Part shown: positions 1-64,000 of the stretch, in pieces
Layout: every line of letters begins with the position of its first letter
How positions within the stretch are numbered: the stretch's first letter is position 1
NCBI GenBank assembly: GCA_030674185.1
Contig: JAPXFY010000015.1
Location: 19,947,280-20,011,279 of the forward strand
Direction of reading: 5' to 3'
Length of the DNA stretch: 64,000 nucleotides
Source: Monoplex corrugatus
Taxonomy: Eukaryota; Mollusca; Gastropoda; Littorinimorpha; Ranellidae
Notes under the pieces: generated by a model
Seen by the model: only the letters and a program-made list of their open reading frames with translations
Told to the model about the DNA's origin: nothing
Database searches by the model: none
Position numbers and translations under genes: made by a program

Positions 1-1656
1 ATAGAGCTTACGATGGCTGGTAGACGCGGCAAGTCTGTTGATGTTCGGTCCAACTTTGGTACAGCAACGCTGACCCGATCTCCCACAGAAAACTCTTGAA
101 CTTTAATTCTTTTCCTCTTGTTGTAGAACTCGACATCTTGGCAGCTGACACGTATGTGTTGTCTAAAGCTCTTTTGCGAATGGCAGAGTGGCGAGTTGGA
201 GATGGTTGCTTTTCAGGTGTTGCTGGTGGTTCAGGGTGCAGTGGCGATGGTAGTGAATGGGAAGTGTCTTCTTGTGGCAATGGTGGCGGCTGGTTGGTAG
301 AATCTTCTAGTGGTGGCTGTGATGATGGTTGAGTTTCTTCTAACGATGGTGATGGCTAGTTGGTGGCATCTTCTAGTGGTGGCTGTGATGATGATGATGG
401 TTGATTGTCTGCTGAAGGTGCAGGCTTGAAAAGGCGTGGTTCTGGAATTGGCATCAATTTTCGGCGTGGGGCTGGAATCGGGTTCTTCACTGATGACGGT
501 TGGCTGAGTTCTTGTGCTTGTTGGCCCACTGGACTGTCTGGAGGTGGTGGCTGGCTAATTTCGTCTTCTTTGTTGTTAGTTTGGTCTTCAACATCACCGA
601 CATCTTCCTCTGCAAAGCATCCTTTGGCACCAGGAAATATCCCAGTCGGCACACTCCTCCCAAAGACAATGTGGTAAGGAGCATCTTTGATAGTCTCTCG
701 TTTGGCACAGTTCATGGAGAATTGTATGCGTGGCAGCCATGATGCCCAAGGATACTGCATTGCATCATCGTCTATCTTCTCCTCTTGCTTCATTGCAGCG
801 ATCTTCTTTTCTACAGTTTGATTCCCTCTTTCAACAAGCCCTTGTGACTGGGAATGGCGTGGGCGGCCGTTCACGAATGCTGTCTCTCCTCCCCATCTGC
901 TGAACAGTGCCTGGATAAGCTAGTTCACGAATTCTCTGCCATTGTCTGAGTTGAAAATTTTTGGTGGTCCTAAGTATGCCAAAACCCGCTCTTCAAGTAA
1001 TCTTGCTACTTCTTCTGCCGACTTCTGCTTGAGTGGAAACAGTACATGATACTTTGAAAAGTGATCCATAAAGTGCCCGATGTAGTTGTAATCTCTGTCT
1101 GGTGAATGCCTCATGTCAATGAGATCGACTTGAACCCTCTCAAGAAAGTCTTTGTGAATTATTGGTCGAAGTGGTGGTCTTGTCACTTGTGGTTGACTCA
1201 GTTGACATACTGGACAGTGTTTGCAGTACTCCTGGACAAAGCCACGTGTGATGCCAAAGTAATGTCGATCAACGTAGTCCTTTACTTTCTTGTACCCGCT
1301 GTGTTTCAGTTCGTCCACATGATTCCCTTGACGACATCGTATACATTACCGGCATGAACGACTCTCAGGAATTTGGCATTCCCGTCAACTTGGTTTTTCT
1401 GTTCATTTGGGATGACCAGAACTTGATGCAGTCCGAGGCCGGGAAGGTCAACGATCTGAAATTTTCTTGTCTTTACCCAATGTCGGAAGTGCGGGTCAAC
1501 CTTCGCACTGGGATCCAGGAGGTGACATCTGATGGCATCGTACTTTTCTTCGCCGAGGACTGGACTTTTTGTTGAAGCTGCTTGGCGCTCGACTGTCTTT
1601 TGCATAAGTTCTCTGAAAGCTGCCTCATTCTCCATATTGCTGAATTTTCTGCACAA
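1..1656 (-). pseudogene. KRBA2-like integrase (Ginger/gypsy-type), broken
   Basis: Degenerate DDE integrase related to the proteins annotated in animals as KRAB-A domain-containing protein 2-like. The N-terminal part (1306-1656) ends in a frameshift near 1318. The next frame (920-1318) carries an H2C2 zinc-binding region (HSGYKK to CKHCPVC) and the integrase core with two catalytic Asp (VDLIDM and NSDNGREF). A TAG at 920-922 interrupts the frame. The same frame resumes to 356 with the catalytic Glu context QGLVERGNQT. A further frameshift leads into a C-terminal SH3-like piece (VGDRVSVAVPKLDRTSTD) at the left edge, so the element continues outside the window. At least two frameshifts and one stop make it inactive. 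Family assignment is good; Ginger transposon versus gypsy origin is unresolved. Confidence 0.8.
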
Positions 1657-1953
1657 AAAGCCGGGTAAATGGCCCCTTTTATAGGGCTGGGGTGAACTCT
1701 CTCCTGATGACTAAATCATCACTGATTTCAACTCAACATTTACTCACTCTATCGGACAGTATCCTGTCCCAATCCACCTTTTTCGGTGTAGCATTGCAAA
1801 TGGAGGGTTGAAGCTGTTCCCAGTAGAGAGTGAATATTTGATAAAAAGTAAGTTTCTTGCTGCAGGTTAAGTTTTGGTAAAATTTCAGACTACTGGACAG
1901 TTGCTTTAACAGCAAACTAGAACTTGAATAGGGACATCCATCGAGCGTGCAGC

Positions 1954-1970
1954 GAGAGAGAGAGAGAGAG
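1954..1970. repeat. (GA)n microsatellite
   Basis: Short uninterrupted GA run in non-coding DNA to the right of the KRBA2-like remnant. Confidence 0.9.
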
Positions 1971-2354
1971 ATTATGATGATGACGAACCTTTATTTTCAT
2001 ATTCATGTTTTATTTACCAGTGTTTCACATTTCCCTCGGACTCCGGACATTGACCGATTGAAATTTGAAATGACCGATTGTTTTGCTTCTGAGCGGTCCC
2101 GCTGTCCGATTGATATGCTATCCGAGCGGACCCGTGTCCGATTATTACATGGAAATCGCGGACACGCCAAGTGTGTTTTATCGAGCGCGTTGAACGGCAG
2201 CGCTGGCTGTGGGAGGCCCTTGTAGTCGCTGACACGCCCGCTGACACAGTGACAGTGGACAGTTATTCTCTGTTAGCGTGCGCGATCTATTTTCAGCCGG
2301 TCCGGGTCGTATCTGCGATACACGTGGGTTTGTTTTCTTTCTGAGATCGTGAGA

Positions 2355-2522
2355 ATGCCGCCTAAAAAAAGGCTAAAAGCCGACAAAAATCAGACTGTTC
2401 TCACACATTTGTTGTGTTCTGGCAAGACAGCTGACAATTCTGTGAGCGGCACTTCAGTATTAACTTACAATAACTGTTTGTTGATTATTTCATTTGTGTG
2501 TTGTTTAAGATGTAATTACTAA
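2355..2522 (+). CDS. Small ORF, possible first exon of an unknown gene
   Basis: A 55-codon ORF starting MPPKKRLKADKNQ, in a Lys/Arg-rich style typical of nuclear protein N-termini. It sits downstream of a CpG-richer stretch (2060-2350) and is followed by an AATAAA at about 2590. A GTGAGC at about 2442 could be a splice donor. I recognise no domain. It could be the 5' end of a host or transposon gene, or chance. Weak evidence only. Confidence 0.2.
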   Translation: MPPKKRLKADKNQTVLTHLLCSGKTADNSVSGTSVLTYNNCLLIISFVCCLRCNY

Positions 2523-2616
2523 AAATTAGTAATTTTTGTTGCAAATGCTTTATGGTATATCAGAGTTCTGCATTACTGGACTTTTTTAAATAAACACTTG
2601 TTTTTTTGCGAAAAAA

Positions 2617-2700
2617 TGGTGTCCTATTGTTTTTTCATAGCCAGGACACTGTGTCCTATTAATTTTCTATGTCCAGGACACTGTGTCCTATTGGGGGTTC
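2617..2700. repeat. Direct repeat carrying a 15-bp palindrome
   Basis: The palindrome AGGACACTGTGTCCT occurs at 2643-2657 and again at 2675-2689, each time followed by ATT. A half copy (GTGTCCTATTG) lies at 2620. It may be a subterminal repeat of a transposon, possibly the Mutator element that starts just to the right. Confidence 0.7.
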
Positions 2701-2920
2701 AGAAAATGTGAATCATTGATTTACCATCTTCTTTTTAATGTACAGTACAAGTTCTTGTGCACATTCGGGTGATATCCTGTGTACAGTCAGGGAGTATCAA
2801 TGCTTTCTGTATATAACAGTCATAGATATAAAATAATGTGGTGTCCATAGCAAATATATGGTCAATGTAACTCTCTGCTGTAGGAGGTATTTTTTTTACC
2901 ACAGGGGAGAATGCTTGCAA

Positions 2921-4744
2921 TTAACAGTTTAATAGTCTCATAACATGAACGTGGGCATAACAACATAAACATGTATTCATGTTAAACTGCCTGTTCTCTG
3001 TTTCGGCAAACAGAACAATGACCATTATATTGTTGTCCCCAACCTGCACATCACATGCAACATGTATCCATGCCTTGCAGTGTGTACATTCGAACCAGTT
3101 CACTTGTGGAGTATTGTGGTTGTCATCTTTCTTGAAGCACACAGCACATCTTACTGCTTGTCTATCTGACAGGCTCTCCTCAAACTTTTCTCTCTCCATC
3201 CTGTAGGGTTTTTTAGTTTCAGTTTTGACTCTTTAACTCTTCTCCTCTTCGTTGAAAAAAGGCGACGCTGGGCTTCAAAATTTTTATTTGGAGGGTATGT
3301 GGTCTTTTTTTCAAATGACCTACCTGAACTACTGGCATCCACTTCCTGCAAGCCACTCCCTATGCTATAAGCTTCCTGCAAACGTTGGAGGATAGCTTGT
3401 AAGGTGCTAACATTGTTTGTTTTGTTAGTTCAATTATGTCACTTGTTTTGCTAAAGATAGCTGATGTAATTTTTTCTATTTGATGGCTTTTCTCAGGTTT
3501 ATCTTGACAGAGGAGTGCTTTGTAAAAGTCCACATTGCTTTCATGTGCTGTGTCGTCATTGTTTTCTGACTGTTCTGGTTCAACGTTTGTCATATGCACA
3601 GCATGTATGTGTTTACATGTGACAGCTTTTGTTAAGAAATCTGGGCATGTGCATGTATACATATGAATGCAAACCCGGCAGTTATCACAAACCAGTCTGC
3701 ACTTGCATATTTCAGTTCTTACTCTGTTAACAGTGTACACCTTGCCAGCAACAGTTGAGGAGGGCACAGACCATTCTCCCTCAGTGCCATCAGTTTGTTC
3801 TATTCCTAACACACTGTTGGCATCTTTATGTCTATTTTTAATTTCCCGTAAGCGATGTGTTACTTTTCCCTTTTCCAGTTTAATGAGTTCATCTACAGCT
3901 TTGTCCCTAGCAATTTTCAACAAGACAACCAAAAGATAATCAACTCGTCTGTTTTGTTTTCGATTGAAATAGATATCCTTTAGAACACGGTGGAATGCTT
4001 CTGCGTACATGTTGGTATTTGCTACTGCTCCTATTCTAAAACATGCTGCCCATAAAAAAATTTTGTTTTCAGCTACAAAGTTCTGTGAAAAATAATTCAG
4101 AAATGGTGGTGAAGTCTGCTCGAGGAAACTAAGGAACTGTTGTAGTGTTCTGCGGAAATTTGCTTAATCAGTGTCTGTTTGCAGCAGTTTTAAATAGGCA
4201 TAGGTATTACATTGTTGTTCATCGAAGTGTATTAAGTCTTTTATGTGTTTTCGCCAGCATTTATCCACATGCCAGGAACAATAAAAACGTCTTATGGGTT
4301 GGGGGAATGTTGCACACCATGCATTGTAGAAATTGTTTGCCAAGTCGCTCATAAATATGTCTGTTGTAAAATTTTGCCCACAACAGCGCTTAACAGACTG
4401 AAAAAAAACTTCAAGAATTTCAGCATCCTCTCTGTTGGACACAGCCCAAGCAACTGGCACAGCCTCCTCAAATTCATCTAGTACCAGAACTGTTGTCAGC
4501 ATGAAATCATACTGTGTTGTATTGTGTGTCGAGTCAATACAAATTATCTTGGAAGCATACTTGATCATCATGTTTCTCTGAAATGCTGTTTGAAGGCACA
4601 GGAGGAAGTCTTCATCTTTCAAATGATCATGTGGTGTTCCTTGAGGCTTGTAGAAAATCACAGGATTATCAGGTTCTGTTATTAATTCCTGCACCCACAG
4701 GTCCACGCTTATACCATCCTCATGATGTTTTTGAGTGCCAGAAA
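2921..4744 (-). pseudogene. Mutator-like transposase, C-terminal part (MULE + SWIM + PHD-like)
   Basis: C-terminal half of a Mutator-like transposase. From 4744 downward it reads a MULE catalytic domain: CIDSTHNTTQ with the first Asp, FMSDLANNFYNAW with the second, then CSWHVDKCWRKHI, the C-x2-H motif of the family. A TAA at about 4164 interrupts the frame, which resumes to 3360 with a SWIM zinc finger (CTCPDF...CKHIHAVH). Two frameshifts follow (near 3375 and 3190) before a Cys/His cluster (CAVC...CTHC...HVAC) resembling a PHD finger. The relatives ZSWIM1/ZSWIM3 are Mutator-derived host genes, but the stop and frameshifts here argue for a dead transposon. Its N-terminal half lies at 6331-7072, across the LINE insertion. 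Confidence 0.85.
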
Positions 4745-4753
4745 TGTTGTACT

Positions 4754-6321
4754 TCTTCTTCTTCTTCTTGTTGCCATCACACGTTGAGACCAGTCCGAGC
4801 GATGAATGTAGTGGTCGCCTGCAGCGACGCCACTGGGCCATACAGCTTGTCCTCAATGGGGGTCGGCTCCGGCCACACCTGCCTTCTCAGCCGCCGGAAG
4901 TTCCCGCAGTCTTGCAGGATGTGGTGCGTGTCCTGCTCTGCCTCTCCACAGGGACACATTGGGGATGGCACAACCTTCAGTTTCGAGTGGAGGTGTTTGT
5001 TCAGCCTGTTGTGCCCTGTCCGCAGCCTGAAGATGGTAACCTGCTCAGGTCTTGTGAGCAGGTGGAGGCTGTCTTTCTGTGCCGGGGTTCGGAACAGAGC
5101 TTTGGTGATGGTGTTAAGCTCTGCAAGGCTTACGGCGTTGTCGTCTTGTTCTTGCTCGGCACCGAGTTTTGCCAGATTGTCGGCTTTCTCGTTTCCCTCG
5201 ATGCCGCAGTGGGAGGGGATCCACTGCAGCACGGTCCGAAGGCTCTTGATGTTGTTAAGGGCCTTCTTCAGTGAGGGTAGCCTGTCGCTATTGTATGCCT
5301 GCAGCACAGAGAGCGCGTCTGTAAGAAAGACGACCTGTGTGGTCCGGTCTGCTCTCGTAGCGATGGTGTGTGCTGCCTGGGTGAGCGCATCTACCTCTGC
5401 CTTGTAGTTGGTGCAATGAAGGCCGGTCGGTAGCGCCTCTTCTGCCCGTTCTCCACTGGGGTACTGGATGTGGACCCCAGCACCTCCACTCTTGACGGCA
5501 TTGGTGGCCGAGCCGTCTGTGTACACCCTGATCCACGATTCTGCAGGGTATCTTTCCTCAAGCGTTGCCAATGTCAGTGTCTTCAGGACTTGGTCGCTGT
5601 GTTCGCCTTTGTTGCTGATATAGGGAATAGTTGTTTGGACAGTTATGGTCTCTTCTCTGTCTTCCCAAGGCGGAGCGTCGAGGGAGAAGGAGAGGGGAAG
5701 GACCTGGCTAGGGAGGGTCTCTTGGTGCTTCCTATTCAGAGCTCTGGTCTCCACAGCAAAACTTGATCGTTGTAGTCTGCCTGATGATAACATTTGGAGC
5801 CTTTCTCTCATTGGATGATTCTCTGAGCATCTGAATTTGTTGGCCTGAAGCATTGCCTTCTGCTCTCTTCTCTTGGTAAGTGGTGGAATTCTGGATGTTT
5901 CTTCCATCTTCACTATGGGTGTTGTTTTCATGGCACCTGTGATGACTCGAAGTGCCTGGTTTTGGACTTTGTCCAGGGTCTGGAGGTGCGTCTTGGCAGC
6001 TGTCATCCAAGAGCTAGACCCGTACTCAAGGTGTGGTCTTACGGTACCTTGGTACACTGACTTCAGGATCTTGTCAGTTGCGCCCCATGCTGTTCCTGCC
6101 AGTTTCCTTAGGATGTTGAGCTTCCCTCTGGCTTTTCCTTCTGCCTGGTTGATGTGTGGTTTCCAGGTCATTCTCTTGTCAAAGGTGACACCAAGGTACG
6201 TCTGTTGGTCTTCGTACTTCAGTGTGGCGTTTCCCAGGGTGAGTTTTCCAGGCTTGGCTTTTGATGACAGCGTGAAAAGAGTGGCAGTAGATTTCTCCCT
6301 GTTGACTGTCACGCACCAGCT
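4754..6321 (-). mobile_element. 5'-truncated LINE with RNase H inserted in the Mutator ORF
   Basis: A LINE fragment with its 3' end on the left, marked by an (AAG)n tail (4754-4770 as CTT repeats on the plus strand), and a truncated 5' end at about 6321. The 9-bp target duplication TGTTGTACT is at 4745-4753 and 6322-6330. Removing the LINE and one duplication joins the Mutator frame exactly (...NIKKQY + NISGTQKH...), which confirms the boundaries. An RNase H domain downstream of RT fits the I/Nimb-type LINEs rather than the CR1-like LINEs elsewhere in the window. Confidence 0.9.
4777..6312 (-). pseudogene. LINE pol fragment: RT thumb region plus RNase H
   Basis: A 511-codon open frame from the 3' part of a LINE polyprotein. 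The first ~250 residues are the post-palm RT region (YLGVTFDKRMTW, typical after the catalytic YADD, which has been lost). An RNase H domain follows, with its four acidic/His positions visible: DGS (~266), E in NYKAEVDAL (~305), D in LTDALS (~332) and SHCGIEGNEKAD (~368-378). A CCHC-like finger (CPCG...HHILQDC) is near residue 460. The frame is intact but lacks endonuclease and most of RT, so it cannot move by itself. Confidence 0.88.
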
Positions 6322-6330
6322 TGTTGTACT

Positions 6331-7072
6331 GTTTCTTGATGTTCTGTATGTCTTTTCTAGTGACTAAAGTATCCCTTATGACATCTGTCATTTTATCTCT
6401 AATGTCGTCAAGAATTTTGGTAATTTCTACACCCTGTGCTAATTTTCCAACTATAAACTTTTTGAGATCATCTGAGAGGTTTAAATGGCCAAGTTCCATG
6501 CAGTGACCAGTGTGTTGCAAACAGTATTCTACATCTAATTTGCCAGTGATAGAATTTTTGCGTACAGTGATGAATGAGATGCATTTGAAGCCAATCTTGC
6601 GTGAGCCTTGTGATTTTTTTGCACGTTTCCTCTCAGTAGTTTCAGTGACCCTGGGTCTCTCCTCGCCAGAACGATGACAATAGTAAGATGTGGTTGTGTG
6701 TTCTTTGAAGGTTTTAGAACCACTGTTTCTAACATATTGAGAAGATGTGTCTTTCTCTGTCTTTGTATTCCAGGCATGAAATTCTTCTTCTGTATTAAAT
6801 GTTTGTGTCCTGATCTGCAAATCCTGGTCATGTTCAGACTGATAATGAGCTATGAGTTACTGAATTGTGATGCATTTGAAGTCAGGACATAGCTGACACA
6901 CACAGCGTGGAATTTGAGGGGTTTGAGAGTCTTCCAGTTCTGTCATGTGCTGTCTTCTTTTGTGCTTGAAAAGCGCTTGCCGTGTTGTCATGTGCAAGTT
7001 ACAGATGGGACAAATGTATTCACAGGGTGTGTTTTCTTTGCCTGCTTTTGATTTCGGTATGTGCGTTTGCAT
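6331..7072 (-). pseudogene. Mutator-like transposase, N-terminal part with C2H2 fingers
   Basis: Upstream half of the Mutator protein interrupted by the LINE. A first C2H2 finger (CPICNLHMTTRQALFKHKRRQH) precedes a second finger, CQLCPDFKCITIQ, stop, LIAHYQSEH, in which a TAA at about 6857 replaces one residue. The same frame resumes and runs through FNTEEEFHAW and a basic linker to KKQYNK at the LINE junction. The reading frame upstream appears to be a frameshifted continuation of the Ulp1 protease ORF, so the ancestral product was probably one large polyprotein. Confidence 0.75.
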
Positions 7073-7091
7073 GTTTGCAGCTTGCGGTTTG

Positions 7092-7330
7092 GAGTTCTGT
7101 TCAGGGGCCTGAATGGTTGAGTTGTGTGCTGAATTCTGCTGGGGAATCTGAGTGCTTGAGGTGTGTGCTGAGTTCTGTTTGGGGGCCTGAGTGCTTGAGT
7201 TGTGTGCTGAATTCTGCTGGGGAGTCTGAGTGCTTGAGGCGTGTGCGGAGTTCTGTTTGGGGCCTGAGTGCTTGAGGCGTGTGATGAGTTCTGTTTTGGG
7301 GCCTGAGTGCTTGAGGTGTGCATTTTAAAG
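7092..7330 (-). repeat. 39-bp coding minisatellite
   Basis: Tandem units of about 39 bp (sense on the minus strand, core CTCAAGCACTCAGGCCCCC). They translate in one frame to TQAPKQNS-type repeats and in another to QALRPPNRTQHTP repeats, showing that the frame slipped inside the array. The array lies between the Ulp1 domain and the C2H2 fingers. An inverted partial copy is at 8567-8670. Confidence 0.85.
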
Positions 7331-8304
7331 TTCTTTTTGGGAGCCCGAGTTTTCGAGCTGGGTGCTGAGTTCTGCCCCTGAGCCTGACTGCTTGAGCCGT
7401 GCATTTTCGAGCTCTGGCCTGGAGCTTGTGTGTCTGAAGTGGGCGACTGTTGGGAGTTTGTAGAAGGTGGGGATGAACCGGATGCATGGCATTTTTCTGA
7501 GGCTGATGTGTATGGGGTACCTGTTGCCTTCCTTTTGCGCCCTGAAGCAGCAGCACTGTAAGAGTGCTCACGGAAGTCGCTGTCAGATTGTGATTGAGGC
7601 TGATGCCACTGCCATACCAGTGTCATATCTATAGAATGTGACACAAACCATGAGATGATTACTCGTCTCATGTATCTCTCATACCTTGTTGGGTCATGAA
7701 GGTAAAGCCTAATGCCTGAGCATGATCCGGTGAGAAGGCTGAAGAGGCGGGTATCAAGCGCGGCAATTGCTGCACCAATCACTGCCACCAGTCCACACAC
7801 ATTACTGCATGACTGAAGAGGGTAGTTTTTACACTCAGCCATGCAGAAATAGTTGTAGCCCAGTGGTGTCGGCTGATGCATCAGGCGCAACGTAGCGTTG
7901 TGGAGATGCACCAGTCCAAAGTGCTGTGTATAGGCAGCCAACACCGGCAGAAGATCCGGGGGTGAGTGCCAACCATTGCTGTCACAGTAATTGATGACAG
8001 GGTGATCTGTCAGATCAATAGTGATGAGCACCCAATGGCTCCCGGATTTCTGAGGTGTTGCCAGATACACACTGTTATCAGTTTTTTCCCACATTTGCTA
8101 TAAACACCAGTCTCTCTATCTGGCTGGCATCCCGGGTCCTCAGTAAGTGAAGCAGCTCCTCGTGGTTTGAGGCAGACAGACAGAGGCAAAGGGCTGTGTT
8201 CTGCGCTTCGTTGACTCTGTCCAGGAGCCATGTGATATGGCTGGAACAAAGCCAGCCATCTGGGCCCTGCCCACACAGCCTGGCCAACTCCTCAGGGGTG
8301 CTGC
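7331..8304 (-). pseudogene. Ulp1-like (C48) cysteine protease domain of the Mutator polyprotein
   Basis: Ulp1/SENP-type protease. Reading from 8304: GWLCSSHITWLL (N-terminal conserved region), then a frameshift in an A-run near 8088, then SHWVLITID (catalytic His), NYCDSNG (catalytic Asp) and QSCSNVCGL (oxyanion Gln and catalytic Cys). A Ser/Gln-rich low-complexity tail follows and runs into the 39-bp repeats. A plausible splice acceptor (TTTACAG) lies just upstream of GSTPEELARL at 8304, so a first exon may be missing from view. Ulp1-type proteases are known companions of Mutator-like elements in plants; the same pairing is inferred here from adjacency and shared strand. Confidence 0.78.
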
Positions 8305-8356
8305 CTGTAAACAATATATTATAACTTTCTTTCACACTTACGATGAGTATCATTAA

Positions 8357-8419
8357 CCTGTTTGTGCCTAGTGTCCATGCGAAGGCATGGGCCACATGGG
8401 GATGCTAGGCACAAATGGG
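8357..8419. mobile_element. 63-bp TTAA-flanked MITE
   Basis: Tiny inverted-repeat element between TTAA copies at 8353-8356 and 8420-8423. Ends are CCTGTTTGTGCCTAG and, inverted, CCCATTTGTGCCTAG. TTAA duplication and size suggest a piggyBac-mobilised MITE. Confidence 0.75.
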
Positions 8420-8566
8420 TTAAATGAACATTTATCATCACTCCGTATGTGTCCACTCTGCTGTTTGACTGTAAAATGCTTCTGAGCTTTTGGATGCACC
8501 TGGCACTGAGATGCTAAAATCACTCCCTCACAATGACTATCTGTTCATCAGCGCCCACACAAACTC

Positions 8567-8670
8567 AAACACTCAGGTCCCTGAACAGAACTCAGCACGC
8601 AACTCAAACACTCAGGCTCCCACCCAAACAGCACTCAGCACACACCTCAAACACTCAGACTCCCCAACAA
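8567..8670 (+). repeat. Inverted partial copy of the 39-bp minisatellite
   Basis: About 2.5 units of the same repeat as 7092-7330 (ACTCAAACACTCAGG...GAACTCAGCACGCA) but in the opposite orientation. The two arrays flank the Ulp1 domain as an imperfect long inverted repeat. Confidence 0.75.
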
Positions 8671-10125
8671 AATTTACACTTATACATACCATAACCTCGC
8701 AATATCTCTCGTGTTGGGAAGTTCCATATCAGGTCTTGAAAAGCAGCCAAGTTGGCAGATTCCAGGTGGGGACTCACAGGGACACCTCTTGGTCTCAAAA
8801 AGTCAGAGGCAAACCAGTGCTGTTCCTCTCGGAAGTTGTCACGCTGTTCATATCTCCTTGAAGGAGATTTCTCTAAAAGTGACAATTACCAAGTTGTTAC
8901 TGAGTGATACTACAAATGTCATGTTTCAGGAATCAATAACACTGCTTTGACTGTAAAATTGTAACCATGAGCTCAGGAGGCAGTCTTGATGTTTTAAGGA
9001 AGTACTGCGTTTAGTGTACATTCAAAATTCTGTGTTACACATGCCACAGGAACAGTGTAAACTGCGAATATGTGGTATTTCATCCTCATTGTTCCCTGCC
9101 ATCTACGTCATGATCACTGTACATGTTATGACGGAGCCCCACCTCCTGAAGACAAAATCTGTGTTTGATGAATACATGATTTTGAATTGTGTAACTTATT
9201 AGAACAGAGGTGAACTGCATTATGTATGTAAGGATAACATGGTCAATGCGGGCATAAGTGAGTCGACACCTGAACAAGGATTTACTGAATTAGCAGCTCT
9301 GCAAGACTAAGTACCCGTATACATGCTATGTGAAGCTGTACAGCTTTTTAGATTCATCTCCTCGGTATTTTTAGATCATTCATCAAGTCAGTGTTTTGTT
9401 TATTAGCAAAAATCAATTTCTGACATCATAGTACACTGCACAATAGGGATTTCATGCTACAACTATTGTTTGATGAGTATTTTGAGTAGACCAAGAAAAG
9501 AACCAATTACCCATAGTAAATAGTATTTCATGATTTCTGTGATATTCTTTGGGATAGAATAAAAGGTAACAGGTTGCTCTGAGTGTGCTGGGAGAGTGAT
9601 GCTAGGCTACAAAACAGACAGATACATGCATTGTCATGAGGTGCTGAGATAGTGCTCAGGAGTTAAGGCACTCTTGCTCGAGAATCATAAGAGGAGGATA
9701 CAGGTCATCAGGTTATAGCGAAAATCACAAAAGCAGAAATCAGATTAGCTAGAGGAGTACATACTACTGCAATACAAATCCCATCAGTCATCACCTCAGA
9801 AAGTTGCACAAACTATGCCAGACCAGAAATAGCAAGAAAAAAAATATACTAGACCACAAATATGCATGTGTATGTTCTAATCAGAGATCAGCAGTACAAG
9901 AAAAAGCAAATAAGCACTGGAGAGGATTTTAGTACAAATGAAAAATCCATCACCTCAGAAAGCCATAATTAACACAGGCTAGGATGGCAGCAGCAGACAT
10001 ATGAGAAGCCTAATTGACAGAGAAGAGCAACAAAACTGAGCTTCCCTAAAGACACAGACAGACGGTCTGTCACAGGAAGAGAACAGCCGGTTGCGTGTAC
10101 TTACCTTCTCAGCATATTTCTGAAA
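8671..10125. other. No gene recognised
   Basis: AT-rich sequence without recognisable coding content apart from a 76-codon open frame (8655-8885, minus strand) that matches nothing I know. A (CT)n run lies near 10170-10184. Confidence 0.6.
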
Positions 10126-11546
10126 TCAGAGCAGATCTACATGAATTTTACCAATCACCCAGAAACCTCTCTCTCTCTCTCTCTCAACACAAACACACAC
10201 TGTGACACTCACTCCCCCACTCCCAAACCGGGACTGAATATTTTTCTTACCTCTGGGCTGATGATGCATGTCAAAATCAACACAGAACGTCGCGCCAAAA
10301 ACGGAAGCTGACGTGTGGAAGAGAAAAGGAAAGTAGCAGTCGAATTTCGCATTTCGCGCAATCGGAACCGGAAATACGCACGCTGGCTGACGCCCTCCGC
10401 ATAGCTGCAAGTGTCTCTTTGAGGGGCACCAGTCACCGCAGTGGTCATGAAGCTTATTTCTGTGGTTGAAGATGGCCCAGATATCCCGTTTCATTTTGTC
10501 TAGATTCCCCACATTCTTCCTTATTGCTGCCCCATAATGTCCCTGGATTCTGAGAATTGCCTTTTTAGTCAGTTTACCCTGTCCCCCTATACCCTTGACT
10601 GTCCTACTCCCATGACTGAATCTTTTCCCTTTCAGTTCATTCACTTTGTTGGTGAGCTGTCTTCCATTCTCTTTTGAACATGGCCACAACATTCCAGTTT
10701 ATTTACAGTCACATTTTCATAAGTGTTTTCTGTTTTCAAAGTGGAGTATGTCTTACTGTCTCCATCCCCTAGAAAGTTTACATACCGCAAACCAAATTTC
10801 TCCTCTGACCTTGAAAACACCCTACTGCACCGGCTGGTTCCATCGCAGCAGCTGTACCAGTGTGATTTCTATCACACTCACCCCTGTCTTGATGAAGTGC
10901 TCTCCACCTATCCAGTTCCTCACCAGCTTTCTTTTTCTCATGTTTTTTGCAGGTGTCACAATGGTTCGATAGTACTTCATAATCTAGAACCTTAGAGTTA
11001 GACTTTTTTCCATTTACACTAAGCACTGTGACAACCCCATTCTTTGATTGAAAACCCCTACGTTGATATATCCCATCCCCTGATACAGTGACATCCCCAC
11101 TCCCATAGGCCTGTCTGACTTCATCAGCTGCTACCTGGCTGCTTCTTTCTGCAACTGACTCTGTGGCCCTCTTTACCATGTTGCGGTGGTTAGCCCATGT
11201 TTTGTTCAAGGCACAGGGAATGTTCATGTTCCCTAAAAACCTTTTCCCATGTGCCTGCTGTCTTCCTATGGCAAACATGGACAAAGCAAACCTCCTGTTT
11301 ACCTCATATACTTTGTTGACAGTTTTAGAAGTTGAAAAACTCAGGCTACTGAGGATTTGCAGCCACACTCAAATGTCAACACTGATGCCAGATCAGTTCT
11401 TTCTTCTTTCACTGATGAAAGTCGACTGGCTCCCAATGGTTTTTTGCATTCAGGACACAAAAGCTTCTGCACAAAATCAACTAACAATGCACAATCGACA
11501 AAACGAAAACCAGACAGCTGCTCATCCTTATCAAACTCTGCCCTGA
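10126..11546 (-). pseudogene. Mutator-like transposase of the long invertebrate type, main part
   Basis: Remnant of the Mutator-like transposase family whose hallmarks are visible in order: SGFRFVDCALLVDF and CPECKKPLGAS (N-terminal Cys pair), EVNRRFALSMFAIG, TVSGDGIYQRRGFQSKNGVVTV with the first catalytic Asp, LDYEVLSNHCDTCKKHE, then after frameshifts YVNFLGDGDSKTY, LECCGHVQKRM, KLTKKAILRIQGHYG and a WCP motif at the end. Frameshifts lie near 11370, 10980, 10790 and 10690, so it is dead. The first ~65 residues lie at 13673-13872, beyond the MULE insertion. I believe this is the Pfam Mutator family of invertebrate uncharacterised proteins. Confidence 0.82.
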
Positions 11547-11696
11547 CACCAGACGGGAACCAGTGAACTCGTCACACGGTGAAGTTGTCACATGCCTCCA
11601 GTGATCTCGTCACAATAGAATAAAACTGACCCTCTTGTGAAAAGGGCCCTGTATGCAATAAAACAAAGAATCGTGAGTTGTTCTGAAAAAAAAAAT

Positions 11697-12655
11697 CTAA
11701 AATGGTATAAGATGGCTGGCAGCTCTCAGAACCTGGCGGGCTGTCCTCTCCCTGGTCACCAGGCGATCCCAGATCCTGAAGAGCTTGGCATTGGTGGACC
11801 TGGCATCAGCTCTTTGGCGCCTGATGATTGTTGACTCCTTCAGAAGCTGGCATCCCCTGGTCACAAGCCTGGATTCTTCTGCCAGTAGCTGCAGCATCAG
11901 ATACAGGTTCAGGTTTCCTGCACTGGAAGCCTTGGAGTTCAGCTGGCGATGCCATCCCTCCACGTCATTGTTGGTCCGTATGCTTCTGTAGAAGCAGGAC
12001 CAGCTGGAAGATGGCCAAACTGCTGACTCAATCCATGTCTGGTGTATGTAGGTGCAGAGGCGGCGCTGCCCTTCTGTTGTAGCCTCCCCTTCCAACTCTG
12101 CCAGACTGCCGTCTATCTTCTCCCAAGGAAGGTATGGCAGTGCCAGGAGCTGTCGGCAATAAGTGTGGAATGCTGGGTCGTTTTGGTAGGCATGTTGCAT
12201 CCCCAGCTCCTGCATGTGACGCCATACTGCTTGCCCCCAATGGAAGGAGCATCCACGAACATCAACCTCAGCAGCTTCAAAGTCCATGGTGACGCATTCC
12301 AAGTTCCAGGAAAGATCCCTGTGTCGAAGCTCCTGTTTCAAGGCCAACAGCACAGCCAGATAATCCCGCCGACGTTTCCCGGACATAACTGCAAAGGCGA
12401 GTGGCAGCTGCTTTGTCTGGTCCTCCACACGGACAAAAGCGTGAATACTCCACAACTGTGAGAAGGGTGCCCTGACCACCTTAAATGTTCCGTCAGCATA
12501 CCACCGCTTGGCCTGGCTGAGTAGAGTCAGCTGTTGCTCTGAGAAGAACAACACATGACGCTTGTTGCCCACAGTGATATCCACTGGATCTTCAAACTGG
12601 TCAGGCCAATGGCGCATATCCAGTTCAAAGTCGAGGTCCTGTGGATGGCATGGGC
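11697..12655 (-). pseudogene. MULE transposase catalytic domain
   Basis: Catalytic half of the nested MULE. Visible motifs: RWYADGTFKVVRAPFSQLW (first Asp), LECVTMDFEAAEV (second Asp), GCSFHWGQAVWRHMQ (C-x2-H) and RTNNDVEGWHRQLN (likely catalytic Glu). The frame is open to the C-terminus, about 310 residues. It is separated from the N-terminal PHD/FLYWCH half by one single-base frameshift at about 12650 and is otherwise intact. Confidence 0.9.
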
Positions 12656-13428
12656 GACTGCTGGCGGTGATAATTGGCAATACGGCCGAGATAGTCGGTG
12701 CTGCGCTGGTTGGGAATGGGCCGTGACTCCTGGAGCAAATGCTCAGCAATGGTGTATGCTGACTGGTATGGTGCAGCTGCAGCTGTCTCCTTGACGTTTC
12801 TGACCAGCTTTGCTTTCACCGCCGCTCCAGATTCTGCTGCATGTAGATGCTCCTGTGTGCCTCTGGTGAAGATGTCTCCTTCTTGATGGACCATCACCTG
12901 GCACTTACAGGCAGCCCGACGCCTGGTGCATCTCCAGTGTGTTGCACCATCCTTGGATTGCCTGTGGATGCCATAGGTAAAGCCCTCAGAATCAACAAGC
13001 AAGGGCTGACCTCGTTGTGTGCCTCTGGCGATGATTTCAAACGTCAATGGCTGATCCTCCATGATCGGTTCTGTTGTTACAGGATCGTCAACCAGTGAAA
13101 TCTCCTGCACTTCCACGGGGACCTGGAAACTGGCACTGCTCGTGCTGGCATTCATGAGTTCTTCCTCTACACTGACGTCCATAGACGTGGTTTCTTCTGG
13201 AAACGTAGGGTTCCTCTCCAAAAATGCTTCTGCCAGGGCAGTGGCCTCACAGTCTTTGCATTTCCACTCCAACTCTGTCTCTCCTCTGACAGCTTGTCTG
13301 TACACTCTTCGGTCAATGCCAGTGCCGCAAATACGATGCTGCCATCTTCTGCATGCCCCATCACACAACAGGGACTCTTGTCGTGGTGTAACCTCATGCT
13401 GGCAAACGATGCAGATAGCAACTTCCAT
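12650..13428 (-). pseudogene. MULE N-terminal half: PHD-like finger and FLYWCH domain
   Basis: Starts MEVAICIVCQHEV with ATG at 13426-13428. Residues ~6-60 form a PHD-type finger (CIVC, LLCDGACRRWQHRIC, WKCKDC). Residues ~130-200 form a FLYWCH zinc finger (LLVDSEGFTYGIHR, HWRCTRRRAACKCQ, EHLHAAE). FLYWCH domains are typical DNA-binding parts of MULE transposases. It joins the catalytic half after a one-base frameshift near 12650; the two together make one transposase of roughly 570 residues. Confidence 0.88.
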
Positions 13429-13544
13429 GATGACTCTGAAGTGACTTGCTGAAACTGTTGGAAGGAGGCTTTTATACAGGTAGCTGAAGTCGAATTGTGA
13501 GTAATTTGCTCAGTGCTGAGAACTCCTGTTATAACTAGTCAACG

Positions 13545-13564
13545 CTGTGTGTGTGTGTGTGCGT
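13545..13564. repeat. (TG)n microsatellite
   Basis: TG run in the 5' region of the nested MULE. Confidence 0.85.
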
Positions 13565-13672
13565 GCGTAGGTGCATGCGTGACGACTTCACGGTGATCAC
13601 GGTGAACTCGCCACTCGTTTTTCAGCTGTGACGACTTCACCGTGTGACGAGTTCACTGGTATCCCACCAGAC

Positions 13673-13872
13673 AGTTTCTCACTCGATGCACATGGCTTGC
13701 TCGTACTAGGACTAGGAGAAGCAGACAAAGAACTACCTTCGCCTTCCATTTGTTGCCTAGAGGGCCCACTTTCACTTGGATCATCCCTTCCTACATCTTT
13801 TTGAGCCAGCTTTTCTCTCTTATGTGGAGGCACATGCTTTTTGGAATAGTATGAAGCCTTTCTTTTGCCCAT
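13673..13872 (-). pseudogene. N-terminus of the interrupted Mutator transposase
   Basis: Begins with ATG at 13870-13872 (MGKRKASYYSKKHVPPHKRE), a basic start like other members of the family, followed by a Ser-rich linker ending ...CASSEKLSG at the MULE insertion. The frame continues at 11546 on the far side of the insertion. Confidence 0.75.
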
Positions 13873-14474
13873 TTTATCCAGCAACTGATGATTACTTGCA
13901 ATAAACAGTTGTGGAAAACAACCTTGACCTGTGGTGTTCTTTCCGGCAAATTTTGGGGCTCGGCAGGAGAAACGACGTTCATTTCCGTGTTTGAATTTTG
14001 TTTCTAAGTGTTGTAGAATCTGAGATATTGCAATTTGAAGCTTATGAATATTTAATTTGGTAAACACTTGTTTCGTTTTTGATGCACCCACCTCAGAAAT
14101 AAATAAATTAAAAATACTTATAATACTCACCTGCAATAGCTGTTGACATAGCAAAACTCGTAAGGGTTTTTTGAAATCTAAACCAGCCAAGCACCCAAAT
14201 CATGTAAAAAACGGATTTTTCGTGTTTTTGGCATGGTAGAAGCTACCCTTAGAGAGTTAAAATGGCTACCTGAGAGTTTCTACATTATACGAATGAGAGC
14301 TAAAATCAGTAAAATGTTACCAACAACTTTTGAGACATTTTTAGCATTCTTCTATGTACGGGATGTTTGCAGCCTGGGCAGCAGCAACACCAGCATGATA
14401 CCGGGTGCTGAGGGCATTACCAACAGAAGTGATGAACTTTTTCAGGGGCATTTTAGGTAGTACCTGACTCTTTG
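13873..14474. other. No gene recognised
   Basis: Probable 5' flank of the Mutator element. The open frames here have no recognisable domain. Confidence 0.5.
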
Positions 14475-14892
14475 GTTGAAAAAGTCTATGGGGGCGTGGC
14501 CTGTCATGCCTTCCAACTTGAGGCCATGCATTTCGTCGCCTGTGTTTGGAGGAACAGCTGGAAAATACGAAAAATCTTCATGCCAGTCCTTTGTCATAAA
14601 CCGAAGAAAATCTCAGTCTGGGCTGCTAGCAGGTCACTTGCAGACAAAATTCCTACATCACTATCTGTGTCACTCACCACACCTCCTTCCCTCTCCCTCT
14701 CATGTTCACTTTCGGACGTATTTTCGTCACTTTCACCTCATTCTCACAGGCTGGTTCACTGGCCTCTAATTCTGCAGTCTCATCAAAATCTGAACCTTCA
14801 GTCTGAATGAGTTCAATTGCCTCAAGTGCCGTGTACATACGTGTTCTTTGACCGCTTTGGGTGCCACTGGTTGATGATGGTTGCGACGCCAT
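14475..14892 (-). pseudogene. piggyBac-like transposase N-terminal remnant
   Basis: Starts MASQPSSTSGTQSG at 14892, with RMYTALEAIELIQTEGSDFDE and an acidic linker as in animal piggyBac proteins. After frameshifts the segment TKDWHEDFSYFPAVPPNTG...IDFF resembles the start of the piggyBac core. The catalytic part is absent. TATAAAAA lies just upstream (14927-14934, plus-strand coordinates), orientation uncertain. Confidence 0.55.
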
Positions 14893-15258
14893 CGTTCCAC
14901 TGTCTACCTCCGTGGCCGGGGTGGTATAAAAAAATAGCTCACAAGCTGATGACCAGTTGGAGGCTACTCGCCACGTGTACTGGTCAGAGGTTACTGCATG
15001 CTAATGAGGCTTTAGCATGACCCACGTCAATTTCCACTACACGGCACTACGTCAGCAGTGGAAAATTTTGAATGTGTGATGGATTGTGAGTATTTATTTT
15101 GTAGATTTTTTTTTTTTTTTACACATTGTCATTTGCATGTGGCCACACATTCAAAATAGATCATTTCTTAAGTGTTTATGCGGTTCACTGCAGTGGCAGT
15201 AACAGGTTGCCACCACTTACTGTTAGACAGGTGTCAGATGGGAAAGGATCTGTATTTC
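14893..15258. other. No gene recognised
   Basis: Non-coding; contains a T13 run near 15108. Confidence 0.5.
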
Positions 15259-15653
15259 TTATGGTTTGGAAGTTTTGTGCTGCCGGTCGGCCCGGAACAA
15301 ATGGCTGAAAAGAAAGCTGACTTTTTTCAAAGACTCTTCCATGAGGGCATGACTATTTCCTTTTCTTGTTTCCAACACCATCCTTTGCATCTGCCTCGGT
15401 CCCATCTGTCTTCTGGTCCAGCATTGACATAAACTTTTTCCAGTGTGGTTTTCAGGATCTAGGATGTGTTGTTTCGATTTGTTCATGCCACAATCAATGC
15501 AGTTTTTGTAAACACAGTCTTTGCTGGAATATTTGTAAATAGAAAGCTTCACAGCACGGTAGGTGTTGCATATGTGTACATGCTTCCTGATAATTCGATT
15601 TGCTACCTGTATTTTCAGATGACAATTAGCACAGTGTTCACACATGCACTGAT
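15259..15653 (-). pseudogene. SDGC-family transposon protein fragment, downstream of piggyBac 1
   Basis: Conserved Cys-rich segment of an uncharacterised invertebrate transposon protein: QCMCEHCANC, KDCVYKNCIDCG and the ESLKKVSFLFSHLFRADRQ motif. Its upstream continuation lies at 17933-18180; the intact piggyBac interrupts it in frame at a TTAA. A related fragment is at 25105-25383 (VDECVDELLQELGSLSRHVF). Function unknown; probably the N-terminal half of a DDE-type transposase. Confidence 0.6.
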
Positions 15654-15925
15654 TTAACCTTTAGCACACTGCATTTTTCCAGGACTTCTTTTCTCTGTCC
15701 CTGCATTCTTTCTCTGGGAGCAAAAAACTTGAGCACCTACTCATTTAGAATTGTTATAACTTAGCTTGTATTGTATGCAGAGACTTGATTTTTTGTATAC
15801 TAATAAAATAATGGATGAGGAATGTTTTCATATAATGCATTATGTTTTGCATGCATGTTTTGACATTGAAAAAAAAAAAATAAAAACAAAAACAAAAAAA
15901 CGCAAACATGTTGACTCACTTTCAT

Positions 15926-17659
15926 TTATTGTGAGTGGAGTTCTGGGGTACAGTCTACCTTGTAGTCCACCAGACTGTGGTATCTCTGGAAGCAGGGGTA
16001 TGGGCAGAGGGCCACAGCACATTTTCGGCACACAAACTGGGTCTGATGGCGCTTCTTCTCACGGCTGGAGCACACAACACAGTCCGGGCGGGAAGGCCTG
16101 CCGTTGCTCAGACGCTTGGGGTTGATGAGAAGCTGATGTTCAGTCAACACCAGCCTGTCTGGGGGGTCTTCTGTCTTCCTGCCTCTCCTGTGTGAGACTC
16201 CTGACTGGTAGCCACGAAGCAGAGAATGCGCAATTGCCAGCCTGAACTTTTCAGCATTGACACGGCGAACAGACAGGGCCTTCCAAATCACGAGGGCGTT
16301 GCAAAAACAAACCTCAAAGAGGTAGAAAAACACTTTCTTCCACCACTTTGTGGACCTGTGCAGCACCATGTAGTAGGTCATCGCCTTGTCAGCTCTGTCT
16401 ATCCCCCCCATGTGCTGAGTGTATGACTGAACAGCGCATGGTTTGTCCACGACACGGATGTGGTCTTCGTGACGTTTGGAACGCACTTCCTTCCTGAAGG
16501 TCTGAGCAGAGTGGGCAGTTGTCATCAGGTTCACTGGCCTTCTGTCATACCAGGATATGTAGCGTGTGTTCCCAACTCTGTGTGTGATTGGAGGCTGGCC
16601 AGCACGGGGTCTTGCTGTCTTGATGCATTCAGGCACACCCTGGCGGTTGACTCTTAGTGTGCCGCAAGCTCCTGTCTGGTGTTGGGCCAGGTCTTCGAAG
16701 AGGGCTGGTGATGTAAAAAAGTTGTCCATGTAGACAACATGGCCCTTGTTGTACAACTTTTCTGCAAGTGAGGTAACTACTTGATGAGCTACTCCCACTG
16801 CCCTTGGTGCTTGGACGTTTTCTCGGCCTAAGTACAGTTGCCAGTTGTACATGTAGCCCGTTTTCGCGTCAGCAAGGCCCCAGGCTTTCAAGCCCCACTT
16901 GGTTGGTTTGCCTGGCATGTAGATGAGCAGGCCTGTTCTTCCTTTGAAAGGAATCATGCTTTCATCTACTGACACTTCTTTTCCAGGATGGAAGTGTTTC
17001 TGCCAAAGTGGTACAAGTTTTTCATAAAGTGGGCGGATTTTATTTGCCCTATCGTGTTCAGGATGACCTCGGGGTTTGGCAGTAGTGTTGTCCGAGACGT
17101 GGAAGAAAGCAAGAATTGCCATGAACTTGTCCCTAGGCATGATGCTCCTGAAGCCTGGCATCTCGATGAAATCATCAGTTGACCAGTACAAATCAAAGGA
17201 AGATCGTTTGGTGAGGCCTATCAGGAGCAGGATGGCTAAGAAAGCTTTCATTTCATCGAAGGTGACTTCTTTCCAAGCCTTGATGTACGAATGGCGACCG
17301 ACGTTTTCTCCTCTCTTCTCCTTCACCTGACTGGCATATCGATTTGTTTCTATCACCAACATATCGATTATTTCATCCGTCATAAACAAACGAAAAAGTT
17401 CTCCCTCAGAAATGCCATCAGGTATCTCCTTGGGACCATAAGTTTCCGTGAAATCGGTCAGCCATGAATGTTCGTATCCACTCGGAACATCGCCGTCACT
17501 TTCGGTGTCACTTTCGATTGGATCACTATCATCGTCACCAACACCTTCTACCATCACTTCGCCGTCGATTTCAGCTTGTGTGAAGCCTTCAAACTCATTT
17601 TCAGAGTCCGAATCGTAGAACAGTTCGTACAAGAATTTTTCCAAGTCAGCATCCGCCAT
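15926..17659 (-). CDS. piggyBac transposase (PGBD4-like), intact
   Basis: 577 residues from the ATG at 17657-17659 (MADADLEKFLYEL); upstream codons are open but use non-ATG starts. It cuts and pastes DNA at TTAA through a DDD active site. Visible: acidic N-terminus, ETNRYASQ, TFDEMKAFLAILLLIGLT, VSVDESMIPFKGR (first Asp), VVYMDNFFTSPALF (second Asp), QHMGGIDRADK (third Asp region), and a C-terminal Cys-rich cross-brace (CVVC...CRKCAVALCPYPCFQRYH) that binds the terminal repeats in this family. No stops or frameshifts, so it is potentially functional. Confidence 0.95.
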   Translation of the reverse strand: MADADLEKFLYELFYDSDSENEFEGFTQAEIDGEVMVEGVGDDDSDPIESDTESDGDVPSGYEHSWLTDFTETYGPKEIPDGISEGELFRLFMTDEIIDMLVIETNRYASQVKEKRGENVGRHSYIKAWKEVTFDEMKAFLAILLLIGLTKRSSFDLYWSTDDFIEMPGFRSIMPRDKFMAILAFFHVSDNTTAKPRGHPEHDRANKIRPLYEKLVPLWQKHFHPGKEVSVDESMIPFKGRTGLLIYMPGKPTKWGLKAWGLADAKTGYMYNWQLYLGRENVQAPRAVGVAHQVVTSLAEKLYNKGHVVYMDNFFTSPALFEDLAQHQTGACGTLRVNRQGVPECIKTARPRAGQPPITHRVGNTRYISWYDRRPVNLMTTAHSAQTFRKEVRSKRHEDHIRVVDKPCAVQSYTQHMGGIDRADKAMTYYMVLHRSTKWWKKVFFYLFEVCFCNALVIWKALSVRRVNAEKFRLAIAHSLLRGYQSGVSHRRGRKTEDPPDRLVLTEHQLLINPKRLSNGRPSRPDCVVCSSREKKRHQTQFVCRKCAVALCPYPCFQRYHSLVDYKVDCTPELHSQ

Positions 17660-17851
17660 TTTGTTGTTGAAAAAATCCGCAAAATCGATGATCACACTTC
17701 AAAAATTCAATACTCCGTGTTGAATCGAAGGAAATGCAAATGGCGGACGGAAGAGCAAAGTTTAGCCTCGTTTTGAATCGAAAGTAGTAGTGTTACTATT
17801 ATAAGTAACGGATATAGTGTTCGCGAACCGGGAATTTTGAACACCCTTAAC

Positions 17852-17918
17852 TCGGCGACACAGTGCGCCTGCAGATGCAGGGGAAATAATCCGTTCGGCG
17901 ACACAGTGCGCCTACAGC
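17852..17918. repeat. Direct subterminal repeats of piggyBac 1
   Basis: CGGCGACACAGTGCGCCT occurs twice (about 17852 and 17896) just inside the right end. Likely transposase-binding sites. Confidence 0.75.
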
Positions 17919-17932
17919 GTGCTAAAGGTTAA

Positions 17933-18180
17933 AGGTGTCTTGGCCATTTTTCTGATGTGCTGAAGTCTACACTTTGCAAACTGTGTAAGTGATGCACTAC
18001 CACATTTCAGCCTTGTATCCTTTGTGATAACCAGCAAACATTTTTTGAAGAGCAGCTTTTGGTCCGCCTTTTTGCTATCTTTTTGTGTGGAAGGGGCACA
18101 GCTTTACTTCAAAAAAATTCTGAAACTTCTTTCAGTACTTTTATCTTTCTTTTCCTGTATGTGATATGACCAGCTACAGG
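17933..18180 (-). pseudogene. SDGC-family transposon protein fragment, upstream of piggyBac 1
   Basis: Continues the ORF of 15259-15653 on the far side of the insertion: KKCLLVITKDTRLKCG, FAKCRLQHIRKMAKTPLNQC. The K...RP/QH...K...TPLNxCxCEYC pattern is shared by uncharacterised invertebrate transposon proteins. At least one stop lies upstream. Confidence 0.5.
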
Positions 18181-18274
18181 CATTATGAGAGTGCCTAGTA
18201 GAGGCATTTCACATGATGGGTTGTATGTTAAAAGAAAGTTAAGGAAATGTAGTTTGACATATGTACCATACCAT

Positions 18275-18480
18275 GAGAACAGCTGATATGATTTTACATC
18301 TGGTATTATGATTTTATGTCTGGTTTTCTTTAAATGCGTTTTAGACTTGCAAGGTCAACGGTGAGCATGGTTTTTAAATGTTGTCTTTTCTCTTAACCAG
18401 GTTGTAGTTTTTGATGTGTTTGCCCTGAGATGGCTCTAGTAGTCGGCTGGGCTATAAGCAGTATGAACTTAAACTTGAGT
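18275..18480 (+). mobile_element. LINE/SINE 3'-end repeat, copy 1
   Basis: Shares TGGTTTTCTTTAA, GGTGAGCATGGTTTT, TTGTCTTTT, and a terminal GTCGGCTGGGCTATAAGCA with copies at 47978, 48128 and 54570, all in plus orientation. Confidence 0.8.
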
Positions 18481-18599
18481 CATGAATACAAGTCTGACAG
18501 TTCACTACCCATCCCACCGTTTGTCAGGTCATGCACCTGAATCCGTTCTCGATCACTAATAAGAAACTGTCAGGCGGTTTCTCTTTGTGAAAGAAGATA

Positions 18600-18700
18600 A
18601 TGTTTGCATGTGCCACAGATCACAATTTTGTTTGCATGTGCCACAGAAATAATGTTTGCATGAGCCACAGATCACAATGGTGTTTGCATGTGCACAAACA
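18600..18700. repeat. Short tandem repeat
   Basis: About four imperfect units of TGTTTGCATGTGCCACAGA with a variable TCACAAT spacer. Confidence 0.85.
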
Positions 18701-18811
18701 TTTGCATGATCACAAAGGTTTTCCTGTCTTCTGATTGGTGTTGCACAGTTCAGGATTTCTGTTATTGGGACACCAGTGAAATGGAGGTAGTGGTAGGGCA
18801 GGCCAGACAAC

Positions 18812-19627
18812 TCAGTGCAATGCCTGTAAGAAATATAACCAAGAATGATAAAGAGACTGATGCTGACTGGAGAAATGTTGACAGGAATTCAAAGAGGTGG
18901 GTAAAATAAGCGAAAGAAAATTAGTGATATGGTTAAGTACCAGTACCACATCTTTGGTCAGGAACAAATTTAAATCTTCATGATATGGTGAAATATTGTG
19001 TTCTCTGATTGGAATGATTTTCAGCCAAATGAAGGTTGACTTCTTTATCAGGGGAACTGGCTGGTTCCCAAGTGAAGATGTTTCAGGGGATTCACACCAA
19101 TAATACAGGGTGCTTCCATCTTTCCAAGTGGATGTAAGGAAGCATATACAGTACAGTCTCATCAACTCATCTATCTCAATCACTTGACCAGTGATGGACT
19201 TTCTGTTCCAAACAGTTCTATGGAAGGAGTGGCTCTTGGGTGTACTGAGGCATTTGGAACTCAGCACCAGTGGCACAAAGTGATGTGGCAACCAAAACTT
19301 TTCACTGGACCCATCACCATGGGTGCATGACCTCATGATAAACAACTTGTGGTTTTGGGGTGCATCGGTGCTCTGATAATGCGGTCGCAATGCAGCCTGT
19401 AGAGAGAATACCTCATGGATGGGTGAACAGATTGGATTGTGCTCTTGGTTACCAAGGAAACAGCAAAGAACTCTCACAGGCCAGTGACAGAGTTTGGCTG
19501 TTTGACAGCCAACACTTCTTGGAATGCAACAGCTAAGGGAGAATTTGCAGAGACAGATGTCATTGTGGCAACACGTATAACTTATCTGGGGAGGCTGTGT
19601 AATACGTACCACACCAATATTTACCAT
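18812..19627 (-). other. Unexplained 271-codon open frame
   Basis: Long open frame without a recognisable domain and with a Cys/Ser/His-rich composition unlike the elements around it. It may be a chance open frame or part of a decayed coding region on the other strand. I cannot assign a function. Confidence 0.2.
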
Positions 19628-20100
19628 TCAGAAACAGCTCTGGGTTGGCAACCATCACCAAAACTACTCTGCAATGAAGCTCCACATGGCGACTTTTATT
19701 ACCAAACAGCATAACACCAATGGATCTGAAACAAGTTCCATCACCAAGAACAGTGACTGGTTAAGTGGTTTGCACCTGTCTGTAACCTCAGGCTCCAGCA
19801 ACAAACATTGACATGACAGGGCAAAGTAGGGAGGGTAAACCTAAATCTCATAATATTTCTTCCACTGCTTTGCAAATGACTGAACATCTTCAAAAGTGCT
19901 GCATGTCAGGAGTTCATCCATAATGTAATTAAAGATGATTCTGTCTTTGTGCCAGTTTCCAGTCTGTCATGAGACAGGACAGTTCATCATTATCAGACTG
20001 TCTGAGATTCTCTGTAGATTAACTAGTTTCTGTCTGAATTCAGGCTTGGTCCATTTCTTGTGTCATCTGAGAGTCATGAGTCGTTTTGTTCACAGTCAAT
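19628..20100. other. No gene recognised
   Basis: Nothing identifiable between the unexplained open frame and LINE A. Confidence 0.5.
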
Positions 20101-23100
20101 ATTATTATTATTATTATTAAGGGCATTTAGAGCGCCTAATCTTTCTGGAAAGCCCTAAGCGCTTACAAACTGTACAATACACATTACATCGAACATAGAA
20201 ACATAGGCCTAATATAATTTTCATCATACATGGCGGACCTCTGTCACTCCATCCCACAAGCACATACACACCGTTAATAATATCAAATATTAGTACCTAC
20301 TCTCTGGCACACACACACATATCCTCCTCCCACCCCGAGACATATCTATAGGCGCACAGCAATAACATACACAGAAGCACGCTAGCGCGCAGACAGCATA
20401 GCTCTTTTAGGTTAATAAATTTCAGAGAGGAAAGAGATGCGTTTTCAAGCCAGATTTAAATGACTGAAGACTTGTTTTGTGCCTCAGCGGGTAGGGAAGT
20501 GAATTCCATGAGGAAGGGGCTTGAAAAGAAAAGGATCGCTCACCATATGATTTTGTTCGAAAAGTTGGGATTCGAAATAAGCGGGTATCGGCTGAGGTAC
20601 GAAGATGACGAGATGGAACGTATAGTTGAAGATATTCAGACAGGTAAGAGGGAATAGAATTGTCGAAGTATCTGAAGCACTGAACAGCAATTTTATGTTG
20701 GATCCTTTTCAACACAGGTAACCAATGCAAGTCTTGGAGAAGAGGAGAGACATGCTGAAATTTGGAAGACCGAAATACTAGCCAAGCGGCATGGTTCTGT
20801 ACTTTCTGAAGTTTGTCAAGGAGCTGTTTTGGGGAACCAGACAGAAGGGAATTACAATAGTCAAGACGAGAAAGAACGAAAGCACAAACTAATATTTTAG
20901 TAGCTTCGAGAGTAAGGAGATGACGGATGGAACCTATTCTACGAAGTTCAAGGTAACAGACACGACAGATGTTTGAGACATGCTGCTGAAAGTTAAGAGT
21001 GTTGTCGATGGTGACACCTAGATTCTTAACTTTTTGGGAGAGGGTGATGTCTGTCCCATTCAGTGATATGGAAGATGGAATTAAGTCACAGTTGAGAAGT
21101 TTTTTAGGAGTAATGAAAATCATTTCAGTTTTGTCTTGGTTTAGTTGTAATTTGTTGCAAGTCATCCAGTCTTTCACGTCGGAAATGCAGGCTTTAGTGG
21201 TTTGTACGATGTTGTTTACATTAGAGATGGGACCAGAATTGTAAATTTGATTGTCATCTGAGAAGCTATGATGTGATACAGAATGGCGGAGAATAATATT
21301 TGCGAGAGGCTGCGTGTACAAAACAAAGAGAACTGGACCCAGGACGGATCCTTGAGGAACGCCATATCTGAGGGCTGAGGGAGGTGAGGGCAAGCCATTT
21401 ACAGATACAGTCTGTGTGCGGTCAGAGAGATATGACTGAAACCAGGAGAGAGCGGAGCCAGAAATTCCGTAGCAGTTGTGGAGGCGCCAAAGCAGTATCT
21501 CATGGTCTATAGTGTCGAAGGCAGCAGACAAATCTAAGAGAGAGAGAAGAGAAATGTCACCATCATCAAGGGATGTCAGAAGATCGTTCACAATTTTCAA
21601 TAAAGCAGTTTCAGTGCTATGTCCTGATCTATATGCTGACTGATTGGGATATAATAAATGGTTTGATTCAAGATGTTCTAGAAGTTGGTGTAAAATAATT
21701 TTTTCAGTTACCTTGGAAAGAAAGGGGAGATTGGAGACAGGCCGGTAGTTTTTGAGAATATCTGGATCAAGAGAAGGTTTCTTTAGGAGAGGTTTGACAA
21801 TAGCTGATTTGAATGAGCTTGGGAAGATGCCTGACACCAGTGAATGATTGATGACAGATGTAAAGAATGGGAGTAGAGTATCCAAACATTGTGTCAAAAC
21901 AGAAGCCGGGAGGGGGTCTAATTCACTGGTTTTGATAGCAGAGTCCTTGATAGTTTTCTTCACAAAAGACTCAGAGACAGGCTGAAAGGATGTCAGTGGA
22001 CAGCCAGAGAAGGTTGGTTCAGGCATTGAAAGAGGAGGGGTATTTTGCGAATCGAGACTATCACGAATGTCAAAAAGTTTCCCATTAAAGAAGTTAGAGA
22101 ATGCTAGAGGAAGGTCAGCAGGTGGAACATGAGAAGGTATAGGGCTGTTTTTAGTTTTACAGAGAAGAGTGTTAGTAATGTTGAAGAGCTGTTTAAAAGT
22201 TGTGGCAGACGTAATTTTAGCATTATAGAATGAAACCTTTGCACTATGGACAAGTTTATCAAATGCTTTCTTTGCAGACTGGAAGGATTGTTTATGCACA
22301 GTTGATTTGTGTTTGATCATCCGTCTCTCAGCACGTCTTCTCTCACGCTTGGCAGCCTGGAGCTGAGGTCCAGCGGCAGCATACCAGGGTGAAGGGGGAC
22401 GATGAGAGACCTTCCTTTGGGTGGTTGGAGCATGCTGATCGAGGCAATTGTGGAGGACAGCGTCAAGATCGTCGGCAGAAGTTGGCTGAGAATTGAGGAG
22501 TTGGGAATGGAGGTTGCTGTTGAACGATGGAAAGTCGATGGTTGACAGGTTTCTGGCCATGACGTAGATTTGACGTGGAGGAGGTTTTGATAGTTGAAGT
22601 TGGCTCAGGATGCAGTAGTGGTCAGAAGGGAGAGTTTGAATGACATCAGTGGACTGGAGGATATTGTCACTGTCTCTGTGTACAAGCCAGTCTAGTGTAT
22701 GTCCTTTAATGTGGGTTGGAGTTTGGATGGCTTGAGTTAGGTCGAAGGTGTTGAATAACTCGGTAGTCTTTGCAGTCAGATTGTTGGAGGGTACGTCGTA
22801 GTGGATGTTGAAGTCGCCGGTCAGAATTAAAGATCCTTTCAGATTGTTGCAGTATTCTAAGAGGTCATGAAATTGGTCAACAAAATCAGAGTCAGACAGA
22901 TGGTTCTTTCTGTTTGGTGGTGGTCTGTAGAGGCAGAAAATGTGGGCGCAAGATTGAGGAAAAGACAGAGTCAGTTGTACAAGTTCAAATGAGGAGTGGT
23001 GGAAGGGAAAGCCGGACACAGTAGAAACATATGGCAGAAGGGGAAGCAATGACGAGAGCGATGCCACCTCCACGGGATGACCGTGGGAAAGAGAATGTCT

Positions 23101-23957
23101 TAAATCCCGGAGGTGCCAGATCCTTCACTTTCGGTTCATCACCCTCAGATTTGAACCACGTTTCGGTGACACAGAAAATGTCAACATTGTGTTCAGTAAT
23201 GAAGTAGTTCATAGCTGACCGTTTCACTTTCGGGCAAGCAGACTGAGCATTGAAGATAGCTAGGTTCATGGATGTTGCATTGTGAGAAGTGGCAGCAGCA
23301 GGAAGAAGAGGAATGTCAATCAAATTTCTGACATTGACTGAAGGTTTGGTGTCGACACATGGAGAAGAATTGTCCAGTTTCAGTGGCAGATTCGAAGTTG
23401 TAGGGTGATAAACTTCATGCACCTGTGGATTTTTAGTATCATGTTGGCCAAATCTGGAGCTTAACACAGTTATTTTTCTTTGTTTTCGGCGTCCACCTCT
23501 GTGGGTACGTGTTTTCGGAAGATGGTAGCCAATGCCAAGATTCTTGATGGCAGAGACAGCAGAGGGCTTCAGAGTTGAAGGGGTTACGACCAGGAGTTGT
23601 TCACGTGTATAAACAAAAGTAGGAGAGCGTGGCGGAGAAAATGACTCTTGCAAGCGCCTGTCTGTGAAGAAAGAAGGGTTGAAACTGGAGGAAACGGATT
23701 TCTCGTGCAGAAAGAAGTGTTTACGTCGAACTGTTTGAAATGGCGGATTGTGGCAATGAAGGCTGTTGGCGAAATTTAAAACAAAAGCAAACCAGATCAC
23801 ACGACATTCAAAAGTTAACATTGTACAAAACACATACCAAAATAAAGTCCAATCCATTGCGAAACAGCAGACACCAAAATCACAGCGACACAGTACACAC
23901 TTCCACACTAACGAGACGAAATGCTAAGAGCAACGAAGTTATGCTGCCTGCTAGGCG
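20101..23957 (-). mobile_element. LINE A, full-length CR1/L2-like
   Basis: About 3.86 kb. The 3' end is an (ATT)n tail at 20101-20119 preceded (in element sense) by a stem-loop at 20131-20163 (AGCGC/GCGCT, CTTTC/GAAAG). The 5' end at about 23957 reads CGCCTAGCAGGCAGC, like the 5' ends of LINE B and LINE C. One endonuclease/RT frame with a single frameshift. Confidence 0.88.
20422..23857 (-). pseudogene. LINE A polyprotein, endonuclease plus reverse transcriptase, one frameshift
   Basis: Starts at ATG 23855-23857 with a Trp-rich hydrophobic segment (MDWTLFWYVFCTML), then TREQLLVV and a basic RGGRRKQRKI motif also found in LINE B and C. The apurinic endonuclease begins NLAIFNAQSACPKV, with VTETWF, and shifts frame at about 23050. 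It continues ILTGDFNIHYD, TLDWLV, LPSDHYCI, then RT motifs: NYRPVSNLPFLSKV, DLSAAFDTIDHEILL, YGVPQGSVLGPVLF, HSFSDDNQIY, LGVTIDNTL. The catalytic box is FSDD instead of the usual FADD. The C-terminus ends with the conserved SWNSLPYPLR region. Confidence 0.92.
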
Positions 23958-25610
23958 TAACTCACTACTAACACAATATCAGTTGCTTCTGATTCTGAAA
24001 CGTGTGGACTTTCACCATCAGATTGAATTGCAGATGTATTTCCACTTTTGTATCAGTTGGGTAATCAGATTCTGAAGATGAGTGTCCACAAGTTTCAGCC
24101 TTGAGAGGAGATGGTTGTTCTGTGTTTGGCACACTGCTGGGTATGAAAGAATGTGGACCAGAATACTTATACCTTTACTGCTGCCCATTTGTCCACATGG
24201 TCTGGGGACAGACAAGACTGGTACGATCTCGACATGCATGATACACAGAAACAAGAAAGGTGCATTGCTGCAAGGACTCCAGGAGGCAAAGTGCGCAGAT
24301 GGCGAATTTACCTTGAACCAAAATAGTTGACAACATATTTGAAGTCACTTTTCTCCCTGTCTGATTCTGTTCTACAAGGAAAAATTGCTGCACTTTGTGC
24401 TGACTCTGTTCTTCTTCCCCAGGTGCAGACAGGGTTTTGCAACAATGCTCACACTTGTCACAAGCATTTCTGACTGTGACTTTTCCACCTGCAGTGTCTC
24501 TTTTTACACACCGTTTCAGTGCACTTCACACCAGTTGCTGTCATTCTTCCCATGATGAGCTCCATAAAAAAAAAAATATATATATAATGCCAACTCATTG
24601 GAACCTGGGATCCATTTATAGGAAAGAAAAAGAAAGGGAAGTTTGGACTTGAACTGGGCAGTGCAACCATCACTAACAAGCACTACGTTTTTCAAAATTT
24701 TCAGCCATATCGGAGAGATACTCCAGTACTTGCTGCACACAGACCTGAGTGACATGTGCATCATAATGTAAATCGTCTCTGAGAAAAACCAGTGAATCAC
24801 GCCTCAGCTGCCCACAGCCAAAGGCTTTCATTCATAAAAATTCGCATACTCACACTTCTGTGCCAAGACTGGCAAGAGACAATACAATCTTGAGACTTTC
24901 AACTTTGGATTGAGGCAGATTTCACACAAGCACCACTGCCTCATTAAAACCTGGGACCCATTCATGGGAAGGGAAAAGACAGGAAGCTTGGACTTGAACT
25001 GGGCAGCGCAACCATCACTAACAAGCACTACTTTTCAAATTTTCAGCTGTGTTGCTGCATCATGATGTAAATCATCACTAAGATTAGTAAGAAAAACCGG
25101 TGAATTACGCCTCAGCTGCCCACAACCACATCTTCTGAAAGCCACAACAGTAAATACTGTGACTTGCCGATAAGCTCAGCGCACACTCTTGAGGCTCATC
25201 CTGGAATCGACATAGGAAATTTTCTGCGAAGTCGCATGAAGCAGTTGCCCATCCTTTGGGAAACTCCGCTTTCAACATTTGAAGCTGTTTTCGCAGCCAC
25301 TCGGCATTGAAAACATGTCGGCTAAGAGAACCCAGCTCCTGTAACAATTCATCAACACATTCATCCACTGTCCCAGATTTCAAACCTGCACCACCGCCTC
25401 ACTAGAACCTGGGGCCGCCCATTCATGGCAAAGGAAAAGACAGGAAGCTTGGACTTGAACTGGGCAGCGCAGCCATCACTAACAAGTATTGTGTTGTCAA
25501 ATTTTCAGTTGTGTTGCATCATGATGTAAATCGTCAGTAAGAAAAACCAACGATTCACACCTCAGTTGCCCACAGCCACATCTTCTGAAAACTACGACAG
25601 GAAATACTGT
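23958..25610 (-). pseudogene. Rearranged SDGC-family transposon with a triplicated segment
   Basis: Degenerate uncharacterised transposon protein. The motif VSDGCAAQFKSKLP, or a variant of it, appears three times, at about 24640-24685, 24975-25028 and 25440-25490, each within a related block of 120-200 bp. Between copies lies GTVDECVDELLQELGSLSRHVF and KGWATASCDFAENFLCRFQDE (25105-25383). The SDGC-x2-Q-x-K pattern parallels SDGCVGQNKN in the intact DUF7869-like protein at 43703. Frames are broken throughout. Confidence 0.65.
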
Positions 25611-25634
25611 GACTTGCCATCTGACCGTAAAAGA

Positions 25635-26487
25635 TCAAGTTATTCCGCTTAGAGCAGCCTTCCAAGTCATCGATTCTTTTTCACACCACTTTTTGGGGCC
25701 TGGCACACTGTTAAGGGTATCAGTAACAGCTTGTGCACACATGTCATACGTTTCCTGATCACTAGTTTGTGGCACTCCAAACATATGGAGATTGTCCCGT
25801 CTGGAAAACGTCTCCAACCTATCTCCTCAGCCATGGATGCGATCTGATCAGACATCGCTCCTACATCTGCTGACAGCTTCTTGGTGTGCTCTCTGCCCTG
25901 TGTAGCCTCAGCAAACAGATCGTTCATGTCAGCTGACATGTCCTCAACAGTCTCTGCCAGTCGTTTGTTTTGTCTCTCCAAACCGTCGCATCTGCTGTTG
26001 ATGATTTCACACTGTTCTCTTACTTGGAGCAGTTCCGACTTGATCACGCTCAGATCTCCCCTGATCTCCGCCGTCTGCTGTTGTTGTTGTTGTTGTTTCT
26101 GTTCATGGACAGCACTGATGAGTTCCTTGATCATATCTGGTATAGCTGTTGCTGCGAGTGTCCCACCACTTTCTGAGTCCCCAACTGTCACATTTTCCAC
26201 ATTTTTCTCCAATTTCTAACGGTCCCGGATTTTTTTCCACATTGTTGCTAAGGTGAAGCTTCCACATCAGCAACATAGCGTTTGCCAAGCACATAGAAAC
26301 TAGTAGTGTCTCATGTAGGGCGAGCTGACACAAAACAGGCTGGCCCATTTTTCTCACTGTCACCCAATGGGTACACATTTTCCATCCAAAACAGAGTTTC
26401 TTGGTAACTGACAGGATTCAAAAGCACACAACCTGTTTCCCAGTCATGATTGAAAATACATGCCACACTGTCCACACCACTGCACAC
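25635..26487 (-). pseudogene. LINE 5' region: signal-like segment, 2A-like motif, coiled coil, RRM-like start
   Basis: One frame reads a hydrophobic stretch (MCLANAMLLMWKLHL), then NNVEKNPGP at about 26220-26246, matching the 2A recoding motif except for Asn in place of the usual Asp, then Cys pairs (KCGKCDSWG). An overlapping frame (25667-26212) reads a long coiled coil with a polyGln run (26084-26100) and LxxR heptads, and a third (25635-25817) reads FSRRDNLHMFGVPQTSD, like the RNA-binding domain of LINE ORF1 proteins. 2A peptides at LINE N-termini are known in echinoderms and molluscs. Frameshifts make it non-functional. Confidence 0.6.
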
Positions 26488-26493
26488 TATAAG

Positions 26494-29143
26494 CAGAGGT
26501 GCCAACCCCCTTCAAGACTTGACAGTACAATTCTAAAAATCTGTCAGTAAGATTTTGAATTCGTCAGTAAGATACAGGAAGAAACTTGTCCTATGGCTAT
26601 CTGCTCGACAAGACTAATTGAAATATATGGACAGAAAACTATAGCAAAACGAAACAAATGGGGAGACTTACCAATATTTACATATATGTACAGTGTGAAG
26701 AGGCTGTGGATGGGATCAGAGGGACTTCATTGTCGTCGACTTGCATGTCCGCAACAATCCTTCTGACAATGGTGTCTCGAAGCATGGTCCTGCACTGCCA
26801 GCTTTCAGCACCATGAGGGCTCCCAGGGTGTCCGTGCTCATCGTACCCCTAAAGTCTGTTTTGTTTTTTCTGACCATGGAGAAGATTCGTTCACAAGCAC
26901 AGTTTGATACAGGGATGAGCAGAATTCCCTGCATGACTGGCCAGGTTGCTGTACTTGCTGCTCCCATTGTGGTCTGTCATCTTGGAGATACTCTGCCATT
27001 GTTCCTCAGCATTTTCTTGCTGAATTACTTCAGGAGGAATGGAAGCTTCTGCTTGATAGTCAAGGAATTCTGTGTGCACAGTGTCTCGGGTGAGACCATC
27101 CTGCAGCAAACAAGGTAATTTGCCCAGGAAGAAATTCAAGGACGAGATTCTGGCAACGTCCCTGTTCTTTACGTCTGCCACTTCAGCATGCTGCCAGAGG
27201 ATGATGTTGGAGGGGTTGATCTTATCTACAATGTAAGTACAAATGGCTTTGTACAGAGATTTCACATTCTTGTAGAATATATCTTTTTCCTTCTGGTCGA
27301 TTCCTGCCCCCAGATGTGCCCTGGCCTCACTGCCAATGAAGAGCTGGTCTTCAGCTTTGATGTTGTAACTGGAAGTGAAATCAACTGCCATCACAGGTCC
27401 ATGACTCACTGCAGAGGGCTTCACAAAACAAACAAGCAATCTGCGGAACAGCTGCTCAATGTCTCTCTTGATGAGATGAATTCTTGCATGGTCTGTTTGA
27501 AGCTGCTTGTTCACTTTGTCGAACATTTGAATGACTGTTAAAGCGAACAGAACATACAGTTTTGTAGTTCTCCGTCTGAAGAAGTCTTTCAAAGTAGACC
27601 GTATGGCTGGGGAGCTCTGACTTGCACATTTCTTCAGGTTGCACTCCTCTTTCAGAAACAAGCTAATGGGTTCCCATTGTTCCAAAGCCCTCGACAACGC
27701 AGCACCAAGTGAGAGCCACCTTGTCGGGACATGCGCAATCAGCTGATGTTTGGGCACTCCGTACTTCTCCTGGAGCTGTGTCAGGCGCTGCTGTCGTCCA
27801 CTGCTCTTGGACACATACCAGTACAACTGGCGCATGGTGTCGTCGAGGTCGAACTTCATTCCTGCCTTTATCCCCCTCTTCAAGGCCAGGCTGAGTAGGT
27901 GGCACACACAGCCCGCTAAGTACACATTCTGTTGTTTCTTCCGGACGAAAGAAATGACCCCTTTCTTGTCTCCAGTCATTACATAAGCATTGTCACTGAC
28001 CAAGGCCATGCAGTTTTCCCACTTGATATCTAGTGAGCTCAGTTCCGTATCCAAAACTTTGAAAATGTTTTCTCCTGTGCTGGACTCGGAGCATGTAGGA
28101 TTACACAGCAGTTCTGTTGTGATCTGATTGTGTTTGTTGAGGCAACGAACAACAATAGGATAACATTTATCCCCTCCCTCCTGACTTCCGTCTGTGCCGA
28201 GTACGAAAGGTCCCGATCTCATGTGGTCAGCTAGTTCATTTACCTTTGCCTTGCTGCATGCTTTGACAATTTGTGTTGTCTTCGTCCGTGCGCATCCATA
28301 CTCTTTCGCTATTTTGCTATCAGGGAACATTTTACGAAACGGGACCAGCATGATCCGACGCACTGAGCGGTATGTTGTGTTCAACTAGAAAGTGAGTGAA
28401 CAGAGTCTCTGCGCGCGTGACAGCCTGCTGTGAAGATGTTTCTGCTTCAGACTTGGATGACGAAAAAAAAACTGGTCAGCTTCGTAGATTTGCTGAGCGC
28501 TCCACTTTTCTCGATGTGTCGAACAGATACACAATGTCGCTTTACGTCATCGAGTCCTCCATGAGAAATCTTAAAATCCAACTCACAAGGAACACAGTGT
28601 GCATGTTGAGATGAAACTTGGGAGGCCACAACACAAGGATACTTCTGCGTGTAGGTCTCACGAAACTTCTGGGAATATGCTCCTGTTTTTGCTTTCTTTT
28701 TTGGCGGTTCTCCGTTCGACGCCATGTTTCCTCCACAGAGAAAGCGTGGTGCTAGGCCTACTCATTGTCGTTTCCAATTGGACAGAGAAAATGAGAGAGC
28801 GCGTTTGATTGGTTACTGTGGCTATCGTTCTTACCACTGAGCCATCGTGGGTCCATGCAGTTTCAAAAATAGCGCAGTGGGATGGAGAGAGAAACCTGCT
28901 TTGCCTAGAAATCAAGCACGACAGGCCTATCGTTGGGTGCAGTGGAGAGAGAAATAAGCGTTTAGCCTTGCGCTATGCGAGAGAGCGCTGAGGAGAGAAC
29001 GCGAGCTTGGCCTTATGTTAGTTTCACGAGCGGACGATCTGGTCACTTTTGTCACCGTAAGATAAATTAAGTGACCGTAAGAACGTAAGATATTAAATCT
29101 GCCGTAAGAAAATACGGCGAAACCGTAAGGGTTGGCACCTCTG
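26494..29143 (-). mobile_element. hAT 1, complete element with 6-bp TSD
   Basis: 2650 bp with terminal inverted repeats CAGAGGTGCCAACCC at both ends and the direct repeat TATAAG at 26488-26493 and 29144-29149. Contains one degenerate transposase gene. Confidence 0.88.
26716..28725 (-). pseudogene. hAT 1 transposase, frameshifted
   Basis: Starts MASNGEPPKKKAKTGAYSQK at 28725 with a BED-like finger (CVPC...HGGLDDVKRHCVSVRH). A frameshift in an A-run near 28465 and another near 28350 precede the main frame (26891-28384): RKMFPDSKIAKEYGC, PFVLGTDGSQEG (first Asp), CMALVSDNAYVMTG (second Asp), GCVCHLLSLALKRG, PTRWLSLG. A third frameshift near 26960 leads to the C-terminal dimerisation motif VSNCACERIFSMVRKNKTDFRG. 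Same lineage as hAT 2 by sequence style and end structure. Confidence 0.88.
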
Positions 29144-29149
29144 TATAAG

Positions 29150-29796
29150 TGACAGCAGCAGAAGATAGATGAAAAAGTGGAGAGGTCGATAGATTTGAGA
29201 TTGCGTCGAGTCACTGTGCGCGTGGTATGGGAAGGAGGAGAAATGTCAAGAGAACAGAGAATTGCAGGTGGTCAGATGGAAGGGCTGAAGTTAGACGGGT
29301 AGAAAGAACTAAGCAGTTGTCAGTAGCTGAATTGTGCTGATCACAAGAAATGTTCCAGTCAAGAGTGTGACCTTTTTGATGGGTTGGTTCAGAAATGTGT
29401 TGAGTCATATTGTGATTGGACAGCGAGTTGATATGTCTTGTGTCATAACGGTGTTATGTCACCTAGAATGATGAGATTTCCAGGTAAGAGGCAGTAGTAG
29501 TAAAGTAGTTGGTCAAAGTCAGAGAGAAACGTGGATGTGGTGAGCTTGTTGGCAGAGCTAGGTGGAGGTCGATAGACACAGGAGAAGATGATGGGGTGAG
29601 GGGGGATTGGAAGGATACTTCAACATGCTCGAAAGAAGGATGAAATAAAGGCAGAGACTGTGAGAAAGATAGGCGGGAATGGAGTGAGTCGTTGTAGAGG
29701 ATGGCAATACTGCCACCTCGGGATGAGCGATGGAAAGAAGCAAGCCTGTAACCACTCGGAGTGAGACTCGCATGTATAGGTTCATGACCAAGGGGG
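29150..29796 (-). pseudogene. LINE D endonuclease fragment, right half removed by piggyBac 2
   Basis: Frameshifted endonuclease remnants: FHRSSRGGSIAILYND, KGHTLDW, LPSDH and VTRRNLKSIDL. It continues the frame ending FITETWLN at 32438 beyond piggyBac 2. The RT part is absent; the copy stops near the hAT 1 boundary. Confidence 0.75.
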
Positions 29797-30176
29797 TTAA
29801 CTCACTTGAGCCTGAGCTATTTTTAGATTCGTAAGCCCTGAAGCCTGGCAATTTTAGGGTCGTTATCATACTCTCTAGCACACATTGTAATCAAGCAATC
29901 TACCTGAAATTTTTACACAATTAAAAAGAAACAATGATCTATGAAATAAAACAAACTTGAATGCTCTATGTTGAGTGGTTTATTTGCTCTGATTGTTTGA
30001 AAAATGATATATTTTTGTTTTTCACAAAAAAAATTTTTTACACCATATACCACAGTCTGTGAAGAGTTTTTCATTCAAAATGTCTTGTTTGGGGCATTTT
30101 ATGGTTACATATTACAGCAACACACATGTAAGCACACATACAAAACATCAGAAAAGAAAAGCCTGCCTTTATCTAG

Positions 30177-32126
30177 CTACAACTGGGCATAATCAGCTTT
30201 GGTGTGGAACAATTTGAAACAGGGTTCGACGCACAGTGGAATTTCACACAGTTCACACCAGTATTGTGTTTCTTTTGCTCTCTTCCTCTTTCCCTGCACA
30301 CTTGCTGCTCTGTCATAACACACCTTACAGTCTCTTCTAGGTTTTGCTTTGGCTTTCGTAGCTGGAAGTGAAACCAAAGAATGAAATTTGGTAATATCCA
30401 GACGCAGAAGAGTTTGTGGCTTGCTGGGCGTTCTTGAAGGTGGTTGTTGGGAAGGTGCTTCCATGTACTCTTCACAAAGCTGCTTTCCAAGGAGCTTCAT
30501 AAAATGAGGTACTGGCATTGGCTTCTGATGTGTCCTGACCCTCACTTTGTTGAAAATGATTCCAGCCTGGATAGCACACAGAGTGAGAAGGTGCATGAAA
30601 ATTTTGGTTGTCCATTTTGCTGTGCGTCGAGCCAGAGGAACGTAGGACAGAAGCTGGTCACTGTGGTCTACTCCAGACATATGTGCACTATACTGGACAA
30701 CAGCTTCTGGTTTTTCTTTGTCTGTGATATGCCTGCTGGTCACTCTTCTGGTTTCACGTGGGTCATAGACTGATGTTAGGATCGATACATCACGTTTATC
30801 TTTCCACTTCAGAACCACAAGATCTCCTTTCCTGCGAAAGCTACTTTCACCTGTCTGTAGTTTCTGCACAGCAAGATCTTTGGGCATTCCTACTCTGTTT
30901 GCCCTAACAGTTCCTGTGCACATGGTACTCCTGCTAACAAGCTGTTCACAGAGAGCTGGACAAGTGTAATAATTGTCCGTGAAGACGTGGTAGCCCTTAT
31001 CCAGCAGTGGCTCCATCAGTCTCAGGACAACATCAGTGGGCTTGTTACTCAGCCGGTGATCAGCAGCATAAATCTCAAACCTGTGCACATATCCTGATGA
31101 TGCCTCACACAGCTCATAGAACTTAATTCCCCATGGAGTAGGTTTGTCCTTGAGATACACTTTGAACCGTAGCTTGCCCCTCCAGGCACACATGGCCTCA
31201 TCAATGGATATCTCTTGCTCCGGAGTATACACTTGCTCAAAACGCTCCTGCAGATGCTCATACAAAGTTCTGATTTTATATAAGGGATCATGATGCTGCT
31301 CACCCACTGGCACATACTTTGCATTATCACTGAAATGCAGCATAGACAGAATAGCTTTGAAGCGATCCCTTGCTAAAATACGAGCTGCAAACTTTGTAGC
31401 CACAAATTCATCCAAACTCCAGTAGTCGTGAATTGAAGGCTTCTTCACAACACCCATGTGAAGCAGAATCAAAATAAATCCTTTCACCTCCTTCAGGCTG
31501 ACTGTTTTCCAGTTTCTGACCACTGATTTTTGACTGAACACAGGATTTTTTTTAGTTCAGCTGCATATCTGTTGGTTTCTTCTTTGATGTGTTTTATCAC
31601 AAAGTCATCACAGAAAAGCTTGAAACAAGACATAGCACTGAACTCCTCCAAATCAGCATTCAGGGCTGGGCTACCTTCAAATGTAGGAATTTGGGGATAA
31701 TTGGTGAGATCCTGTGACCAGTTTGTGTGTGTGTTGTCACTGCTGTCAGCGCCTATGTCACTGCCCATTTCATCAGCATCAACCACGCCCACTTCATCAG
31801 AATCATGTTGTAACTCATTGTCACTACCACTGCCTGACTCGACATCACTTCCTAATGTTTGTAGAACATCAAACGTTGTTTCTAAATTTACTCCACTGGT
31901 CGATGGCTGGCTGGACGAAACACTACTGGCCTTTTTCTTGCTTGTCTTCTTTCTTCTGACAGCGATAGGCCTAGCTGACTCACAACTATCACTATCGCTA
32001 CTCTCACCCACCTCTTTTCTACTAGGCACAAAATCTGGGTCACGATCTGAATCAAAATTGCTATCCGAAACATTTTCTTCACCAAAGAGATCAAAAATAT
32101 TTCTCTGTTCACCTGGAGAAGCCATA
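30177..32126 (-). pseudogene. piggyBac 2 transposase, one frameshift
   Basis: N-terminal frame starts MASPGEQRNIFDLFGEENV (ATG at 32126), with a long acidic/Ser-rich linker and KEETNRYAAELKK. A one-base shift in an A8 run near 31550 moves to the frame 30177-31541: LKEVKGFILILLHMGVV, ISIDEAMCAWRGK (first Asp), HVFTDNYYTCPALC (second Asp), HMSGVDHSDQLL (third), and a C-terminal Cys cluster CKVCYDRAA...CELCEIPLCVEPCFKLFH. Apart from the homopolymer shift the gene is complete, so it could be intact if that is an assembly error. Confidence 0.92.
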
Positions 32127-32357
32127 ACTTCGTTGTTAGAATAGATCGCAAAAGACACGCTGCAGACGCTTCGTGACGCGCAGCTGACTTCCTGACAAAT
32201 TCCGAGTGACTTCCCTTCTTGGTGAATAACTCGAAATCTACTGACTGAAATGCACACAAACAACGTGCCTGGCTAGCCGAGACCACCTTCTAGCAGACGA
32301 AACTGTTCCCGCAGCGTGAGCGGTAAAAAGATGGTCGCTATCGATCGGTCATGTGAG

Positions 32358-32421
32358 TCCCGCATATATGCGGGATCCGTCCACAGAGGAAGAACGGTAA
32401 TCCCGCATATATGCGGGATTA
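32358..32421. repeat. Two perfect palindromes in the piggyBac 2 subterminal region
   Basis: TCCCGCATATATGCGGGA occurs at 32358-32375 and 32401-32418; the second extends to a 24-bp perfect palindrome (32398-32421). They lie 13-76 bp inside the right end and may be transposase-binding or promoter elements. Confidence 0.9.
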
Positions 32422-32437
32422 GGCTCCAGTGAGTTAA

Positions 32438-32570
32438 GCCATGTTTCGGTGATAAAAGCAATGTCAACATGCTCATCTGCGATGAAGTCAGTAATGACAT
32501 CCGCTTTGTCATCTTTGCATGTCGACAGAGCGTTAAAAAGGCATATTTTTAGTTTGTCAGCGTCACATGG
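32438..32570 (-). pseudogene. LINE D endonuclease start
   Basis: Reads KLKICLFNALSTCKDDKAD, ITDFIADEHVDIAFITETWL, the conserved start of LINE endonuclease domains, ending at the TTAA used by piggyBac 2. Confidence 0.82.
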
Positions 32571-32571
32571 C

Positions 32572-32818
32572 GGTGGCCGAGGTGGAGATGAAGGCGGCAC
32601 TGACGGGACAGAAGATGAAGGCGACACCAGCGGGACAGAAGATGAAGGCAGCATCCACGGGACAAGACGAAGGCGGCACCCGCAGGACAGAAGATGAAGG
32701 CGGCACCAGTGGGACAGAAGATGAAGGCGGCACCAGCGGGACAGAAGACGAAGGCGGCACCAGCAGGACAGAAGATGAGGGCAGCGCCAGCAGGACAGAA
32801 AATGAGGGCGGCACCAGT
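32572..32818. repeat. 27-bp minisatellite in LINE D
   Basis: About nine units near GGCACCAGCGGGACAGAAGA. On the minus strand it encodes PPSSSVPLV repeats just before the endonuclease. The same unit, inverted, is at 54440-54570 in another LINE remnant. Confidence 0.9.
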
Positions 32819-32820
32819 TA

Positions 32821-33305
32821 GAAAATGACTGAAAATTTGAGCAGCGTATAGTCTCTTGATCCGCACACACGTACAGAAGCGTTTCAATGTGAACGCCCAG
32901 AGGATGGCCAATGATGAAAAACAAGGGTTGGCCTTGCCCTCACGACTCCTTGTCCATCCGTATGCACGAAAGAAGTGTGGCAAGCACGCACGACTGTTTT
33001 TTTTTTTGCATGAGTGATCGTGCGTGCGTGTCTGTGGCAGTATGAACACCTTAGCAGCGCAAGTAAAATAAAGTATTTTTTGTTTTTTTGTTTTTTTTGC
33101 TGCACCAGCACAATTTTTGTCTGCACGACAGTCGTGAATGGCAGCGTGAACATACTCTTAAGAGAACCCAGCTCTTGTAACAATTCATGAACACATTCAT
33201 CCACTGTGCCACACTTTGCTGCTGTTCAGTCCTTTGTGTGGAGTGACTTGTATTGCACGATCAACTAATACTGATGCTTTAAGCAAGCGATCTGACTGCG
33301 TGTTA
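32821..33305. other. Mostly unassigned; SDGC-family scrap at 33145-33205
   Basis: Minus strand reads VDECVHELLQELGS, matching the fragment at 25105-25383. Nothing else recognised. Confidence 0.5.
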
Positions 33306-33718
33306 TCCTTGCAGACTTGCCAACCCCCCAAATTCACGTTGCTTATTTTTCAGGTTGGGGAATCATGATTTTGCTTATTTTGAAAATGAAATGCTTATTT
33401 TGCGACATCACGTAATTTCTGGGAACCAACAAAGTAATTACAGGAATCAGGTAATCAATATTTCATAACACAACTGTAAACAGGCCTTCACAAAGGCAAA
33501 GATTCAAGGATATATGCCTCATAGCATAGTAGCAGAGAAAGATAATAATAGTTTTAACTTTTGAATGGAAATTAGTAACAGAAACATTGAACTTACCTCT
33601 GAGCAACTGTAATGGTGGCAGGCAGATGAGACTAACAGTGGGAAAGGGGCATCTCAACTCCCTTTGACAGCTTGATACTTGTCATGTCTGTCCTGCTACC
33701 CAAAGTGAGGCTGTTGGT

Positions 33719-35722
33719 TTAGTCTTTTTGGGCAAGATGCCTGCTGGAAGAGCCCTTGAGGTAGGCAATCATTTCAGGTGAAAACTGCTTGGTCAGTGCA
33801 GATCCTGGCATGTGCTTGCAGATAATGAGAGCCTCTAGTAGTTGATCCCCCATCAGTGAGCGCTGGTCTGTTTTTATTTTTCTAACACAGGAAAAGACTC
33901 TCTCACAGCTGGCAGATGAGTGGGGCACGACAAGCAGGCCAAGAAGAAAGAGGCAAGCAGTCCTGATATCCTCCTGTTGAGCCAGCTTGCCCCAGAATAG
34001 GCCAATATCATCTGAAGGTGATGGCAGGGATTCTTTCTCCAGCAACACAATTTAAAGTGATTGGAGTTGGTTTACCACCTCGTCTTGAGTTGAGCCACTT
34101 GGAATAAGAATAGGCCACATTGTCATGAGTCCCTTTAAATTGTCTATGGCACCACTTTCAACAAACTTGCTGGGGTTCGTTGAGGCAACTTTCTTCAAGA
34201 ATGAATTGTTGTGAGGCAGGTTGTCTTTAAGGTAGTCACAGACTGACTGATAATAGGAGATAACAGATTTGAAAAAATCATCCTTCTTCTTGCCTGAGAT
34301 ATTCTTCTCCTTCATGAATGCCTCCACTTCAGATCCAACTTGGATGTCCTTGTGATCTTTCACATTGTACGCTGACTTGTAATCAACTTCACAGGGAGAT
34401 TTGTATATCATACCACTTGGCTTGACAAATTTTTGAAGGACTTCTTTCATGAGCCTGTTGATATTCTCATGGAGACTTTGGATCTGAGGGGCTTCTGACT
34501 GGTGCTTGGTGAGAAAAGGCTGGAAAGTCTTCACAGCAAACATCAAGAACAGAGCACAGAGACGAGCTGTGTGGGAACATAAGTTCTCATAAATTGAGGA
34601 TGCCTTCTTGTTAGCAGCTGTTCCTGGTTTTGTATTTTTCTCCTTTTCCTCTTTAAAAAAATCTCTCAAGGCTGGCCAGTCAGCAACCAACCTATTCAGA
34701 CATCGGGCAATGCTGATCCATCTGGTGCTCACATGCTTCAAAACTCCCCGCTGTTCCTGGCCATGATATTCTTGATATTTACCTAAATTCATTTGGCGAA
34801 CACTGCTTTTCTTCATATAGTAGTAGATGTCAACCAGAAGATCAGCAGGGGAAGATGGCAGTTTATCTGCAGCTTTCTCGGCAGCTAAGTGCACTAAATG
34901 CAGAGTACACCCAGACAGGAAACACTCAGGGTTCTTCTTCTTGATAAAGGAAAACACTCCCTTGTGAACACCAGTCATGACACTTGCATTGTCACAGCCA
35001 AATGAGACACAGTTGGTCCATGGAATGTCCCCTTCCTGCAGCAAAGCATCCAACAGATTAAAAATGTTTTCTCCTGTGCCAGAGCCATCAAGGACAGGTA
35101 ATGACACAACTTCTGAGTGAACCTCACAGGTCTCCACATTAAGTGTGCGAACAACAATGGGGTAAAGCTTCGCATTTGAGTCATTTGATCCATCTGTTGC
35201 AAGTGAGAATGGGCTGGTCTTTATCCTTTCCATAAGGGTGTCCTTGTGAATTTTTGCAATGTCTTTGATCATAGCAGTGGCCTTTGTGCGCTTACAAGAG
35301 AATTTCGCTGCAATTAAAGAATCATCAAACATTTCCTTGAAAGCTTCCGTCAGTGTGTCAGCTGCATTGATCGACAAGTTAAGGTCAGCAATCAGACTCA
35401 CCATTCTGATTTCAGCTTTGGTTATTTTTTGAGCAAGTTCCTTCTCCTTCTCCAATTCTTCTGCACTCTGTTGGGGTTTGAAGAATTTATGAAGTGATCC
35501 AGCCTGTTGGTTGTGATTCTTCTCTCTCTCAGAATGCCTGATGGATTTCTGATGTCGCTTAATATCCCCAGCACCGGATGCACCGATATAAATGTCCGAA
35601 TCACACAAAGTACATCTTGCATAGTGCACTGAGTCCTTGCCCTTGGTCGTACACTCCGTAGTGAAAGCAAAAGATTTCTTGTATGAGTTCAAAAAGCACT
35701 GCTTAGATGCCTTTGAAGCCAT
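33719..35722 (-). pseudogene. hAT 2 transposase with a single in-frame stop
   Basis: Starts MASKASKQCFLNSYKKSFAF (ATG at 35722). Residues ~30-75 form a BED-like finger (CTLCDSDIYIG...IKRHQKSIRH). Then KEMFDDSLIAAKFSC, PFSLATDGSNDSNAK (first Asp), CVSFGCDNASVMTGVHKG (second Asp), GCTLHLVHLAAEKA, STRWISIARCLNRL. The frame meets one TAA at about 34052 and resumes in the same frame to 33719 with the dimerisation motif SSASCERVFSCVRKIKTDQRS (Glu of the DDE triad is expected in this region). No frameshifts: a single nonsense change separates it from an intact ~667-codon transposase. Confidence 0.93.
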
Positions 35723-35732
35723 GGTCTTACTA

Positions 35733-36102
35733 ACTCACAACACCTAGAAAATGCACAAAAGGAATCTAGATCTATAAATAATCGAGTCAACTGCAATTTG
35801 AGAAACACACACTGTGTCACTTTGAGTGAGACACCCTCACTGTACTGTCTAGATCTAGTGTCAGCCTACTGTATCACTGTATCGAATATTAGATCTAGAT
35901 TCTAGATCTAGGCCCGGTTAAATCAGATCACGAGCACAAACTGTCCAGGTCAGAACAAATCTCTCCAATCGAAATTTTCACAGCCTCACAAAGAACGAAA
36001 ACAGCACTGAAGTTGAAGCATGTGAAATCTACGTAAAAAGTGCAGAAAACTATTGTTCCCCACTAGAGATCTATCTTCATTCAAAAGATGCACTGAACTC
36101 AC
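35733..36102. repeat. Copy A of the hAT 2 5' tandem repeat, uninterrupted
   Basis: About 370 bp starting AACTCACAACACC. Copy B begins at 36103 with the same bases. Contains several CTAGATCTAGAT stretches. It preserves the empty-site version of the DUF7869 insertion (GCAGAAAACTATTGTTCCCC near 36043). Confidence 0.85.
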
Positions 36103-36187
36103 AACACCAAGAAAATGCACAAAAGGAATCTAGATCTAGATCTAGAATCCAGATCTAGAATCTAATCTAGCTTACTATATCTCTTAA
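36103..36187. repeat. Copy B of the tandem repeat, first segment
   Basis: Copy B is split into four pieces: 36103-36187, 38829-38955, 42862-43003 and 47273 onward, matching successive parts of copy A. The breaks are piggyBac 3, LINE B and the DUF7869 transposon. Confidence 0.82.
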
Positions 36188-38828
36188 GTAACTATAAGTG
36201 CTTTTGCACTCTAAGCCTCTGTACCTAGAACATTTTAAGGATTTCACAGAAAAATTGGGGTAAGTCACAAAAAATGTCATAACTTCCATACCTGATAAGA
36301 TAAACAAGTTTGGTTTGCTTTTACTGGTTAGTAATTGAAAGTACTGCTTGATGCCACCTAAGATGTTAATTTACATGGAGATTATAATTATTTAACAAAT
36401 TATTTACCTGCTAATCACCAGAAAAAAAATTAATGCGTTGTTGTTGCGTGTTAAAAACATAAATAAAACACAATCAGAAAACAAAAAGCATGCAAATGTA
36501 TTTGTAAAATGTTTGTGCTTGGAAGTGGAGTGACTGTTTACCTCAAGAAACATGCTGAGCTGCTAATCCACAGATAATCCACAGGTGAAGTTCAGGTAAA
36601 TCCAACAGTGTGAAAAAGACAAGTCTCTCATTTCAGCTTGAAAATACAGTCAGTTCAGGTTGAAATTCAGGCTGATAATTTGTGAAAGTTAATCCTAACA
36701 CAACAAACTTTACTCCAGGGCACTTTGAACAGTATATGCAGATCATAACCAATCAATAAATCCAGGTAACAATGGCAGGTAACAGGTAAGTATACAGGTA
36801 AGTCATTATGTCTTGTATACACAGCAAAGTCTGAGTTTGAAGCTAGTTGTAGTGATGAAAAGAAGCCCAACATCCTTCTTTGCACAAGGCAACTTGGCAG
36901 ATTGTACACTCAAAGCTGGATTGGATTTTGTTGCCAGCTGGTGTTCGGCACCCTTCTTTATTGCAGGTGTAGCAAAGCCGCTTACCTCTGGCAGTTGTGA
37001 TCTTTGCTGGCTCATGGATGGCTTGTTTTGCTGCAACTGGAGAATTCATAACATAACTTTTACGTTTTCTTGAGGAAAACTGTCCTATCAGCAACTCTGC
37101 CACCTTCAAATGAAATTCCAGATGGGTCAGGGGCTTTGTGCGTGGGCCGCCAGGTGCTTCCTTGTACAAGACGTATGCGTTCAGCAGAGAAACATCCATT
37201 ATAAACCAGAATATGTATTTCCACCATTTGTGTGCTTTGCCTGCAGAAGAACCGTAGTATGTGCGAAGCTGGTCATTTTTGTCAACGGCATTAAAATGTT
37301 CTGTGTATTCCTGAATCGCACGTGGCTTTGGGTATTGACGGGCTGGCTGTCCACGTTTGCCTGGCCTATTGACTTGTATGTCATCCACTTTGTTGGCAGT
37401 ACACAACACTGAAACCTTTTTCTTCTTTTCACACCAACTGATGGCTGTCATGCCCCCCTTCTGCATTTTCAGGTGCTCACCACTGTTTTTAAATTTCACA
37501 CTCTTTATCTCTTGTGGGAGACCCTTCCTATTGATGCGCACAGTGCCGCAGGAATATGTTCCGTTTGCCAACAGCTGTTCCACAAGTGCAACACTTGTAA
37601 AATAGTTGTCAAAATACACATGATGATATTTGTGTAACAGATCTGTGTCTGTCACAAGTTTCATGACCACCCTAGTGCCCAGAGGTTCCTGCACTCCAGC
37701 CTGTGTGAGATCTTTCCCAGTGTAGATGTTGAAGTCGCACATATAGTAAGAGGTTGAGTCACAAAGGGCCCACGCCTTTATCCCCCACTTGTGTGGCTTT
37801 GCTGGGACATATTGAAGAAAGCCACACCTACCTTTAAATTTAATCATGGCTTCATCAACAGCAACTTCACGGTGGGGTGTGTAGAGGGTCTTGAAGGCTG
37901 CTTTTGCATTTTCTATCACAGGTCTGACCATGTGAAGTTTGTCATGGTTTGGTTGTCCACGTGGGGGGTTGGTCTCTCTGTCACTTAGGTGAAAATTATC
38001 TTTGAGGGCTTCATAGCGGTTTTTTGTCATCACTTTGGACACAGAAGACTGGTGTAAGAAACTATCTCCTGACCAGTAGTGTCTGTAGCTAGGCAAACGC
38101 ACAACACCCATCACAAGCTGCACACCTAAAAACGCACGAATCTCAGCAGCGCACGTGTCAACGAAATGAACGCGATGTTTCTGTTGCGCGTACAAGTTCG
38201 TTTGTGTAGCAAACTGATCAAACATTTCCTCAGGAACAAACTGACAGAAATAATCCAGAGGTGTTGCATCAAGGTCTAGAGGCGTTGTCGGACCTACATG
38301 ACGGGTGAAACGCTGTAAAATTGGGTCTGAAATAGGCTGTTGTTGCCACCCAGCATCTCCGCCGCCATGATCGTCAAGGCGTCGTCTGACACACGGCACA
38401 CACCGCTGAAAAACTCCAGTGTCGCTGTCCTCAAAGTCGGATAAGTCACTTGTGTGAACACTAGAAACACTTATGTCACTTCCCTCCGAATCTGACACAG
38501 GATGGTTGCGAATAGAATTGTCAGTGGCTGCAAACTCAGGGTCACTGTGGCTCGAAGATGCATCCGAGTCCGCCATGTTTGTTATTGTCGCGTGGCCACT
38601 TCGTATGTAGCGGTATTTTGCCTTCTTATTCAGCACACACAGTGCTTAACTGCGCATGTGTGGTGTGGAAAATATGCATGACCTTTCCCCTTTAGATGGC
38701 TATTCTTGCCTTTTTGATAGGAGAGCTGCTTACCGCATCACATGACTTCCATATACGGGACTCTAGTTCAGGTGCCTACAGGCGTTTCAGGTACACACGT
38801 GACAGGCGCCTATGGGCGTTTTAATTGA
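36188..38828 (-). mobile_element. piggyBac 3
   Basis: 2641 bp between TTAA at 36184-36187 and 38829-38832. Excising it rebuilds a palindromic target, ATATCTCTTAAGAGATAT. Unusually, the ends inside the TTAAs (GTAACTATAAG and, inverted, TCAATTAAAACG) do not match each other, so either the ends have diverged or my boundaries are off. The right side has GGCGCCTATGGGCG-type inverted motifs. Confidence 0.8.
36843..38576 (-). CDS. piggyBac 3 transposase, intact
   Basis: 577 residues from ATG at 38574-38576 (MADSDASSSHSDPEF). Acidic N-terminus, then EIRAFLGVQLVMGVV, VAVDEAMIKFKGRCG (first Asp), VYFDNYFTSVALVEQ (second Asp), EHFNAVDKNDQLRTYYG (third Asp region) and a C-terminal Cys cluster CYTCNKEGC...CTICQVALCKEGCWASFH. 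Uninterrupted. Divergent from piggyBac 1 and 2, so the window holds three piggyBac lineages. Confidence 0.95.
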   Translation of the reverse strand: MADSDASSSHSDPEFAATDNSIRNHPVSDSEGSDISVSSVHTSDLSDFEDSDTGVFQRCVPCVRRRLDDHGGGDAGWQQQPISDPILQRFTRHVGPTTPLDLDATPLDYFCQFVPEEMFDQFATQTNLYAQQKHRVHFVDTCAAEIRAFLGVQLVMGVVRLPSYRHYWSGDSFLHQSSVSKVMTKNRYEALKDNFHLSDRETNPPRGQPNHDKLHMVRPVIENAKAAFKTLYTPHREVAVDEAMIKFKGRCGFLQYVPAKPHKWGIKAWALCDSTSYYMCDFNIYTGKDLTQAGVQEPLGTRVVMKLVTDTDLLHKYHHVYFDNYFTSVALVEQLLANGTYSCGTVRINRKGLPQEIKSVKFKNSGEHLKMQKGGMTAISWCEKKKKVSVLCTANKVDDIQVNRPGKRGQPARQYPKPRAIQEYTEHFNAVDKNDQLRTYYGSSAGKAHKWWKYIFWFIMDVSLLNAYVLYKEAPGGPRTKPLTHLEFHLKVAELLIGQFSSRKRKSYVMNSPVAAKQAIHEPAKITTARGKRLCYTCNKEGCRTPAGNKIQSSFECTICQVALCKEGCWASFHHYN

Positions 38829-38958
38829 TTAAGAGATATTCTAGGCCCAAGTCAATTGCAATGAGAAACACACGTGTCAGCCTACTGTATCGCTGTAGAT
38901 TCTATCGATATTAGATCTAGAGTCTAGATTAGATCTAGTCTAGACCAAGGTCCAGTAA

Positions 38959-38994
<36 letters not shown>

Positions 38995-39055
38995 CATTTA
39001 TAAGCGCAAACCTCCAGTACGGGGCCGGAGCTCGTGACGCTGCACACTAATAACA

Positions 39056-39190
39056 TCACACACACACAGACACGCAGGCACACGCACACACACACACACA
39101 GACACGCAGGCACACGCACACACACACACACAGACACGCACACACACACACACACACACGGACCCACACACACACACACACGCGCGCGCG
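39056..39190. repeat. (CA)n-rich microsatellite in the LINE B 3' UTR
   Basis: CACA runs with CAGACACGCAGG interruptions and a CGCGCG stretch at the right end. Confidence 0.95.
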
Positions 39191-39231
39191 CGCGTGCGCA
39201 CGAGAACAAAGAGTGTCCACACAGTTACTAC

Positions 39232-42200
39232 CTAGTCGGGAAAATAGGATTTAAATTGGAAAGTTTTGAGGGCAGTCTTGAAAGAAGTAATAGATTCAAT
39301 GTAGCGAATTTCACGGGGCAGAGAATTCCAAAAAGTTGGTGCTGAATATGAAAAGGTGCAGTGACCGAAGGTTTTAGTTCTTACTCTGGGAATGCACAGT
39401 AGTCTTAAGTCAGAAGAGGAGCGAAGATTTCTGGAAGGTGAGTAGACGGATAGGAGATCAGAAATGTAACAAGGGGACGTTCCAGAGAAAAATGAATGAC
39501 AGAGAATCGCAAGTTTGAATTCGATACGAGCTTGTACAGGAAGCCAGTGGAGGCGTTTTAGCAGAGGAGAGACATGATCTCGCTTACGGGATTTAAAAAC
39601 AAGCCGAGCTGCAGAATTTTGCACTTTCTGTAGTTTATCTATTTGATCTTTTGAACATCCAGAAAGAAGTGAATTGCAATAATCCAGTCTTGAGAGAATG
39701 AAAGCAGAAACCAGAGTTTTTGTAGCATCAACAGAAAGAAGATGACGCAAGGAACTGATTTGGCGGAGATTGATGTAAGCAGTGCGACAGGTGTTGTTTA
39801 CATGAAGTTCAACACTCATGTTGTCAGTGAAGTAGAAACCAAGATTCCTAGCTGAGGAGGAGAAAGGAATTTCAGTCTGATCAATGGTAATGGTAGTAGG
39901 TTTGGGAGATGGGGAGGTTTTGAAAGGAGAGGACAAAAAGAGAGCTTCAGTTTTGTCATCATTTAACTTTAATTTATTTTCTAGCATCCAGGTCTTGATA
40001 TCTGAGATACAGTCTTCTAAGACTGGGATAGCAGAGTAGATATCAGAAGGAGGAGAATCAATTTCAAGTTGGATGTCATCTGCAAAGGATTGATGCTTAA
40101 TGGAATGTGATTTTATCAAATCGGAGAGTGGCTTTGTGTAAAGAGCAAAGAGCACAGGTCCCAGAACGGAACCTTGTGGAACACCGAAAAGGAGATCAGT
40201 GGGTGGGGAGGAATGATTGATGACAAGGACTGATTGTGTCCTGTTCGTGAGATACGACTGAAACCAAGAAAGAGCGGTGCCTGAAATACCATACAGAGAG
40301 GAGAGTCTATTAAGAAGAATGTTATGATCAACAGTGTCAAACGCAGCTGACAGGTCTAATAGGGTCAGCACAGAAACATTTCCAGAGTCAAGGGACAGAA
40401 GAAGATCATTGGTAATTTTGAGTAGAACAGTTTCCGTGCTGTGATGTGGGCGGTAGGCAGACTGTGAAGCACAGAGCAGATTATTTTCATCCAAATAGGT
40501 AAGAAGCTGTTTCAGAACAATTTTCTCTAAGATTTTAGAAATGAAAGATAGGTTAGAGATGGGTCTGTAGTTTCTCAGGGAGTCAGGATCCAAAGAAGGC
40601 TTTTTAAGAAGGGGTTTCACAACAGCGGTTTTGAGAGGGGATGGTAATGAACCAGATGTTAGAGAAGAGTTGATAATCTCAGTCAGAGTAGGTAGAAGGT
40701 CGTCGAGAAACTCAAGAAAAAGTGGTGTTGGCAGGGAATCCAAAGGGCAGGAAGTAGGTCTTGATTTTTGAATGATGGATTTCAGTTCAGATTCAGTGAC
40801 AGGATGAAACCGGTGGAAAGTGGATTTTACTGCTTGAGTTTTAAACTTTTGTTTCATCTGGGGTAAAACAGCTTGATCCAGGTCAGTGCGGATTGACTGC
40901 ACTTTCTGAGAGAAATAGTCTCTGAATACAGTAGGCAAATCATGCAGGGGATAGGTATTTGGAAGAGGAGATGTTTTATCTCTACCTAATAGCTTATCAC
41001 ACACCCTAAACAAGGTCTTTTGGGTTTGAGCACCGGCTATCTCATTTAGGTGAAACATGGACTTAGCATTACTGACAATTTTGCCCACTGCCTTCTTTGC
41101 AATATTAAAAATCTGTTTGTTGATAGTGATCGGGTTTTTCAGCCATTGTCGTTCGGCCCAGCGCCGATGTTTCTTTGCGGCCTCAAGCTCTTCTTTTACG
41201 TCTAAGTACCAAGGCTCGAGTCTGTTTGCGCGCAGTTTTCGTTGGCGCAATGGTGCGTGTTTGTCTAGCAAAGATGACAGCGTGCTGTTTAGCATGTCGA
41301 TTGACGGGCACTGCTGGGGACTGACTAGACTACAGAGGTCAGATCTAAAATCAGCGTGATTTATCGCACGTAGGTTGCGGGATTTTGTAAGCACCGTGGA
41401 GTTAGTAGGAACAGTCAAGGACAATTTAGAAACGACACAATAATGATCAGAGGACAGAGATTCCGTAACATAAGATGAAGCTAACACATTGTCCGCTGGC
41501 CTAGAAATGACCCAATCCAAAATGTGACCACGTTTATGAGTTTTTTCATTGACAGATTGAGACAGATTGTACATGTCCAATAAGTTTTTCATTTTCACAG
41601 TGCGGTAATCATTGTCAGAGTCAAAATGTATGTTTATATCACCAAGAATGATCAAGTTTCCAGAGAGAGTGTTACAGTAATCTAGCAAAAGAGAAAATTC
41701 GTTCAGAAACATAGAGTGAGTCAGCTGGTTTTCCTGGGATGGCGGGGGACGGTATACACAGATGAAGTGTGTACAGTTTTGAGACTGCGTCAGTGAAACA
41801 CGGACGGCCTCGAACGACGGATGCTGGAAGGGGAAGGAGGTGGAGCGTGCCAGGTGCTTATCAAGCAAATCGCGGTACACAACAGCTATTCCTCCACCGC
41901 GTGCTGGACGAGCGATGGACATAGATGAAAAGCCCACAGGCGTCAGATCTTTGAGTTGTGCTTCATCGCCTTTTTCCCGAAGCCAGGTCTCAGTAACAAA
42001 TAACATATCAATGTCATTGTCAGCGATGAAGGTAGAGATCTCAGCCCTCTTCACGGCGTTGCGCTGGATGGACTGCGCGTTGAACAGTGCCACAAAGAGG
42101 TCGTGTTTTGGAGCACTAGGTATGGCATCAGGAATCAAAGGAATGTTAATGAGGTTGCAAGGGTTTGAGCCGGAGGAACGTTTGGTGGTGAAACAGGGAT

Positions 42201-42765
42201 CAGAGTCAGGTTGGCAGGAAGAAGATTTCAGTGTAGAGTGGTCAGTGGCTGATGATGGTTTGTCAAGGGAGAAAGTGCCAGGACGGCCGATAACAGGGAT
42301 CTTTCTCTGTTTCCTTCTCCCTCCCCTACACCCCCGTACACGTGGAAGGTCTACACCAATGCGAAACCGTCGCAACTTCAAGTTGAGGGCGGGGTCAAGG
42401 GGTGCAGGTTTCACTGCCAGTAGCTCATCACGAGTGAAGGAGATGGGGGGTGAATGGGGATGGTGGCAGTTGAGAGGAGGTGGGTGGACGGTAGAGAGTG
42501 AGTGTGATTGCTCACACATTGCAGCGCTGTCAGTGGAGACGAGTGGGCAGAAGAGAGAGCGAGGTGGTACAGCAGCAAGCATGGGTGAAGCGTGAGAATG
42601 ACCCTGAAACCGCACGCGCGGCACGCAGGCGAAACAAGATGGAGGACAGGCATGATTCTTCAACAGTACAGTATCCGTCAGTCGCGCCAAAAACAAAAAC
42701 CACAAAAGTCGAAGATGCAGGGGAAGGGAGGCACAAAACAATGACCAGATAATAGTCCACATCAT
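39232..42765 (-). CDS. LINE B polyprotein: N-terminal basic domain, endonuclease, RT
   Basis: 1177 residues from ATGATG at 42763-42765 (MMWTIIWSLFCASL), the position homologous to the starts in LINE A and C. A hydrophobic N-terminus is followed by FTRDELLAV and the basic RGGRRKQRKIPV motif (~150). Endonuclease: VALFNAQSIQ, VTETWLREKG, RGGGIAVVY, IILGDINIHFD, HILDWVIS, LSSDHYC. RT: NYRPISNLSFISKI, DLSAAFDTVDHNILL, FGVPQGSVLGPVLF, HQSFADDIQLEID (FADD catalytic box), LGFYFTDNMS, then the conserved WNSLPREIRYIES C-terminus. CR1/L2 superfamily by style, no RNase H. Fully open, so potentially active. Confidence 0.95.
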   Translation of the reverse strand: MMWTIIWSLFCASLPLHLRLLWFLFLARLTDTVLLKNHACPPSCFACVPRVRFQGHSHASPMLAAVPPRSLFCPLVSTDSAAMCEQSHSLSTVHPPPLNCHHPHSPPISFTRDELLAVKPAPLDPALNLKLRRFRIGVDLPRVRGCRGGRRKQRKIPVIGRPGTFSLDKPSSATDHSTLKSSSCQPDSDPCFTTKRSSGSNPCNLINIPLIPDAIPSAPKHDLFVALFNAQSIQRNAVKRAEISTFIADNDIDMLFVTETWLREKGDEAQLKDLTPVGFSSMSIARPARGGGIAVVYRDLLDKHLARSTSFPFQHPSFEAVRVSLTQSQNCTHFICVYRPPPSQENQLTHSMFLNEFSLLLDYCNTLSGNLIILGDINIHFDSDNDYRTVKMKNLLDMYNLSQSVNEKTHKRGHILDWVISRPADNVLASSYVTESLSSDHYCVVSKLSLTVPTNSTVLTKSRNLRAINHADFRSDLCSLVSPQQCPSIDMLNSTLSSLLDKHAPLRQRKLRANRLEPWYLDVKEELEAAKKHRRWAERQWLKNPITINKQIFNIAKKAVGKIVSNAKSMFHLNEIAGAQTQKTLFRVCDKLLGRDKTSPLPNTYPLHDLPTVFRDYFSQKVQSIRTDLDQAVLPQMKQKFKTQAVKSTFHRFHPVTESELKSIIQKSRPTSCPLDSLPTPLFLEFLDDLLPTLTEIINSSLTSGSLPSPLKTAVVKPLLKKPSLDPDSLRNYRPISNLSFISKILEKIVLKQLLTYLDENNLLCASQSAYRPHHSTETVLLKITNDLLLSLDSGNVSVLTLLDLSAAFDTVDHNILLNRLSSLYGISGTALSWFQSYLTNRTQSVLVINHSSPPTDLLFGVPQGSVLGPVLFALYTKPLSDLIKSHSIKHQSFADDIQLEIDSPPSDIYSAIPVLEDCISDIKTWMLENKLKLNDDKTEALFLSSPFKTSPSPKPTTITIDQTEIPFSSSARNLGFYFTDNMSVELHVNNTCRTAYINLRQISSLRHLLSVDATKTLVSAFILSRLDYCNSLLSGCSKDQIDKLQKVQNSAARLVFKSRKRDHVSPLLKRLHWLPVQARIEFKLAILCHSFFSGTSPCYISDLLSVYSPSRNLRSSSDLRLLCIPRVRTKTFGHCTFSYSAPTFWNSLPREIRYIESITSFKTALKTFQFKSYFPD

Positions 42766-42861
42766 CACAAAACAGTTGGTATAACTTTCACCACAAACAA
42801 AGCACCACAACCACAATAATCCATTAAATAATAGAGAGACAAAAACTCAGCCTGTCAGGCG

Positions 42862-43003
42862 AATGTAACTTCTGATGATCCGATCACGAACACAAATGTC
42901 CAGGTCAGAACAACTCTCTCCAATCGAAATTTTCACAGCCTCACAAAGAACGAAAGCATCACTGAAGCATGTGAAATCCACTTAAAAAGTGCAGAAAACA
43001 ATT
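42862..43003. repeat. Copy B of the hAT 2 repeat, third segment
   Basis: Matches copy A 35925-36055 (GTCCAGGTCAGAAC, CTCTCCAATCGAAATTTTCA, AAAAAGTGCAGAAAAC) and ends at the DUF7869 transposon. Confidence 0.85.
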
Positions 43004-43035
43004 CGTCGGTGATATCACGTACTAGAGTAACCAAC
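43004..43035. repeat. Left terminal inverted repeat of the DUF7869 transposon
   Basis: Pairs with 47241-47272, 31 of 32 bases. Contains GATATCACGTACTAG, repeated inside both ends. Confidence 0.95.
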
Positions 43036-43225
43036 AATTTCCTAACTTTACAGGAGGGCAGGTTAAAGTTTTGGGCGCATTTTAAAATTCAACTGAGAGA
43101 TAACTATAAGCCACATCATGCTCATATTTGGATATGATATTCTTCTTAATGTCAATTTTACTCTCTCAATGCAAGTTACAAGAAATAATGCACATACTTT
43201 GCAAAATTTATCCTTTTTACAGATA

Positions 43226-43302
43226 CCCTAGTACGTGATGCAATTTTTCCCACTCCAAAATGTCAGATACGATATTTTTATGCGATACGCTAGTATGTGA
43301 TA
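43226..43302. repeat. Left subterminal motif copies
   Basis: CCTAGTACGTGATG at about 43227 and ACGCTAGTATGTGATATC at about 43285, inverted relative to the left terminal repeat. Confidence 0.8.
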
Positions 43303-43522
43303 TCTATTGATCAGAATACTTTACAAAAATTGTGTAGCTTACGCCACTTGATTAATATATTTATAAAGCAAGTTACACCAGGTTAAGGTAGATTGACTTT
43401 AATTTTGCAAAGCAAATAACAGTATGAAAAAAGTGAGTGAATAATGAACAAGTGCAAACCAAAACATCATCCAAATAAACTGAATCTAATTTTTCTTTGA
43501 ATATAATAAAGGCAAAAAACGA

Positions 43523-43700
43523 AAACCAAGGAACATGACATATTGGAGTCAGAATGAGCCTTAAAATAATACAAAATGCACGTACTCACAGGGTTGAAGT
43601 CTCTTCAAAGGAAACCAAGGAACATGACATATTGGAGTCAGAATGAGCCTTTAAAATAATACAAAATGCACGTACTCACAGGGTTGAAGTTTCTTCAAAG
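43523..43700. repeat. 88-bp tandem duplication downstream of the transposon ORF
   Basis: Two near-identical units (AACCAAGGAACATGACATAT ... GCACGTACTCACAGG ... TCTTCAAAG) immediately 3' of the stop codon. Confidence 0.9.
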
Positions 43701-43702
43701 TT

Positions 43703-46168
43703 CTACTCAAAATGAGGCAAATTCATGTAGAAACTTCTGTGTTCTCTGATTTTGACAACAGGTGTCGTTCCCGAGCAAAGAGAAAGTAGATCATTATACT
43801 TCTCTTTCGAGATCTTGTTAGCTTCTGCGTTCAGCTTAGGGAGATCATATTCGTTAATGCTTTTTTTCAGTCTTTTGAGAGATAGAGATTTAAATTCTTG
43901 ATTAGAGTGACTTGTTTTATAGAACACTTTGTCAAGATGTTGCTTTGAAACCTGAAGTTCCATCACTCTGTTCCAGTTGAATAACTCCTCACTTCCAGAA
44001 CATCTTCTTGCTTCCAGAATACGAAGGTCTTTTGATAGGGTTTTGAAATCCCAAAAGTCATCAACCTGCAGCTGGTGAATGATGTAAGGCTGCTTAGGGC
44101 GGGCAAGACTGAAAACAGTTGTCAGTTGGGATGGTTGAAACAGATCACCTGCTGAATTCACTGCCTGATTTATTACACTATGCGCTGAGTCACCCTCATT
44201 TTGACCATGAAAGGATTCAAAGAAGCGGAGCGATATTTCCTGCAGATTGGTGCTTTTGCTAACTGTATATAGCATCATCGCTGGCATTATTGAGTTTTTA
44301 TTTTGACCGACACATCCATCGGAAAATAGATAGGCTTTTCTTACTCCCTTCTCATCATAAAACCTCAGGGCTTCGAAAACTGCTGTTGAAATCTCAGATG
44401 ATCCACGTTTGCTGGTTGCTTCATCCCAAGTAAAGCAATGGCAGTTTTTGTCACCGATGTTATAAAATGTAAGGTTGTACACAGCTAGTCTTCTTTTGTA
44501 AAATAGGGCGCTTTCCTTTGAGATTGGGAGATGGATGACCTGTTGCAGATCAAAGCTTGCACAAAGCACTGTTTTATTTTCTACAGCTTCTTTCTTACAT
44601 TGATCCTTCAACTCTCTCACTTTTTGTTTTTCTCCTACATGAATCTCATATCTTTCTCTAAGATTTTCCTTCACTGTTTCGTCTCCTTTGAGATAGGTCA
44701 TGCACAGAGAACATTGGTCCTTTTTGGGTCTGTGTATCGAAAGATTTTTTTCCTTAAAAATTTTCTTGTAGAGAGCAAAACTTGGTGGATTTGGTCGAGG
44801 GTTCCATTCTTTTATAAATAAGTTGTACATTTTCCTTTTTGACAGGTCTGGGTGCAAATATTCCCTTGTGGTCGATTCTCTGCAAAAATGAGACTCAACT
44901 CTTGGAAATCTATCGATGTGACCTTCAATCTTTTGGCGTATCATCTGATCTCTAGCTACCACTGTTTCTGATTGTGTTCCTCCTCTGTTGTCCTTTGTCA
45001 TTGTCCCTGTCGAGGTGATCTTGCTGAGTGCGGTTCTTGTGGTCTGTTCTGATATTGCTAAGGTGTTAAGGAAAAACACCTTGCAAACTGGGACAACATT
45101 TTGATTGATGGTAAAAAAATAGCTTTTGGTTACTTGTCTTCGCGATGCCTTTTCTGGATTGCTTTTCCTTTTGGTTTGGGAGCATTTTATATGTCTGACA
45201 AGGAATTCCCTTTGCAACCTGAGATCTGCCAGTGCATAGTAGGACTGAAATAATTCATGCCTCTGTTCATCACTAATCGTTGAACAATGTCTCACACATG
45301 TGTTTTCTTTACATCTTGTTTTCATCTTTCTTGCAGCAATTTTCTTTTTTGTGGCATTACTTGTATATTCTTGCCCCATATTTCTTTGACGTTTTGCTTC
45401 CTTCTGTTTGTTTGGCCGGGACATCTTTTCCTTGGCAACTTCCCTGGCACTACCTTCAACATTATAATCTTCAGGTAATGCCATGTCATGGTGAACATCA
45501 TCATTTGGCACCTCAAAGTCATTTTCATTCGTTTGCATGTGACAGGGACCACCAGAACTCAATGTTGTCTTAGTATCTGCCCGCTTATCTGCTCCAGATT
45601 CCTCTATTGCCAATTTATCTACCTCACAAGTTTTTCCTTGGTCTCTCTTATTACTTTTGACTTTACCGTGTTGGGAACAAGACGATATGTCCTCGTTGAA
45701 ATGATCAAAACAGACCAAGATTTCACAATCAGGACAGGCTGCCCACACTTCTTTCTTGCATCGTTTGACCTCACATTGTCCAGGATTAAACTCTGGGTCT
45801 TTATCTGAATCATAATATTCACAAAGTGACATCCCCTCACTACTGCTGGCTTCACTCATGACCTCTTCAGCCCCCTCTATTCCATCATTACTGTTCTCAA
45901 GAGTTTTAAATGTGCTTTGAGTTTGATTGTCATCCTCGTGAATTTCATTAGATTGTCCATTTGAAATGTTAATTGTCTTTTCTCTGTCTTTGCATCTGCT
46001 TTGAAGAATCACAAGTGGAATATCATCATCAGAGTCGTTGTCATTTTGACTCTCTGGCTTTTGCAAACCAGTGGCATGTTCTGGACCAGGCCTGCCAATG
46101 TCTTTTGGCTTACTTTGCAATTTGATAAGTCGAACATCTTCGTCAGAGTCTCCTTTAAAATCTGCCAT
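43703..46168 (-). CDS. DUF7869-like transposon protein, candidate DDE-type transposase
   Basis: About 821 residues from ATG at 46166-46168 (MADFKGDSDEDVRLI). The open frame extends 26 codons upstream without ATG, across a good splice acceptor (TTATTGTTTCAG), so a 5' exon is possible. Acidic Ser/Asp-rich N-terminus; Cys-rich zinc-binding region ~130-170 (CEVKRCKK, CPDCEILVCFDHF); second Cys/His cluster ~290; QCSLCMTY ~485. The C-terminal half resembles DUF7869: CASFDLQQVIHLP (Asp ~540), TSKRGSSEISTAVFEAL, YLFSDGCVGQNKN (Asp ~617) and ESFHGQNEGDSAHSVI (His/Glu/Asp/His ~654-663). These spaced acidic positions look like an RNase H-fold nuclease; that activity is inference. No stops or frameshifts. 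Confidence 0.85.
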   Translation of the reverse strand: MADFKGDSDEDVRLIKLQSKPKDIGRPGPEHATGLQKPESQNDNDSDDDIPLVILQSRCKDREKTINISNGQSNEIHEDDNQTQSTFKTLENSNDGIEGAEEVMSEASSSEGMSLCEYYDSDKDPEFNPGQCEVKRCKKEVWAACPDCEILVCFDHFNEDISSCSQHGKVKSNKRDQGKTCEVDKLAIEESGADKRADTKTTLSSGGPCHMQTNENDFEVPNDDVHHDMALPEDYNVEGSAREVAKEKMSRPNKQKEAKRQRNMGQEYTSNATKKKIAARKMKTRCKENTCVRHCSTISDEQRHELFQSYYALADLRLQREFLVRHIKCSQTKRKSNPEKASRRQVTKSYFFTINQNVVPVCKVFFLNTLAISEQTTRTALSKITSTGTMTKDNRGGTQSETVVARDQMIRQKIEGHIDRFPRVESHFCRESTTREYLHPDLSKRKMYNLFIKEWNPRPNPPSFALYKKIFKEKNLSIHRPKKDQCSLCMTYLKGDETVKENLRERYEIHVGEKQKVRELKDQCKKEAVENKTVLCASFDLQQVIHLPISKESALFYKRRLAVYNLTFYNIGDKNCHCFTWDEATSKRGSSEISTAVFEALRFYDEKGVRKAYLFSDGCVGQNKNSIMPAMMLYTVSKSTNLQEISLRFFESFHGQNEGDSAHSVINQAVNSAGDLFQPSQLTTVFSLARPKQPYIIHQLQVDDFWDFKTLSKDLRILEARRCSGSEELFNWNRVMELQVSKQHLDKVFYKTSHSNQEFKSLSLKRLKKSINEYDLPKLNAEANKISKEKYNDLLSLCSGTTPVVKIREHRSFYMNLPHFE

Positions 46169-46246
46169 GCTTGACGCACATTTTTTGTATTCCTGAAACA
46201 ATAAAACGACAAAAAAGTAAAAAGAAATTGCATTAGATGTTTCCAA

Positions 46247-46281
46247 GTCAAGTCAAGTGCTAGAGTGTATAGCACTTGACT
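46247..46281. repeat. 13-bp perfect hairpin
   Basis: AAGTCAAGTGCTA and its inverse TAGCACTTGACTT separated by 7 bases, immediately before the U2-like fragment and upstream of the transposon ORF. Confidence 0.85.
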
Positions 46282-46282
46282 T

Positions 46283-46311
46283 ATCACTTCTCAGCCTTTT
46301 GGCCAATATCA
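46283..46311 (+). ncRNA. U2 snRNA 5'-end-like fragment
   Basis: ATCACTTCTCAGCCTTTTGG followed by CCAATATCAA closely matches the conserved 5' end of U2 snRNA (branch-point region upstream part). The rest of U2 is absent, so it is a truncated pseudogene or captured fragment on the strand opposite the transposon gene. Confidence 0.65.
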
Positions 46312-46540
46312 AAGAATAGGATGTTTCCAAAAGTGCACTAATTCCCATGATATAATGTAATGTAGCAAACATAAAATTTAGAAAGTGTGATTTTGAATAG
46401 AGAATGGGAGCAGGGAATCAAGTAAAATGATAAGATTGTGACAAAGAATCAATTCGTAAATACTAGTATATAGGCCTAGTTGTCTTTCATCATACTTGAT
46501 CACCTGATTGAAAGGAGCCTGTCATTATGTAAGCTTACTT

Positions 46541-46565
46541 TATCTTTATCATCACCATTATCATC

Positions 46566-46597
<32 letters not shown>

Positions 46598-46632
46598 CAT
46601 CACCATCATCATCATCAGCATCATCATCATTA
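46541..46632. repeat. (ATC)n microsatellite
   Basis: About 90 bp of ATC repeats with a few ACC/AGC variants, inside the 5' region of the DUF7869 transposon. Confidence 0.95.
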
Positions 46633-47049
46633 CGGTTGTTGTTCATGGGACAGCCAAATACTAAAGAAATATTTCATGCAGGCTAGATCTACATAAAAAT
46701 GCACATTTTGTCATTGAGAATTTCATATTAACAGTGAACTAACACATGAAATGCACCATTGAATACAACATAAATCATTATAATCTAATTGTAAGCTTAC
46801 CATATAGATCTAGAGGTAAATAATAATTGAACATACCTGTGCTCAGTGAAATTTCGTAGAAACAAGCTCCTGTTTCCCAAGTTTTCTTCTGAGTTCAGCG
46901 CGCCAAAAGTTTCGTCACAATTCCGGCGGACGTGACCTACGGCACACTCCCATTGAAAAGAAGGGTAAAAGTTCACAGTGATCTACTTCATTGAGTCACT
47001 TACGCTACCTTGTGTGGCTAACAATGTATGGTCATTTGGATGCAAATCG

Positions 47050-47123
47050 GATCTCACGTACTAGCGTATCATCCATTACGCTAGTTCGTTGTATCACTTT
47101 ATGGGAAAACAAGCCACACGCTA
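47050..47123. repeat. Right subterminal motif copies
   Basis: CTCACGTACTAGCGTATC (~47053), ACGCTAGTTCGTTGTATCAC (~47079) and CACGCTAGTACGTGAAG (~47107), in both orientations, mirroring the left side. Confidence 0.82.
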
Positions 47124-47240
47124 GTACGTGAAGAGGCGGTATCTCAGCAAAGAATGCACGCATCGATACGCCGCTTTGAGTTGACCTAGATTTATGTATT
47201 TGCAATTGTGTGATGGTTATAACTCAATTTTGACCTAAAT

Positions 47241-47272
47241 GTTGGTTACGCTAGTACGTGATATCACCGACG
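47241..47272. repeat. Right terminal inverted repeat of the DUF7869 transposon
   Basis: Inverse of 43004-43035 with one mismatch. Confidence 0.95.
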
Positions 47273-47698
47273 AATTGTTCCCCACTATCTTCATTCAAAA
47301 GATGCATTGAACGTCCACGGAAAGGGCCAGTCGGACAAAGAAACACAACTCCACAATGGCGGCTCTGTTGACATTTCACGACCAAGAAACCGGAACTCAC
47401 TGGGATTTGAGCAGTAAAAAAACAAAGGCCTGAACGCAAACAAAATTCTATCATCGAGTGCTAATTAATTTCCGATTCCGATACTTGATGGAGAATAACA
47501 AGAGGTATCGGCAATTGCTCGCGTATTCTCAACCAAGTTTTACGATCCGAGTAGGGCTTGACAGCGGGTTTCGAGCAATGGCGATCATGCTTACCGGAAA
47601 ATCAAAAGATGCGTATTTGATCGTTTTGACGCGTATTTGCGTATTGCTGACAGTTTTGCGTACTAGAATACGCAATTGCTTACAGGTTGGCAAGTCTG
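47273..47698. other. hAT 2 right-end sequence
   Basis: End of copy B, then unique 5' sequence of hAT 2 with GCGTATTTG-type repeats, finishing at the inverted terminus. Confidence 0.7.
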
Positions 47699-47977
47699 TC
47701 CTTGCACTCCACAAGGTAATCTCCGTTTCGCAGCTTTTTTTAAAATATTTTTTTTATTGTTTTGGGGTTTCCTGATAGGGCTTGAAATCCCTTCTGTACG
47801 GCAAAGGGCATCAATTTCCAGATTGGTTTTTCATCGTCAATGCCCGTCACCACTAACCACGCTGCCCAAAAACCTGTTGCCTGTCGTGTTGCATCCTCGG
47901 AATCTGAGTCATATTTTGTGTCTCTTTTTTGTTTTTGTTTGTTATAAGGTGCCCTGAGCTGAGAGGACTCTTCTTTT

Positions 47978-48051
47978 CTTTTTGACGTGGTGTTAGCCCT
48001 GATATGGCTCTAGTGGTCGGCTGGGCTATAAGCAATATGAATTGAATTGAA
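47978..48051 (+). mobile_element. LINE/SINE 3'-end repeat, copy 2
   Basis: GACGTGGTGTTAGCCCTGATATGGCTC ending in GCTATAAGCAATATGAATTG with an ATTGA tail. Same family as 18275-18480. Confidence 0.8.
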
Positions 48052-48127
48052 AAAAAGATAAAGAACCTCCTCCGACACATCCCTCCTGATGCAATTTTCC
48101 AGTTTTTACAAGAGATCAGTAGATTTC

Positions 48128-48262
48128 ACCTGATGTGATTTTACGACTGGTTTTCTTTAATTGCATTTTAAATTTGTAATTTTAATGGTGAGCATGGTTT
48201 TAAACTGTTGTCTTTTATCTTAACGGGTTGTCGTTTTTGACGTGGTGTTAGCCCTGGCATGG
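48128..48262 (+). mobile_element. LINE/SINE 3'-end repeat, copy 3, lacks terminus
   Basis: GATGTGATTTTACGACTGG through GTTAGCCCTGGCATGG; stops before the GCTATAAGCA end. Confidence 0.75.
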
Positions 48263-48649
48263 AGTACACAGGAGCACTGAGGTAGGCCAGTATTGTATTT
48301 TGTATTAGCTTACATACAAGGAACTTGCCTAATATGAAGCTGCAGGCTCTGTCCTCTTGACCCCAGAGGAGTTGATCTAGGGACTGGTCTGCTGATCGTG
48401 AGGGGCTCAGCTGGAGCACAGGGGAGCTTGTTCTCCTGTTTGGGCGAGCTTAGCTGTTGGTGTGTGTTTTTCAGTCAAATCAGGTGGTAATAGAGGGAGC
48501 TTGTTCTCCTGCGGCTGGTATTAATTTGGATCCTCTGGCGTTTATCATTGGGAGTCGCCTGTTGCCAAAGTCAACACCCGTTAAGCGAAGCCCGGATGAA
48601 GTTCGATAGCGCATGTGCACTCGGGTCAAGGTTGCAGCATTTGATCTTC

Positions 48650-48850
48650 TGCTTGTGTGAGACACTACAACTGTGTTGATGTCAAGTGAACTCACAGTGT
48701 AGTCATATTTTGTTTGGTCTTGACTTATGCTCGTGGTGCCAAACTGGGCTTCCATCCTTGCAAACCAAACTTTTGGCGATTTTGTCCAAAATTCAGGTAG
48801 TTTGACAGACAATGTGTTGATCTGGTTAGACTGGGCAGTTAGAGCTTGAA
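48650..48850 (-). pseudogene. Gypsy-type gag fragment 1
   Basis: Minus strand reads NNTIQALTAQSNQINTLSVK, then LPEFWTKSPKVWFARMEAQF, then DQTKYDYTVSSLDINT, the start of a gag protein of gypsy-like retrotransposons. It is homologous to gag 2 (57795-57992 plus 55105-55256) and loses similarity after SSLDINT. Confidence 0.8.
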
Positions 48851-49458
48851 TTGTATTGTTAGTGAAAAGTTAAATCTATAAACGTCCCTAGAACATTGCC
48901 TCCTTGGCTCGTACACAGATTCGTTGATATTCTCCTCACTTACGCTTCTCCCATTACTAAGTTATTTTCTTAATTACTCGTTTCATCACTTCCGGTAAGT
49001 TTGATAACAATGTTTTCTAAGCATGCACTGTTTCGATATCGTCTATCGTTATCATACTCATCTCTGTCTTTTATAAGAAAAATGATAAAAAATTCAGAAG
49101 TCTATGCGGTGATTGTTCCTTCTTTCAGTGTTCTCAGCAGCAGTGTGGGTGAAGCTGCTCTCTGGGTAAGACAGTCCGCTAACTGTTGATGTGTGTCATA
49201 CCATTTCACCTCTTTCTCTGTTGATGTGTGTCATACCATTTCACCTCTTTCACAATGCCTTTCTCCATTAAGTCTTTGGTCCCACTGATTTCTAGCCTCA
49301 ACCGTTTTTTCTATCACTTGCTATGCAATGTGGATTTCAAGGCATCATGTAGTGACTTACAGTCAGTCAGGCAGACAAGAGGTAGACTGTCAGTGGAAGC
49401 TTTTCCTGTGGTGATTTCAGTGAACAATGTTGCCACAAATATTGCTACATCAAATCCT
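48851..49458. other. No gene recognised; 35-bp tandem duplication
   Basis: TGTTGATGTGTGTCATACCA and following bases occur twice (49184 and 49219). The stretch may include retroelement LTR sequence, which I could not delimit. Confidence 0.5.
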
Positions 49459-50893
49459 TCAGCCATAGCCAGTGTCTCCTTTCTCACTGGCTAGGAAGAT
49501 GATATAGCCGCCTTGAGTGCCTCCATCCTTCAGGTTGCCAAAAGAAGCATCAGTGTAGACCATCAGTTTCAGCGTTTCAGATTCCAAGTGTTGAAATTTC
49601 AACGTAATATGTTCTGATTTGATCTTTTTGATGACTTTGTTTGCTTCCAATAGATGTTCGGCTTTCCCATCTTTTACATTAGAAGAAAGCTGACAAGCAT
49701 CGAATGCTACATCAGGACGACTCTGACGAGATATCCACAAAATCTGACCAACTTTGGACCTGTACATCTGTTTCTCCTCAGCTGTCATGTTGTCCTGTTT
49801 CTGTTTTGTTCTTCTTTTGTCAATGGGAATGGATTCCAGAGTGTTTCCATATTTCAATTACTTGTTTTGTTGTAGACACACAGAGGATAGCTCCATAGGT
49901 TGTTGAAACATCGTGACTTTGTCATTGGACATATCCAGGACAGTTTCTGCTTTCTTCAAAGAATCCTTGCTCAGCAAGAGTGGAAGTTCTATATCCACAA
50001 CTTCTGTTTCAATATTACACTTTGTCTTGCCAATCTGAGCTGGGATTGTCGCTGTCTTGCCAATCTGAGCTGGGATTGTCGCATTCATGTATGAATGCAC
50101 TTGAGCACCATTTCCAAACCTAAAAATCTTTATACTTGCCTTTTTCTTGATGTCTTTTGATCTTCTTCAAGTTCTTGTAGTCTGTTCACATATTGATCAA
50201 ACCATTTCTTGCCACAGACAGTTTTAGTGTATGCTGTATCAATAACTGCACAGCCATAAGATTCTGTCATCAATATCTCATTCTCTTTTCTGTGTTCTTT
50301 AGTGAATAATGTCAAGTTGCACTGTTCTTCACATTCTTCGTAATGTTCAGTGTCATTGTCATTCTCACTTCTTCTTTGTGTGGGCAGTGTTTGGCCCAGT
50401 GAAGCACTGACTGGTAAATAGCACACTTTGTTCTCCTTTCATTTCTGTCCAGCCTCTTGGAACTTTATTCTTTGGCCATGTTCTTTGATCATTTGAACTA
50501 GGTGGATCTGGAAATCTACTCCCTCTGTATCTTGTACTGTTCTTTGTCACAAACGCTTCTTCTTGTTTCACTATGATTTCACCCTCAACTTTGGCTCCTG
50601 AGTGACCTCCAAAAATTCTCTTCAACGCAGACTTCATAGAAGAAAATTTTCTAGCAGATGCTGCAGTCAACACTAATTGTTTTTCTTTTTCTGTCAAACC
50701 TGCATTGTCCAGTAGTTTGAATGGCCAATACTGCATCTGGATACTCCATCTTGTATTTCTTGCAGCTTGTATATCTTCTTTCATACTCTACAATGTAATC
50801 AGCCATTGACATGCTTTGCCCTTTCTTAAATGACTCAGAATCGGAGTATAAAGAATAGGCAAGATCACAAAGTCTGTTATGAATTCGTTGCAT
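49459..50893 (-). pseudogene. Copia-type retrotransposon, internally deleted
   Basis: Minus strand 5' to 3': gag (SMADYIVEYERRYTSCKKYK, LLDNAGLTEKEKQLVLTAA, MKSALKRIFGG), then protease (CAVIDTAYTKTVCG and VVDIELPLLLSKDSLKKAE), then directly the RT end/RNase H (MYRSKVGQILWISRQSRPDV, LMVYTDASFGNLKDGGTQGG). Integrase and most RT are missing, so the deletion removed roughly the middle of pol. Several frameshifts. Confidence 0.85.
50024..50083. repeat. 30-bp direct repeat in the copia protease region
   Basis: TGTCTTGCCAATCTGAGCTG and following bases twice in tandem, encoding ATIPAQIGKT twice. Confidence 0.9.
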
Positions 50894-50930
50894 CCCAGTT
50901 TCCTAGCATAGAATCTTGCTCTTCTACTTA

Positions 50931-51462
50931 TGAGTGACTCATAAGTTTTATGTCCTCAATTGTCTTGTCCGAAGGTTTTTCAGGAGCACACAGAGATTTT
51001 AGTACGTTTTAGGCCCATATTTGCAGTGAAGAAACAGTCTAGACGTTCAAAATAGGTGTCAACATCACCTGAAGTAACAATTCAGGGTTCCCAGGGACTT
51101 CAGCTTGTGCCAAGTAAGGACCTTGTAAGGACCTATAAGGACCATTTTCTAAATTAGTAAGGACCTCTACATAAACATTAGCAGCATCTATATTACAAAA
51201 CTTACTTGTATATCTCCTCATGGAAATGCACCAAACACAGCATACACCCAACACAACTTGGCTGCTGTGTTGCAGAATCAAATCACACTGAAAACTGTTT
51301 GTTCCCTTGTTCAGTCTTCAATAAGAAGAATGTCTTGAGTCTCGTTGTCTTCAACTTCAATCCACTCTTTTCACACCTAAAACTAAAACCAGCTGATACT
51401 TTAACTTGACGGTCATAGCTGATACTTAAACTTGAATGTCAGTCTTTCACAACAGAAGAGAT

Positions 51463-51497
<35 letters not shown>

Positions 51498-51520
51498 ACA
51501 GAATGAAAAAAAAACTGTTA
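50931..51520. other. No gene recognised; A-rich run
   Basis: Contains an A29 run (about 51467-51495). Confidence 0.6.
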
Positions 51521-52460
51521 TTAGTGGTCATAGGCACTTTCAGATCCCATATAGATGTTGGAGAAAAAAAGCACACTCACACACACACACACACACACAC
51601 TGGCCTGAATCAGCATTTTTTTCCATTCTTTTTCGACACTTGTGATGTCCTGTTGAACTTTCTCTGCTTCATTTTTTTTGTCCTTGGCTAACAAACGCAG
51701 AGTATTTGATCGTTCAACCAGACTGAAACTTCTCTGCTCCTGAGACTGGAAGCTTAGACGGTCAGCCTCTTCAAGGAGATGACGTGCCTCATCACTGGTG
51801 GATTTATATTTCTTTCTCAGGTTGACCAGTTCTTCTCCTAACCTCTTTCTCTTCTCTTTTCCCACAGCTGCCTCCTTCTCTTGCCTCTGTTCAGCAAGGT
51901 ATCTTTCATATCTTCCCCAGGCTCCTGATGCTGAGACAAGGAGTTTTTTGTCAATGTCAACTTCCTCCACACCTCCCACATTGTGAATATGGTCTAGCAC
52001 AACCCTACGTGCCTTCAAAGCAATCCTGCTAAGGTTATCAGCAACAGCTTCCTTGTTGTACGAAAACCCTCTTTCCACAGCTGCTTGTCCATGAGACAGC
52101 AATAACAAACGTCTCACGACAGACCACAAGTTCTGAAACTCTGTTTTGTCCCCAATGGCGCTGTAGAACCAGGTATCCAGCCTCTGACACATTGGATCAA
52201 ATTTGTCTGTCCCATATTTTGCAGCAGCACTGTCAAGGAACACATCATATTCTTGGAGTACCTTGTCACACATTTCATCGTCAACCCTTTTGGCAGCCCT
52301 ACAGCTCTGCAGCACCCGCTTCATCCTGCTCCTGCACTTCTCCTTTTCAGCCATCATGTTTGGACTGAGGCAGCTCAAGTTCCTGACTAATGTGTACTTC
52401 AAAGGACATTTGTCCAAGAGTTTTTGTACATCAAATTCTTCCAGTCTATCAACTTGTGCC
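51521..52460 (-). pseudogene. hAT-type transposase C-terminal fragment
   Basis: Frame MAQVDRLEEFDVQKLLDKCPLKY... aligns by eye with the C-terminus of hAT 3: KCPLKYTLVRNLSCLSP, SHGQAAVERGFSYNKEAVADNLS (dimerisation region with its ERGFS core), LLVSASGAWGRYERYL, then a coiled coil (KEKRKRLGEELVNLRKKYK) and EQRSFSLVERSNTLRL. The end runs into a (CA)n repeat near 51580. Catalytic N-terminal two-thirds absent. Confidence 0.82.
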
Positions 52461-53457
52461 ATTGTGATTGTCAACCAGAGAAGAAGAAAACAGGAATGTT
52501 TAGAGCAAGGTAGAAAAATCACAAAATGTTCAGATCTGACCTGATTTCAGCTGAATAAGTCCTTTTTTTTCCCGATGACTGGTGAGACAGTGATGTGCAC
52601 AATATGCTCACCATATGGTTACCATTTGGTTGTGCTGGCTGGGTTTCCGCTACAGTATGATGTCGGCAGATGCGCGATCGGACTAAGCATTCAACTTGAC
52701 ATTTCTAATGTTGTTGCTCTGTTCCTTGCATCTTGCACTGTTCATCCTCGTCGCCAGTTGTCATTCTCACCATATTGACTCAACAAACTGTAGGTTTCCA
52801 GATTACATTTATTTACAAGCTAAGACTCAACAGAGAGAGAGAGAAGGAATGTTGGCGTGCTTATTCTTGGCTCGGCGGTATCCATCATCCGGGTTACTTC
52901 TTGTATCTATTTACCGCATACAGTAGAACCAATCATATGCAATGGTAATGTATAACAAAGATATGCAACATTTTATTATATTTCACCAGTTTCCAAATAT
53001 TGTGTCAATTTATGCATTACAGTTCTGTATACTACAGATATCAAGCTTTCATTTTCAGTTAACATTAAATAAAAAGAATTTGATTTTTTACTTGTCATGT
53101 CACAATATTGACCCATATACGTTGTTGGCAAACTGGATTGTGTTTTTTTAAAATTAATTACCTCAGCACTGAAGAGGTTAATATTCTGTATAGTTGTGTG
53201 AACAGTCACATTCCACATGTGCAAATGCCCACTTTCCAAAAACTTTTGATCAATGATTTCTTTGTCTTGTATGTGTCTAAGAGCATAGTACAGTGCAGCT
53301 GCATCAAATTTGTTTCAATTCTATTGCATGTCTTGAAAATGACATGACTTGCTTGGCATACTTTGATAAAGACTGGATACAGACACTGGAAAGAAAAGAA
53401 GTCCATTTTGCTGTGCGTGTTTTTCTTGAAATTGGGTAAGTATTCAGCAGACTCAAC
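52461..53457. other. No gene recognised
   Basis: AT-rich sequence with no identifiable coding region. Confidence 0.55.
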
Positions 53458-53461
53458 TTAA

Positions 53462-53642
53462 CCCTTTGACTCCCGAACCCTATCAACTGCAAAAATTTAA
53501 CCCTTTTACTCCCTCACCCTATCCACCAGCTTCTTGCAGGAGGCTGGTGGATAAGGTGAAGGAGTTAGAGAGTTAAGTTTTTGCTTTGCTAGCATGGTTG
53601 ACAAAGCAGGGTGCTGGTAGAAAGGGTGCGGGAGTCAAAGGG
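53462..53642. mobile_element. TTAA-flanked MITE (outer)
   Basis: Ends CCCTTTGACTCCCGAACCCT and, inverted, CCCTTTGACTCCCGCACCCT, flanked by TTAA at 53458-53461 and 53643-53646. piggyBac-type MITE, 181 bp including the nested one. Confidence 0.9.
53501..53572. mobile_element. TTAA-flanked MITE nested in the outer MITE
   Basis: Ends CCCTTTTACTCCCTCACCCT and, inverted, CTCTCTAACTCCTTCACCTT, with an inner hairpin ATCCACCAGC/GCTGGTGGAT. TTAA at 53497-53500 and 53573-53576. Related to but diverged from the outer element. Confidence 0.85.
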
Positions 53643-53795
53643 TTAAGCAGTATCAGTTTCTTGGCCTGCAACATTTTGTCAGCTGTGTGTACATCCCCCA
53701 TTTTGGAGTTGTTGTCCACAAAACGGGGTGGTTTGGATACAGCCTTGCTTCTCTTCTCCACTTCCTTCATGCTCTTGTCATGTATGGTGCTCAAT

Positions 53796-54618
53796 AGATT
53801 TCACCTGAGTAGATGTCGCGCCAGCAGGCAGCAAAAGTGTGTGTGGTTTTTTACAGTGGTTCTATTTGATTTTATGCATTGAATTTTGTATCGGTTTGTT
53901 CCTCTTGGATTCCAACTGGTGGTGATGTTGGTGTTTTTTTTGTTGGGGTTTTGCCAGATGGTCTGACTTTGGGGTTTTGTATGCCTACTTTTCGTCATTT
54001 TGATTCTGCCGCTCAAGTCGGACATTTAATCTGTGAACTGTGTTTACATTTTAGCCTACTGTGTTCGCCCAACGCTACAGCTCCCAAACCTTCGTTGTTC
54101 TCCGTTTCAAGTGTTGTGAACTGACCAACCCACATACCAACCTGCAAACATTATCCTCTCCTGACTGGCTCGCAATTATGGACCCGTCCTTTTTAAAACA
54201 AATTGGACTGACACTTTTTAAACACAGCAAGTGCTACCTCGGTGGAGACGTCTACCAGCGCATACGTACATTGGGGCTATGTCGTAAGCCCCGCACTGCG
54301 CGATCCTGTCGTGCTGGACGTCTCCACCGTCTTTGGCACAACCTGCCTCCTGCTATACCAGTCCGACACCACACTTCGTCTTCTGCTTCATCGTCTCCTC
54401 CACTGCCCCTGCCCTCGACCTTGCTGCTGCAGACTTCGTCTCCTCCTCTGCCATCTTCGCCTTCGCCTTCTGTCCTGATGGTGCCGCCTACACCTTCTGT
54501 CCTGATGGTGCCGCCTTCACCTTCTGTCCCGCCGGTGCTGCCTTCATCTTCTGTCCCGCTGGTGCCGCCTAGTGGTCTGCTGGGCTATAAGCAATATGAA
54601 TTGAATTGAATTGAATTG
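53796..54618 (+). mobile_element. Internally deleted LINE, 5' end joined to 3' end
   Basis: Plus strand reads LGLCRKPRTARSCRAGRL like the basic N-terminal motif of the CR1-like LINEs, then a PPSPSVLMV minisatellite (54440-54570) shared with LINE D, then directly the 3' end CTGGGCTATAAGCAATATGA with an (AATTG)n tail. Endonuclease and RT are missing. It sits inside the pogo-like gene on the opposite strand. Confidence 0.75.
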
Positions 54619-55101
54619 TTGACTTCTGCACGTCTTTTTGCTATGTTCTGGCACAAACGATTCTTGATGGAACCTTTGTGGCGTGCCATGAACCTGCTGC
54701 ACCAGTCTTTTCCTGGCAGATTATTTTTGAAAAAAACGAATGGTTCTTCCCTCTCTGTCCAGATAATGTTTGACAGTCATCCTAGGGTCAAATACATCAG
54801 TCATCCTAGGGTCAAATACATCAAACGGAAAACCCCATTCAGAAAGATGAAACAAATGCTTCACAATAACCTTCTCTTCATCTTAACTTAGAACAGTCTG
54901 TCCACCAGGGGTTTTTGATACTCTTTTGCCCTCAAATACTTTCAGATGATTCTGAAAACTTGATCTGGCAATGCCATACTTTTCACACACCTTCCGCTGA
55001 CTGAGTCCATTTTTAAAGTCATCAATTGCATTTGCAAAAACATCTGAAGGCACAGAGTTGTACTTGCGAGCTCCAGGGGCACGTTTGTATGTCCTAGGCA
55101 T
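54619..55101 (-). pseudogene. Pogo/Tigger-like transposase, N-terminal fragment
   Basis: Starts MPRTYKRAPGARKYNSVPSD at 55101. Residues ~10-60 form a pipsqueak-type helix-turn-helix (ANAIDDFKNGLSQRKVCEKYGI). GGQTVLS meets a TAA, then DEEKVIVKHLFHLSEWGFPF and a duplicated VFDPRMT (a 24-bp direct repeat at 54778-54824). A shift in a T-run near 54740 leads to NNLPGKDWCSRFMARHK, the CENP-B-like region. The LINE insertion cuts it at 54618. DDE domain absent. Confidence 0.83.
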
Positions 55102-55104
55102 CTT

Positions 55105-55256
55105 GCATGTGTGTCGTCTTCAACATCAGTCTCTGGCTTGCCGAAGGTCTTGATTAGGGCTTTCTTCAGAGTGTTGTAGGTCTACTTGTTTTCAGCTGGT
55201 GGGTTGATTAGAATGGATTGCACTTCTTCTGCAGTGTTGATGTCAAGTGCACTGAT
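55105..55256 (-). pseudogene. Gypsy-type gag fragment 2, downstream part
   Basis: Reads ISALDINTAEEVQSILINPP then, after an in-frame TAG, TYNTLKKALIKTFGKPETD. Upstream part is at 57795-57992; LINE C separates them. Confidence 0.8.
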
Positions 55257-55623
55257 AACATAATAATAATAATAATAATATTGGACATTTGTTGAGCGCC
55301 TTCCTCCCTCACAAGGAGGGAGCACAAGGCGCTTCACATAATAGACGCACAGAACAGCCACAAATAGTGTACACATATAACATAAGACATATGGACAGAT
55401 ATACTCCTAATCATAATTTAAGGGCCACTTCTTCCTTGCTCTCTAATTTTAAGTTGAAATAATTGACAATGTTTAGAATTGATTCTATGTTTTATTTCAT
55501 CATTTCCACACCTGTTTTGGAAAAAGAAATTAGCACAATGACCCATTAGTGAACAGCACATGCATTTAAAGGAACATCCCCCCCTTTTCAAAAAACAAAG
55601 TGTCAGATTTGGCCAATCTGTTT

Positions 55624-56652
55624 TCAATATCGCGTGTGTCCGCCCCGAGCTTGGATGCATGCTTCACAGCGCCGATGCATCGACCCCACAAGGGTACGGA
55701 GTGTGTCCTGAGGGATGGCCGCCCACTCGATCTGCAGGATGTCGACCAGCCTGGCCAGGGTGCCCGGTGGGGGGTGGTTGTCCCTGATGCGCCTCCCGAG
55801 CACATCCCAGAGGTGTTCAATTGGGTTCAGGTCAGGTGAGCACGCTGGCCAGGCCATACGGACGACTTCATGCTGCTCCAGGAAGTCGGTCACAAGGCGT
55901 GCTCGATGCGCAGGTGCATTGTCGTCCTGGAAGATGGCGCCTTGACCAAGGTCCACAAGCGCAGGCAGTGCCACGGCCGCCAGAACCTCGTCCCGGTACC
56001 GGACCCCGTTCAGGATGCCGTCAATGGGGAGCAGGGGGGTCCGGGTACCACGGCTCATGCCACCCCACACCATCACCGACCCGCCGCCGTACCGGTTATG
56101 CTCTTGGACAGTGGCGTCAGCGAACCTCTCCCCTTGACGTCGCCACACCCGAGCCCGGCCATCGTTAAAGGTCAGGGTGAACCTGGACTCATCCGAAAAC
56201 AAGACCCGGGCCCACTGTTGCCTTGTCCAGGTCACGTGCTCCCTGGCCCAGGTCATGCGGCGCACTCTGTTGACCGGTGACAGCACGGGTCGGACGGCCG
56301 GTCTCCGTGACCTCAAGTTTGCCTCATGTAGCCGTCTTCTCACCGTGCTGCAGCTGATGTTAGCACCTGTTGCGTCCCTCAGCTGACCCCTCAAGGTCAC
56401 CGCAGTGGATGCCCTTTCCCTCAGGACGGAGAGGGCAAGGTAGCGGTCTTGCTGTCTTGTCGTTACTCTGGGTCGACCCGTGTGACGCCTTTCCTGGACT
56501 GCTCCAGTCTCATTGAAGCGCTCCAGCAGTCTCTGGATTGTGGAATGCGACACTTCAAGTCGTCTAGCAACTTCCTGCTGCGCTAGGCCTTCATCAAGCA
56601 GAGCGAGGGCTCTCCCCCGCTGCTCATCCGTCATCCGTCGTCTTGCAAGCAT
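55624..56652 (-). CDS. Tc1-like transposase, intact (DD34E)
   Basis: 342 residues from ATG at 56650-56652 (MLARRRMTDEQRGRALALL). N-terminal paired-like helix-turn-helix (QQEVARRLEVSHSTIQRLL), GRPR hook at ~59-62, second HTH (ISCSTVRRRLHEANL). DDE domain: VLFSDESRF (Asp154), IFQDDNAPAHRA (Asp244) and SPDLNPIEHLWD (Glu279), spacing 34 residues, diagnostic of the Tc1 family. GC-rich compared with its surroundings (about 60 % by eye), which suggests recent arrival or transfer. I could not delimit the terminal repeats; candidates are CCCTTTT-bearing stretches near 55582 and 56720. Confidence 0.95.
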   Translation of the reverse strand: MLARRRMTDEQRGRALALLDEGLAQQEVARRLEVSHSTIQRLLERFNETGAVQERRHTGRPRVTTRQQDRYLALSVLRERASTAVTLRGQLRDATGANISCSTVRRRLHEANLRSRRPAVRPVLSPVNRVRRMTWAREHVTWTRQQWARVLFSDESRFTLTFNDGRARVWRRQGERFADATVQEHNRYGGGSVMVWGGMSRGTRTPLLPIDGILNGVRYRDEVLAAVALPALVDLGQGAIFQDDNAPAHRARLVTDFLEQHEVVRMAWPACSPDLNPIEHLWDVLGRRIRDNHPPPGTLARLVDILQIEWAAIPQDTLRTLVGSMHRRCEACIQARGGHTRY

Positions 56653-57119
56653 GGTTAAAACGAACCAAGAACGGGTCCTTTTTATCCTCGTCTGCGGGCA
56701 ACTTTGGCTGGAGTAGTGTTCAAAAAGGGCTTGCCTTGCACGTGCAAAGCGAATTTTGTCGCTACCTTGCCTGCGTCGTCAGAGAGACCCTGCTGAAGAT
56801 TCGACAATTTCGTGTGGAAATTGTCTTCCTTGGGCCGCCCATTGCAAATCGGCAAATCCCCAAACACGTGCCAAAAGGAAACTGCAATGTTGTCTGAGCT
56901 CTTATCCATTCAGTTACGGCAACGAATTGGAGAAAAGAGTAAGAGAAAATAGGTTATTTCTCCTTTCAAAAATTGACTCAAAAACGTTCCTGGCCCTTCA
57001 ATAATGACGTGTAGTATATGTCACACTTCATACTACAAAACACATCATACCACATAATACCACATAATAACATAATAACACATCTCATACCACATCACTA
57101 CACACAAATATGGAAAGGA

Positions 57120-57683
57120 AAACAGAACTATACATGACTCATTGAGAGTGGAAGGTGGTGTTGTGAGGGGAATAGGGATCACATATCTGAAGCTGGAAAC
57201 AGATGGAGAAGAGTCAGTTTTCAAACTAGCAGGGCGCACAGATGTAACAGTTTGAATGTGCCTCTGTTTTCTTCTTCCTCGTCGGCGCGTTCGTTTCCTT
57301 GGCAAACAGAACCCAATCTCCAATTCACGCAGCCGAGAGACAAGGTCAGAGGTCAATGGAGCAGCAGGAATCGCAACCAGTTCATCGCGAGAATAGTAAA
57401 CAGAAGGCGAGGCAGTGCGCTCACCCGGACAACAGCTGCCGACATGCTGGCGATGGTTGCATGCTGCGTTTTGCACGTAAGCGGTGAAGTAGGTTGGAGG
57501 AAATGGCTGACTGGCACAGTTCAGAACAGAAATGTCACTGTGACCTGTTGTACACGTTGAAACGAAAAATGGCTGACAGTGAAGAAATGGAATACACAGC
57601 CTTGACGAAAACAAAAAACACAGCACAACGAATCTGAATAATGGGGACGATTCAAACAAAAACCACCACGTCGACGGCTCCAT
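57120..57683 (-). pseudogene. LINE C N-terminal coding fragment
   Basis: From ATG at 57681-57683: MEPSTWWFLFESSPLF (hydrophobic, Trp-rich), YYSRDELVAIPAAPL, IGFCLPRKRTRRRGRRKQRH, then the start of endonuclease NESCIVLF, where similarity stops. Matches LINE A and B N-termini. Confidence 0.85.
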
Positions 57684-57794
57684 GACGAACACAATAGACA
57701 AAAACCAAGCACCAAACTGAAGGAAATCCAACGAAAAACACAAAACAACACCAGAGATCAGTCACTCAGCCTGTGAGGCGTGCGACCTTGACCT

Positions 57795-57992
57795 TTATAT
57801 GCAATAATCATATTTCGTGTGGTCTTGGGTAATGCCTTTTGTTCCAAATTGTGCTTCAACCCTAGCAAACCACACTTCTGGCGACTTGATCCAAAATTCT
57901 GGAAGTTTAATGGACACTGTACTGACCTGGTTGGTTTGAGCACCGAGAGTTTCCAGTTGATTTGCTAAGTTCGTTAGAATGTCTTCAGCCAT
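57795..57992 (-). pseudogene. Gypsy-type gag fragment 2, N-terminus
   Basis: MAEDILTNLANQLETLGAQ ... KLPEFWIKSPEVWFARVEAQ ... HTKYDY. Starts at ATG 57990-57992, 5' of it TTGGTGACCCCTGACGCTG (about 58005-58023), a likely tRNA primer-binding site next to the LTR. LINE C cuts the gag after KYDY. Confidence 0.83.
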
Positions 57993-58021
57993 TTTTGCGT
58001 TATTCAGCGTCAGGGGTCACC

Positions 58022-58500
58022 AATTCAGTTTTCGTACAATACAACACACAAGTTAGTCCGGTCAGCCAATGTAAAAAAAGACTGAAGAAAGGAACTAATT
58101 GCAATAGTAATGATTTCACGTGGAATGATTAGCAAAATAGTGACCTTTTAACATATCAAAAAAGTACAACGATCAAAATGTCGCGAGGTCACGTTTCATA
58201 AGGATGTGACGTCATCACAAGTCTATTTTTGGAATTTCTTCATAAATTCGTAAAATATAGTCGTGTAGCATATCGTTCGAAAAGTCTCAAGGTATTGAAC
58301 ATAGTTTAGATAACAAAATCATAGAAAGAAGCAATGCGGAGCAAATATTGTTGAAAATGTACTGAACCTGGAAGCGGCTTAGAGTATTACAGCTTACGAA
58401 CATCTGCAGTCACACACATCATTTTGCCTGGACGTGAACACAGGTGATTACTCACCGTTGTATTGCCCCAGAAATAAAGATGCAGCTGTTAGTTCTTGAC
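58022..58500 (-). other. Probable gypsy LTR
   Basis: Non-coding DNA directly upstream of the presumed primer-binding site of the gag gene. Position fits a 5' LTR; no second LTR is in the window, so its limits are unknown. Confidence 0.4.
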
Positions 58501-58557
58501 AGTGAAATCTCCACAAATTGATTTTCAAAATCCCGGAAGAAATTAACACCTTCAGAA

Positions 58558-59643
58558 TCAGTCTAAAGCAGACGGTTCTGGGCAATCAAGTTCATCCACT
58601 TCTTGTAGTGATGGAGAATTCAGACAGCTCAAGCCTTTGCACTGTCCACAGGCAACAGAACACTGTAGACCATGTCTTCTGCAAGTGCATCTCTTAGAAC
58701 TGCAGTCCTTCATACATTTGCATCTAATCACTTTCAACAGATCCTCTGGGGCAGGAGGAAGATCAGTCTGCCGTGGTTCCAGCCGTCCAGATACGAGCTC
58801 CCATCCCCAATGCTCTGGTTCCAAACCCGACGATGGATTGATCCATTCCTGAATTTCAGGACATCCAGGCATTCCTGGAGGTCTGTGGCTGTTGCATGGC
58901 CCAAGAACTCCCGAGTTCAGGTAGCTTGTTTTCACAACATTGTCCTCCCATATTCTGACATGGATGTCAACCTGCTTTCGCTGCATGTCATGATTTAAAG
59001 TTTCATCAAATAGTAGAACGTAGCTGTCTTCATTTTTCACTTTCAATTTCAACAAAGAAAGAAAGTGAGGGGCAATCCCATATGTTGCCAGGTATGAGGT
59101 TTTGCTTTCACCTGAACTGTACGACCTTGCGATCTTGCTGTCAGGAAACATCTCAGAGAAAACTTCATTGATTCCTTCACAGGACCTGAAGCTGTAATGC
59201 GATGTGACAACCTTGAGTGTCCATATTATTTCCGCCTTCAACACATCTGACTGGCTGTGAGTGAAAGACGTGATTGAACAGACTGATGCAGAGCCAGATG
59301 CAGATGCAGTCTGCTCACTGTTCGAATGACTTGTTGTACTAGTCCTTGATGACGGTAGTTCCTTGGACCTATTCAAGAATGCTCCAATCGGCACGGCAGG
59401 TTTGCTAGCTTTCAGCAGTTCCATGTGTTTCTTACTCTTTCAATGAGAAGAAAGTGCAGCCTCACCCATCTTCCCAAACTCGATTGACTTTTTGCACAAT
59501 GTGCAGTAGGCCCTAAACTTGTTGTCACCAGGCCTGACCCAAGCCTTGAAAGAATTATGGCTCAACCAACTTTCACAGAAGGTACACTTCCCCATAACAG
59601 TTTTTCTTTCACACTGATGTGTCGTCTCGGTGTTTTCAACCAC
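58558..59643 (-). pseudogene. hAT 4 N-terminus fused to a CXC-domain tail
   Basis: Upstream frame: BED-like finger KCTFCESWLSHNSFKAWVRP, CTLCKKSIEF, HKSKKH broken by a TGA at about 59438. The same frame continues from MELLKASKPAVP with KAEIIWTLKVVTSHYSF, FSEMFPDSKIARSYSSG, SYVLLFDETLN (first catalytic Asp) and VKTSYLNSGVLG. There the hAT sequence changes frame (GHATATDLQECLDVL), while the open frame runs into EWINPSSGLEPEHWGWELVS, PPAPEDLLKVIRCKCMKDCS, CTCRRHGLQCSVACGQCKG, a CXC (tesmin-type) cysteine domain known at the C-terminus of other uncharacterised transposon proteins. The result is an open chimera of ~288 residues. Confidence 0.75.
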
Positions 59644-60424
59644 AAGTCCACGAGTGAAACAATTTCAAAATGGCAGACTGAATCCGGATATTGCCAAGGG
59701 ACATCACCGAAACGAAGGTATGCATGGGTGAAAGCAAAAAAAAATCTCCTTCCTGAAACCTAACTTTCTTTTCTCCTCCAAATATTCCCATTCCTGAAAA
59801 GTGATATCTATTCCTGAATAGTGAAAGCAATCTTATATATTCAGACCTGCCAACCCTGACTTTTAAGTTGGAGTATTTGTCCAGGAAAAATGGAGTATTT
59901 TTGAAAATATTGGTGTATTCTGAGTGCGCAGCGCCGAAGGCGCAAGCTAACTAGGGGGGTCCGGGGGCATGCCCCCCCGGAAAATTTTTAAAGAATTGGT
60001 GCAAATCTGTGCAATCTAGAGCATTCTGAGCCCAAAAATTCACTTTCTAATAAGGCCATTTTTGAAGTTAAAAAGTGACTTCATTTTCAATATACAACAG
60101 GCACCATAACCCATTCATGCTACTGCAGTAAATACCTCCGAGTTTTTCTGGTGATTCCAACTTTTTCTCTTTTATAGGCACAAAAAAATGCATCATGAAG
60201 TAATGTATATTAAGCCTCAGTCTTTACTTTTAATCTAACATAAATATACAGCACAGGGAAATTAAAAGTACAAAAGAGCACAAAAAATTAATTTACCTGA
60301 AGTAATGCCCAGCAAAAAGCATTCCATTTACAGGATTATGTTCACCCTTCACTGGCTGCTGTTTCTGGCTGTTTATTTCCCTCACACATTGACACAGTCG
60401 TGACAGCTCTTTATAACAAGTACT

Positions 60425-60640
60425 CCAATGTCACAAAGTTCTGGATCTGTTGAATTTTCAAACTCCTCCACCCCCCTAAATTCCACATACTCCAGTTATG
60501 TACACACATCATAGCTGTCTGTTCTGGATCAGTTATATTTTTCAAAAAGACAAGGAAAGAAGTGCCACATACTCCAATTATGTACTGTACACACATCAAA
60601 AAGGTCTGTTCCTGTTTGGGGTCAGTTGAATTTTCGAAAA
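60425..60640. repeat. Imperfect ~75-100-bp tandem repeats in the hAT 3 3' region
   Basis: Three related units containing CACATACTCCA(G/A)TTATGTAC and GTCTGTTC; give a spurious 112-codon open frame on the minus strand. Confidence 0.75.
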
Positions 60641-61057
60641 GCGAAGAAAAACTCATGAGGTCGAGTCTGAGACAATAACTATTCAACCAACCAACCACAA
60701 AAGTACTGTAAAAGTGCATGTTAAATATCACTGTCGGCATCTTTTTCACTAGTGGCTGATGCTGGCTTGTTCTCCTTGTAGCATGCAGACTTGATCCTTT
60801 TCAGCTGCTCCATGGTGAAGTCTCTTTGGCTGAATGTTATTGTCACAAAGTTTTATTTCACAAATATATAGATTATTGAGTTTTCACTTTCACTGTGAAC
60901 AGTGTGAGTCACGAACTATTGTAGACACATAATGATGAATCACTTTCATTCCATTGTTTTTACCGTCAGATCCACTACACTACTATTACACATTCTACTG
61001 TCACATCCACTACACTACTATTTACACATGTATGTATTTTTCTTCAGTTCACACACT

Positions 61058-63440
61058 TCACAGCTTCTTAAGTTCCTCTTGTTTCTTTGCCAGTTGAATG
61101 GATAGACTGCTGGCTATGTCTTGTTTGTCCCTTGAAGACAGGCGAAGCTCATTGGACCTCTCCACGAATGTGAAGCTCCTCTGTTCCTGAGCTTTAAAAC
61201 TCAGGTTGTCAGCTTCAACAGCGAGTTGCTTTGAATCATTTTCTGCTTTCTTTTTCTTCTTCTCCAGCTCCCCAATCTCTTGTTCAAGAGCCTTCCGCTT
61301 CAGTTGGTTCTGGGTTGTCTCCTTTTCCTGACGTTGTTCTTTCAGGTGTTCGTTGTATCTGCCCCATGCAGCACTTGCAGACACGAGGAGGGGCTTGTCC
61401 AGCTTGACGTTCTGGATTCCACCAACATCACGGATGTGGTCTATTATGACCCGTCGGGCTTTGAGTGCTTTCTGGCTCAGATTGTCAGCAGAAGCTTCTT
61501 TATTGTGGGAAAATCCTCGTTCTACTGTGGCTTGCCCATGGGACAGCAGCAGCATGTTCTTAACGAAAGGCCTGAGGTTGGAGAACTGGGAGTGTTCTAG
61601 AGCCAGGCACCACCAGGTGTCCACCCTGTCTTTTCTCACAGTTGAAGGAGCTGGCTGAGTGCGTGGCAGCAGTAGGCAGGAAGTTGGTGAACTCCTGAAG
61701 AATGGTGTCCGCCTTCACTTCAATCACTCTGCCGCTGTCAATGGCATTCTTCAGAAGAAGACTCATTTTCCTTTGGCTCTCTTCTTTGTTGTTGAGCTTG
61801 GCAGGGTCCAGGCATGACATGTTTCTGGCCACTCCGTATTTTAGTGGGCACTTTTCTATCATTTTCCCTACTAGTTTCATCAGAAAGCTTCGACACTGTT
61901 TGTCAAAGTCCCTGATTAGTCCCTTGGATACACCTGGCAGCTTCTTTGCCTTGTTGACGAGGCTTGTCGTCTTAAAGTCCAACTGCACTCTTGCTCGCAG
62001 ATTGTTTGCATTCTCCAAGTCTATCTGACTCAGTGGGGTATCAGTTAGCACATCCTCTTTGATGAACCTCTGCATGAGGTTCTTCAGCATGGTCTGGAGA
62101 TCCGTGGCCATGAAAGGCATGAGGGGCTTGTCTGCCTGGTATTTTTTCAGGAATGGTTCAATGAGCCGAGCAACAGATGCAAAGAAAGACAGTTGGCTGG
62201 GCAGCAAGGGGTTGTTGACACCAGTTTTCAAACATTCAAAACTGTTATTACGTGGCAGAGCGATCTTCTTGGTCAGCGCAGCTTTCACAAACAAATCTAG
62301 ATTGGGCAACAGTTCAATGGCTCGCATTGCAGGCACAGCATTCTCCAGCCACCTGTGGCGACAGAACTTCAATGGAAGAGAGGATGCTTGGGTTGTGGCA
62401 TAGTAATCCTCAAGGCGAGCTGGACTGTCTTCAAAGAGCTTGTAGGATGCAGACAAAAAGTCTTCTATTTTCCACCCTGTGGCTTCACAACCGGTACGGA
62501 AGGCGTTGTGCAGAGTGTGAAGGCCACAGCTTCCCACATGCAGCAAGGAGACTCCATGGTTGTCTTTCATGTCACAGTTGATGGTGTGTAGACAATCCAA
62601 TTCACGTTGGGCCCATCCATGCCAAGTGTAGCAAGTCTCTCTTGTTCAAGTTGGACTTTGTGAAGACTGACTCAAACTTTGCAATCATGTCCTTTCCTGT
62701 GGCGTGGCCCAAAAACTCTGAAGTCAAATACCGTGTTTTCACAACAAATCTTGCCAGATTCGTATCATAAAGTCCATTTGCGTCATGTGGTTTTGCTTGT
62801 TCAAAGACTCGTCAAAGAGCAAAACATATCCTAGTTCAGAGGAAGCCTTGACATTCTTTTGTAGCAGCTCAGAAAATCGGGGTTCAAGCCCAAATGTTGT
62901 CAGGTATCAGCACCTTGTTTCCCCACATTGAAATCTGGCAGCAATGTCACTGTCTGAGAACATAGATCTGAACAATTCTCCGCTCTGCTCTGATGATCTG
63001 TAACTGTAGTGGCAGTCCACAATTTTCATTGCCCACAACACTTCAGCCTTCAACCGACCACTGTCAAGATCAAAACTAGACCTAGGCCTAGTACTAGTAG
63101 TAGATATCTGTGCTTGGACTTGTTCTGACACACCTTCATTGCTGGCAGTTGCACGACTAGTGCTGCTAGTTGAACTGTAAGTGACTGTGCTTGTACTGTT
63201 TGTTGAAAAGAAATCAGTCATGTTACATCTGGTGTCTGCCTTGATTTTTCGTTCATTTTTCACATGTCTGTCCGTCTTGGCATGTTGTTTAAGGACACTC
63301 TCTCCCATTGATGCAATTTTCAACGAAACTCCACAAAAAAGGCACCGAGCAGAATGCTTGTCCACAGTATCCCTTCTCACCCACTCACAATAAACTTTTT
63401 CAGATAACCATCTATCCTGAAAGGAACATTTCCCTGGCAT
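61058..63440 (-). pseudogene. hAT 3 transposase, several frameshifts
   Basis: Starts MPGKCSFQDRWLSEKVYCEW at 63440 with a BED-like finger (CLFCGVSLKIAS...HAKTDRH). LKAEVLWAMKIVDCHYSYRS and FRSMFSDSDIAARFQCG follow, then frameshifts between 62907 and 62600 where GYVLLFDESLNKQ (first Asp) and YLTSEFLGHATGKDM, LATLGMDGPNVNW (second Asp) are read in pieces. The frame 61560-62600 carries HTLHNAFRTG, RWLENAVPAMRAIELL and KCPLKYGVARNMSC. A one-base shift near 61640 leads to SHGQATVERGFSHNKEASAD (dimerisation region) and a Lys-rich coiled coil. Same family as 51521-52460 and 58558-59643. Confidence 0.88.
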
Positions 63441-64000
63441 TTTGAACGTTTAGCTTGAAAACACTTTACAAACTAGGCCTCCATCCGAATTAACTAGCAA
63501 TGTAAGGAAAAAAGGAGGGAGGAGGAGAAAAGGCGGAAGAAGGCATCTATCTGTAAAATGCTGCTCAACAATGCAGCATATATCTGTTCTCCAAGGCTGT
63601 TTATTATGTTTGTATGTTCGCAAACCGTGGTGTTATGTACCTACGTTTATTTGGGTAATATTTTTTCATCTTTATTGCCTCACTCTTTTAATTAATTTCT
63701 ATACAGGGAACCTTTTAACATAGATCGTTTGACAAAAATATCGAGTCAGCTATATGCCGCGAACATTAGCACCGCCTCTGCTCTTTGAAACCCATGACGT
63801 CAAAAATTTTGTGACTCACAACCACTGTACACGGCTTCGCATCTGCCACTGAGCAGAAAGCGCACTACTGTTAAGGCCTACGCAGAGTGGGTTCGGCTAT
63901 TCGGTTTTCATAGATGCTGAGCCGTACACGAGCCGAGAGCAAGACGTGAACTGCACGTCTTGCATTCGGTTCGCGTACGGCTCGTGAATAAAATTGTGGC
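63441..64000. other. No gene recognised; imperfect hairpin at 63918-63988
   Basis: CACGAGCCG...CAAGACGTG pairs with CACGTCTTGC...CGGCTCGTG around a short loop. May be part of hAT 3 or its flank. Confidence 0.6.

Follow-up and report, generated by a model that had tools for sequence, protein, structure and literature searches.

A recently mobile DNA transposon with a DUF7869-type gene and probable Sola2-type affinity

The 4269-bp segment at positions 43004-47272 of the window (the whole stretch of 64,000 nucleotides analysed here) is, judged by its sequence, a recently mobile DNA transposon, and the initial annotation of this DNA proved stronger than first claimed. That the element is a DDD cut-and-paste transposon we hold to be close to certain. 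We consider it highly likely to be young and autonomous, with an 821-aa DDD transposase that has an RNase H-like core and with AWWT as its target. Probably it represents a new Sola2-type family, a placement that likens it by published features and not by protein comparison. Copies that share their ends, AWWT flanks in divergent lineages, a conserved DDD triad and a modelled RNase H-like order together make it very probable that DUF7869 is a domain of cut-and-paste transposases.

Results

The element, its ends and its copies

The element and its immediate surroundings comprise the following features.

43004..47272, minus strand (that of the gene): DNA transposon of 4269 bp, complete; the assembly has 11 complete copies, this one counted, with exactly these ends
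43000..43003, unstranded: left target-site duplication, AATT; direct 4-bp duplication in 10/11 complete copies
47273..47276, unstranded: right target-site duplication, AATT; same evidence
43004..43036, plus strand: left terminal inverted repeat, 33 bp, 1 mismatch
47240..47272, minus strand: right terminal inverted repeat
35922..36098, plus strand: related host-repeat copy that lacks the insertion (empty site), from alignment to the joined flanks

Re-alignment confirmed the 4269-bp length and the 31/32 identity of the inverted ends that had been reported, and with one base added the repeat extends to 32/33. A rough binomial estimate puts the chance expectation for such a repeat pair in the window at ~1e-8. 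Because AATT is palindromic, the window copy by itself fits a duplication as well as longer inverted repeats, and it is this ambiguity that speaks for reading the repeats and the AATT as chance or as a palindromic host repeat. However, the 3.0-Gb assembly holds 11 complete copies with common ends, the window copy included, at different sites. Their target duplications are ATAT (7), AATT (2) and ATGT (1), a perfect 4-bp duplication in ten of the 11; the other copy, L019, has none. ATGT, the single non-AWWT duplication among the ten, is not palindromic and flanks a sister copy on both sides, which settles the 4-bp direct duplication that the initial annotation had proposed. These copies refute the chance or palindrome reading, against which the repeat-pair expectation and the presence of an empty site also stand, and we give it virtually no credence.

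The empty site had likewise been noted before. The joined flanks of the element match 35922-36098 at 86% over 177 columns in an alignment that spans the junction; the empty repeat copy lies ~7 kb from the element and differs from it at one target base (CTATTG when empty, CAATTG when filled).

Recent movement, also suggested at the outset, is supported by the similarity of the complete copies, which are 5-23 substitutions apart in ~4.2 kb, and by the 821-codon frame, kept in 6/11 of them. Across the genome, 8 of 55 matches span residues 1-821 without a stop. When we searched the genome for the 22-bp end, allowing up to 2 mismatches, all 25 occurrences belonged to the element and none lay outside it (control, 0), so other genomic copies do share these ends. 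The 11 complete copies have 22 ends, one of which differs from this 22-bp sequence by a single base.

Between the ends and the gene lie further repeated motifs.

43014..43301, unstranded: ACGCTAGTACGTGAT three times in subterminal position (43014-43028, 43225-43239, 43287-43301), where the transposase may bind
47053..47262, unstranded: four subterminal copies of ACGCTAGTACGTGAT (47053-47067, 47078-47092, 47118-47132, 47248-47262)
43523..43700, plus strand: ~90-bp unit in two tandem copies, lying between stop codon and left end

With up to 3 mismatches allowed, all 7 matches to ACGCTAGTACGTGAT in the window fall inside the element; 0.63 were expected, and 7 were reached in 0/100 shuffles. We make no claim for a U2 snRNA-like stretch in the element, which scores 19.4 bits in Rfam, far under the cut-off of 46.

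The DUF7869-type protein and its candidate catalytic residues

The protein-coding features are as follows.

43703..46168, minus strand: transposase gene, DUF7869 type, 821 aa, intact
45674..45781, minus strand: N-terminal Cys/His cluster (residues ~130-165), possible zinc finger with putative DNA binding, from the Cys/His spacing
44549..44551, minus strand: D540, candidate first catalytic Asp (FDLQQ), on model strand 534-541; D in 211/211 rows with a letter
44318..44320, minus strand: D617, candidate second catalytic Asp (SDGC-GQNKN), at the end of strand 611-617; D in 212/212 rows with a letter
44189..44191, minus strand: D660, candidate third catalytic Asp (H-x5-D), within helix 658-672; D in 208/209 rows with a letter

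The intact DUF7869-like frame of ~821 aa described initially was confirmed, although the protein's own match to PF25273 (DUF7869) is 19.2 bits (E 0.00097), below the Pfam cut-off of 26 bits. We class it as DUF7869 via relatives that carry PF25273, such as P0008, which has a precomputed PF25273 assignment and shares 49% identity with the window protein across 95% of the query's length. In alignment A2, whose 27 members include the window protein itself, PF25273 matches 26 at E <=0.1 (best 6.6e-14). The uncharacterized protein LOC143288506 of Babylonia areolata (P0001) is 88% identical over the whole length. The N-terminal Cys/His cluster is modelled at pLDDT ~87 and gave weak matches only, with E 0.0064 for the C-terminal domain of Tc5 and E 0.14 for 1wys. 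Searched by sequence against solved structures, the single protein had one match, at E 0.14, and the profile had none at E <=10.

The three motif regions put forward at first, FDLQQ, SDGC-GQNKN and H-x3-E-x-D-x2-H, stand as conserved blocks, and of the catalytic candidates within them the three aspartates hold up. D540, D617 and D660 are all D in 204/205 rows having all three columns of the profile alignment, which has 216 rows in total, with 54 profile-building rows also among those scored. E658 and H663, which are E in 199 and H in 206 of 209 rows with a letter, are both substituted in lineage 3, described below, and are less likely to be catalytic. In the model, strand 534-541 is followed by strands 561-570 and 576-582, helix 590-606, strand 611-617, helix 627-638, strand 644-650 and helix 658-672, with pLDDT of 84-98 per 10-residue block across the modelled catalytic region. 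Read from this model, the order of strands and helices suggests an RNase H-like catalytic core.

Divergent lineages with a shared flank preference

The source genome contains at least 149 DUF7869 matches, which include several lineages whose catalytic block has 33-37% identity to that of the window protein. Lineages 2 and 3 have termini unlike those of the window element and share with it the preference for AWWT flanks. Both copies of lineage 2 that have both ends are flanked by ATAT on each side, and AAAT stands at a third right end. For lineage 3, whose right end was defined from 68 copies and whose left end from one, AWWT follows 64/68 right ends and another flank follows 4/68. The ends were defined at loci other than L047, L048/L051, L044/L045 and L049/L050, which belong to other DUF7869 lineages and have microsatellites, N or termini lying past the sequence examined. 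Since dS between lineages is saturated, we claim no dN/dS ratio.

These lineages bear on whether the gene moves the element at all. It could instead be a passenger or a captured host gene in an element moved by another transposase, a reading that draws on the fact that we infer DNA cutting by the DUF7869-type protein. Against it stand the recurrence of DUF7869 in several divergent lineages, the different termini with the same flank preference in lineages 2 and 3, the conserved triad and the modelled RNase H-like order. Moreover, the gene is the sole larger frame within the element, where every other ORF is <=106 aa. We judge a passenger gene to be very improbable; the link between gene and mobile ends made by the initial annotation is supported by the 11 complete copies with common ends.

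From the ends, duplications, one empty site, copies and conserved triad, all sequence-based, and from the modelled strand and helix order, we infer catalysis, binding and excision. The 821-aa DUF7869-type protein would act as a DDD transposase via D540, D617 and D660, bind to both the terminal repeats and the ACGCTAGTACGTGAT motifs next to them, and excise the element. At AWWT targets, most often ATAT, the ends would then be joined to the two strands at points 4 bp apart, and this would generate the 4-bp duplications.

Placement among DNA transposon superfamilies

Kolobok elements target TTAA, and the catalytic spacing of Tc1/mariner transposases is of the DD34E type. The window protein resembles the latter in its compact spacing of the second and third acids (D617 to D660, 43 residues), but the duplications are 4 bp, and AATT and ATGT contain no TA dinucleotide. 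PiggyBac, whose target is TTAA (PMC5199201), and Kolobok are, like the element, DNA transposons that have terminal repeats and duplicate 4 bp of their target; TTAA, however, occurs in 0/10 duplications, and for piggyBac, Pfam gives DUF7869 and no piggyBac domain in the window protein.

The features instead resemble those of Sola, a superfamily that Bao, Jurka and Kapitonov reportedly named in 2009. Sola elements have a DDD transposase, 4-bp duplications, a length of mostly 2-9 kb and repeats of 11-1124 bp (PMC10741241). The present element has DDD columns that are predicted to be catalytic, 4-bp duplications in 10/11 copies, a length of 4269 bp and 33-bp repeats. Sola2-type elements have AWWT duplications and an 888-aa transposase and come from Dictyostelium fasciculatum and Polysphondylium pallidum (PMC3627910). 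AWWT accounts here for 9/10 duplications, for 2/2 copies in lineage 2 and for 64/68 right flanks in lineage 3, and the element has, like that type, a single large transposase and short terminal repeats. It differs from those elements in the length of these repeats (33 bp here, 12-13 or 21 bp there) and in having no second long ORF where the Sola2 type has a Fanzor gene (PMC3627910).

Because DDD and the 4-bp duplication are published for Sola and AWWT for the Sola2 type, the original proposal of an undescribed superfamily is not supported. The element probably does fall inside a named superfamily, with Sola2 rather than with Kolobok, which had been raised before. As the likeness is one of published features, membership is likely and not proven.

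A competing view makes DUF7869 elements a superfamily of their own apart from Sola1-3, sharing AWWT duplications and DDD by coincidence. It gains from the comparison with Sola2 being by published features, with no direct sequence link; no named Sola2 transposase is among the homology matches listed (in the largest set, the best 120 of 467). It gains also from a mollusc survey with superfamily profiles, five gastropods included, in which Sola was apparently restricted to bivalves (PMC10294476); set against the at least 149 DUF7869 matches in the present gastropod genome, this counts against a Sola2 placement. The term DUF7869, finally, was not found in the papers of the literature searched. Nevertheless, the element agrees with published Sola or Sola2-type features in DDD, the 4-bp duplication, AWWT, size and repeat length, and we regard a coincidence of this kind as rather unlikely. 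Only tentatively, then, could DUF7869 transposases be seen as a large unnamed AWWT superfamily, widespread in animals and distinct from Sola1-3, with several lineages in this genome and at least one recently active.

Distribution of relatives

The homology search with the DUF7869 family returned 467 matches at E <=1, of which the best 120 were listed. In virus contigs, the scans with profiles A1 and A2 brought up 6 and 29 pattern matches, and one scan of prokaryote genomes gave 15, none of them confirmed as a relative; PF25273 had 0 matches in 14 control genomes. One homology match (P0214) carries the label of a Sedimenticola metagenome bin, and we take it to be host DNA within that bin.

Discussion

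Under the preferred reading, a Sola2-type DDD transposon, a Pfam domain of unknown function would gain a concrete role, together with a target rule and residues that are candidates for catalysis. With 467 matches at E <=1, hundreds of uncharacterized proteins could become annotated transposases, and gene counts could be corrected. Its young, intact and compact look makes the family a testable candidate for an active Sola2-like system.

Genomic copies of the element

The window copy of the DUF7869-type transposon has the following features.

43004-47272: element, with AATT on each flank
43703-46168, minus strand: one intact gene, the transposase gene, 821 aa
3 near the left end, 4 near the right end: ACGCTAGTACGTGAT motifs, candidate recognition sites

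Its terminal inverted repeats span 33 bp with one mismatch. When joined, the flanks align across the junction, at 86%, to 35922-36098, a related repeat without the insertion that reads CTATTG where the filled site reads CAATTG. We searched the window's own assembly (3.018 Gb, 7621 contigs) with the element's first 297 bases, for which 12 full-length matches were displayed as 100%, and examined 13 stretches: 11 of these 12 (the window's own excluded) and two places showing only an end. The initial annotation had taken the ends for those of a transposon, and the source genome bears this out: the same ends bound 11 complete copies, the window's included, and 10 of them are flanked by perfect direct duplications of 4 bp (ATAT in 7, AATT in 2, ATGT in 1). 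Because ATGT is not palindromic, these four bases are a real duplication rather than a longer inverted repeat. The sole complete copy without one (L019, element at 1499-5773) has AAAA on its left and GTAT on its right, which recombination between copies or a loss may explain. Three more places are one-ended: at L011 and L021 the other end falls inside a run of Ns, and L020 lacks the left 785 bp of the element and keeps one end. A whole-assembly scan with the first 22 bases (≤2 mismatches) found 25 places, 24 exact and one with a single mismatch, and a control pattern found 0. The complete copies, with two ends each, account for 22 of them and the one-ended places for the other 3; at this stringency the assembly showed no short non-autonomous copies bounded by the same ends, though more diverged ones would escape the scan.

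Pairwise, the complete copies differ by 5 to 23 substitutions per 4176-4281 aligned bases, and nearly every variant occurs in a single copy, except across a stretch containing an ATC repeat. Six of the 11 have an uninterrupted 821-codon frame. In a protein search (55 rows scored of 4706 candidates), 8 rows matched residues 1-821 without a stop, and identity fell from 84-100%, by stretch, within the element's family to 29-39% in the next relatives. This gap fits a recent arrival or burst of the family, as read from sequence divergence; horizontal transfer is possible.

The window holds other ORFs. Three (15926-17695, 30177-31541 and 36843-38636) match PF13843 (E 1e-83 to 1e-91), which we take to be the piggyBac-type transposase domain. 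Two are LINE-type, with endonuclease and reverse transcriptase domains (20422-23073 and 39232-42816); the latter, 1194 aa and uninterrupted, lies just outside the element's left side. Another has an RNase H domain (4777-6312, E 6e-12), and four long ORFs of 307-556 aa (22985-23908, 26891-28384, 34052-35722, 61560-62600) had no Pfam match at E ≤0.001. Within the element, 46283-46374 resembles U2 snRNA, well under the Rfam cut-off.

The transposase and its predicted catalytic core

The 821-aa protein matches Pfam DUF7869 at E 0.00097, under the curated cut-off, and the domain is present in its close relatives. Homology searches gave 84, 110 and 467 matches (120 of the 467 listed); the named sources in these listings include molluscs, insects, springtails and fish. 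The closest homologue, from the snail Babylonia areolata, is 88% identical (search with 84 matches), and on this basis the host is probably a gastropod. We aligned 216 sequences to a profile of residues 530-705. Aspartate occupied the proposed catalytic positions D540 (FDLQQ), D617 (SDGC) and D660 in 211/211, 212/212 and 208/209 rows with a letter there, and all three positions in 204 of the 205 rows covering all three columns, the exception being the homologue P0060. The initial annotation had offered H-x3-E-x-D-x2-H as a catalytic candidate. Its H-x5-D part is kept, but E658 and H663 are replaced by G and F in a divergent lineage of the same genome (lineage 3; L055, L057), so the motif shrinks to H-x5-D.

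An AlphaFold model built from 54 sequences (mean pLDDT 77, pTM 0.53; catalytic core 84-98 by block) places D540 on strand 1, followed by two strands, a helix and a fourth strand ending at D617, then a helix, a fifth strand and a helix with D660 near its start. RNase H-like integrase cores have their strands and helices in this same order, and the protein is predicted to have such a core.

Classification and proposed mechanism

Sola elements have a DDD transposase, 4-bp duplications, lengths mostly of 2-9 kb and repeats of 11-1124 bp (excerpt of a plant-transposon review, PMC10741241), and in Sola2-type elements the 4-bp duplications read AWWT and the transposase has 888 aa (excerpt of a Fanzor study, PMC3627910); piggyBac targets TTAA (excerpt of PMC5199201). 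Every published Sola and Sola2-type feature put to the test was found in our element, and we consider that it probably belongs to Sola2, a likeness of described features; no named Sola2 transposase sequence was among the homology matches (120 of 467 listed in the largest search). Membership of a superfamily separate from Sola would accord with a mollusc survey using profiles for 17 superfamilies, in which, as excerpted, Sola was apparently limited to bivalves although 5 gastropods were included (PMC10294476); given the shared features, we regard it as less likely than Sola2. The word DUF7869 appeared in no paper of the literature searched, whose scope lay outside subscription papers and Repbase entries, so its link to mobility may not have been stated in print so far.

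In the mechanism we propose for this putative Sola2 element, the transposase would recognize the ends together with the seven subterminal ACGCTAGTACGTGAT motifs, excise the element and insert it at AWWT, joining it to the target strands at points 4 bp apart; repair of the gaps would then yield the 4-bp duplication. At ≤3 mismatches, all 7 matches to ACGCTAGTACGTGAT in the window lie in the element, versus 0.63 expected, and none of 100 shuffles reached seven.

Other DUF7869 lineages with the same flank rule

The genome contains at least 149 PF25273 (DUF7869) matches (150 scored of 256 candidates); 14 well-known control genomes gave 0. At least five DUF7869 lineages, the window's included, coexist in it (L042-L051 noted). 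Catalytic blocks of six compared sequences are 33-46% identical, apart from the pair L042/L050 (63%).

Lineage 2 (L042, L043, L046) shares 34% amino-acid identity over residues 244-818. Its right end, ...GTTTATCCGGGCAGCCCTCG, is followed by ATAT, AAAT and ATAT in the three loci, and its left end, CGAGGGTTGCCCGGATAAAC, located in two of them, is preceded by ATAT both times; both two-ended copies therefore have ATAT on either side. Many copies of lineage 3 (examples L055-L057) match DUF7869 with a score of 69.6 bits, and the frame at L057:298-5007 is open in at least 2 stretches. The lineage's right end, the 21-bp GATTTTCATATGCACTGTCAC, is present at 68 places, with AWWT directly after 64 (ATAT 52, ATTT 6, AAAT 5, AATT 1), and a left end (17/20 bases), located in one copy, adjoins ATAT. 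Lineage 3 bodies are 99.5% identical, judged on three loci, and with 68 exact right ends this lineage is probably a second, larger recent burst. Unlike terminal sequences thus follow one flank rule, and what the lineages have in common is the DUF7869 protein. Collectively, these sequence comparisons argue that the DUF7869 gene is part of the moving unit.

Follow-up and report, generated by a model that had tools for sequence, protein, structure and literature searches.

The locus at 43004–47272 of the window (the whole stretch of Monoplex corrugatus DNA analysed here, 64 000 nucleotides) raises two questions: is its DUF7869-like protein the transposase of a mobile element, and, if so, does that element belong to a named superfamily? 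To the first, the answer is very probably yes: the stretch is built like a DNA transposon, and the protein is likely to be a DDE/D transposase, which would act by cut-and-paste into AT-rich 4-bp targets.

The element spans 4269 bp, with termini CGTCGG...CCGACG, and no tRNA genes were found in 42500–47800. Its inverted ends are identical at 31 of the first 32 bp, a figure given in the initial annotation and reproduced on recounting, and at 34 of the first 36. The 4-bp duplication described there was also recovered, AATT abutting both sides of this one insertion:

43000–43003, no strand: left target-site duplication AATT, the letters flanking the element
43004–43039, plus strand: left terminal inverted repeat (TIR), 34/36, with 31/32 in the first 32 bp
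47237–47272, minus strand: right TIR, 34/36 against the left end
47273–47276, no strand: right target-site duplication AATT, the letters flanking the element

Because AATT is self-complementary, the apparent inverted repeat extends through it (43-bp arms), and the TIR and the duplication were told apart by the empty-site comparison. The window has three places with inverted pairs that match at 30 or more of 32 positions and are spaced 300–12 000 bp apart, the element's ends among them; 20 first-order Markov random windows contained none, which rules out a chance inverted repeat. When fused with a single AATT, the flanks of the element align across the junction to a second site in the window (GCAGAAAACAATTGTTCCCCA versus GCAGAAAACTATTGTTCCCCA):

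35922–36098, plus strand: related empty site, an element-free paralogue of the host repeat, from the alignment with the joined flanks

This paralogue carries TATT where the flanks carry AATT, and substitutions and three gaps, of 1, 6 and 8 bases, set it apart from them; it is, therefore, a diverged related empty site rather than the pre-insertion allele. Thus, the empty site that had been assigned to an adjacent tandem copy does exist as a related site, but it lies ~7 kb away and is not adjacent.

The sole ORF of the element occupies 58% of its length on the minus strand, from an ATG at 46168 to a stop at 43703–43705. Re-reading upheld the annotated intact frame of ~821 aa: it encodes 821 residues (P0001), uninterrupted by internal stops. 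Support for this ATG comes from LOC143288506 of Babylonia areolata (P0002): that protein likewise opens with MAD-KGDS-EDV, and it is 88% identical to P0001 over 820 residues, with one gap. The gene and its surroundings comprise:

43703–46168, minus strand: ORF, 821 aa plus stop, predicted DDE/D transposase (P0001)
45659–45787, minus strand: Cys/His-rich N-terminal segment, residues 128–170, with a weak resemblance to the Tc5 transposase C-terminal domain
44981–45073, minus strand: likely helix-turn-helix, residues 366–396, with two model helices and a weak PaaX match
43523–43700, no strand: 89-bp tandem duplication directly past the ORF stop

Within the first of these segments, residues 128–158 match the Pfam profile of the Tc5 C-terminal domain at E 0.0064, under the cut-off, and 17 of the 56 family members match it at E≤0.01. 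The Pfam PaaX profile matches residues 366–396 at E 0.19 (E≤0.01 in 13 of the 56 members); with the two model helices, this region is likely to be a helix-turn-helix with a predicted role in DNA binding, and the Cys/His-rich segment may bind the DNA ends together with it.

The original proposal that a DUF7869-like protein is here linked directly to mobile ends holds. Moreover, since the ORF is intact and the ends agree at 31 of 32 positions, we concur that the element, a structurally complete transposon known from one copy, has probably moved recently. An extremely improbable alternative is that the ORF is a host gene flanked by inverted repeats that arose by chance, or that it is a domesticated transposase; the single copy in view and the extra domains of some relatives (for example, BESS in P0136) would suit it. 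Against this, the TIR, the target-site duplication, the related empty site and the end-clustered motif sites described below all share common boundaries, and several divergent lineages occur inside one insect species. This coincidence of ends, duplication and empty site led us to reject a host gene.

The element's ends are further marked by a 14-bp motif, CACGTACTAGCGTA, which has seven sites with up to two mismatches, every one within 300 bp of an element end; the expected count over the window is 0.07, and the maximum in any of 100 shuffles was two. One copy lies within each TIR, and the remainder are subterminal, in both orientations:

43016–43029, plus strand: site 1, in the left TIR, 1 mismatch
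43224–43237, minus strand: site 2, subterminal, 1 mismatch
43286–43299, minus strand: site 3, subterminal, 1 mismatch
47055–47068, plus strand: site 4, subterminal, exact
47077–47090, minus strand: site 5, subterminal, 2 mismatches
47117–47130, minus strand: site 6, subterminal, 1 mismatch
47247–47260, minus strand: site 7, in the right TIR, exact

We consider these to be putative transposase binding sites.

The predicted catalytic core and its acids are placed as follows:

44066–44737, minus strand: predicted RNase H-like core, residues 478–701, from the structure model and conserved acids
44549–44551, minus strand: D540, core
44318–44320, minus strand: D617, core
44195–44197, minus strand: E658, core
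44189–44191, minus strand: D660, core

In an alignment of 68 core sequences, D540 is present in all 68 and D617 in 67, with Asn in one relative; E658 accounts for 66 of 67 letters (P0073 has Ala), and D660, H654 and H663 for 67 of 67 each. Forty residues separate D617 from E658 in all 66 rows counted, and 76 separate D540 from D617 in 45 of 56. The motifs FDLQQ, SDGC-GQNKN and H-x3-E-x-D-x2-H, put forward in the initial annotation as candidate catalytic positions, are conserved across the family alignment and are located where the predicted fold wants a DDE/D triad; indeed, in the predicted RNase H fold of P0001 the three acids are placed as such a triad needs. Both E658 and D660 are near-invariant and lie at a helix start in the predicted fold, and either may be the third catalytic residue.

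The structural comparison with RNase H-fold transposases that had been recommended points to an integrase/mariner-like predicted fold, an assignment that comes from a VIA second look (50 rows) rather than from a search-level match. The predicted core is nearest to retroviral integrase cores; its identity to these and to mariner cores (Mos1, Metnase) is just 6–14% (50 rows), and the element differs from both in the D-76-D-40-E spacing of its protein, the AATT duplication, and N- and C-terminal parts of its own. Foldseek alone gave nothing at E≤0.001 against either the PDB (best 7.5e-3 for TnsB and 1.6e-3 for NurA) or viral models (best 1.8e-3), and the sole match in a PDB sequence search was 1wys (E 0.14). 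Among the weak Foldseek top rows are TnsB, the NurA nuclease, RNase H, the P-element transposase and IstA.

Given the mobile-element anatomy and a lone protein whose predicted fold resembles those of DNA-cutting enzymes, the DUF7869-type family are likely to be transposases. In the mechanism that we envisage, the N-terminal half of the protein would use its Cys/His-rich segment and helix-turn-helix to bind both the inverted ends and the CACGTACTAGCGTA sites within ~300 bp of them, and the bound ends would be drawn together (synapsis). A pair of metal ions held by D540, D617 and either E658 or D660 would serve metal-dependent cleavage at the CG ends, strand transfer would follow with a 4-bp stagger, and gap repair by the host would leave AATT at both sides.

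DUF7869 (PF25273) is the one name that Pfam offers for the core: residues 610–710 of P0001 align to it at profile positions 59–154, with a score of 19.2 bits, short of the curated 26-bit cut-off. Relatives above that cut-off include P0130 (35.5), P0129 (31.8) and P0135 (28.4), and 41 of the 56 aligned family members, P0001 counted, match at E≤0.01. A protein search with P0001 yielded 279 matches at E≤0.001; the named sources among the best 120 are the gastropods Babylonia, Aplysia and Elysia, and beetles, a butterfly, a moth, a fly, a psyllid and a crab, and a later search supplied a named relative from a sea cucumber. P0003 (458 aa), a shorter relative that represents 21 member sequences, shares 92% identity across 85% of the query region. 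The Babylonia match points to a gastropod host, but transposons can pass between species. A search from 26 divergent relatives, with part of the candidates scored, returned 15 matches, none of them transposon-named. Pattern searches of IMG/VR and GTDB contigs gave 30 and 130 matches, respectively, with no relative among them, nor was any relative found in plasmid sequences. In a core tree (FastTree, midpoint-rooted, by branching order), four Ceutorhynchus and three Callosobruchus proteins all occupy separate positions, and the Elysia protein is distant from those of Babylonia and Aplysia; scattered placement of this kind is common for transposons.

The window itself is rich in transposon-like ORFs, six of the 10 long ORFs scanned having Pfam transposase or reverse-transcriptase domains. 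Among its 801 stop-to-stop ORFs of at least 40 aa there is no further DUF7869-like one; the next-best score (E 0.0069 at 24519–24803) was judged to be chance. The family profile was compared with four other ORFs: a Tc1-like one (55627–56652), a piggyBac-like one, and those at 34055–35722 and 11697–12749, which have no Pfam match. This is a weak test, these being single sequences, and it gave nothing convincing: the best probability was 3.65% (P 0.012), for a weak alignment of the helix-turn-helix and an RGGR stretch to the Tc1-like ORF.

That alignment and the general DDE fold are what would link the element to Kolobok, piggyBac, Tc1/mariner, Ginger or Academ, and we regard membership of any of these as improbable. 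P0001 has no match at E≤1 to Pfam DDE_3, rve or DDE_Tnp_1_7, the last of which is strongly matched by three other ORFs in the same window. The lack of rve, which we take to be the Pfam name for the integrase-like protein of Ginger, contrasts with the proximity of the predicted core to retroviral integrases. The target is also at odds: AATT rules out piggyBac, for which the available part of PMC9587614 gives TTAA, and Tc1/mariner, for which that of PMC10741241 gives TA; the latter source describes the Ginger protein as Gypsy-integrase-like. Kolobok, which the initial annotation had raised as a possible home for the element, is likewise a DDE element with a 4-bp duplication, but it is rejected on target site, termini and motif: the TTAA target, 5'-RR...YY-3' termini and C/DxxH between the second D and E described in the same part of PMC9587614 are all missing. 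Here, the termini are CG...CG, and the single His in the D617–E658 interval is H654, three positions after E651.

The leading known candidate is Sola, and specifically its Sola2 branch, on a comparison by description rather than by sequence. On balance we lean slightly towards placing the element there, in which case only the DUF7869 link and the family would be new. The likeness consists of a 4-bp AT-rich duplication, TIRs, the size range and a possible third D. Thus, AATT fits the AT-rich AWWT duplications that the accessible text of PMC3627910 describes for Sola2-type elements of Dictyostelium fasciculatum; the element's size and TIR length are within the ranges that the accessible text of PMC10741241 gives for Sola generally (4-bp duplication, mostly 2–9 kb, TIRs of 11–1124 bp, DDD transposase); and D660 may complete a DDD triad. 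Sola2 is reported from bivalves, with 105 elements in the portion of PMC10294476 available, and the present family is so abundant in animals that Repbase is unlikely to have missed it. On the other side, a third acid at E658 would make the triad DDE; the dictyostelid TIRs in that text of PMC3627910 are 12–13 and 21 bp, shorter than the 36 bp seen here; and, in the same portion of PMC10294476, Sola is apparently confined to bivalves among the molluscs screened. No Sola-named protein occurs among the matches listed, and nothing pairing Sola with AATT was found in the open-access literature searched.

The initial annotation had instead suggested an undescribed DNA transposon superfamily, taken here as one of DDE/D elements defined by the DUF7869 core, a proposal that is so far unsupported and that we hold to be possible but doubtful. 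In its favour, P0001 has no Pfam transposase catalytic domain at E≤1 and no NCBIfam match at E≤0.1, no transposase name is present among the matches listed from three protein searches, and DUF7869 was not found in the open-access literature searched, where matches to GQNKN were seemingly unrelated. However, lack of a Pfam domain does not mean lack in Repbase, and the target duplication agrees with Sola2. Should the proposal nevertheless be correct, for which we see some, albeit limited, prospect, DUF7869 would be the catalytic domain in an animal superfamily of DDE/D transposons in its own right, with AATT-type 4-bp duplications, an integrase-like core, D-76-D-40-E spacing, end-clustered CACGTACTAGCGTA putative binding sites and hundreds of database proteins that are now uncharacterised.

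If the family is instead Sola2, as we slightly favour, and the host a gastropod, the bivalve-only statement in the available portion of PMC10294476 would need widening; if the HMMs described there missed the family, this would lend slight support to its distinctness. Overall, the evidence that DUF7869-like proteins act as transposases is good. From one clean insertion, a domain of unknown function, with named carriers in molluscs, insects, a crab and a sea cucumber, gains a concrete and testable function, that of a transposase, and re-annotation as transposons could then follow for many predicted 'genes' that contain a DUF7869-like core. Judging by its intact ORF and near-identical ends, this element, or its Babylonia relative, is a candidate for a working transposon.

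The window carries several further transposon-related open reading frames (ORFs), together with a short near-palindrome inside the element:

15926-17695, long ORF with a DDE_Tnp_1_7 domain
20422-23073, non-LTR retrotransposon-like ORF with endonuclease and reverse transcriptase domains
30177-31541, long ORF with a DDE_Tnp_1_7 domain
36843-38636, long ORF with a DDE_Tnp_1_7 domain
39232-42816, non-LTR retrotransposon-like ORF with endonuclease and reverse transcriptase domains (1194 codons open)
46250-46282, near-palindrome of 33 bp, immediately adjoining the U2-like stretch at 46283-46322
55624-56652, Tc1-like transposase ORF of 342 aa with HTH_Tnp_Tc3_2 and DDE_3 domains

The three DDE_Tnp_1_7 ORFs are of piggyBac type. 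In the Tc1-like ORF (55627-56652 in this comparison), the part with the helix-turn-helix and GRPR shows a weak alignment (P 0.012, probability 3.65%) to the N-terminal helix-turn-helix and RGGR stretch of A3, the family profile of P0001 (the element's predicted transposase) and its relatives; that stretch of the profile corresponds approximately to residues 369-398 of P0001, and the match could be due to chance.

Within the element (43004-47272), 46283-46322 (+) resembles the 5' end of U2 snRNA: 26/30 positions are identical to the first 30 bases of U2, and the Rfam U2 score is 19.4 bits (E 0.9), below the 46-bit cut-off.

The third inverted pair in the window (7140-8666; 30/32) overlaps, via its left arm, the repetitive ORF at 6988-8094. 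A possible ACCAGAC duplication was noted by eye for the remaining pair, at 11558-13661. The near-perfect arms of the latter, matching at up to 31/32, enclose one ORF with a FLYWCH domain and one of 350 aa, for which Pfam gave no match; the whole looks like a further DNA transposon, perhaps a MULE-like one.
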